A DNA stretch of 25,008 bases. Origin: a virus. Positions within the stretch are counted from its first letter, which is position 1. Every line of letters starts with the position of its first letter. The stretch spans positions 1-25,008 of IMG/VR virus record IMGVR_UViG_3300032299_000162; one strand, written 5' to 3'. The position numbers and the translations under genes were made by a program. This document shows, in pieces, positions 1-25,008 of this stretch. The notes beneath the pieces were generated by a model, which saw only the letters and a list, made by a program, of their open reading frames with translations, did not search any database and had not been told where the DNA came from.

Positions 1-1445
1 ATGTTCTTATGCTTAACCCAATTTACTGTTGTGATTGACGGGATACGCGGTGTAATTTCTAAACCTTTAGGCCAAACTCCAAACTTCTCACGATATTTGT
101 GGTTAGCCCACCCTGAATTGTAGTTTTTATCTTGTGCAATATGCAGTAATTCTGAGTAAAAGAATTGTTTCTCTTTGCCATCAGACTTGCCCATGTCTTG
201 CAAAGCAACTAACTCTCCAGCAACGGCATCAAGCATCTTCTTTTGCTTTACATAACCACAAGCGGGACAGTTATCACTATTCTTAGGCCACAACGCGGAG
301 CATTTAGGACACTTAGACTCTTTCTTTTCCTTATCAGTAGGCTCTTTCTTAGTCTTTTCTTCTTTGTTATGCAAGTCTTTGACACCTTCATCGTAGACTT
401 GATCCCATTCCTCTCTGAACCTAATGTAATTACCTGAGTGATCTAACCATAAGGCAAACTCTTTGCCTTCGCATGGTCGCATGACGCGCCCTAGTTGCTG
501 AATATGGGAAGATAAAGATTTAGAAAATGGCCTAGCTGATACCCCAACCATAACATCAGGCACATCAAAGCCCCTAGTAAGAATATCAGTAGCGATAAGA
601 CCATGAATATCTGTATCGGGCTTGGAGAAATCTTCGATGGCAGCTTTTTTAAAATCATCATTATCCTTGTATGAAATAGAAACAAAGTTATAACCTTTAT
701 TAGCAAACTGTTGAACCAAGTCTGCTCCATGCGCTACACCAGCACAGAACACGATAGTCTTGCGGGGTCTGCCAAATACTTCATGGCATTTCTGTATCCA
801 TTCCTGAACAATATCCCCTGTAATCTGCATCCCGCGCTCAGTTACTTGATCTGGACTCCATTCACCAGCCAGCTTCTTTACCCCCGTCATGTCAATCTCT
901 TTGGAGATATACACTTTAAGCGGGGTAAGCCATGACTTATCTACCAACGCGCCCGTAGTTGAGGCGCAGATAACATTGCTATAAATGTTGCCAAGCCCCT
1001 TGGTAAAAGGGGTTGCGGTCAGTCCAATGACTTTTAACTTGGGATTGTTTTGGATTAGTTCGGTGATCTTTGAACGGGTGATATGGCACTCATCCACAAT
1101 CAATAGATCAATATCAGGGAACTTTTGCCTACGCTCCAAGGTCTGCGCGGAGCATACTTGGATGCGCTCGGTGGTGTCATACTTCCAATGATTGGCCTGA
1201 TATACACCATGTTTAATGCGATATTTAGATAAGCGCATACTCGTCTGATCTACCAGCACAATCCTGTCTAGGATCATAGCTGAACGCTTGTAGTTATCAG
1301 AGGTAGCCTTCATTAGGGAGATGGCTACTTCAGTCTTGCCAAACCCTGTTGGTGCGTATAGTAACTGGGTTCTATGACCCTTCTTAAATCCGTCCCGCAG
1401 CGCATCTATAACCCAAGATTGATGCTCTCTTAAATGCAAATCCAT
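1..1445 (-). CDS. SF2 DEAD/DECH-box helicase with C-terminal zinc-binding motif (partial, runs off left edge)
   Basis: An ATP-dependent superfamily 2 helicase, probably acting in phage DNA replication, recombination or repair. I translated it from the ATG at 1445, which has GGAG seven bases upstream; 481 codons are open to the window edge, so the C-terminus is missing. Visible motifs are Walker A (APTGFGKTEV, about residues 30-40), the DECH box (118-121), LTATP (about 146-150), and motif VI QQLGRVMRP (about 317-325), which is a complete helicase core. About residue 375 onward there is CPKC followed 12 residues later by CPAC, a likely zinc ribbon, with a Lys/Glu-rich linker before it. This layout matches phage DEAD/DEAH helicases of the UvsW/RecQ-like or type III Res class, but I cannot assign a subfamily. 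It is the last visible gene of the operon that starts near 2698, after a 36-nt gap containing a 5-bp hairpin (1461-1475). Confidence 0.9.
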   Translation of the reverse strand, partial: MDLHLREHQSWVIDALRDGFKKGHRTQLLYAPTGFGKTEVAISLMKATSDNYKRSAMILDRIVLVDQTSMRLSKYRIKHGVYQANHWKYDTTERIQVCSAQTLERRQKFPDIDLLIVDECHITRSKITELIQNNPKLKVIGLTATPFTKGLGNIYSNVICASTTGALVDKSWLTPLKVYISKEIDMTGVKKLAGEWSPDQVTERGMQITGDIVQEWIQKCHEVFGRPRKTIVFCAGVAHGADLVQQFANKGYNFVSISYKDNDDFKKAAIEDFSKPDTDIHGLIATDILTRGFDVPDVMVGVSARPFSKSLSSHIQQLGRVMRPCEGKEFALWLDHSGNYIRFREEWDQVYDEGVKDLHNKEEKTKKEPTDKEKKESKCPKCSALWPKNSDNCPACGYVKQKKMLDAVAGELVALQDMGKSDGKEKQFFYSELLHIAQDKNYNSGWANHKYREKFGVWPKGLEITPRIPSITTVNWVKHKN

Positions 1446-1481
1446 ATTACTCCTTAACTTCCGCAAACCCTGCGGTGTGGG

Positions 1482-1640
1482 TTACTTTTTAACTAATGAC
1501 TCTTTCAACATATCAATCAACTCTCCAAGATGATACGCATATTCAAATGTCTTTCTGTATTGACGATTGTTTGCACTTTCTTCTATGCCCTTTAACAACT
1601 TCTTAGCATTGATTAAATATTCAGAATAATCCTTCTCCAT
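1482..1640 (-). CDS. small hypothetical protein, 52 aa
   Basis: A 52-residue open frame with an ATG at 1640 that overlaps the TAA stop of the upstream ParB-like gene as TAATG, a classic translational-coupling arrangement. The protein begins MEKDYSEYLINAKKLL, is rich in Lys, Glu and Tyr, has no cysteine and no membrane segment, and should be mainly alpha-helical (LGELIDMLKESL near the end). I recognise no family. Its position between the ParB-HTH gene and the helicase, with tight coupling, supports that it is a real gene of this operon; its function is unknown. Confidence 0.6.
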   Translation of the reverse strand: MEKDYSEYLINAKKLLKGIEESANNRQYRKTFEYAYHLGELIDMLKESLVKK

Positions 1641-2479
1641 TATTCACCTTTGTTTAATTTTTTCTTTAATGAATTAACTGTTTTAATAAGTTCTGCGTTA
1701 CGGTTCTGGAACATATCGCGGCTTTCTCGTAGTGCATTATTGTCAATTTCCAAAATACGGATTTGTTCTCTAAGATTCTTAATAGTCTCTTCCGCGTCAA
1801 TCTTTTCGATCTCGGAGGCATCCCATTGACCAACCGCGATCTTATCTCTGAGAAGCGTGTTTTCATCTGCAAGATTGGTGATGGTGTCCATGAGTTCACG
1901 CATCTTTTCTTCTGCTGGATCATAGTTTTTCTTACCATATTTTTCATCCTTCGGATCATCTCTTGGCTTAATCTTTTTGCCAATGTTAGATGTGTTCATA
2001 GTTGTTTCGTTGCCATGCTTATCAACGTAAGTCTTTTCCTTTGGTGCATCAGGCTCACGCTCTTTCTTTACGCGCCCGACTGTCATAGCTGATACGCCAA
2101 TGTGCTTGGCTATCTGCACGTTAGACCACTTCTTCCACTTGGGATGATCCAACATAATTTCAATTGATCTGCGATAGTCCTCAGCAGTCATGTTTAAACC
2201 ATGCTTGTTGTCTCCAAGAGCAAAGAGGGTAGCATCATCTACCGTGCCGTCTTTAACGTCAGCAGAGATCGTTTCCTTGCCGTTTAGCTTGGTTGCAAAT
2301 AGTCTATGGAATCCAGAGGCCAGCCAGTAGCTTGAGCCATCAAAGAATACGATGATTGGCGGGAATGTTTCGCCATCTTTCATCTGTTCAGCGTATTCGC
2401 TTACTTTATTCTGGTTTAATTGCTTGCGTATCTGTGTGCCACCATCGATACGAATGTCTGATACTTTAAGTTCTTTCAA
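1640..2479 (-). CDS. ParB/Srx-fold protein with helix-turn-helix and C-terminal coiled coil
   Basis: 279 aa. Residues 1-100 look like a ParB N-terminal (ParB/sulfiredoxin) domain: an opening strand pair (LKVSDIRIDGGTQIR), then LASGFHRLFATKLNG (53-67), where GFHR replaces the GxxR phosphate-binding motif of ParB. Residues 118-138 (SNVQIAKHIGVSAMTVGRV) form a clear helix-turn-helix. After a Lys/Asp-rich linker, residues from about 190 to the end form a long predicted coiled coil. In plasmids and chromosomes ParB proteins bind parS DNA and CTP; phage versions are usually unassigned DNA-binding proteins, transcription regulators or nucleases. The ATG at 2479 follows CTAGGAG at good spacing. It lies directly downstream of a repeat-rich noncoding segment, so it is a candidate binder of those repeats (inference). 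Confidence 0.85.
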   Translation of the reverse strand: MKELKVSDIRIDGGTQIRKQLNQNKVSEYAEQMKDGETFPPIIVFFDGSSYWLASGFHRLFATKLNGKETISADVKDGTVDDATLFALGDNKHGLNMTAEDYRRSIEIMLDHPKWKKWSNVQIAKHIGVSAMTVGRVKKEREPDAPKEKTYVDKHGNETTMNTSNIGKKIKPRDDPKDEKYGKKNYDPAEEKMRELMDTITNLADENTLLRDKIAVGQWDASEIEKIDAEETIKNLREQIRILEIDNNALRESRDMFQNRNAELIKTVNSLKKKLNKGE

Positions 2480-2518
2480 TTTTTTCTCCTAGCAGTTTGG
2501 TCTAACAGTATATCAAAG

Positions 2519-2698
2519 TTATTTATTGTTACTACATTCAATCAGGTCTGTTGAGTCTTGGCCTACTAAGAATCCAATAGAGCCAGCGTTATCGCGCAGC
2601 GCTTTGGCTATCACCTCATGCAACATAGCCACGTTGATGTGACCAGTTGAAACCAGTCTGGCGTTGTAGATCAATTCCCAAGTTTTAAAGTTTTCCAA
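2519..2698 (-). CDS. small hypothetical protein, 59 aa, TTG start
   Basis: A 59-residue frame ending in TAA at 2519. No ATG gives a full-length product, but a TTG at 2698 is preceded by a strong GGAGG five bases away, so I choose TTG. The protein (MENFKTWELIYNARLVSTGH at the start) has no transmembrane segment and one cysteine near its C-terminus. I do not recognise a family. It is the first gene after the noncoding segment at 2699-3212 and lies 39 nt before the ParB-HTH gene, so it probably opens that operon. Function is unknown. Confidence 0.6.
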   Translation of the reverse strand: MENFKTWELIYNARLVSTGHINVAMLHEVIAKALRDNAGSIGFLVGQDSTDLIECSNNK

Positions 2699-2750
2699 AA
2701 GTCCTCCAGTTAGTTATATAAGTAACATTAACGCGATAAGTAGAAACAAG

Positions 2751-2880
2751 ATGCTTATTGGTGAACGCACTCCAGCCACCTAGAGTGCGCCTTTAACTGT
2801 ATGCTTATTGGAGCCACAGCACTCGCCAGACTTTCGTAGAATCGGATCTAAGCTTCGCCACCGATTTGTGCGCTGTTACA
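2751..2880. repeat. imperfect tandem duplication of a hairpin-bearing unit
   Basis: The 11-mer ATGCTTATTGG occurs at 2751-2761 and 2801-2811. In each copy it is followed within 5-7 bases by GCACTC and later by GCCACC, then by GTGCGC and a TTA. The order of these blocks is the same in both copies, so this looks like an old duplication in which the second copy gained an insert carrying the AATCGG/CCGATT hairpin. Copy 1 folds as CGCACTC/GAGTGCG; copy 2 can pair ACAGC with GCTGT outside its inner hairpin. Function is not evident. Confidence 0.5.
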
Positions 2881-3009
2881 TCTACTTAACCCCCAGTTGC
2901 GCTTGTATCTATATCGCTGATGTTTTTAGCCGTCCGATATAAACCGCGAGGGGAACAAAGAAGGCAAACGAATTGAATCGTCTGTCCACTTTGTTTCCCT
3001 AGCCCGTGT

Positions 3010-3038
3010 AGGTTAATGCAATCAAAAAATATTTGCAA
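3010..3038 (-). promoter_or_regulatory. possible sigma70-like promoter
   Basis: On the minus strand TTGCAA (3033-3038) is followed by a 17-base spacer and TAACCT (3010-3015), just downstream of the terminator that ends the preceding operon. The match to consensus is weak, especially at -10. Position, not sequence quality, is the main argument: an operon beginning at 2698 needs its own start after such a strong terminator. Confidence 0.3.
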
Positions 3039-3055
3039 CAATTTTTTTATAAAGG

Positions 3056-3086
3056 AAAACCCCTAGAGAATTAGTCTAGGGGTTTT
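3056..3086. terminator. strong intrinsic terminator, probably bidirectional
   Basis: Perfect 12-bp stem AAAACCCCTAGA / TCTAGGGGTTTT with a 7-base loop (3068-3074). On the minus strand the stem ends in TTTT followed by CCTTTAT, giving a usable U-rich tail; on the plus strand it also ends in TTTT. It most likely ends leftward transcription of the operon whose last gene is the DUF1364 nuclease at 3213-3503. Confidence 0.8.
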
Positions 3087-3212
3087 GGGGATCGTGTGAT
3101 CCGAGGGCTTGCGTTGCACAAGTTAACTGCTAGGGAAACAAAGTGCGTGTCAGTAGTGTGGGCTGACAACTAAATATACCATAAACTGTCCAAAGAAGTC
3201 TATATGTAGTGT

Positions 3213-3503
3213 CTACCTAACTTCTATGTGGTTATTTTCAAACAACCAGCTAACAGTTCTGCGGTGTGCTTCTTCCCATGCCTCAATACGTTCAGCCTTG
3301 GAGAGCGATTTGCCTTGGTCGATTTCCATGTGGCACGAATAACACATTGCCGCGACTCTGTAATCATGCGCTTTAATTCCTCGGCCTTTACCGTCTCGAA
3401 GCTGATTGGAATGTGCAGCCACAACTGTGCCGTCTTCTCTACCACACGCTTGGCATGGGGATTGTCTAATAACATCTAATAACTTTCTATCTCTATAAAT
3501 CAT
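3213..3503 (-). CDS. DUF1364 (YbcO-like) small phage nuclease
   Basis: 96 aa. It matches what I know of the DUF1364 family, which includes YbcO of the E. coli DLP12 prophage, an HNH-like small nuclease. Visible hallmarks are C17-x2-C20, AAHSN around 29-33, GKGRGIKAHD (38-47), the C54-x2-C57-H58 metal-binding cluster, EIDQGK (60-65), and a C-terminal ER...W..AHRRT helix. Length is normal for the family. The substrate is probably branched or damaged phage DNA in recombination (inference from the neighbouring recombination genes). The ATG at 3503 overlaps the preceding TGA as ATGA. It is the last gene before the terminator at 3056-3086. Confidence 0.85.
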   Translation of the reverse strand: MIYRDRKLLDVIRQSPCQACGREDGTVVAAHSNQLRDGKGRGIKAHDYRVAAMCYSCHMEIDQGKSLSKAERIEAWEEAHRRTVSWLFENNHIEVR

Positions 3504-3943
3504 AGATCTAGATGATACACATAGCGAAAGTCTTTATTAGGTATCACTACGCAATTCTCTGTCCTGACTTCATGGTTTCTGCGCATTACTTTGACTTCTG
3601 GGCTACCTTCTATTGGGAAATAAAGGTATAAATCATCAAACTCAACAAACATAAGGGCTGGAACTTTACGTTTTGCACCCTCGGCCATCATGGTTTTAAA
3701 CTTTTTTTCGCTAAACTGAAAGTCTGGGAATGTTCCAAAGTTATTAAATCTTCTGCGGTATTCCCCTATGGCAACTAACTTATCACCTCTAAAAAACTCC
3801 CAATCCCATATACTCATTGGCTCTTGAGTCTCAATGTGGACATTGAGAAAATTCATTAACTGATAAGCAGCAGTAGACTGGTTCATAGAGTCTTGCTCTA
3901 TTTGCCAGTCCTCCTTACGGTTTAAACCTTTCTCAAGGATCAT
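3500..3943 (-). CDS. conserved-looking phage protein, possibly a PD-(D/E)XK-type nuclease fold
   Basis: 147 aa with no motif that I recognise with certainty. The middle region, WDWEFFRGDKLVAIGEYRRR (46-65), has an acidic residue (D47), a turn and then E61-Y-R63, which resembles the D...(E)xK core of PD-(D/E)XK nucleases with Arg in place of Lys. A lysine-rich helix (FSEKKFKTMM, 77-86) and a hydrophobic strand (VPALMFVEFDDLYLYFPI) follow. This is a structural guess only. It is coupled by ATGA overlaps to the glycosyltransferase upstream and the DUF1364 nuclease downstream, and the nuclease neighbour mildly favours a role on nucleic acid. Confidence 0.5.
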   Translation of the reverse strand: MILEKGLNRKEDWQIEQDSMNQSTAAYQLMNFLNVHIETQEPMSIWDWEFFRGDKLVAIGEYRRRFNNFGTFPDFQFSEKKFKTMMAEGAKRKVPALMFVEFDDLYLYFPIEGSPEVKVMRRNHEVRTENCVVIPNKDFRYVYHLDL

Positions 3944-4692
3944 GCAGACCTTGGTAATTGTCCGCTAAATGTGTATGTGCCAGTATGCCCAAAAGCTGCC
4001 CAAGGCGCTGCGTAAACCTTAAATCCAGCCTCACGAGCAATTTTGCAGAAGTGGTAGTCCTCAGATAGCAGGCGGTTAGATTCTTCGTCAATACTGGTGG
4101 CAAAGAACTCCTTAATTATCTTAACTTCACGAACAGTATCCACGGCATGGTACATATCATTGGTATAACTGGGAACTTTATCGGATAAAGCATCAAATAC
4201 TTTACGTTTAATTAACATAAAGCCAGTGCCGCCATTAGCAATCTCCATTGGATCCATGATCGGACCACTTGTTGTTTGTGTGCCATTTGGGAGATTAACC
4301 ACGAAAGCTCCAGTATGTTTAGATAGTTCTGCTGGTGGAACGCCACGCTTGACCGCTGCCTCTACCTCCATCCAGTTAATCTCTTTCTTTGGATATAGGC
4401 CACAGATGATGTCCTTATCTGCCTTAATCATTAGGGCAATATCGTTGGGATTAAAGCTAATATCGGCATCAATAAACATTAGGTGAGTAGCATCAGACTT
4501 AATAAAGTCATAGGCCATACTGTTACGAGCACGGGTAATCAGGCTTTCATTCATCATAAATGAGTAATACATCTGGATATTGTTTTGACCGCACATACCC
4601 ACCATTTGCATGATTCCAGAGGTATACATACCTGTACATAAACCGCCGTACATTGGTGTAGCTACAAATAATCTAACTTGATCTTTACTCAT
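3940..4692 (-). CDS. GT-A fold glycosyltransferase-like protein
   Basis: 250 aa. It would transfer a sugar from a nucleotide-sugar donor in the host cytoplasm. An N-terminal strand (RLFVATPMYGG, 7-17) is followed by RARNSMAYDFIKSDATHLMFIDADISF (54-80 region) with the metal/nucleotide-binding D75-A-D77, then CGLYPKK. A glycine-rich acceptor segment (ANGGTGFMLIKRKVF, about 152-166) and SEDYHFCKIAREAGFKV with a later GHTG complete the fold. This pattern is common among phage-encoded glycosyltransferases of the GT2-like clan. It lies at the downstream end of the sugar cassette, coupled by ATGA to the genes on both sides. The acceptor, whether host O-antigen, phage DNA or a virion protein, cannot be read from the sequence. 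Confidence 0.75.
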   Translation of the reverse strand: MSKDQVRLFVATPMYGGLCTGMYTSGIMQMVGMCGQNNIQMYYSFMMNESLITRARNSMAYDFIKSDATHLMFIDADISFNPNDIALMIKADKDIICGLYPKKEINWMEVEAAVKRGVPPAELSKHTGAFVVNLPNGTQTTSGPIMDPMEIANGGTGFMLIKRKVFDALSDKVPSYTNDMYHAVDTVREVKIIKEFFATSIDEESNRLLSEDYHFCKIAREAGFKVYAAPWAAFGHTGTYTFSGQLPRSA

Positions 4693-4931
4693 TTTTTCTT
4701 CCCTTTTGTTATAGCTTCTTGTTGCGTTCGGTTGATGCTCATAATTTCGCCTGCTAAAAGCTCAAGGTGTTCACTATATTCTTGCAGTATTGTAGTAGCC
4801 GCCCACAACGCACCACTCTCTGCATTGTCTGTAATTCTATCGGCAACAAGCTCTACAATCATTGCGGCACTATGTACCTTGTATCCCAGTTCACTTACTT
4901 GGTTTGCTTTTTCCCACAGTCCGTCTACCAT
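4689..4931 (-). CDS. small hypothetical protein, 80 aa
   Basis: I choose the ATG at 4931 (MVDGLWEKAN...) because AGGAG lies seven bases upstream; an in-frame TTG at 4958 would add nine residues (NNKKRRSK) but has no good ribosome site. The protein is helical, rich in Ala, Glu and Leu (HSAAMIVELVADRI; ALWAATTILQEYSEHLELLA) and ends in GKKK. The length, Ala-rich helices and an LWA segment recall small bacterial and phage helical proteins that I cannot name. The start overlaps the end of the 64-aa gene upstream by 41 bases, and the stop overlaps the glycosyltransferase start as ATGA. Function unknown. Confidence 0.6.
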   Translation of the reverse strand: MVDGLWEKANQVSELGYKVHSAAMIVELVADRITDNAESGALWAATTILQEYSEHLELLAGEIMSINRTQQEAITKGKKK

Positions 4932-5085
4932 TTTGCTTCTCCTTTTTTTGTTGTTCAATATACTGCCTTAGTATGCTTAGTAAGCCTTCTTGTACTAAAA
5001 ACCCCAGCCCTTCGCTATCAAAGTTAACTTCGGCATCAGCCGAGCCATCCTTGTTTTTCTTAATTACTTTTACTGTGATTTCCAT
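4891..5085 (-). CDS. small phage protein, 64 aa
   Basis: Begins MEITVKVIKKNKDGSADAEV, a beta-hairpin-like opening (alternating hydrophobic and charged residues), then a helix (GFLVQEGLLSILRQYIEQ) and a Lys-rich tail. Proteins with an ITVKVIxxNxDGSA opening are common unannotated small phage proteins; I know of no function. The ATG at 5085 follows GGGGGAAAC at usable spacing. It overlaps the 55-aa gene upstream by 16 bases and the 80-aa gene downstream by 41 bases, so three small genes are nested end to end here. Confidence 0.65.
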   Translation of the reverse strand: MEITVKVIKKNKDGSADAEVNFDSEGLGFLVQEGLLSILRQYIEQQKKEKQNGRRTVGKSKPSK

Positions 5086-5237
5086 GTTTCCCCCAACGCA
5101 ATAGCATCGTAGACTTGACGTGCTACTTTTAACACATACTCAATATCGTTAGGGCTAAGTTGCCCCATTAGTTGTAGTATTTTCATAACGGCAACATCGT
5201 TGTCTAACGGTTGCGCCTTGACTAAATTCTCAATCAT
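5070..5237 (-). CDS. small hypothetical protein, 55 aa
   Basis: A 55-residue frame from the ATG at 5237, which overlaps the TGA of the upstream glycosyltransferase as ATGA, to TAA at 5070, inside the next gene. The sequence is helical (DVAVMKILQLMGQLSPNDIE, then YVLKVARQVYDAIALGE); the LSPNDIEYVLKVARQ part resembles short protein-interaction helices. No catalytic motif, signal peptide or membrane segment. The coupling on both sides is the best evidence that it is translated. Confidence 0.6.
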   Translation of the reverse strand: MIENLVKAQPLDNDVAVMKILQLMGQLSPNDIEYVLKVARQVYDAIALGETWKSQ

Positions 5238-5938
5238 TTCTTTCTCCAAGGTAGTTCGCCGTAGGCTTTTTTCATAACTTCGTTGCCTTCTCTAAACATA
5301 TTAAGTAGTCTTTCGGGTGCTCTGTAATTAACCGTAGCCTCTCCCGTGCATCCGAAGGCAGGCAGAGCTGATGCGGCAGCTTTATAGAATCCCCTGTCTG
5401 CGCCCCATTGACCATAGAAGCTATGTGCCACACGCACCAAATACTCCCGCTTAAAGCAATAACAGTTAGTATCGACAAAATTAAGTGTATGGTCATAATA
5501 TGTCGGGTTCCTACCGAGTGACTCGCAATCATCGTCACAAACATATTGTCCTGATTCATCTACTATTTTCCTTAAGCTGTAAGACCACATCAGGTCTTTT
5601 GATTTAATCTTTTGTAGCAACGTTTCTACATGGTTTGGCTCAAACCAATTGTCCTCATCCAAAAATAGGATGTAATCGGCATTTACCATCAGCGGCATAG
5701 CTGCATAGACTCTGTGTCCATACCAGTTATTAGCACCTACGTTTTCAGGAAGCGTCATAAATGTTGGGCATCCGTGCATACCATCTTCGTGCATAAAGAA
5801 ATCGCTTTCGGCTCTAGACCCATCAAACACAACAAGATGTTCTACAGGAGTATTTATAGTTTGGTCTGTAACGCTTTCAATTGCCTTCAATAATGACTCT
5901 TTCCCAGTAGTCGGGGTGATTACCATGATCCTAGACAT
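5234..5938 (-). CDS. family 2-like glycosyltransferase (GT-A)
   Basis: 234 aa. It opens with the typical nucleotide-sugar-binding strand and turn (MSRIMVITPTTGKESLLKAIESV), then HLVVFDGS (34-41), NVGANNWYGHRVYA, and the metal-binding D94-E-D96-N-W motif in YILFLDEDNWFEPNH. A FVDTNCYCFKREYL acceptor-loop strand and a GQWGADRGFYKAA segment follow. These are standard for GT-A enzymes of CAZy family GT2 and relatives. It has no membrane segment and would act on cytoplasmic substrates. Its start overlaps the end of the 53-aa protein gene by eight bases. It is distinct from, not a copy of, the other GT-A gene at 3940-4692, so two different sugars or linkages are plausible. Confidence 0.8.
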   Translation of the reverse strand: MSRIMVITPTTGKESLLKAIESVTDQTINTPVEHLVVFDGSRAESDFFMHEDGMHGCPTFMTLPENVGANNWYGHRVYAAMPLMVNADYILFLDEDNWFEPNHVETLLQKIKSKDLMWSYSLRKIVDESGQYVCDDDCESLGRNPTYYDHTLNFVDTNCYCFKREYLVRVAHSFYGQWGADRGFYKAAASALPAFGCTGEATVNYRAPERLLNMFREGNEVMKKAYGELPWRKK

Positions 5939-6092
5939 TACTAATATCCCTTTCTTTAATCATGGCATCAGCAATCTCATAGGCACGGGCAACAGCTACC
6001 TGATCCCATGTCTTCTCTGACGTATCAAACTTCCAATCGCCAGCGCAGATACCAGCCATAACTCTTACCGCAAACTCATCTCTTAGGTTCAT
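5931..6092 (-). CDS. small LRDxFA...ADAM family phage protein, 53 aa
   Basis: Translated from ATG 6092 to TAG 5931. It reads MNLRDEFAVRVMAGICAGDW and ends with RAYEIADAMIKERDISNV. The LRD-x-FA opening and (Y/W)E-x-ADAM-x-x-x-R ending also occur in the 60-aa protein at 7802-7984, so the two look like paralogues. Proteins of this pattern are frequent in tailed phages and have no assigned role that I know of. It is predicted to form two helices, soluble, without signal peptide. It overlaps the radical SAM gene upstream by 17 bases and the glycosyltransferase downstream by eight, so it is embedded in the sugar cassette. Confidence 0.7.
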   Translation of the reverse strand: MNLRDEFAVRVMAGICAGDWKFDTSEKTWDQVAVARAYEIADAMIKERDISNV

Positions 6093-6954
6093 ATATTTTC
6101 CTTATGTTGTCGCATGATTTACAGATGCTGCATTTGGTAAAGCCCAGCGCTTCATTGTGGGCAATCAGATCTTGCAAAGGCTTACCTTCAAAAATGTCAC
6201 TATAACTTTGTTCTAGTAAGTTTCCGATGATGTGCTTGAGACTGTAATCCATACAGCATAGGACAACAGATCCATCAGGCAGCAATACGTTGCGGTCATA
6301 AAATGGTGTGCTGCGGCAAGTTAAGGCAAATTCATGCCGCGGAGTTATATGAATATCTTGTGCGCCAATCTGCTCAACGGGAAGACTGTCTGCTCTAGTA
6401 TGACCTTTCCAGCCTGGCAATCGACCAACGATACTTTGCAGCTCTGAAGCTACCAGACCTGATCCATCCATTGTCATAGCGCCTACACCGCACGGAAGGT
6501 TTAGCTGGCTCATTACTTTAAGGTTATCAAGCCATTCCTCAGAACACTTCCAGCCCTTCATGTTGCCATTGGCATCTGGCAGATGGAGCATAACTACTTC
6601 TACCTGATCTGGGTGAGTCTCCAACACCTTCTTGACGCGCTCTGGTTCAGTCATACCATACAGGGTGGTATAGATAGCTACCTTAAATCCTAGGTATAAC
6701 ACCATTTCCAGCATCTGCGTAGCTTCAGGGTTAGCCCAAGGCTCAGACATACCTGAGAAGTCAATGCGAGTATTCTTTGGCAGCTTGGCTAATACTGTCA
6801 TCAGATCTATTGGCTGCATATACTTTGTTCCCGTACCATATTGCGTACGCAAAGCATCTTGTGGGCAAAAGGTACACATCAACGGGCAGCCGATCATGGT
6901 GGTTATTTCCATGACAGGACCATCGTGGTGGACTATTCCATACTTTTCTCTCAT
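6076..6954 (-). CDS. radical SAM enzyme with SPASM/twitch-like C-terminus
   Basis: 292 aa. The canonical iron-sulfur/SAM-binding motif is present as C23-PLM-C27-TF-C30 (CxxxCxxC), followed by a GMSEP segment (68-72) in the place of the GGEP SAM-binding motif. The C-terminal third has CRSTPFYDRN, PDGSVVLCC (cysteines at 233 and 234) and C275-SI-C278-KS-C281, which resembles a SPASM/twitch domain holding an auxiliary iron-sulfur cluster. Radical SAM/SPASM enzymes perform radical chemistry on peptides, sugars or cofactors; the substrate here is unknown. The gene sits between a fucosyltransferase-like gene (ATGA overlap) and a small protein plus GT2 gene, so a sugar or sugar-carrier substrate is the simplest inference. 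The key cysteines are intact, so it is probably active. Confidence 0.9.
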   Translation of the reverse strand: MREKYGIVHHDGPVMEITTMIGCPLMCTFCPQDALRTQYGTGTKYMQPIDLMTVLAKLPKNTRIDFSGMSEPWANPEATQMLEMVLYLGFKVAIYTTLYGMTEPERVKKVLETHPDQVEVVMLHLPDANGNMKGWKCSEEWLDNLKVMSQLNLPCGVGAMTMDGSGLVASELQSIVGRLPGWKGHTRADSLPVEQIGAQDIHITPRHEFALTCRSTPFYDRNVLLPDGSVVLCCMDYSLKHIIGNLLEQSYSDIFEGKPLQDLIAHNEALGFTKCSICKSCDNIRKIYEPKR

Positions 6955-7805
6955 CTCACTATGCTCCTGACAAATGCAATCGCATCGTCTAATTTAGGTT
7001 CTTTTTCTAACAAGGGTTTTTCGTAAATGTATTTATACATTTCGCTGTTGTTGTCCCACCCTCTGACATACTCTACAAAATTACCCATATTTTTTGTTTC
7101 TTGGTAGTTTAAAAAAGCCTTGTAATTAAAGTCTTCAGCTACAGATATGTCACCGCTATAAATAGGCACAGTGCCACCAGCGTAGGCATCAATTAACTTT
7201 TCGGTAATGTAGCCATCATAGATAGAGTTCTCTGGGCATAGGCAGAACTTATAGTCTAGCAGGATCTCAAACTTGGATGTGCGCAGGGAATTACCAAACA
7301 TATTCCCGTAGCCATCTACTTGCTTGTACTTGGACAGGGAGTTGTACAAGTTAACCCTTAGACCTTCAGGATTCCCAGCAATCATGGCACAGAACTTAGT
7401 CTTCTGGCTCATGTCAAGAGTGCGCCCCTTTGTCAGGGAATTAATGGATATAAGGTCTTCATAACCATGATTGTGGGAATTAGATTTGCGTGGCTTTTGA
7501 ATAAATCCAGGCCATGCTAGTCGAGCATACCAGAGAGGCAGCCTAAAATTTCTACCGCCATATGTATCGTAATCAAAAGAAAGGCTGTAATTGTAATTGA
7601 CAAAGCTAGGACGTATATTTTCCCCGATAAAGGAAAGTGTTTTATTCGGGTTTGTATAGACATTTCCGAATACCGAGGTAACAACGAGATCAGCCTCATG
7701 TGGATTATTAGTATAAACAACCCCATCGAAAGCCAAATTAAAAAAGAAATTAAAAAAGTCTCCATCAAAAGCTCCTTCCCAAAAGTTAACTACGCATAGC
7801 TTCAT
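6951..7805 (-). CDS. GT10 alpha-1,3/4-fucosyltransferase-like protein
   Basis: 284 aa. The signature of CAZy family GT10 is clear: KFCLCPENS (186-194), then DGYITEKLIDAYAGGTVPIY (197-216), then DFNYKAFLNY. Earlier FIGENIRPSF (59-68) matches the conserved GEN segment. In this family, as in Helicobacter pylori FucT, the enzyme moves L-fucose from GDP-fucose to GlcNAc-containing glycans; the conserved Glu/Lys of the YITEKL region contact GDP-fucose. Compared with H. pylori FucT (over 400 aa) it is short, lacking the heptad-repeat tail. No signal or membrane segment, so it acts in the host cytoplasm. Strict GDP-fucose specificity is not guaranteed. It is coupled by ATGA overlaps to the radical SAM gene and to the 60-aa gene upstream. 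Confidence 0.88.
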   Translation of the reverse strand: MKLCVVNFWEGAFDGDFFNFFFNLAFDGVVYTNNPHEADLVVTSVFGNVYTNPNKTLSFIGENIRPSFVNYNYSLSFDYDTYGGRNFRLPLWYARLAWPGFIQKPRKSNSHNHGYEDLISINSLTKGRTLDMSQKTKFCAMIAGNPEGLRVNLYNSLSKYKQVDGYGNMFGNSLRTSKFEILLDYKFCLCPENSIYDGYITEKLIDAYAGGTVPIYSGDISVAEDFNYKAFLNYQETKNMGNFVEYVRGWDNNSEMYKYIYEKPLLEKEPKLDDAIAFVRSIVR

Positions 7806-7984
7806 TTATTTTTGGCCTTCCTTGCCCGTACTGGTGGCAGGCCAATAGAACCATTGGCAGATCTAGCTTCAAGCATAGCATCAGCCATTTCCCATACTTC
7901 ATTCATATCAAATACGCTGTCTCTGTTTATCAACCCATTGACTATAAACATGGCAAAGCAATCTCTTAGGTCTTGTTCATTCAT
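7802..7984 (-). CDS. small LRDxFA...ADAM family phage protein, 60 aa
   Basis: Begins MNEQDLRDCFAMFIVNGLI, continues VWEMADAMLEARS and ends in a basic tail (VRARKAKNK). It shares the LRD-x-FA opening and the WE-x-ADAM-x-x-x-R helix with the 53-aa protein at 5931-6092. The basic tail is not present in the other copy. Start and stop both sit in ATGA overlaps (with the RHH gene upstream and the GT10 gene downstream), which supports the ATG at 7984. Role unknown; the two paralogues bracket the GT10 and radical SAM genes. Confidence 0.7.
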   Translation of the reverse strand: MNEQDLRDCFAMFIVNGLINRDSVFDMNEVWEMADAMLEARSANGSIGLPPVRARKAKNK

Positions 7985-8262
7985 TTTTTCTCCAATTGCT
8001 CAATAAGTTCTGCCAGTAAATCCCCTATATCGCGGCCTTTAACTGCCACCATTTGAGCTTCTTTACAGTCATAAATTACTTTTGCAGCGTCCCTTAATCC
8101 TTGGTTATAACCACTACTGTAAACATCGCTACCATCAGCAATCATGGCAATTGCATCCCGAATAAGGGAAGATGCTTTACGATCTTTAGCTGCCTCTTTA
8201 AGCATTGCGTAATGCTCTTGAGGTATGTAAAGCGAATATGGCACTAATTTTTTTGTGACCAT
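7981..8262 (-). CDS. ribbon-helix-helix-like DNA-binding protein
   Basis: 93 aa. Residues 6-44 (LVPYSLYIPQEHYAMLKEAA, then ASSLIRDAIAMIAD) have the strand-helix-helix pattern of MetJ/Arc-type ribbon-helix-helix proteins: an alternating strand, a first helix with LKEAA and a second with SSLIRDAI. The C-terminal half (about 45-93) is a separate helical part, perhaps for oligomerisation. Such proteins are dimeric transcription repressors or plasmid-type DNA-binding factors. It lies directly upstream of the sugar cassette and might regulate it or an operator elsewhere (inference). The ATG at 8262 overlaps the end of the 140-aa gene by 19 bases. Confidence 0.6.
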   Translation of the reverse strand: MVTKKLVPYSLYIPQEHYAMLKEAAKDRKASSLIRDAIAMIADGSDVYSSGYNQGLRDAAKVIYDCKEAQMVAVKGRDIGDLLAELIEQLEKK

Positions 8263-8666
8263 TCTGTAAATTCCCTATGTAATCTATCTAACAAAATTTG
8301 TGCTTCGCGGTTAGTCTTAAGGTCTGATCTAGATGGAACATTTAAATAGTTCCGAACCCACTCTGTTGCATCTTCCATATCTTCATCAAAGATTTGTTCT
8401 TCTGCATACAGGTATTTCCAGAACTTAGGATCTTTGCAGAGGATGGCTGCAATCCTAATAGCGCGATCCCCTTCAAACTCTTCTTGTCTATCTAATGGCT
8501 CTTCATTTTGATTAATTCTGACCATGACAACCTGATACCTAGACCCAACGAAATCCCTGAGTAACTCTTCAGGAATATCGTCTGGGTGCATTGATAAGGT
8601 CAGCACATAGCCAGTCTTATCTTGCTTGAGAGCTACCTTGACCCCTTCAAACTGAAGCGTCTTCAA
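8244..8666 (-). CDS. phage protein of unknown function, 140 aa, TTG start
   Basis: The start is TTG at 8666, supported by GGAGAG six to seven bases upstream. The protein opens MKTLQFEGVKVALKQDKTGY followed by VLTLSMHPDDIPEELLRDF, a strand-loop pattern with PDDIPEEL, then GSRYQVVMVRIN and a helical, charged C-terminus (EWVRNYLN, LLDRLHREFTEWSQ). I have seen similar unannotated proteins next to phage recombination genes, but no function is known to me. The preceding gene overlaps it by 20 bases and the RHH gene starts inside its 3' end, so it is part of the same operon. Confidence 0.7.
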   Translation of the reverse strand: MKTLQFEGVKVALKQDKTGYVLTLSMHPDDIPEELLRDFVGSRYQVVMVRINQNEEPLDRQEEFEGDRAIRIAAILCKDPKFWKYLYAEEQIFDEDMEDATEWVRNYLNVPSRSDLKTNREAQILLDRLHREFTEWSQKN

Positions 8667-8958
8667 GTTTTCTCTCCAAATAAGTAATTAGATATTTCAA
8701 ATGTTCAATTTCATCCCAGCGTTGTTTACAAATTTTGGCAATCTGCTCGTTTTCAATTTTATAAACATTGATAGTTTGCTCTTGCTTCTTGGCAATTTCT
8801 TCCCAATCAACTTGATTATCGATGCGATCCCATTCATCCAATGTTTTTTTAACATCATCAATTAGTTTATTGGATTTATTTCTGGAGCCTGCTGGACGGC
8901 CACGTTTTTTTAAGATTGCTGGGCCAACTTCTTTAAGTTTTGATTTGTTAATAGTCAT
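8647..8958 (-). CDS. AT-hook plus coiled-coil protein, 103 aa
   Basis: Residues 17-29 (KKRGRPAGSRNKS) contain an RGRP AT-hook core, a minor-groove AT-DNA-binding motif also used by H-NS-like proteins. From about residue 33 to the end the sequence is heptad-like and charged (WDRIDNQVDWEEIAKKQEQT; HLKYLITYLERKLED), suggesting a long coiled coil. The likely role is a DNA-binding, dimerising factor in replication, recombination or silencing; this is inference. The ATG at 8958 lies 10 bases from the stop of the SSB-like gene, with AGGAACC upstream. One distinctive point is how short it is for a DNA-binding protein with its own coiled coil. Confidence 0.65.
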   Translation of the reverse strand: MTINKSKLKEVGPAILKKRGRPAGSRNKSNKLIDDVKKTLDEWDRIDNQVDWEEIAKKQEQTINVYKIENEQIAKICKQRWDEIEHLKYLITYLERKLEDASV

Positions 8959-8967
8959 GTCGGTTCC

Positions 8968-9231
8968 TTAGTATGGCAAATCTTCTTCAGCTGCGGATGG
9001 CTTTTCGTATGGCTCAGAAGCTGATAATGATAGGTACTTCTTCCCAGCAGCCGACTCTTTAGACCAGCCCGATAAAGAAATCTTTACCAATGATCCTTTA
9101 GATTTATCCATCATGTTGATAAGAAATGTCTTATCTAAATGCACATCTCCGCGCATATCAGGATGATTGTCAGACTTCTTTTGTGTATTGCGAAACATCG
9201 CGCCTGTGTTTGGTTTTTGTTCAAATGCCAT
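8968..9231 (-). CDS. small SSB-like protein with acidic C-terminal tail
   Basis: 87 aa. The opening MAFEQKPNTGAMFRNTQKKS followed by HPDMRG is typical of a small phage protein family in which a short beta-barrel core (VHLDKTFLINMMD, GSLVKISLSGW, KYLSLSAS) follows. The C-terminus is disordered and ends EEDLPY, closely resembling the acidic DDDIPF tip by which bacterial SSB proteins recruit partners. I infer a single-stranded-DNA-binding or accessory role. GGGAG lies six bases before the ATG at 9231, and the gene starts directly after the ERF annealing gene, a natural partner. It is not a full-length SSB, so the assignment is moderate. Confidence 0.55.
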   Translation of the reverse strand: MAFEQKPNTGAMFRNTQKKSDNHPDMRGDVHLDKTFLINMMDKSKGSLVKISLSGWSKESAAGKKYLSLSASEPYEKPSAAEEDLPY

Positions 9232-9233
9232 AA

Positions 9234-9965
9234 TTAACTCCCTTTAAACATATTGTTGCGTTCAGTAAACTTTGCCATCATTCCTTTAAAAAACAGAGCA
9301 TCGGTAGCCTTAATGGTATCGAATAGCGCCTTGTTCTTTTTAAAAATTTGCATGACATCTTCTTCATTGGATGTAAGGTCTAACAAAATAAATGCTGTTT
9401 TTTGAACCAATTCCAACCAATCTTTTGCATCGCCATCAGGCTTGGCTGGGGCAACAATTTGCCATTCACCCTTTTCACCTGCAATCGTCTTAACAGTTAC
9501 AGTTGCCGTAGTTCCTTTAGGAGTATTAATAGTTGCTTCCTTTGGCGCTAACCTGGCAATTGTGGCCTCATGCTTTTTTGCTGGAGCCTCTTGGTCAACA
9601 GCATCAATCACGTCATTTTCAATAATCTCCATACACATCAGCCAGAGGTATCTCCGAAAATAAGTGTGTGTGCTGCCCAAGGACTGGATTGCCTGTCCCT
9701 TGGCGTTCTCTGCCATGACCAGCGGTGAGGTAAAGGTAATGAAACCATCACCCTCAGTCTCATGCACCGTCAAGTAGGCTGTATCTTGGGTAAAAGATAC
9801 AATCCCGCAAAGCCCAACTTTGTTGAAAATTTCAGTAACTTGTGGGATAAAGTCACCCAATTCAAAGTAACTGAACCCAGCAAACTTATTCTTGCCAGAC
9901 TTATTTAGTTGGGTTTTATGCAGGACAACTCTAGCTTCCTGTAACTTTTTATATACACTCATCAT
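9234..9965 (-). CDS. ERF-family single-strand annealing protein
   Basis: Reads MMSVYKKLQEARVVLHKTQL, then KSGKNKFAGFSYFELGDFIP and IQSLGSTHTYFRRYLWLMCMEI, ending in a variable Lys-rich half with NEEDVMQIFKKN. The YF-x-L-x-D-x-x-P and LGS-x-x-TY-x-RRYL motifs are diagnostic of ERF (essential recombination function) annealing proteins, which anneal complementary single strands and help circularise or repair phage DNA. I choose ATG 9965, which overlaps the TAA stop of the tiny exported protein as TAATG; a TTG at 9986 would add seven residues but lies inside that gene. The gene is about 243 aa, within the usual range. It neighbours an SSB-like gene, a RecB/Cas4-like nuclease and RusA, a typical phage recombination set. 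Confidence 0.9.
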   Translation of the reverse strand: MMSVYKKLQEARVVLHKTQLNKSGKNKFAGFSYFELGDFIPQVTEIFNKVGLCGIVSFTQDTAYLTVHETEGDGFITFTSPLVMAENAKGQAIQSLGSTHTYFRRYLWLMCMEIIENDVIDAVDQEAPAKKHEATIARLAPKEATINTPKGTTATVTVKTIAGEKGEWQIVAPAKPDGDAKDWLELVQKTAFILLDLTSNEEDVMQIFKKNKALFDTIKATDALFFKGMMAKFTERNNMFKGS

Positions 9966-10120
9966 TAGCACCCAATTGGTTTCCAAGGACCATCACGGTC
10001 AATATCCCAGCAGCACATACCACCTTTACCATCTGGGACGCATTTAATTGCAGCATAAACCTCTGCTGCAGTTACATAACTTAAAGCAATGGCAATAACA
10101 AGCCATATCTTTTTATTCAT
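9965..10120 (-). CDS. tiny exported Cys-rich protein, 51 aa
   Basis: Begins MNKKIWLVIAIALSYVTAAE with a short basic start and a hydrophobic core, then VYA before AIKC, which reads as a signal peptide cleaved near residue 23. The mature part is about 28 residues with four cysteines (C27, C36, C37 and the final C51), Trp and several Gly/Asp (GGMCCWDIDRDGPWKPIGC). Four cysteines in so short a periplasmic product suggest disulphides. GGAG lies about six bases upstream of the ATG, and the stop overlaps the ERF start. Function unknown; an envelope or exclusion factor is one possibility. It is an odd insertion in a DNA-metabolism operon. Confidence 0.65.
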   Translation of the reverse strand: MNKKIWLVIAIALSYVTAAEVYAAIKCVPDGKGGMCCWDIDRDGPWKPIGC

Positions 10121-10129
10121 AACTACTCC

Positions 10130-10900
10130 TTAAAACAAGCCATCGGCTGAATAAATAATTTCTGTTGGTTGAATTAAGCGCTTGATATTTTCACCTTTGC
10201 AATAAGCCTGAATAGCGCGCTGTAACTTTAAATACTTCTCATGCTTATCGGAATCCCCGCCATTGGTATGGCTTAAGAAATATTCGCGGACAAGAATAAT
10301 AATTCTTTCGTTTGGTTCAGCCATTACTCCATCAAAGAACACTTGTGCAAAACGCTTTAACTTAACAGGATCTTCCTTGTGGTAAGCGGCCATAGTAAGT
10401 GCAGCATGAACGATTGAACTGGTTAAAAACCTACGGTTGCTTACAAAACAATCAGTTGCAAACTCTACATAAGGCTTCATACCAACTAGAAAATCTAGTT
10501 TTTGCATATCAGTCAAGCGCTTTGGATGAGTAATGATAGGCACTAAATTGATATGCTTTGCCTCCATCCAAGGGGCAGCGCCACTAATTTTTACGCCATC
10601 AATCAAACTTCTACGTCTGCCTGAGTCAATGGTCATAGCCACTTCTTTAGATAGGCCTTTGGTAATCATCATATAAACAGGAACATCCGCTTTAATGACG
10701 GCTGACAAACGATGCTGACCATCTGCCAAAGTTCCATCATTATAAAAAGCAATACCTTGGTGGGTAACTTGCCAATCATTATTAAGGATGGCCTTAGACA
10801 AATCTGTTACTGCACGTTCAGAAATGTTTCGGTTTACTGGATTGCTTCCCAACATATTTCTCGCCATGTCTGGCGTAATTTTTACTAACTCCGTTCTCAT
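10130..10900 (-). CDS. ParB/Srx-fold protein (phage type)
   Basis: 256 aa. The DGTLADGQHRLSAVIKADVP segment (residues 55-74, with D60-G-Q-H-R64) is the conserved phosphate-binding loop of the ParB/sulfiredoxin superfamily. A MTIDSGRRRSLIDG segment (89-102) follows. The C-terminal 150 residues are mainly helical and not assigned. ParB-like proteins of this GQHRL type are widespread in phages and plasmids, and individual family members have nuclease, regulatory or DNA-modification roles; none can be assigned here. The ATG at 10900 follows AGGAG and overlaps the upstream stop as ATGA. Confidence 0.85.
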   Translation of the reverse strand: MRTELVKITPDMARNMLGSNPVNRNISERAVTDLSKAILNNDWQVTHQGIAFYNDGTLADGQHRLSAVIKADVPVYMMITKGLSKEVAMTIDSGRRRSLIDGVKISGAAPWMEAKHINLVPIITHPKRLTDMQKLDFLVGMKPYVEFATDCFVSNRRFLTSSIVHAALTMAAYHKEDPVKLKRFAQVFFDGVMAEPNERIIILVREYFLSHTNGGDSDKHEKYLKLQRAIQAYCKGENIKRLIQPTEIIYSADGLF

Positions 10901-11772
10901 AACTGCTCCTCTAAGTATGTTTTATATTGTGTACACCATGTACTAACTGGGCAAAAATTGGCACAGCGAGTGCGCTCGCCCTTGCGCACCTCCATTTCGT
11001 ACTTGCCCCCTAACTCTGCAAGTGCGGAAACAGCAAGCTCCTCTGAGTCGTATAAAGAATGAGCGCGCTTATTGCCAATCTTCCTTACAGCCCATACAGT
11101 CTGCTTTTCCCACATTTCTTCAGGGGTGCAATCTGGCAGATCTCCGTCTGTTTCCATTGCAAAATCACAAGCACTATGAATAGCAATACGTTTAGAAATA
11201 AACGCATCCCGTTCTTCCTTATCCCATAAACGAATTGGTATTTCTTTAATGGGTGCTTCAGGATAATTTTCGCGAGTTGCTGCATCTCTGCGATTCCAGT
11301 CGCGGATGATGGCTACAATTCCTACGCTAGTAACTGGAATATTTTTAACATCTTCTACTAGACCAGCATAGATATTGAGCTGTACTTCCCAATCAATCTT
11401 CTCATTCATTACCGCCCACGCTGATGTTGTTTTGTAATCTTTAACATCAATACCTTCTGGATTTACTATTTGAAGATCAATTGCGCCTGAAATATCCCAG
11501 CCTTCATAGTTCTTGTGGATGCGCTGCTCAACGATATGGTTCTCGTCTTTGCCATGCTCAAGAATGTTATGGACAGCTGACCCAAAGATAGACCAAACCA
11601 TGTCAGAGGCATCTTGCTCAATCTCATCTTCAAACTTCTTGGTTAACGCCACAATCTTTGGGCTATTTAAAAGTTGAGTAACAGACAGATGGGCCTTACC
11701 TTTACTGTAAGTTGGCCTATCTAAAACGTTCATAAACGTCTGAGGAATGTTGTATTTATTAGTTAATTTCAT
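10897..11772 (-). CDS. RecB/Cas4-like PD-(D/E)XK nuclease
   Basis: 291 aa. The N-terminal half has G64-x3-H68 (motif I), G-A-I-D99 (motif II), V-K-D112-Y-K114-T (motif III, DxK) and Q131-L-N-I-Y, the arrangement of RecB/Cas4/AddB-type nucleases. The C-terminus ends with C270, C274 and C280 (CANFCPVSTWC), similar to the three C-terminal ligands of the Cas4/AddB iron-sulfur cluster, though no obvious fourth Cys is found near the N-terminus, so cluster formation is uncertain. The expected role is a 5'-3' or 3'-5' exonuclease feeding the ERF annealing protein. ATGA overlap with the 75-aa gene upstream and with the ParB gene downstream. Confidence 0.85.
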   Translation of the reverse strand: MKLTNKYNIPQTFMNVLDRPTYSKGKAHLSVTQLLNSPKIVALTKKFEDEIEQDASDMVWSIFGSAVHNILEHGKDENHIVEQRIHKNYEGWDISGAIDLQIVNPEGIDVKDYKTTSAWAVMNEKIDWEVQLNIYAGLVEDVKNIPVTSVGIVAIIRDWNRRDAATRENYPEAPIKEIPIRLWDKEERDAFISKRIAIHSACDFAMETDGDLPDCTPEEMWEKQTVWAVRKIGNKRAHSLYDSEELAVSALAELGGKYEMEVRKGERTRCANFCPVSTWCTQYKTYLEEQL

Positions 11773-11996
11773 TTAGACACCATCAAAGATGTCAGTAAAA
11801 TAACCAAAACAAACAACATAGAAAACCTTAAAACAATTTTTTCTATGTTGCGTTGACGATGTAATTCTGGGGGAAGAATAAACCAGCCTTGAATTTGTTC
11901 CATGTCTGGATCATCAATAGGCATAGGTTTTGGGGATTCGTTATAGCGTGAACCAATTTTCACACCAGTCGAAGTTGTATACGGCACTTGTTTCAT
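11769..11996 (-). CDS. small membrane-anchored protein, 75 aa
   Basis: The first 50 residues are soluble (MKQVPYTTSTGVKIGSRYNE, then PKPMPIDDPDMEQIQG). Residues about 54-72 (VLRFSMLFVLVILLTSLMV) form one transmembrane helix near the C-terminus, so it could be a tail-anchored protein with its N-terminus in the cytoplasm. The 5' end is near a promoter-like sequence, so this is the first gene of the recombination operon. Function unknown; nothing in its sequence shows an enzyme. Confidence 0.65.
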   Translation of the reverse strand: MKQVPYTTSTGVKIGSRYNESPKPMPIDDPDMEQIQGWFILPPELHRQRNIEKIVLRFSMLFVLVILLTSLMVSK

Positions 11997-12005
11997 TTTG
12001 ATTTT

Positions 12006-12015
12006 CCTAGCAGTT
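12006..12015 (-). promoter_or_regulatory. leader motif AACTGCTAGG, shared with another operon
   Basis: The 10-mer AACTGCTAGG lies just before the 75-aa gene. It also occurs at 2488-2497 (minus strand, just before the ParB-HTH gene) and at 3125-3134 (plus strand, in the noncoding segment). The AGG is part of the ribosome-binding site in the two minus-strand copies, so the motif may be a conserved translation leader. Confidence 0.4.
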
Positions 12016-12026
12016 AATCAGACTTC

Positions 12027-12055
12027 ATTTTGCCTTATAATAAAACATATGTCAA
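12027..12055 (-). promoter_or_regulatory. sigma70-like promoter for the recombination operon
   Basis: A perfect TTGACA (12050-12055, minus strand) is followed by a 17-base spacer and CAAAAT (12027-12032), a fair -10. It lies about 30 bases upstream of the start of the 75-aa gene and in the only gap upstream of that operon. The -35 match and spacing are convincing; the -10 is weaker, and a TATAAG lies 5 bases upstream of it. Confidence 0.55.
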
Positions 12056-12093
12056 TAGGTTGTACCCATATTATTTCATCTATTGTATTTTCT

Positions 12094-12115
12094 CACTATA
12101 ACAGGTGTTATAGTG
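12094..12115. promoter_or_regulatory. perfect 9-bp palindromic operator-like site
   Basis: CACTATAAC, a 4-base centre AGGT, then GTTATAGTG: a perfect inverted repeat of 9+9 bases lying between the divergent 75-aa and RusA genes. On the plus strand it includes TATAAC, a good -10 hexamer, so binding of a dimeric repressor here would block RusA transcription. A candidate regulator is the ribbon-helix-helix protein at 7981-8262 or a repressor outside the window (inference). Confidence 0.6.
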
Positions 12116-12146
12116 ACAAAGTGAATAGAATCAACAACTTAGAAAG

Positions 12147-12497
12147 ATGACCATGAATAACACTGTGATTTTGCCTTGGCCTCCAAAAGAATTGTCACCA
12201 AATTCTACGTTGCATTGGGCAAAAAAATCTAAGAAAAAGAAAGAATATCGCACTGCTTGTTGGGCTTTAACATTAGAGGCCAAGCTAATTGCCCCTCCTG
12301 GAGAGGATAAGTTTCCTATTGAGATTACTTTTTATCCGCCTGATAAACGGCATAGGGATGCAGATAACATGGTGGCCTCGATTAAAGCTGGCCTAGATGG
12401 GTTTGCAGACGCGCTTAAAGTGAACGATAAGCGTTTTTTACCTAACTTTAAATTTACTGAAGAAGTAAAAGGAATGATAGTTATTGAGATAAAATGA
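12147..12497 (+). CDS. rusA: RusA-family Holliday junction resolvase
   Basis: 116 aa, the only gene on the plus strand. The PNSTLHWAKKSKKKKEYRT region (19-36) and HRDADNMVASIKAGLDGF (69-86) with a later VNDKRF (92-97) are characteristic of RusA. E. coli RusA uses three aspartates for catalysis; here D71, D73 and D94 fit. It cleaves Holliday junctions and branched DNA in phage replication. The ATG at 12147 has only AGAAAG as ribosome site; the second Met, two codons later, is an alternative start. A strong terminator follows 30 bases after the stop. The divergent arrangement and the operator palindrome suggest separate regulation from the main leftward operons. Confidence 0.88.
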   Translation: MTMNNTVILPWPPKELSPNSTLHWAKKSKKKKEYRTACWALTLEAKLIAPPGEDKFPIEITFYPPDKRHRDADNMVASIKAGLDGFADALKVNDKRFLPNFKFTEEVKGMIVIEIK

Positions 12498-12528
12498 AGG
12501 TGGAGTAATGCTCCTTCACGTCCTCTTT

Positions 12529-12555
12529 GGGTAGCCTTCGGGCTACCCTTTTTTT
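12529..12555 (+). terminator. intrinsic terminator with UUCG tetraloop
   Basis: GGGTAGCC (12529-12536), TTCG loop (12537-12540), GGCTACCC (12541-12548) and seven T residues: an ideal rho-independent terminator for rusA. It lies between two convergent genes; its tail overlaps the stop codon of the large minus-strand gene. On the minus strand the stem lacks a U tract, so it probably works mainly rightward. Confidence 0.9.
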
Positions 12556-15500
12556 AATCTTCAAGCTTGGCTATTTGGTCATTAAACCTTTTCATAATGA
12601 CTGCCTTTTGGTTTTCAATCCGCTTAATTCTATCGCTTGGCAGACCTCTTTCAATAAACTCTTTCTTTTGTTTATTTAGCGCGTTGATCTGGTTCTCTGT
12701 AGCATTAGCTGTTTGCCATAGTCTTGCCTGGGGGTTATCTCTTAAATATTGGCCAACAGGTTCTTTGTTTTTAATACGACCTTTAATTTCATTTTCATGG
12801 TCAGCCATATTAATGATGTTGTTATAAAAACGTGATGCTTCAGCAGCATTGGATTGAGTTTCCCCATAAAAACGACCCGCTAAAGGAACGCGATAAGCAG
12901 GAAGATCTTCACCAGTACTGGCAGCCTTAATTGTCTGACCAGTTTTCATAAGTTCACGCCCAACACCACCAGTAACTTGTCCAACTACATAGTCAAGCTC
13001 ATCCGCAGTAGGGCTTATCAAGCCTTTACTGTATTTGCCACCACCAGATGCCATGTTTAAGAAATAAGAAATCTGCTTATTAATTTCGCTTGAGCTTTCG
13101 CGGGAGCGCATATAGCCAGGGGTTGGGTTAGTTGCCTGGTCTTTCTTATAGATTGGTCTACCAAAAGCATCCTTATTTTCTGAAAGAGCAGCCAATGGAT
13201 CTAATACGGTTGGGGCAATACTTTGTAATGGGCCAGCACTACCTACAGGACTTAGGCCATCTGCAAATACACCAATCAAATTGCCAACTTTCTTTGTAGG
13301 ATTTTTTCCACCACTAAGCACAAACTCAGTAGTAAGGCGGCCTACGCTTGGTAGGATATGTAACCCAAGTGGGTATGGAATAGATAGATAATTACCGTCT
13401 GGGGTAGGGATAATAAAGTTACGTTCTTTTACAAACTCTGGAGGCTCATCATCTTTAAATCCAGCAGCTGCCAACAGTAAGGACTGCATAGATCCAAGAA
13501 GAACGCCGCCACCTATAATTGCTTTGCCTTTAGGACCTTTAAGAGTCTGAGCAAGACGAGCAGTACCTTGGATAGATGCGTTAAAGAAAGCATACAGCGC
13601 GTTAATATTGGCAGATAGCTGACCCTTTTTATCAAAGTTAACTGTCAGGTTCTTAGCAATAATGGCTGCCTGTTGTTTAGATAAGCCAAGGCCACCTTGA
13701 TCTTTAGGCTTGCTGGCAGAAAGATAAGCAGATAAACGAATGGCATTTTCTAAGGTGTCATTGAAGTCAGATAACGCACCAAAGACTGCTTTAAATGCCT
13801 TCTTAGCATTGCCACCAGCTGTAATTTTTGCCAGCTGCTCATCAACAATTGACTTTTCGCTTTCCTTACGCGCCAAGGAATCGCGATAACCAGTTTGGCC
13901 ACCCTCTTTCCTGAACTCTCGGAACGCTTTTTCCATGTCACTATCGCCACCAACTTCACCCTTACGTTCAGCGCGCAAGACCTTGAAAATACCCTTCATT
14001 GCAGGAAATATTCCAGCCGTAACTTGAGCCTGTTTACCAGCTAGAGGAGTGGTAGTTAAGTTAAATTGAGCGCCACCAACGTCACGGATTAAGTTGACTG
14101 CAGCAAAGATTGGGTTGTACTGGGTATTGACAGATGCGAACCAGCGGGTAGCCTTAGATACCAAGCTAGTCAATGTTCCCAGGCTTTCTACGTCTAGGCT
14201 TCTTAAAGAATTAGCCATGCGCACTGCATCAGGATTCTTTTGATTAAAAAATATGTAGCGGTTCTTACCATCTATTCTTAGCGTTAAAACATTATCGCCA
14301 AAACGATCAAGATTGTTTACCTTAAGCTTTACGGACTCTGGTGTATCAGTTGTAGGAAGGCCAGTAATCTTATCAATGATTCTCTTTTCCTTACTGATAT
14401 AGCGGCTCTTTGGTTCTTCCATTAAGTTGTTAGCTATTTCTTCAGGATTGTCATACCCAAGGCTTTCCAGCTCTTTAATCAAAGCCTCTTTGCTCTTGAT
14501 CGCATCTGGGTTTACTGGCAAAGCTACATCTGGGTTAGGGTTCATTAAGAACAAACCGTATAGCGCTTTAGTTACAGTCAACTTCTCAGCGCGAATCAGG
14601 GCGCGTTCACGTTGTTTAATTAAGTTAGAAATGATGTCCTGAACTTCTTTTTCAGAACCCATAGCTCGTTTGCTAAAGTTGCCGCTAACGTTGAATCCTT
14701 TACTTAATCCAGTAGCCCCCATGCCATTAATGAAGTTTTCCTCAACACGGAACAATGGTACATAGTGCTTATAGGTTTCATTCCAGGCATCAATAGTGTC
14801 TTGGCTATCTGCTCCAGAGTCCACAAGGATCTTCTGTGTCCCAGTAACCATGTCATCAAACATCTTGGCAACGGTTTCTAAGTTTGCTTTTTTGGCTGGA
14901 TCAAGGTTATCAAGTATTTCTTTAGCCTTGTCAGTAGACATACCAGAAGCACGATCTTGCAGCTCCCAAGGGGTTTTGCGCTCTTCTCCTGTGCGTGGAT
15001 CAAGCTTGTTTAGCTCATTCATCTTGTCGTTACGCTCTTTGGCGTGACGCGCAAGCAGATACTCTTGCATTTCTTGAGGCTTAATATTTAGCTCTTTAAG
15101 CTTTTTAATAGCTGGCAACAACTCATTAAGCAAGTACTCACGAATAGCTGTAGCTACTTTCCCATGGAAAAGCTGTTCTTTTTCGTAAACGTTAATGTCA
15201 TCAGTAATCTGACCAGCCGACTTCAGAATAGCTTGCTGTGCGCGCTTAGTGTCAATCTGCTTATCTTGGAACTTATAGATTAAATTATTGACAGAGACAT
15301 CTGTTACGCCAGGAATATGGAGAAATGTATCTTCTGGGAATTGCCAAGTAGATTGAACTGGCTGGCCTAAGTAGTTACGCGCCTCTGATGGTGGTTTCTT
15401 TTGACCTTCTTCTGAAACAGGCTCTTCTTTTTTGATATTAGATATATCACTAGGAGAGTAATTTTTTAAAGAATATCCTTCATCATAGGCTTGCTTGTTG

Positions 15501-18500
15501 TACTGCATAACCTTGTCAGGAGAGAGTATTGCATCAACATCTTCTCCTCCAGAATAGTAAGAAAATTGTACTGGTAAATATTTATATCCAAGTTTTTCAG
15601 CAGCCATAATTCTATGATTGCCCTCATTAACATAAGGTATTCCTCTAAAATCTACGTTAATGAATGGATAGTAATGCTCTGTATCTTTAGCTCCCTTGCC
15701 AGGTGGAAGCTTATTCTTTTCAGACATGTATCCAAGAATAGAATCTAAGTCTTTTTGACGAACATTATTTTGTTCATCATTGATTCCACGAATATTTTTT
15801 AATATAGATATTGGCAATAGCACTGGTCTAGAAGTATTTGCAACACCCTCTTTAGAAGTAAAACTTCCAGTTGACGGGCCAAACCTACGATATGCACCAG
15901 ATGCTTTTTTACCGCTTTCTCTATTGCGCTCTATCTGATCTTCTAGCCAAGAGCCGCCTGGATTATCTTGATATAAATAAGTTGGCTCTTGCTCTATATT
16001 TGTTAAATCTTCCTTCATTGTTGGGAAGTCATATCCTTCAGTCTGGGCAAGACGCTTCATATCTGCTGGAGTTTGAGCAAAGATCTTCTCAGAAACAATC
16101 ATTATGCGATCAAGCGCTGATTGGTAATCTGGGTTTAGGCCAATTACTTTACGGAAGATTTCCATCAACTTAGTTAAGGCTGTCTTCTTACCCATCTTAA
16201 CCATAGATAAATAAGACTGAACATTCTTTTCTGTTAACGATCTTACAAAAAGTTCGTGAATATCTTTAAGAATAGAGCCATTATTTTTAGATCCAACCTC
16301 ATTTAACAATGGATGCCATTTGTCTCTAGGAGTATTCTTTTTATCAAGCTCTATTGCTGTTTTAACTGCGTTGTATATTGAACGTAGCTCGTTATAAATT
16401 ATTTTATCTGGGCCTTTGTAGTTACGCTTAATCAGTGCATCTAACTGGACTTGGCTGATAACGTGCAACAACTCGTGCAAAAGAGTGCTGTAACGTGTGC
16501 CAGTAGGTGTGCGAGAAACTGGCATACCATCAATAGCATCTTTTGATCCTGAATGTGTTTCAGCTTCGCCCTTAGAGTTCAGTCCATTGTATTGAACTCT
16601 AAAATAACTAATCTTTCTATTTGAGCTAACTGGTAAAGAAGATCCATACCAGGTGTGTCTCTTTGCGCCTTTAAGAATTTCTATTTTTACTGGAACTCCA
16701 GAGTCTTCAATAGCCTTGATGTTAAAAAGAGTTCGTTCCGCAATAGCTTTAGCTGCAGCGTTTGGTGCTGTATCTACCAGATATTGAGCAAGCTGAGAAC
16801 CTTCAGTCATGCCATCAATGTCTTTGGCAATCTGATCCATTGGCCTCTTAGACTGAAATTGCGCTGGTTCTTCTTGATTTTCAGTTGATCTAGTTGCCTT
16901 TTCTGCTTCAAATAGATCTGGCTCTGTTTTCTTAGCAAAAGAATCTTTAATAATCTGGTCTACTGGGCGCTTTGGAACATCGCCAAACATATCTGATCCA
17001 GCTTTACTACCTTCGCTGTAGGCATTGTCAAATAAATTAGATAGGTTTTCACCAATAGCCTTGGCTGAACGCGGATTGTCAGCAAACATCTGCACAATCT
17101 GATTGGCTAAAGGATTGGTGGTAATGTCAGTTTGCTTGGCTGCGTCTTGTAGACTGAGGTTGTTACGTCTGGCATTGATAGCCATCTCTACTGCTTCATT
17201 AACCAGTGGGCGTACATCATAATCGCCAGCATCGCCTAGTCTAATAGCCTTGGCTGCTGCTACGTTTAGGCCGCGAATAATGTTGCGAGCCTCTTCGTCT
17301 TGGGCTTGAAAGCCTAATTCAGTTAATTTGTCATTCCCATAAGCTTGTTGGAAGATGGCTGCATTAAGGCGGTCTACTGCTTGCTTGGTAGGGTTTCCAT
17401 CTTTATCAATCAGATTGCCGCGCTCTGTATCAGGCATAGCCTTAATAAAGTCACGAACTGTCTGTGGGCTTACATCACCAGAGTCATTGAATTGAACGGC
17501 AGAAAGGTCAACGCGGTTAGTATCGTTCTTAGCTTGTTCTACTACGTTAAATGATAGCCCAGCACCAACATTACTAATATCACCAGTATTCTTATTTACT
17601 TTAGCCATAGGCATAATGCGAACCAACATTGGGTTCCGCATACCTTCAATGACTTTTGGATCAATTCCATGCAAATCATCACCCAGTAAAGCTGATTTGT
17701 AATTATCTGCAGTACCTTGACGGTATGCGGCCTGTAGTCCAGCTACGCGCCCGTTAGTAATAGCTCTAAATGCGGGTACGCTTTGGTCAACATAAGCTGG
17801 ATTTTTTGTTCCGTCAGAATTGTGCGATGCAATAACATCACCAGCTTCAATAACTCCATACTGAATTTGTAAGTTATTGCCGTCTGATCCAGTAAGGACA
17901 TCTGTTCTACCTAAATGAGTAGGATCAACTTCACCACCAGCTACAACTGGTGCGCCTGTGCCGTAGTCACGGGACATACTGACTCGGTTGTAATCAGGTT
18001 CATTAGCAATCTTAGCCATCTGAGCTATAGAAGCTGGGGTAGACCTATCTCGGTTCTGGATGCTTTCCCAGATATTTCCTTTTTCTGGTTCTGAAATAGG
18101 TGTTATATCAGTTGGAGCTGGAGGTGCTGGAGGAGTAGGTTCTGGTTCAATTGAAGGTGGAGCAGGTGGAGATGGTGGTTTTCCACTTAACTCATCAATC
18201 ATTGCCTGAGTATCTTGGGATGTAGAAGATGGGGCAACTACTGGAGGAACTCCACCTTCTGGAGGAGTAACTGGAGGAGTTACAGGCGGTTTAACTGTTG
18301 GGGCTTCTGCACCTGGACCGCGTACACCTACGGTTGCACCAGTTAATGCTCCAACTGCTGCATCACGGGCAGCAGCACCAGCAACGCCTTCAAACGTACC
18401 AACGTCCATGCCTTGTTTTTGCAGGGCGCGGTTGATTGCCAATTGTTCTTGACCGCCTTGTACACCCTCTAATGGAGCTTCAGCTAGGGCAGCTTTACCC

Positions 18501-19327
18501 ATACGGCTTGCAAGTCTTGCATCAAGCTTTGCTGCAGCGCCAGGGGTTAATAGATTTTCTACACCAACACGAGCACCAGCGCCACCTAACACAGCACCAG
18601 CAGCTATATCTAAGAAATTTTCGCCTAAATATTCTTGAGCTTTTGAGGCTCTAGCAGCAGCCTCTTGAGGATTCATCCCTGATTTTTCTAGCTCTTGCTT
18701 AACTCCATCATACAAAGAACCTTTAACAGCGCCAGTGCCTTGGGCAGTGCCTACAACTGTATTGATTGCTTTAACGGTAGGTCCACCGAGCTTGGCTATG
18801 CCACCAATGATACCTGTACCAACGTATGGAACTATAGAGCCTAAACCTTGCGCAAGAGATTGAACTGGGGCTTCAGCTACACCTGCCAAGAAAGCGCCTA
18901 TTTCATCGCTTATAGAACCCTTAGAAGCTTGTTTTTGCAAAGCCTCTCTACGAGCCATTTCAGCTTTACGCTCTGGCGAGTATTGTTCAGCAAGACCTTT
19001 TGTAACCTCGCCTAATGCCTGTGATGCTGCGTTATCAGCGCCAAATACATCTGTTAAGGATTTGCCAGCACCAACAATCCCTGTGCCAAAAGCAATGGCT
19101 GTATCTTTAGCTGAAAATCCAGCGTTAACAGGAGGCTGTTCAATGGGTTGGGTAGGTTGTTTGGCAGCGTCATATCTGCCAAGTTCATCTGGAACTGCAC
19201 CAGTTAAATTGCCAGTAGCTTGGGCGGGTTTATATGCCTGATACCTTTTTAAAAGGTCAGCTTGAGTGACGTTGTCAGGGACCCCACTAATGATGGTCCC
19301 ATCTGGCATTTGCACATCTATTGGCAT
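12554..19327 (-). CDS. giant polyvalent virion protein (ParB-like modules, metallopeptidase motif, LPD38-like)
   Basis: 2257 aa, uninterrupted. The opening (DVQMPDGTIISGVPDNVTQ) is common at the start of very long phage proteins. A glycine-rich hydrophobic stretch lies at about 140-260, then a Pro-rich linker (about 342-410). Around 455-560 is a ddrB-type ParB-like domain (IASHNSDGTKNPAY, AITNGRVAGLQAAYRQG). At 951-955 is HELLH, a zincin-type metal-binding motif. A second ParB-like module spans about 1160-1270 (NEGNHRIMAAEKLGYKYLPV). From about 1700 to 2150 is an LPD38-like region (SVNTQYNPIFAAVNLIRD; IPYPLGLHILPSVGR) with a hydrophobic segment near 1935-1957. The end is a charged coiled coil. 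Such proteins are thought to be packaged and ejected with the genome. ATG 19327 has AAAGG upstream. Confidence 0.8.
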   Translation of the reverse strand: MPIDVQMPDGTIISGVPDNVTQADLLKRYQAYKPAQATGNLTGAVPDELGRYDAAKQPTQPIEQPPVNAGFSAKDTAIAFGTGIVGAGKSLTDVFGADNAASQALGEVTKGLAEQYSPERKAEMARREALQKQASKGSISDEIGAFLAGVAEAPVQSLAQGLGSIVPYVGTGIIGGIAKLGGPTVKAINTVVGTAQGTGAVKGSLYDGVKQELEKSGMNPQEAAARASKAQEYLGENFLDIAAGAVLGGAGARVGVENLLTPGAAAKLDARLASRMGKAALAEAPLEGVQGGQEQLAINRALQKQGMDVGTFEGVAGAAARDAAVGALTGATVGVRGPGAEAPTVKPPVTPPVTPPEGGVPPVVAPSSTSQDTQAMIDELSGKPPSPPAPPSIEPEPTPPAPPAPTDITPISEPEKGNIWESIQNRDRSTPASIAQMAKIANEPDYNRVSMSRDYGTGAPVVAGGEVDPTHLGRTDVLTGSDGNNLQIQYGVIEAGDVIASHNSDGTKNPAYVDQSVPAFRAITNGRVAGLQAAYRQGTADNYKSALLGDDLHGIDPKVIEGMRNPMLVRIMPMAKVNKNTGDISNVGAGLSFNVVEQAKNDTNRVDLSAVQFNDSGDVSPQTVRDFIKAMPDTERGNLIDKDGNPTKQAVDRLNAAIFQQAYGNDKLTELGFQAQDEEARNIIRGLNVAAAKAIRLGDAGDYDVRPLVNEAVEMAINARRNNLSLQDAAKQTDITTNPLANQIVQMFADNPRSAKAIGENLSNLFDNAYSEGSKAGSDMFGDVPKRPVDQIIKDSFAKKTEPDLFEAEKATRSTENQEEPAQFQSKRPMDQIAKDIDGMTEGSQLAQYLVDTAPNAAAKAIAERTLFNIKAIEDSGVPVKIEILKGAKRHTWYGSSLPVSSNRKISYFRVQYNGLNSKGEAETHSGSKDAIDGMPVSRTPTGTRYSTLLHELLHVISQVQLDALIKRNYKGPDKIIYNELRSIYNAVKTAIELDKKNTPRDKWHPLLNEVGSKNNGSILKDIHELFVRSLTEKNVQSYLSMVKMGKKTALTKLMEIFRKVIGLNPDYQSALDRIMIVSEKIFAQTPADMKRLAQTEGYDFPTMKEDLTNIEQEPTYLYQDNPGGSWLEDQIERNRESGKKASGAYRRFGPSTGSFTSKEGVANTSRPVLLPISILKNIRGINDEQNNVRQKDLDSILGYMSEKNKLPPGKGAKDTEHYYPFINVDFRGIPYVNEGNHRIMAAEKLGYKYLPVQFSYYSGGEDVDAILSPDKVMQYNKQAYDEGYSLKNYSPSDISNIKKEEPVSEEGQKKPPSEARNYLGQPVQSTWQFPEDTFLHIPGVTDVSVNNLIYKFQDKQIDTKRAQQAILKSAGQITDDINVYEKEQLFHGKVATAIREYLLNELLPAIKKLKELNIKPQEMQEYLLARHAKERNDKMNELNKLDPRTGEERKTPWELQDRASGMSTDKAKEILDNLDPAKKANLETVAKMFDDMVTGTQKILVDSGADSQDTIDAWNETYKHYVPLFRVEENFINGMGATGLSKGFNVSGNFSKRAMGSEKEVQDIISNLIKQRERALIRAEKLTVTKALYGLFLMNPNPDVALPVNPDAIKSKEALIKELESLGYDNPEEIANNLMEEPKSRYISKEKRIIDKITGLPTTDTPESVKLKVNNLDRFGDNVLTLRIDGKNRYIFFNQKNPDAVRMANSLRSLDVESLGTLTSLVSKATRWFASVNTQYNPIFAAVNLIRDVGGAQFNLTTTPLAGKQAQVTAGIFPAMKGIFKVLRAERKGEVGGDSDMEKAFREFRKEGGQTGYRDSLARKESEKSIVDEQLAKITAGGNAKKAFKAVFGALSDFNDTLENAIRLSAYLSASKPKDQGGLGLSKQQAAIIAKNLTVNFDKKGQLSANINALYAFFNASIQGTARLAQTLKGPKGKAIIGGGVLLGSMQSLLLAAAGFKDDEPPEFVKERNFIIPTPDGNYLSIPYPLGLHILPSVGRLTTEFVLSGGKNPTKKVGNLIGVFADGLSPVGSAGPLQSIAPTVLDPLAALSENKDAFGRPIYKKDQATNPTPGYMRSRESSSEINKQISYFLNMASGGGKYSKGLISPTADELDYVVGQVTGGVGRELMKTGQTIKAASTGEDLPAYRVPLAGRFYGETQSNAAEASRFYNNIINMADHENEIKGRIKNKEPVGQYLRDNPQARLWQTANATENQINALNKQKKEFIERGLPSDRIKRIENQKAVIMKRFNDQIAKLED

Positions 19328-19336
19328 AACTAGCCT

Positions 19337-21568
19337 TTAGCTGGGGAGTTGACTAAATGGTACTACCTTATTTTGAGCAGGTGCTTGCGGCTTGCTGCTA
19401 CCAAATAACGAACTAAAGAAACCTTTTTTCTCTGGCTCTGCTGGGAATTGTACATTAGCTGGAGCAACAAATGGGCGTTTAATACCAACTTGGTCAAAAT
19501 AAGATTTCTTAATTGAATTAATGGCATCGTTGTAAGCGTTATATCTCTCTGTTCCTGGAGTTTCCATGTCGCGCTGCTTAATCAATTGAGGTATTTGATC
19601 GTCTTGATTAATCATTGCTTGAACTTTAAGGATAGCGCGCTCTTCACCGCTAGGAGCATTAGCCATTGCAATAGATTTTGCATCTTTATTGCCTTGGATT
19701 TGCAATAAAGTACCAGCTAACTGCAGTCTACGAGCATCATCTTTAGCTGCGCCTTCTGCGTCTAACTTAGCCAATTCACGCTTCAAGGCGCGCTCTGACG
19801 CAACATCTTTTTGGTAAGTATTAAGAAGATCAATTCCAGCATTACCTATGTTTGGAGACATATATGGCGATGTGCCAGATAACATACCTAAACCAAGACG
19901 GGTAAAGTATTGATTGGCACGGCTCTCTTTGCTGTCTTTAATGTCTTGTAGCAATTCTTGACGCGCTACACTATCAGTTTCTGCTGCTGGTCTAGCTTGG
20001 CCTAACAAGCTTAAAGCTGCTTTATTTAGATCAACATTACCCTTTTTATCGGTGTACTGAGAAAGATAGTCATCATTAGATTTGGATTGAACAAAGCTGC
20101 CATCAGTGTTTCCAGCAAACGCCACAATGCCACCACCAGCTGCACGGAACATATCTCCAGAAGGAATGGTATCTAAACCACCGCCTAGAATTTGGCGTGA
20201 CTGTGGGTTGTTCTGTATTCTTGCGCGATCAAGTAATTCTTTTTCAATTGCAGCAATTTGCATTGGATCAACGTTAGGATTACGCAACATTGGCGAAAGA
20301 TTCTGTGTTGGAATAAGATCAACGTCACCGCCAGCCCTGTAATTAACTGTACCGCCTTCGGCATAACCTTTTGACTTTTTAAAGTCTTTTGGCAATCCGC
20401 CAGATGCTCCAACCATACCTTGAGCAAGGCTTGAATCTATTCCCTCTAATGGAACATAACTACCACCACCACTGCCAGCCAAATTAAAATCATATCCACC
20501 GCCACCGCCACCGCCTTTACCCCACCAGCCAAGGTCTTTACCCATGCCATACATACCAAGACCAGTAAAGCCAAGGCCAGCTATTTGAGATAAGTAATTT
20601 GGAGGAGCTTGGAAGCCTTGTTGAGTAGATTGGCTTACTGGCAATCCACCCATCATGCTTTGCATAAACTGTACATTTTCAAATGGTTGCTTGTATTGCT
20701 GATTTGCAATCTGATTCTGCAGTGCAATCTTAGCCAACTCATATTGACCTTGTTGAGCGCCAATGTTACCTAGTGCAGCGCCAGCTTGAGTAGCGCCTTG
20801 ATAGCCTTGTTGAGCACCTTGAACGCCTTGCAGACCTAAACCAGCACCACGCATACCAGTATCTAAGCCAGCTAAACCAGCGGACGTACCTTGCATTGCA
20901 CCTTGTAAACCAAGCGTAGAACCAAACTGTTGAGCTTGTTGAGCATTTTTGAACGCTTCGTTATAACCCTGTCCAATAGCTTGTTGTTTAGCTAAAGCGT
21001 AATTCTGGTTGTTTAATCCTTGTGCCAAAGTAGCACGATTGCCACCAAAAGCGCCTTGACCAGTAGCTTTACCTGCAATATCTTGTGCGCCTAATGCTTG
21101 TTGTTGATTAAGCAACGATAGTTGCGGAGCAAGCGACTGTTGCAAATAAGGGTTCATATAAGCACCAACCGCATATGGGTTAGTTGCTTGATTGGCATAG
21201 TTAGAACCAGCGTTCATGCCATAGTTCATACCCTGTGCGCCAATACCAATACCTTGTGAACCTATGCCAGCACCCATTTGGCCATAGTTCAAAGCCATAG
21301 GAGCTGTAGATAAAGCGCCTTGACCACCTTGGTTTGCTAGACTTGATCCTTGTCCAAACTGTTCTGGCATACCCATATTCTGGGCGCTAGAAGCTACTTG
21401 GTTTTGAAATGCGCTAGGTGCAGAAGTGCTTAAATTTTGAGCACGTTGCAAGTAGCTAGAGACGTAAGGTTGCGCCCAAGGCGCTATGCTTGATGTCGAA
21501 ATTAATTGTGAAGTAGGGTTAGATGGAACACCGCTAGAGCCTAATACTGAATCTAAAAATGAAGCCAT
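19337..21568 (-). CDS. low-complexity virion/tail protein, 743 aa, Gln/Gly/Ala-rich
   Basis: Begins MASFLDSVLGSSGVPSNPTS and then IAPWAQPYVSSYLQRAQ, an opening common in structural proteins of short-tailed phages. Residues about 60-310 are rich in Gln, Gly, Ala, Asn and Leu with quasi-repeats (GLQGAMQGTSAGLAGL, GLGLQGVQGAQQGYQGAT). The middle has a Gly-rich stretch (GKGGGGGGGYDFN), then YAEGGTVNYRAGGDVDLI and AAGGGIVAFAGN. The last 200 residues are helical and charged (ALKRELAKLDAEGAAKDDA). It has no enzyme motif. It lies between the 687-aa and 2257-aa virion genes, three bases after the upstream stop, with a good AAGGAT site. By position it corresponds to one of the P22 ejection proteins (7/20/16); this is inference. 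Confidence 0.7.
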   Translation of the reverse strand: MASFLDSVLGSSGVPSNPTSQLISTSSIAPWAQPYVSSYLQRAQNLSTSAPSAFQNQVASSAQNMGMPEQFGQGSSLANQGGQGALSTAPMALNYGQMGAGIGSQGIGIGAQGMNYGMNAGSNYANQATNPYAVGAYMNPYLQQSLAPQLSLLNQQQALGAQDIAGKATGQGAFGGNRATLAQGLNNQNYALAKQQAIGQGYNEAFKNAQQAQQFGSTLGLQGAMQGTSAGLAGLDTGMRGAGLGLQGVQGAQQGYQGATQAGAALGNIGAQQGQYELAKIALQNQIANQQYKQPFENVQFMQSMMGGLPVSQSTQQGFQAPPNYLSQIAGLGFTGLGMYGMGKDLGWWGKGGGGGGGYDFNLAGSGGGSYVPLEGIDSSLAQGMVGASGGLPKDFKKSKGYAEGGTVNYRAGGDVDLIPTQNLSPMLRNPNVDPMQIAAIEKELLDRARIQNNPQSRQILGGGLDTIPSGDMFRAAGGGIVAFAGNTDGSFVQSKSNDDYLSQYTDKKGNVDLNKAALSLLGQARPAAETDSVARQELLQDIKDSKESRANQYFTRLGLGMLSGTSPYMSPNIGNAGIDLLNTYQKDVASERALKRELAKLDAEGAAKDDARRLQLAGTLLQIQGNKDAKSIAMANAPSGEERAILKVQAMINQDDQIPQLIKQRDMETPGTERYNAYNDAINSIKKSYFDQVGIKRPFVAPANVQFPAEPEKKGFFSSLFGSSKPQAPAQNKVVPFSQLPS

Positions 21569-21571
21569 GAT

Positions 21572-23635
21572 TTATCCTTTTGGTAAAAACTTAGATGGTT
21601 TGATTTGTTTGCCCTGTTTTTTGTTTCCAGTACGGGCCTTACGAATACGATCCATCATTGCGTATAACTGTTTAGCGCCAGCGTCAGTAGAGCCGTTGCC
21701 GAGATGAGAAACCACATCCGCAGGAATAACAAATTCCCCATCAGCCAGACGAGCAGGCTGCTTATTAGAAATAGTGGCAGGAATATTGTCAGACATACCA
21801 TCGCCAGGACCTTTAAGCAAACGTCCACCATCTGAGTATCCTCCTAAATGCCCTATGTCAGCTATGCCGCCTTGAGCAAAAGGCATTGTATAGTTTGCTG
21901 CAACCGCGTAATCTTTACTTCTTCCTGGCATAGATTTAATTGCTCGTTGTAGGCTTATATCAAAAGTAGGATCATATTCAGATTCTTTACTTGACCTATA
22001 ACCAATATCCATCATTCCTGGGTTAGCTAAAATCTTTTTATCAGGAGTCATCATTGCATTTCCTGATAATCCTGCGCGCACATTGCCACCAAAAGCTTCT
22101 GAGTTTACGCCTAAACGACCACTTACAGATGGAGGAGGGGTCATAAGTCCAAGACCTTCTACATATTGAGCTGAAGGAACGTCAAACCTTGCATTAATTT
22201 TATCTAATAGTTCGGCTCTTCTTTGGCTTTCCAAAAGATCTTCTACCATTCTTGGTATATTACTTTCAGAAGATCCTTTAATATTGTTTCTTATTCTTTT
22301 TAGAATTTGTTCTTCCGTGTCAGCTTCAGCTTGGCCGCCACCAGACATTTCTTTTGCGCCTCTATCTGGTGCAAACTCAGACAACTTTGACATCGTAATT
22401 TGAGGCATTAAGTTTGCCCAAGGAGTCTTTTCATATCCAGAAGTTATTGGCAATCCACTTCTATATGCTGAACCTGGATTAAAGGCATTATCACCTGCGT
22501 TTGGGTTAAGTCCTTGACCAGAATATCTTTGTTGATTGCTGCCACCCAATTGGTTTATTAATGAGTTTGCCAATAAAGCTCCACGAACTGTATTTAATGC
22601 AGTGCTTCCACCGCCACCAGCAGCTGCTCCACCAGCTCCAGATGCACCAGCTGTACCAGCTCCAGCTGTACCAGCTCCAGCTGCACCAGCTGCGGTATAT
22701 GCTCCAGGAGCAATAGTAAAACTAGCGCCACTTCCAGCGGCAGGAACAAATGCTCCACCGCCAGTTAAACCAGCAGCTCCAGCAGTTTCTAGCGCACCAG
22801 CAGCGCCAGCAGCAGGAGCAAAATAGGCTGCAGCAGCACCGCCTCCTAAAATAGCAGCTATGGTAAGGTAATCTTGAGCAGTCATGCCCATAGCACCACC
22901 ACCAGATTTTTGCTGGTTAATAATGCGGTTTTGGTTTTGTATGTTAGCAGATTGGCTGCTATTGCCTAATATGCTATTAATTTCATCTTCGCTAAGACCA
23001 GCTTTTTTTGATTGTTCAATTTGATCTTGAATCACTGGTAGTCCAGCTTCATTTCTTTCAGATCTGTTTTGCCCAATTTGCCACCCTTGTTGGTGACCTA
23101 ACCAAGACAGTTGATTTCTATTCCATTGTGCTGGGTCTACTTCTTTTAACTCTGAAAACTGTTTCCATGTAGGCTCATAGTTTTCGTTGGCATTATATTG
23201 ATCCTTTAATGATTGGCCCAAAGCATTCATCAATTCAATCTTATATTGCTGAGGATCAGCCTCTTTTAAAGCATTTAAAGATTGTATTTTGTTTGAGTCA
23301 CTTAAAGTTTCATAGGATAGATTGTTAAGATCTGGGTTACCAAATGTAAAGTCATTTTCGGGTGCTTGTACTTGGCTGCCATCTTCACCGTCAAAACGAG
23401 GAATACTAGCTATACCGCCAGCTCTAAATGGTTGTGCGGGTAAACCCGTATACGCATTAGTTCTGGCATCATAGTCAGATTGAATAGTCTGAGCGCTGGT
23501 AGGCAGCTGGTTTGATACAGCGTACTGAGTTCTGTCCATTTGGGACTGTGGAAACATAGAATTTCTCGCCAGACGGTCAATTCCTGTCAGGCCAGCACCT
23601 TGCAAATTCTGTTGAGTAATGGAATCTAAGCCCAT
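21572..23635 (-). CDS. low-complexity virion protein, 687 aa, with Ala/Gly repeat and C-terminal GGRLLKGPGDGMSD motif
   Basis: Opens MGLDSITQQNLQGAGLTGID, followed by a hydrophilic helical part with FRAGGIASIPRF. Residues about 270-350 are almost entirely Ala, Gly, Thr and Ser (AGTAGAGTAGASGAGGAAAG region) encoded by a 15-bp tandem DNA repeat. The C-terminus has FAQGGIADIGHLGGYSDGG, then GPGDGMSDNIPATI and LADGEFVIPADVVSHLGNGS, ending with a Lys-rich tail. That C-terminal block is shared by many short-tailed phage virion proteins whose function is not assigned to my knowledge. No signal peptide or transmembrane helix is evident outside the Ala/Gly segment. Starts 38 bases after the 101-aa gene. 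Confidence 0.7.
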   Translation of the reverse strand: MGLDSITQQNLQGAGLTGIDRLARNSMFPQSQMDRTQYAVSNQLPTSAQTIQSDYDARTNAYTGLPAQPFRAGGIASIPRFDGEDGSQVQAPENDFTFGNPDLNNLSYETLSDSNKIQSLNALKEADPQQYKIELMNALGQSLKDQYNANENYEPTWKQFSELKEVDPAQWNRNQLSWLGHQQGWQIGQNRSERNEAGLPVIQDQIEQSKKAGLSEDEINSILGNSSQSANIQNQNRIINQQKSGGGAMGMTAQDYLTIAAILGGGAAAAYFAPAAGAAGALETAGAAGLTGGGAFVPAAGSGASFTIAPGAYTAAGAAGAGTAGAGTAGASGAGGAAAGGGGSTALNTVRGALLANSLINQLGGSNQQRYSGQGLNPNAGDNAFNPGSAYRSGLPITSGYEKTPWANLMPQITMSKLSEFAPDRGAKEMSGGGQAEADTEEQILKRIRNNIKGSSESNIPRMVEDLLESQRRAELLDKINARFDVPSAQYVEGLGLMTPPPSVSGRLGVNSEAFGGNVRAGLSGNAMMTPDKKILANPGMMDIGYRSSKESEYDPTFDISLQRAIKSMPGRSKDYAVAANYTMPFAQGGIADIGHLGGYSDGGRLLKGPGDGMSDNIPATISNKQPARLADGEFVIPADVVSHLGNGSTDAGAKQLYAMMDRIRKARTGNKKQGKQIKPSKFLPKG
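22636..22695. repeat. 15-bp tandem repeat inside the 687-aa gene
   Basis: CTGTACCAGCTCCAG occurs twice in a row (22651-22665 and 22666-22680) with degenerate copies on either side. It encodes the AGAGT repeats of the virion protein. The repeat is in frame (15 bp equals five codons), so copy-number changes would not break the protein; this is a likely hypervariable site by slippage. Confidence 0.75.
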
Positions 23636-23673
23636 ATATGACCTTTTAGGACGAATTTACTAGAGTTTATCAT

Positions 23674-23979
23674 CTAAACCTTAACTTTCAAAACATTAGC
23701 GTTAGAGGTATCAACATAAACATCACCTATTCTGAGGCTTGATATTTCAACCTGAGTTGGCAAGCTCAAAACTTGAACGCCAGTAGCATTGGCTTGGCTA
23801 AAATTAAGGGCAGAAACCACCCTATTACCCGTTCTTAGGGTAGACATAGCACAAACACCAGGGGTATCTAGCTGGGAAAAGTATAGGCGCAAGACGTTAT
23901 TAAGCTGGTCTTGGTACTGTTGGCTATATTCAACAGGAGCAATAGGTAAGTTAGGGGCTTGGGTTGTTCCAGTACTCAT
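23674..23979 (-). CDS. small virion-associated protein, 101 aa
   Basis: Begins MSTGTTQAPNLPIAPVEYSQ followed by QYQDQLNNVLRLYFSQLDTP, a pattern common among small proteins next to short-tailed phage tail genes. The C-terminal half is beta-rich (VQVLSLPTQVEISSLRIGDVYVDTSNANVLKV). There is one cysteine. Its ATG (23979) overlaps the tail-protein stop as ATGA. No known function; the neighbour context suggests a tail-tip, adaptor or assembly component. Confidence 0.65.
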   Translation of the reverse strand: MSTGTTQAPNLPIAPVEYSQQYQDQLNNVLRLYFSQLDTPGVCAMSTLRTGNRVVSALNFSQANATGVQVLSLPTQVEISSLRIGDVYVDTSNANVLKVKV

Positions 23980-25008
23980 CTTCTGCCATCATTCTTAATG
24001 TCAATACGAGGTGCGCCTAACTGCCAAGCCACGCCTAAACCATTTGAGCTAATCTTAAATGCCATCTGCCGACCACGCAAACGGGTATATACCTGACCAG
24101 TAAACTCTTGAACCGTATACTGTGGGTATACAGAATAGTTGTTAGAACTGGTAACTCCAGGAGTATCAGAATCTCCATACGCAGATCCACTGTTATAACG
24201 TGGCTGTAGTGTCATAGTTACTGCTGGCTGGTTTACATTTGAGCCGTTAAAGTTAATGTCTGGCAATATCCTCCAGACTAATCCAAAGTTATGACCATCG
24301 CCAATATCAAAGTCAGAAGACTGCACATAGGCGGTAATAGGCAATGTTGTGGCTGTAGACTGGTCATCGTTACCAAGTTCATGGTAATTGATATTTCCAG
24401 TAGGATTACCTACATCATCAGCGCCATTAATAAATGCCCCCATAGGATTCTGACGAATACCAGAGTCTAGCCAAGCAGTACGGTTTAGAGTACCGTAATA
24501 CCATACACGATCCAAATAGTTATAAATAATGTATTTGTCAATTACCGTGCTGTTAGTAGAACAATAAAACCACCAAATTTCGTTGTAGCCTTCATTACCG
24601 CCAACAGTAACCTGATAACCTTGGTCTTTATTAATGTCCGCAAAAACATATTGACGCAGCGCACAAGGCAAAGTTTCCACACGGCCTGAGTACATATAGA
24701 ACTTATCAGCACCCATCCAATAAGTAACGTTATTAATGGTAATTGCCGCATTAGGAGAAATGATAGAAATGTTATCCATCAAGATTTGAAATCCCCAAAC
24801 ATAAGGAGGCCCAAGATATTGCATAGAATAGATAGCCGAATCAGTCCATACCAAGATCTCTTGGCGAGTAGCCTTGGCTGACATAATGTATGAGCCGTTT
24901 GATAGGCGGAATTCACCAGATTGATTTGTGATTGCGGGAACCCATTCATATGGATTTTCTTGATCTGACCAGCGTACAAGCATAGGATCAAACGGTGTAG
25001 CTGGATCA
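23976..25008 (-). CDS. tail protein resembling P22 gp10 (packaged-DNA stabilisation/tail hub), partial at 5' end
   Basis: 343 codons are visible; the frame continues past the right edge (DPATPFDP precedes the first in-frame Met at 24983), so the N-terminus is missing. It is beta-rich with repeated short strands, as expected of a propeller-like tail protein: MLVRWSDQENPYEWVPA, EILVWTDSAIYSMQYLGPPY, ITINNVTYWMGADKFYMYSG, LRQYVFADINKDQGY and EIWWFYCS. The W-S-D...P-x-E-W phrase and the Trp/Tyr-rich blades recall the P22 gp10 stabilisation-protein family; this is from memory of family appearance, not a search. The stop overlaps the 101-aa gene as ATGA. A different tail component (hub or fibre adaptor) is possible. 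Confidence 0.6.
   Translation of the reverse strand, partial: DPATPFDPMLVRWSDQENPYEWVPAITNQSGEFRLSNGSYIMSAKATRQEILVWTDSAIYSMQYLGPPYVWGFQILMDNISIISPNAAITINNVTYWMGADKFYMYSGRVETLPCALRQYVFADINKDQGYQVTVGGNEGYNEIWWFYCSTNSTVIDKYIIYNYLDRVWYYGTLNRTAWLDSGIRQNPMGAFINGADDVGNPTGNINYHELGNDDQSTATTLPITAYVQSSDFDIGDGHNFGLVWRILPDINFNGSNVNQPAVTMTLQPRYNSGSAYGDSDTPGVTSSNNYSVYPQYTVQEFTGQVYTRLRGRQMAFKISSNGLGVAWQLGAPRIDIKNDGRR

Follow-up and report, generated by a model that had tools for sequence, protein, structure and literature searches.

An uncultured freshwater bacterial virus (IMG/VR record IMGVR_UViG_3300032299_000162) carries, on the minus strand, a cassette of GT10, radical SAM, GT2 and GT-A genes that belongs to a conserved phage module. 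The GT10–radical SAM pair and the whole gene order are found in dozens of viral contigs, whose backbones differ. We tentatively propose that this co-inherited module makes a short unusual glycan whose likeliest acceptor is a virion protein, a reading that we hold quite possible and stop short of calling probable. Radical SAM sugar enzymes are known chiefly from antibiotic biosynthesis. If the fuller proposal given below is true, this would be the first phage glycan pathway centred on such an enzyme. A conserved module in which one is paired with fucosyl-, GT2- and GT-A-type transferases and an FkbM methyltransferase would give phages a new way to make unusual sugars. Our literature search found nothing on radical SAM enzymes with phage glycosyltransferases or with FkbM, and no published account of the cassette.

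Gene content of the cassette

The window, i.e. the whole stretch of DNA that was analysed, is 25,008 nt long. From 7984 to 3213 its minus strand carries an overlapping run with GT10, radical SAM/SPASM, GT2 and GT-A genes and interspersed small ORFs. The initial annotation had described four glycan-type genes in a tightly coupled operon with ATGA overlaps, interleaved with small proteins. The four genes lie where it placed them, the overlaps were confirmed, and the small ORFs s60, s53, s59, s64 and s89 were located within the run. The 4-nt ATGA overlaps are at 7802-7805 (s60/GT10), 6951-6954 (GT10/radical SAM) and 4689-4692 (s89/GT-A), and the remaining cassette junctions overlap by more, mostly 8-17 nt. 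Overlaps of 4 nt run on beyond 3940 into a PDDEXK_14-like nuclease gene (3500-3943, minus strand; PF24579, 1e-7), which overlaps the GT-A gene and is also kept after it in the relative locus L007. The run ends with an HNH endonuclease gene (3213-3503, minus strand; phrog_131, 3.9e-26). Compared with relatives, all four glycan-type proteins are under purifying selection (pN/pS 0.08-0.33), indicating functional genes, not chance ORFs. No promoter is claimed, because the promoter scan gave fewer matches than in shuffled sequences.

The GT10 protein (6951-7805, minus strand; 284 aa) belongs to the alpha-1,3-fucosyltransferase family. Both its main domain (PF00852, 1.5e-17; 64.3 bits against a curated cut-off of 23.9) and its FucT-type N-terminal domain (PF18025, FucT_N, 2.2e-7; 31.6 against 27.2) score above threshold. 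The phmmer search matched the alpha-1,3-fucosyltransferase FucT (PDB 2nzw; E 4.6e-27), with which it shares both domains and a C-terminal nucleotide-sugar motif, although the phage protein is shorter (284 aa vs 371). Residues E192, G198, Y199, T201, E202 and K203 are kept in at least 95% of 52 aligned sequences. GDP-mannose dehydratase was found in 0 of 21 non-T4-like cassette records (about 33-67 kb), so the GT10 donor would be supplied by the host.

The radical SAM enzyme (6076-6954, minus strand; 292 aa; PF04055, 1.1e-9) has a twitch/SPASM C-terminal domain (PF13186, 1.1e-10). Its motif C23-X3-C27-X2-C30 and auxiliary-cluster cysteines C213, C233/C234, C278 and C281 are invariant across 41 aligned sequences. 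In the twitch class, a C-terminal domain holds a single auxiliary cluster through four cysteines (PMC9012708). The phage enzyme, with CX3CX2C and four cysteines for one predicted auxiliary cluster, appears to fit this class. Its nearest solved relative, first by both profile (E 1.8e-10) and fold (E 3.4e-9, TM 0.59/0.69), is BtrN, an aminocyclitol dehydrogenase of butirosin biosynthesis (PDB 4m7t). The two are alike in CX3CX2C, in the single four-cysteine auxiliary cluster, in size and in fold, but the phage enzyme is only 17% identical and has another genomic setting. A radical-modified sugar would be a plausible product, judging from this relationship and from the sugar-type neighbours and fusions of the enzyme. 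Among cultured phages, the search for a carrier of the whole cassette gave radical SAM matches in only four records, at 29-32% identity, and no match to GT2 or to the FkbM partner.

The GT2-family glycosyltransferase (5234-5938, minus strand; 234 aa; GT-A fold) matches PF00535 at 4.4e-9, with 36.9 bits against a curated cut-off of 23.3. A profile of the family picks up solved GT2-type enzymes (about 1e-5), and the motif 93-LDEDNW-98 is retained in at least 95% of 61 aligned sequences.

The GT-A gene, here called GTA (3940-4692, minus strand; 250 aa), encodes the cassette's most strongly conserved protein (pN/pS 0.08-0.14). The gene proposed by the initial annotation is present; its own PHROG (phrog_1574, 5.8e-47), which has no named function, calls for a correction. 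We call it a glycosyltransferase on the basis of an Anp1 match (1.1e-5, slightly under the Pfam cut-off), the predicted fold and a conserved DAD (D75-A76-D77) within 73-FIDADI-78. The fold search with the GTA model (pLDDT 81) was headed, weakly, by LH3 and COLGALT1 (TM 0.49, 10-12% identity). These nearest folds are protein-hydroxylysine glycosyltransferases. A search of the PDB with the GTA profile (E <= 1) hit no glycosyltransferase and gave no sequence link to protein glycosyltransferases. A LH3/COLGALT-type assignment was rejected, the likeness being a weak one of fold with no sequence homology detected.

Of the small ORFs, s60 (7802-7984, minus strand; 60 aa) shares 4 nt with the beginning of GT10 and matches the C-terminal part of phrog_2201 (E 6.5e-4). 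It is paralogous to s53 (5931-6092, minus strand; 53 aa; same part of phrog_2201, 4.2e-11), with 35% identity over 46 columns (E 5e-6). The open frame of s59 (5070-5249, minus strand; TTG start) is kept in relatives at 71-96% identity, and s64 (4891-5085, minus strand) is also conserved. s89 (4689-4958, minus strand) has 31 related ORFs in other loci, and its true start may be at an internal in-frame ATG.

Conservation of gene order in related loci

We examined co-occurrence in 64 loci from uncultured viruses that have a close radical SAM relative (>=58% identity), most of them from related phages and so not independent counts. Where the flank was sufficient, GT10 lies upstream of the radical SAM gene in 36 of 37 loci, while GT2 and GTA lie downstream in 49/49 and 45/49 loci, respectively. 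The order GT10-radical SAM-GT2-GTA was found in 44 loci. The homologues are therefore not scattered, and this recurrence across backbones strongly supports the earlier view of one functional cassette.

GTA is present in all 68 GT2 loci with sufficient flank, and relatives at 50% identity carry GT2-GTA without the radical SAM or GT10 genes. GT10, FkbM or the radical SAM gene is each missing in some loci. The wider core is thus GT2-GTA, and GT10, FkbM and the radical SAM gene form an exchangeable cap. The FkbM methyltransferase gene is not in the window, yet it usually accompanies the radical SAM gene in relatives. Radical SAM distances correlate most strongly with those of FkbM (r = 0.87), compared with 0.48 for the backbone exonuclease, and in cyanophages radical SAM relatives are fused to FkbM.

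Proposed function and acceptor of the glycan

The neighbours of the cassette in the window are recombination genes (Cas4-like, ERF, SSB), not virion genes, which speaks against the virion reading, as does the lone GTA of several T4-like phages described below. A candidate virion protein is encoded elsewhere in the window, at 23976-24983. Four contexts put cassette relatives beside virion genes. GTA adjoins a tail tube gene near the major head protein in one and tail collar genes in another; a GTA relative lies within the structural module of Pelagibacter phage HTVC027P; and a radical SAM-FkbM fusion lies amid tail fibre and collagen-like genes. Because of these contexts, a virion-protein glycan is our best guess. 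A pattern search for collagen-like acceptors found them beside distant radical SAM-FkbM fusions, with none in four small-phage genomes or in the examined part of a T4-like genome.

In the proposed pathway, GTA and GT2, as the invariant core, would add the first sugars. GT10 would then add a terminal fucose-type sugar, in line with the known function of its family, presumably from a host-made GDP-sugar. The twitch enzyme may oxidise or otherwise change a sugar carbon in a BtrN/DesII-like reaction. Co-variation and fusions suggest that FkbM, missing in the window, would be its partner in most relatives. The acceptor would be a tail, fibre or tube protein, as suggested by the relatives' gene contexts and, weakly, by the nearest folds of GTA. 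More speculatively, swaps of the GT10/FkbM/radical SAM cap might let related phages differ in their outermost sugar, and so tune adsorption or evade surface recognition. The fuller proposal, in which a widespread freshwater phage family attaches a BtrN-like/FkbM radical-modified sugar to the virion through a GTA/GT2 core with an exchangeable cap, is possible and, in our judgement, rather doubtful.

The main alternative is that the enzymes remodel the host surface in the cytoplasm, acting on O-antigen, capsule or lipid-linked precursors, and so exclude superinfecting phages. Such a reading has been published for glycan clusters of jumbo cyanophages (PMC7824862). It is consistent with the FucT-type enzymes among the GT10 relatives and with an alphaproteobacterial radical SAM relative adjoining GT10 and LPS-type GT25 genes. 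Sugar-nucleotide genes also accompany the T4-like versions, in which radical SAM, GT10 and GT2 genes lie beside a GDP-mannose dehydratase gene, a GDP-fucose-synthase-like gene and an aminotransferase gene. The alphaproteobacterial and T4-like neighbourhoods also count in favour of our preferred reading of the cassette as a glycan-building module. However, flippase, polymerase and acyltransferase genes were not found in the cassette, hydropathy shows no membrane-like segment in any of its proteins, and several relatives adjoin virion genes as described above. We regard host-surface remodelling as unlikely but worth serious weight; the relatives' neighbourhoods point more to virion proteins than to the remodelling of O-antigen that the initial annotation had suggested.

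The initial annotation also suggested decoration of phage DNA, in which the glycosyltransferases would act on modified phage bases and the radical SAM enzyme would tailor these. The cassette or GTA is often beside replication/recombination genes, and in several T4-like phages GTA stands by itself, with gp46/47 on one side and the sliding clamp gene (gp45) on the other, in the general region of the T4 alpha-glucosyltransferase gene. Nevertheless, the thymidylate synthase/hydroxymethylase family (PF00303) was absent in 28 of 29 records, the exception being a 374-kb jumbo phage, and cytosine-5 methylase (PF00145) was found in just 4 of 31, although contigs in both counts may be incomplete. The T4-like GTA carriers DLP6 and OC have no member of the former family, and Cr30 and phiM19 each have one, with scores usual for thymidylate synthase. 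These searches disfavour DNA hypermodification, which we consider quite improbable. The overall interpretation in the initial annotation is thus partly supported, with the single cassette retained and the DNA target disfavoured.

The radical SAM enzyme could instead be a RiPP-like maturase whose substrate is one of the interleaved small proteins, a peptide that the glycosyltransferases would modify as well. SPASM/twitch enzymes often act on peptides, the fold search also returned anSME, SuiB, EpeE and SkfB, and small ORFs directly flank the gene. But the search did not place the enzyme in a peptide-maturase clade, BtrN being nearest, its 292 aa include no extra N-terminal recognition domain, and its neighbours and fusions are sugar-type enzymes. 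The adjacent small ORFs also differ between loci in kind and number, although short ORFs are poorly detected. For example, s53 was undetected in many radical SAM loci (e.g. L012, L016, L017 and L043), and members of the s60/s53 family also occur upstream of GT10. Peptide maturation therefore has little probability. Independent accessory genes, chance neighbours in one phage lineage with no joint product, are very improbable and largely refuted by the co-occurrence counts: phage accessory regions do gather unrelated genes, and GT10, FkbM and radical SAM are each absent from some loci, but order and pairing are kept across backbones, T4-like phages included, co-variation is strongest inside the cassette, and radical SAM relatives are fused with FkbM.

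Relation to known phage glycan systems

Cyanophage and T4-like glycan clusters, with sugar-nucleotide enzymes and several glycosyltransferases, have been described as modifying capsule or LPS (PMC7824862); the terms "radical SAM" and "FkbM" do not occur in that text. The present cassette shares the clustering of phage glycosyltransferases, and T4-like members share radical SAM, GT10 and GT2 genes beside GDP-sugar genes. It differs in being compact, without sugar-nucleotide genes, and centred on a twitch radical SAM enzyme. Phage glycan clusters are already known, and the radical SAM-centred cassette is a new variant among them. Mycobacteriophages encode glycosylation of their own virions. As in that system, several phage glycosyltransferases occur here without membrane parts, and a virion acceptor is proposed; we know of no radical SAM or FkbM partner in the mycobacteriophage system. 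A seroconversion (Gtr) cassette, which has the membrane proteins GtrA/GtrB, was rejected, as hydropathy gave no membrane-like segment in the cassette proteins.

Cultured carriers of phrog_1574 include Caulobacter phage Cr30, Sinorhizobium phage phiM12 and HTVC027P. Glycosyltransferases are not named in the main text of the transcriptome paper on HTVC027P and receive only a passing mention in a paper on HTVC023P-type phages. HTVC027P has two members of the GTA family, gp05 and gp81 (26-28% identity), the second of which lies beside structural genes, and a homologous tail protein (31%). It differs in that a search of 50 kb revealed no radical SAM or GT10 relative and no close GT2, and in that the partner of gp81 is a GT-B-type enzyme. 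The phrog_1574 family, a "hypothetical protein" in many phages, gains a testable hypothesis from this analysis.

Gene layout of the glycan cassette

The four glycan genes lie on the minus strand of the window, a virus record of 25,008 bases, within a run in which neighbouring genes share overlaps of 4 nt (ATGA) or longer. The run begins with the 60-aa protein s60 (7984-7802), followed by GT10 (7805-6951), an alpha-1,3-fucosyltransferase-family protein with both FucT domains, and the radical SAM/SPASM enzyme rSAM (6954-6076), which overlaps GT10 directly. The 53-aa protein s53 (6092-5931) is located between rSAM and GT2 (5938-5234), and three small ORFs (5249-4689) lie between GT2 and GTA (4692-3940). 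A PDDEXK_14-like nuclease (3943-3500) comes next and an HNH nuclease (3503-3213) ends the run. GT10, rSAM, GT2, and GTA are all under purifying selection. Upstream of the run come genes for recombination, encoding a Cas4-like exonuclease, an ERF annealing protein, and an SSB-like protein; past them, virion proteins are encoded along with a polyvalent protein of 2257 aa that has LPD38 and ddrB-ParB parts. By its terminase and tail proteins, this phage group is nearest to HTVC023P-type pelagiphages, phage 023Pt_psg01, and DSL-LC04, all phages of 57-62 kb.

GT10 matched solved alpha-1,3-fucosyltransferases (E 4.6e-27), and Pfam and profile searches assigned GT2 as an ordinary GT2-family glycosyltransferase. 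GTA belongs to phrog_1574, a family without assigned function, and its FIDADI motif is invariant. Its predicted fold is GT-A-like (model pLDDT 81); the best solved matches were human LH3 and COLGALT1, and mimivirus R699, with a TM-score of only 0.49, and its sequence profile gave no link to proteins of these types.

The small proteins s60 and s53 are paralogues matching the end of phrog_2201. Such proteins (cluster c5 elsewhere) and other short ORFs occur in variable number between cassette genes, as if swapped along with these genes. The polyvalent protein (12554-19327, minus strand) has ddrB-ParB-like (PF18763) and LPD38 (PF18857) regions, and its matching PHROGs are without function. A strong terminator-like hairpin (12529-12548; 8 pairs, 6 of them G-C, then seven T) lies between convergent genes, and the plus-strand ORF at 12147-12497 looks RusA-type resolvase-like by eye, with no Pfam match.

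Conservation of the cassette across loci

Scanning viral contigs identified 79 loci with rSAM relatives, 64 of them at ≥58% identity. Among loci at this identity with ≥4 kb of sequence on the relevant side, GT10 is upstream of rSAM in 36 of 37, and GT2 (49/49) and GTA (45/49) are downstream; the order GT10-rSAM-GT2-GTA occurs in 44 loci. All these loci are mutually related, so the counts are not independent. The backbones differ: podovirus-like phages carry the cassette either ahead of the recombination genes or behind them, and further loci have different replication genes. In T4-like phages, rSAM (60-63%), GT10, and GT2 are beside a GDP-mannose dehydratase, a GDP-fucose-synthase-like gene, a DegT aminotransferase, other glycosyltransferases, and sliding-clamp-like genes.

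When the search started from GT2, GTA was present in all 68 loci with sufficient downstream sequence. Close GT2 loci contain rSAM (42/47) and GT10 (42/47), and 11 more distant ones (49-53%) contain neither, indicating that the core consists of GT2 and GTA, with an exchangeable portion upstream. Three loci (L110, L115, L119) have GT10 without rSAM, and L140 and L147 carry another GT-like protein and lack rSAM. The closest full-length relative (L052, 79%) combines this GT-like protein type with a methyltransferase and rSAM.

Phage glycan clusters are already known (PMC7824862), and virion glycosylation in mycobacteriophages is discussed in the literature. In literature drawn mostly from outside subscription journals, no paper was found that places a radical SAM enzyme within a cluster of this kind, and only four annotated phage records contain any rSAM relative (29-32% identity).

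A 2.3-Mb 'candidate division WOR-3' chromosome (L093) contains a phage-like region that encodes rSAM, a DNA polymerase of family-B type, and a GT2 50% identical to that of the T4-like phage L061; the region may be a large phage that is integrated or was misbinned. A glycosyltransferase of the phrog_1574 type, in most cases labelled hypothetical, is located between gp46/47 and sliding-clamp genes in T4-like phages of Caulobacter, Ochrobactrum, Stenotrophomonas, and Sinorhizobium (L097, L098, L099, L100; around locus position 6000).

The radical SAM enzyme and its probable FkbM partner

rSAM contains the CX3CX2C motif and further cysteines in its C-terminal part (C213, C233/C234, C278, and C281); an alignment of 41 sequences, the most distant at 29% identity, shows all of these cysteines to be invariant. 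Judged from the sequence, this layout corresponds to a twitch domain with a single four-cysteine auxiliary cluster, as described in PMC9012708. The family profile matched BtrN (1.8e-10), and BtrN was also the best PDB match (3.4e-9) of the AlphaFold model (pLDDT 91, Met1 left out). The next-ranked matches were anSME and DesII, and SPASM enzymes that modify peptides matched more weakly.

An FkbM-type methyltransferase ORF lies either before or after rSAM, between GT10 and GT2, in 42 loci; the window has no counterpart. Pairwise distances of rSAM and FkbM gave the highest correlation of all pairs (r = 0.87), versus 0.48 for rSAM and the backbone exonuclease. A single protein of 700-950 aa joins an rSAM relative (32-34%) to FkbM domains in cyanophage DSL-LC02 and in IMG/VR contigs, L071 and L074 among them. 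The co-varying distances and the fusions are good evidence that rSAM and FkbM share one pathway.

Radical SAM-FkbM fusions near collagen-like or tail-fibre genes occur in L071-L079 and L094:6663-8816. In DSL-LC02 a gene annotated as beta-mannosyltransferase precedes the fusion, and after some fusions the next protein resembles a 2OG-Fe(II) oxygenase by eye. Another radical SAM gene of the L061 phage (phrog_2076; L270:12347-13213, minus strand) is QueE-like and lies near helicase and UvsY-like genes.

Candidate acceptors

Virion proteins are the favoured candidate acceptor, as suggested by gene neighborhoods. A GTA relative directly adjoins the tail-tube gene in L061, with the major head gene nearby, and another lies amid tail-collar genes with a GT2 and a sugar epimerase in Synechococcus phage ACG-2014f. 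The DSL-LC02 fusion is amid tail-fibre and collagen-like genes, and similar fusions in L072 and L074 are near long collagen-like proteins. The isolate Pelagibacter phage HTVC027P, which shares a tail-protein homologue with the window phage, encodes gp80, a GT-B-type enzyme, and gp81, which is related to GTA, inside its structural module; a second GTA relative (gp05) is amid replication genes. Because T4-like phages also have GTA alone beside clamp genes, the virion acceptor is not proven. We infer a joint pathway in which a sugar modified by radical chemistry would be attached to virion proteins.

The enzymes may instead act on cytoplasmic LPS precursors of the host surface. A bacterial rSAM relative adjoins GT10 and an LPS-type GT25, but the cassette proteins have no membrane segments.

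If DNA were the acceptor, a pyrimidine-hydroxylating gene would be expected. Of 29 records, only that of a 374-kb jumbo phage has a member of the thymidylate synthase/hydroxymethylase family. The family is absent from the T4-like GTA carriers DLP6 and OC; Cr30 and phiM19 have one member each, with scores usual for thymidylate synthase. Cytosine-5 methylases occur in 4 of 31 records.

What the first reader, a model, noticed from the sequence alone, without database searches (positions are those of the whole stretch)
12554..19327. 2257-aa polyvalent protein with two ParB-like modules, a metallopeptidase motif and an LPD38-like region
A single protein of more than 2200 residues appears to combine a ddrB-type ParB-like domain (about 455-560), an HELLH zincin motif (951-955), a second ParB-like module with EGNHR (about 1233) and an LPD38-like region with a hydrophobic segment (about 1935-1957). 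Such a protein would be carried in the virion and ejected, with possible nuclease, protease and membrane-channel roles. The domain combination is not one I can name as established.
Basis: partly seen in the sequence, partly recalled or inferred. Interest (0 to 1): 0.6.

Follow-up and report, generated by a model that had tools for sequence, protein, structure and literature searches.

The report
Modular phage protein injected into bacteria
The gene makes a 2,257-residue viral protein of a known kind that is probably packed in the virus particle and injected into the bacterial host, with fixed ends and interchangeable enzyme-like modules in between, including a protease fold and two ParB-type folds.

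Summary
Pfam finds a ddrB-type ParB domain (421-571) and LPD38 (1960-2149). HELLH (951-955) lies in a true zincin fold: both His, the catalytic Glu and a third ligand (E1025) are invariant in 13 relatives, and the closest fold is the HExxH domain of N4's ejected RNA polymerase. EGNHR (1235-1239) lies in a ParB/sulfiredoxin/SerK fold that Pfam does not catalogue. A hydrophobic helix (1935-1956) is conserved.

It belongs to an established class: phage "polyvalent proteins" (Iyer 2017). Homologues of its parts occur in virions (JC1 gp69, P1 DdrB). Its gene sits 9 nt behind a DNA-ejection-protein gene at the end of the late operon.

New here: relatives share residues 1-58 and about 1314-2257, with sharp, recurring DNA breakpoints, but swap the interior. 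The slot between zincin and C-terminal module holds the second ParB fold here and an ADP-ribosyltransferase in four relatives. I found the exact four-part combination nowhere else. Most likely: an ejected protein with a conserved C-terminal delivery module, self-processed by its zincin to release payload domains. Packaging rests on homologues and context; processing and activities are inferred. No channel was shown.

The parts
12554..19327 (-). Giant gene, 2257 codons, ATG start, minus strand
   Evidence: start 9 nt downstream of the preceding gene
19154..19327 (-). N-terminal constant block, aa 1-58 (MPIDVQMPDGTIISGVPDNVTQADLL...)
   Evidence: DNA similarity ends at aa 58-59 in L002, L003, L005 and L009; profile match in about 20 relatives
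18248..19120 (-). Gly/Ala-rich region, aa 70-360 (100 of 291 residues G or A), variable among relatives
18068..18247 (-). Pro-rich linker, aa 361-420
   Evidence: composition
17228..18067 (-). ddrB-type ParB region, aa 421-700 (Pfam core 421-571; NGRxAGL motif at 525)
   Evidence: PF18763 E 8.6e-16; phage P1 DdrB match E 9e-15
15998..16810 (-). Zincin metallopeptidase module, aa 840-1110
   Evidence: 13 relatives, H951, E952, H955 and E1025 invariant; AF2 model; N4 gp50 C1 domain Z 7.8, other zincins; 9sfn_G E 5.9e-25, 8vb2_A E 6.6e-4
16463..16477 (-). HELLH motif, aa 951-955
16253..16255 (-). E1025, putative third zinc ligand
   Evidence: invariant in 13 relatives; in a later helix after the HELLH helix
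15449..15973 (-). Second ParB/sulfiredoxin-fold module ('ParB2'), aa 1119-1293
   Evidence: 10 relatives; Srx, SerK, SbnI, ParB, Noc; E 0.05 to SbnI by sequence profile
15611..15625 (-). EGNHR motif of ParB2, aa 1235-1239
   Evidence: invariant in all 10 relatives
12557..15379 (-). C-terminal constant module, aa 1317-2257 (begins at RNYLGQPV), candidate packaging/delivery module
   Evidence: DNA similarity begins at aa 1308-1320 in five relatives; 98 complete homologues keep a 900 +/- 22 aa C-terminal module; AF2 pLDDT 87, pTM 0.84
13460..13525 (-). Conserved hydrophobic helix, aa 1935-1956
12881..13450 (-). Pfam LPD38 domain, aa 1960-2149
   Evidence: PF18857 E 4.4e-39
19337..21568 (-). Upstream gene, 743 aa, DNA-ejection-protein-like
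   Evidence: phrog_4287 E 0.0047 here; orthologues L009 E 2e-6 and L010 E 1.5e-11
23976..24983 (-). Virion structural protein gene of the same operon (phrog_3287), cut by the window edge
   Evidence: E 1e-50
12529..12548 (+). Terminator-like hairpin between the convergent RusA gene (+) and the end of the giant gene (-)
   Evidence: consensus match only

Best explanation
The gene encodes a phage-type polyvalent protein: an internal virion protein packed with the DNA and ejected into the host. Its constant ends (aa 1-58 and about 1314-2257) most likely handle packaging and exit with the ejection apparatus; the C-terminal module carries LPD38 and one conserved hydrophobic helix. The interior is a payload: a DdrB-type ParB domain (probably DNA-directed, protecting or acting on the incoming DNA as in the P1 Dar system), a zincin, and a second ParB/sulfiredoxin-fold domain in a slot that close relatives fill with an ADP-ribosyltransferase. 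The zincin probably cuts the chain in cis next to the slot, freeing the payload. Shown here: modules, folds, catalytic-residue conservation, operon position, cassette exchange. Inferred: virion location in this phage, zinc binding, self-processing, and the activity of both ParB-fold domains.
For: Operon: the gene lies 9 nt behind a DNA-ejection-protein-like gene and after structural genes, and the order is kept in relatives. Homologues in virions: JC1 gp69 (4515 aa, carries LPD38; 51 unique peptides in purified virions, PMC9144972), linked through BcepIL02's DarB-like protein at E 7e-42 to this C-terminus; P1 DdrB in the head (PMC9024508). Zincin: invariant HExxH plus Glu; best fold match is the C1 domain of N4 virion RNA polymerase (PMC12633501); sequence-profile matches to the solved virion proteins 9sfn_G and 8vb2_A. 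HExxH occurs in the N-terminal part of 64 of 98 complete homologues and in the C-terminal module of none. Cassettes: breakpoints at aa 58-59, 1107-1111 and 1308-1320; ART-PolyVal in place of ParB2 in L005, L174, L002 and L009; ParB2 before the zincin in L003.
Against: No proteomics on this phage, which is a 25-kb metagenomic fragment. N4 virion RNA polymerase has the same kind of zincin but is packaged unprocessed (PMC5512222), so cleavage may not occur. No cleavage site was identified. The C-terminal module has no detected solved relative, so its delivery role rests on position and homologues.
Confidence: 0.66

Rival explanations
1. The zincin is not a self-processing enzyme but an effector that cuts a host protein (or helps open the envelope) after ejection; the protein stays in one piece, like N4 virion RNA polymerase.
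For: N4 virion RNAP is packaged uncut although it has an MPTase (PMC5512222). The zincin's structural neighbours include lethal-factor-type zincins and PPEPs, which cut other proteins. Its sequence relative in PhiM1 lies inside a tetrameric ejection protein that is not reported as cut (PMC11440229).
Against: HExxH is present in about two thirds of homologues whatever their other payload, which suits a shared processing role better than a specific host target. It directly borders the exchangeable slot.
Confidence: 0.35
2. The whole protein is mainly a structural ejectosome component (as T7 or P22 gp16) that forms or lines a trans-envelope conduit; the enzyme-like domains are secondary or relict.
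For: Last gene of the ejection operon; a conserved hydrophobic helix in the C-terminal module; a large, coherent, mostly helical C-terminal module.
Against: Catalytic residues of zincin and ParB2 are invariant in relatives, which is not expected of relicts. Interior modules are exchanged for other enzymes (ART-PolyVal, SLT, HATPase, RadC, PBECR1). No match to solved ejectosome proteins was found for the C-terminal module (inconclusive).
Confidence: 0.25
3. ParB2 is not a nuclease but an NTP-dependent switch or small-molecule kinase (SerK/SbnI-like) that alters host metabolism or binds DNA.
For: Nearest solved folds are sulfiredoxin, free serine kinase and SbnI, together with CTP-binding ParB/Noc. 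The ParB fold binds ATP, GTP or CTP in varied fusions, phage ones included (PMC12704722).
Against: Resemblance of fold only: Z 5-6 and E 0.05 by sequence. Nothing here separates nuclease, kinase and switch.
Confidence: 0.45
4. The protein is not in the virion and acts inside the producing cell during late infection.
For: There is no direct virion evidence for this phage.
Against: Homologues were detected in purified virions (PMC9144972, PMC9024508); position in the structural operon.
Confidence: 0.1

Closest known systems
Phage-type polyvalent proteins (Iyer et al. 2017, PMC5512222)
   Same: Many disparate domains in one chain; MPTase, DdrB-ParB and LPD38 are all listed members; encoded beside virion genes
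   Different: ParB2 is a further ParB/Srx-fold family without a Pfam model; the exact order ddrB-zincin-ParB2-LPD38 was seen only here among the loci examined
Burkholderia podophage JC1 gp69 / BcepIL02 DarB-like protein (PMC9144972)
   Same: Homologous C-terminal module with LPD38 near the C-terminus; virion protein by mass spectrometry; last large gene of the morphogenesis module
   Different: 4515 aa with lytic transglycosylase, methylase and helicase payload; C-terminal identity only 24-26% in BcepIL02 and its relatives
Phage P1 DdrB (PMC9024508, PMC5512222)
   Same: DdrB-ParB domain plus an MPTase in one protein found in the head
   Different: Smaller (109 kDa); separate from the LPD38 module; myophage; 23% identity over the ddrB region
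Coliphage N4 virion RNA polymerase gp50 (PMC12633501)
   Same: Giant ejected protein with an HExxH domain of the same fold (Z 7.8)
   Different: Carries an RNA polymerase; its large C2 domain is reported as without structural homologues, and no match to it was detected here
Stx-phage/Traversvirus and Methanosarcina virus MetMV giant proteins
   Same: Share the C-terminal module at 29% and 39% identity
   Different: Different, longer N-terminal parts (2800 and 3006 aa ORFs; the Traversvirus one is annotated with LPD5)

Membership tests
Phage-type polyvalent protein | Two or more domains of disparate activity in one chain, from the catalogued set (MPTase, DdrB-ParB, LPDs) | tested here: met
Phage-type polyvalent protein | Encoded among late/virion structural genes | tested here: met
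Phage-type polyvalent protein | Packaged in the virion and transferred to the host | not testable with these tools
   Only homologues: PMC9144972, PMC9024508
Zincin-like metallopeptidase | HExxH on one helix and a Glu ligand on a following helix, behind a small beta sheet | tested here: met
Zincin-like metallopeptidase | Zn binding and peptidase activity | not testable with these tools
   needs purified protein
DdrB-like ParB domain (PF18763) | Score above the Pfam gathering threshold | tested here: met
   58.6 bits against a cut-off of 27.6
ParB/sulfiredoxin superfamily (for ParB2) | Fold with a GxxR-type motif in the pocket strand-helix turn | tested here: met
   (Z 5-6, rmsd 2.7-5.0, 74-93 residues)
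ParB/sulfiredoxin superfamily (for ParB2) | Score above threshold with a curated sequence family (ParB_N PF02195 etc.) | tested here: not met
   no Pfam match up to E 0.1; phrog_1033 ParB only E 0.019. Filed by fold only, as an uncatalogued family
LPD38 (PF18857) | Score above the Pfam gathering threshold | tested here: met
   135 bits against a cut-off of 27
Podophage ejection protein (T7 gp16 / P22 gp16 type) | Encoded last in the nozzle-ejection gene block | tested here: met
Podophage ejection protein (T7 gp16 / P22 gp16 type) | C-terminal module shares the fold of solved ejectosome proteins | tested here: inconclusive
   no listed match; the model is large and helical

The most novel reading that the evidence does not exclude
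The 900-940-residue C-terminal module is a general, structurally uncharacterised protein-delivery module of podophage-like viruses, with a payload bay directly upstream. A zincin on the N-side of that bay releases whichever enzyme it holds (ParB/Srx-fold here, ADP-ribosyltransferase in relatives) into the host at the start of infection, so phages exchange early effectors as cassettes without changing the delivery parts.
Probability: 0.35. Interest if true: 0.65.

Novelty: new member of a known kind. Interest (0 to 1): 0.4.

Why it matters
Polyvalent proteins were defined in 2017, but how they are delivered and processed is mostly untested. Here the constant and exchangeable parts can be drawn to within about ten residues, and a slot is seen in which one enzyme fold replaces another between the same neighbours. 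That gives a defined construct for testing self-processing and the role of each payload domain.

Tried and rejected
A combined alignment of all three payload modules misplaced the ParB2 rows onto the ddrB region and was not used; a smaller set aligned correctly. The iterated zincin profile gave spurious extra matches inside the C-terminal module; these were ignored because no HExxH occurs there in 98 proteins. Foldseek/VIA against PDB for the C-terminal module gave only short helical-bundle matches, which I read as no information, not as a new fold. A sequence-profile search of PDB with the C-terminal alignment gave only ferritin at E 0.3. No paper could be found for 9sfn. Composition shuffles showed that the hydrophobic segment is not significant in this one sequence; conservation was used instead. 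I considered and dropped 'not expressed/pseudogene': the 2257 codons are open and close relatives encode the same module series (L005, L174).

Full report
What is there. The interval holds one uninterrupted 2257-codon gene on the minus strand; the plus strand is closed. The stated motifs are at the stated residues, within two positions: HELLH 951-955, EGNHR 1235-1239, hydrophobic stretch 1935-1956. Pfam recognises ddrB-ParB (421-571, E 8.6e-16) and LPD38 (1960-2149, E 4.4e-39) and nothing else.

The zincin is real. Thirteen relatives keep both histidines and the glutamate of HELLH, and a glutamate at 1025 on a later helix. An AlphaFold2 model of aa 840-1345, built on 38 sequences, has pLDDT around 90 or above across most of both folded domains. 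In it, three strands precede the HELLH helix, and E1025 lies at the start of a later helix. The best structural match is the C1 domain of N4 virion RNA polymerase (Z 7.8, 181 residues, rmsd 4.2), followed by lethal-factor-type zincins and PPEPs. Z values of this size are common for any model; here the match is backed by the invariant catalytic residues. By sequence profile the module matches two proteins solved in virions: 9sfn_G 'internal virion protein' (E 5.9e-25) and the PhiM1 tetrameric ejection protein 8vb2_A (E 6.6e-4).

The second ParB module is real but uncatalogued. Ten relatives keep EGNHR and an upstream EQxNVR motif. The model matches sulfiredoxin, free serine kinase, SbnI, ParB and Noc (Z 5-6), and the profile touches SbnI exactly at the motif (E 0.05). 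Pfam has no model for it. Whether it is a nuclease, an NTP switch or a kinase cannot be told from these data.

The C-terminal module. It is predicted with confidence as one large, mostly helical unit (pLDDT 87, pTM 0.84). It has 77 predicted viral relatives at E below 1e-3, several annotated with LPD38, LT_GEWL, RelA/SpoT or a methylase, and no detected solved relative. In 98 non-redundant complete proteins the module is 900 +/- 22 aa and sits at or near the extreme C-terminus, while what precedes it ranges from 77 to 3294 aa. HExxH occurs in the preceding part of 64 of the 98 and in the module itself of none. Chance would give a few percent (my estimate from typical His and Glu frequencies).

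Cassette exchange. DNA comparison with close relatives shows similarity stopping at aa 58-59 (L002, L003, L005, L009) and resuming at aa 1308-1320 (L002, L003, L009, L005, L174). L005 and L174 also share the ddrB-zincin block, which ends at aa 1107-1111. The stretch they lack, aa 1108 to 1308/1314, is the ParB2 module. In its place they encode an ADP-ribosyltransferase (ART-PolyVal; L174 E 2e-43, L005 E 1e-8), and the same family occupies the position between zincin and C-terminal module in L002 (E 5e-22) and L009 (E 5e-16). L002 is 89% identical to the window over the C-terminal module yet lacks ddrB and ParB2. In L003 ParB2 stands before the zincin instead of after it. Other relatives carry SLT and HATPase or RadC, LPD1, LPD5, MuF_C and PBECR1. 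The four-part order ddrB-zincin-ParB2-C-terminal module was found only in the window among all loci fetched. That is a statement about these loci, not about all phages.

Setting. The gene starts 9 nt after the end of a 743-aa gene whose orthologues match the DNA-ejection family phrog_4287 (E 0.0047 here; 2e-6 and 1.5e-11 in L009 and L010). A virion structural gene (phrog_3287) lies further upstream in the same operon, and the order is kept in relatives. A convergent RusA gene and a terminator-like hairpin follow.

Virion carriage. No proteomics exists for this metagenomic fragment. JC1 gp69, a 4515-aa protein with LPD38 near its C-terminus, gave 51 unique peptides from CsCl-purified virions (PMC9144972). 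The close Bcep22-like protein of BcepIL02 matches this C-terminus at E 7e-42. P1 DdrB was found in the head with 39 unique peptides (PMC9024508) and matches the ddrB region here at E 9e-15. N4 RNA polymerase, whose HExxH domain is the nearest fold, is ejected (PMC12633501).

How it most likely works. Packaging with the DNA and ejection through the tail are supported by homologues and context. Release of payload by the zincin was proposed for the class by Iyer et al. (PMC5512222); here it is supported only by the zincin's position beside the exchanged slot and by how common HExxH is across homologues. N4 polymerase, which is packaged uncut, is a direct counter-example. The payload's function (anti-restriction or DNA-directed for the DdrB domain; unknown for ParB2) is inferred. 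A channel role is not supported beyond one conserved hydrophobic helix.

Novelty. The class, its protease, its DdrB-ParB domain and LPD38 are known (PMC5512222). What is added is an uncatalogued ParB/Srx-fold family, a mapped exchangeable slot, and a confident model of a widespread module without a detected solved relative. I rate it a new member of a known kind, interest 0.4.

Noticed in passing
PDB 8vb2 chain A (PhiM1 gp48), residues 377-514; not in the window: The zincin profile matches the PhiM1 tetrameric ejection protein with HEAAH and a downstream Glu. Its paper calls the domain at 268-528 endolysin/exotransglycosidase-like (PMC11440229); it may be a metallopeptidase instead.
   Followed up: partly
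L012 (MK170447.1) 15001-17604: The closest named relative of the C-terminal module (39% identity) is a virus assigned to the archaeon Methanosarcina from metagenome data only, by CRISPR spacer, abundance and k-mers (PMC7164591). Iyer et al. note that archaea have few polyvalent proteins.
   Followed up: partly
window 3940-7805 (-): Sugar/radical-SAM cluster: an Anp1-like gene (below Pfam's cut-off), a family-2 glycosyltransferase, a radical SAM/SPASM protein and a family-10 (fucosyltransferase-like) glycosyltransferase. Unusual for a short-tailed phage; may modify virion or host surface.
   Followed up: no
window 1640-2479 (-) and 10130-10900 (-): Two further proteins with weak ParB-like matches (PF02195 E 7e-5, below the curated cut-off; phrog_12305 E 0.0017), so ParB-type folds recur in this genome.
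   Followed up: no
98 complete homologues of the C-terminal module: HExxH motifs occur upstream of the module in 64 of 98 but only a minority match the window's zincin profile, so several different metallopeptidase families may occupy this position.
   Followed up: no
window 1-25008: The record is a linear 25-kb viral fragment: the helicase gene at 3-1466 and the structural gene at 23976-25007 run off its ends, so terminase, portal and capsid genes are not visible.
   Followed up: no
window 21572-23635 and 19337-21568 (-): The two genes upstream of the giant gene match no Pfam family; a short stretch near 21644-21850 is conserved at the DNA level in all ten relatives compared.
   Followed up: no
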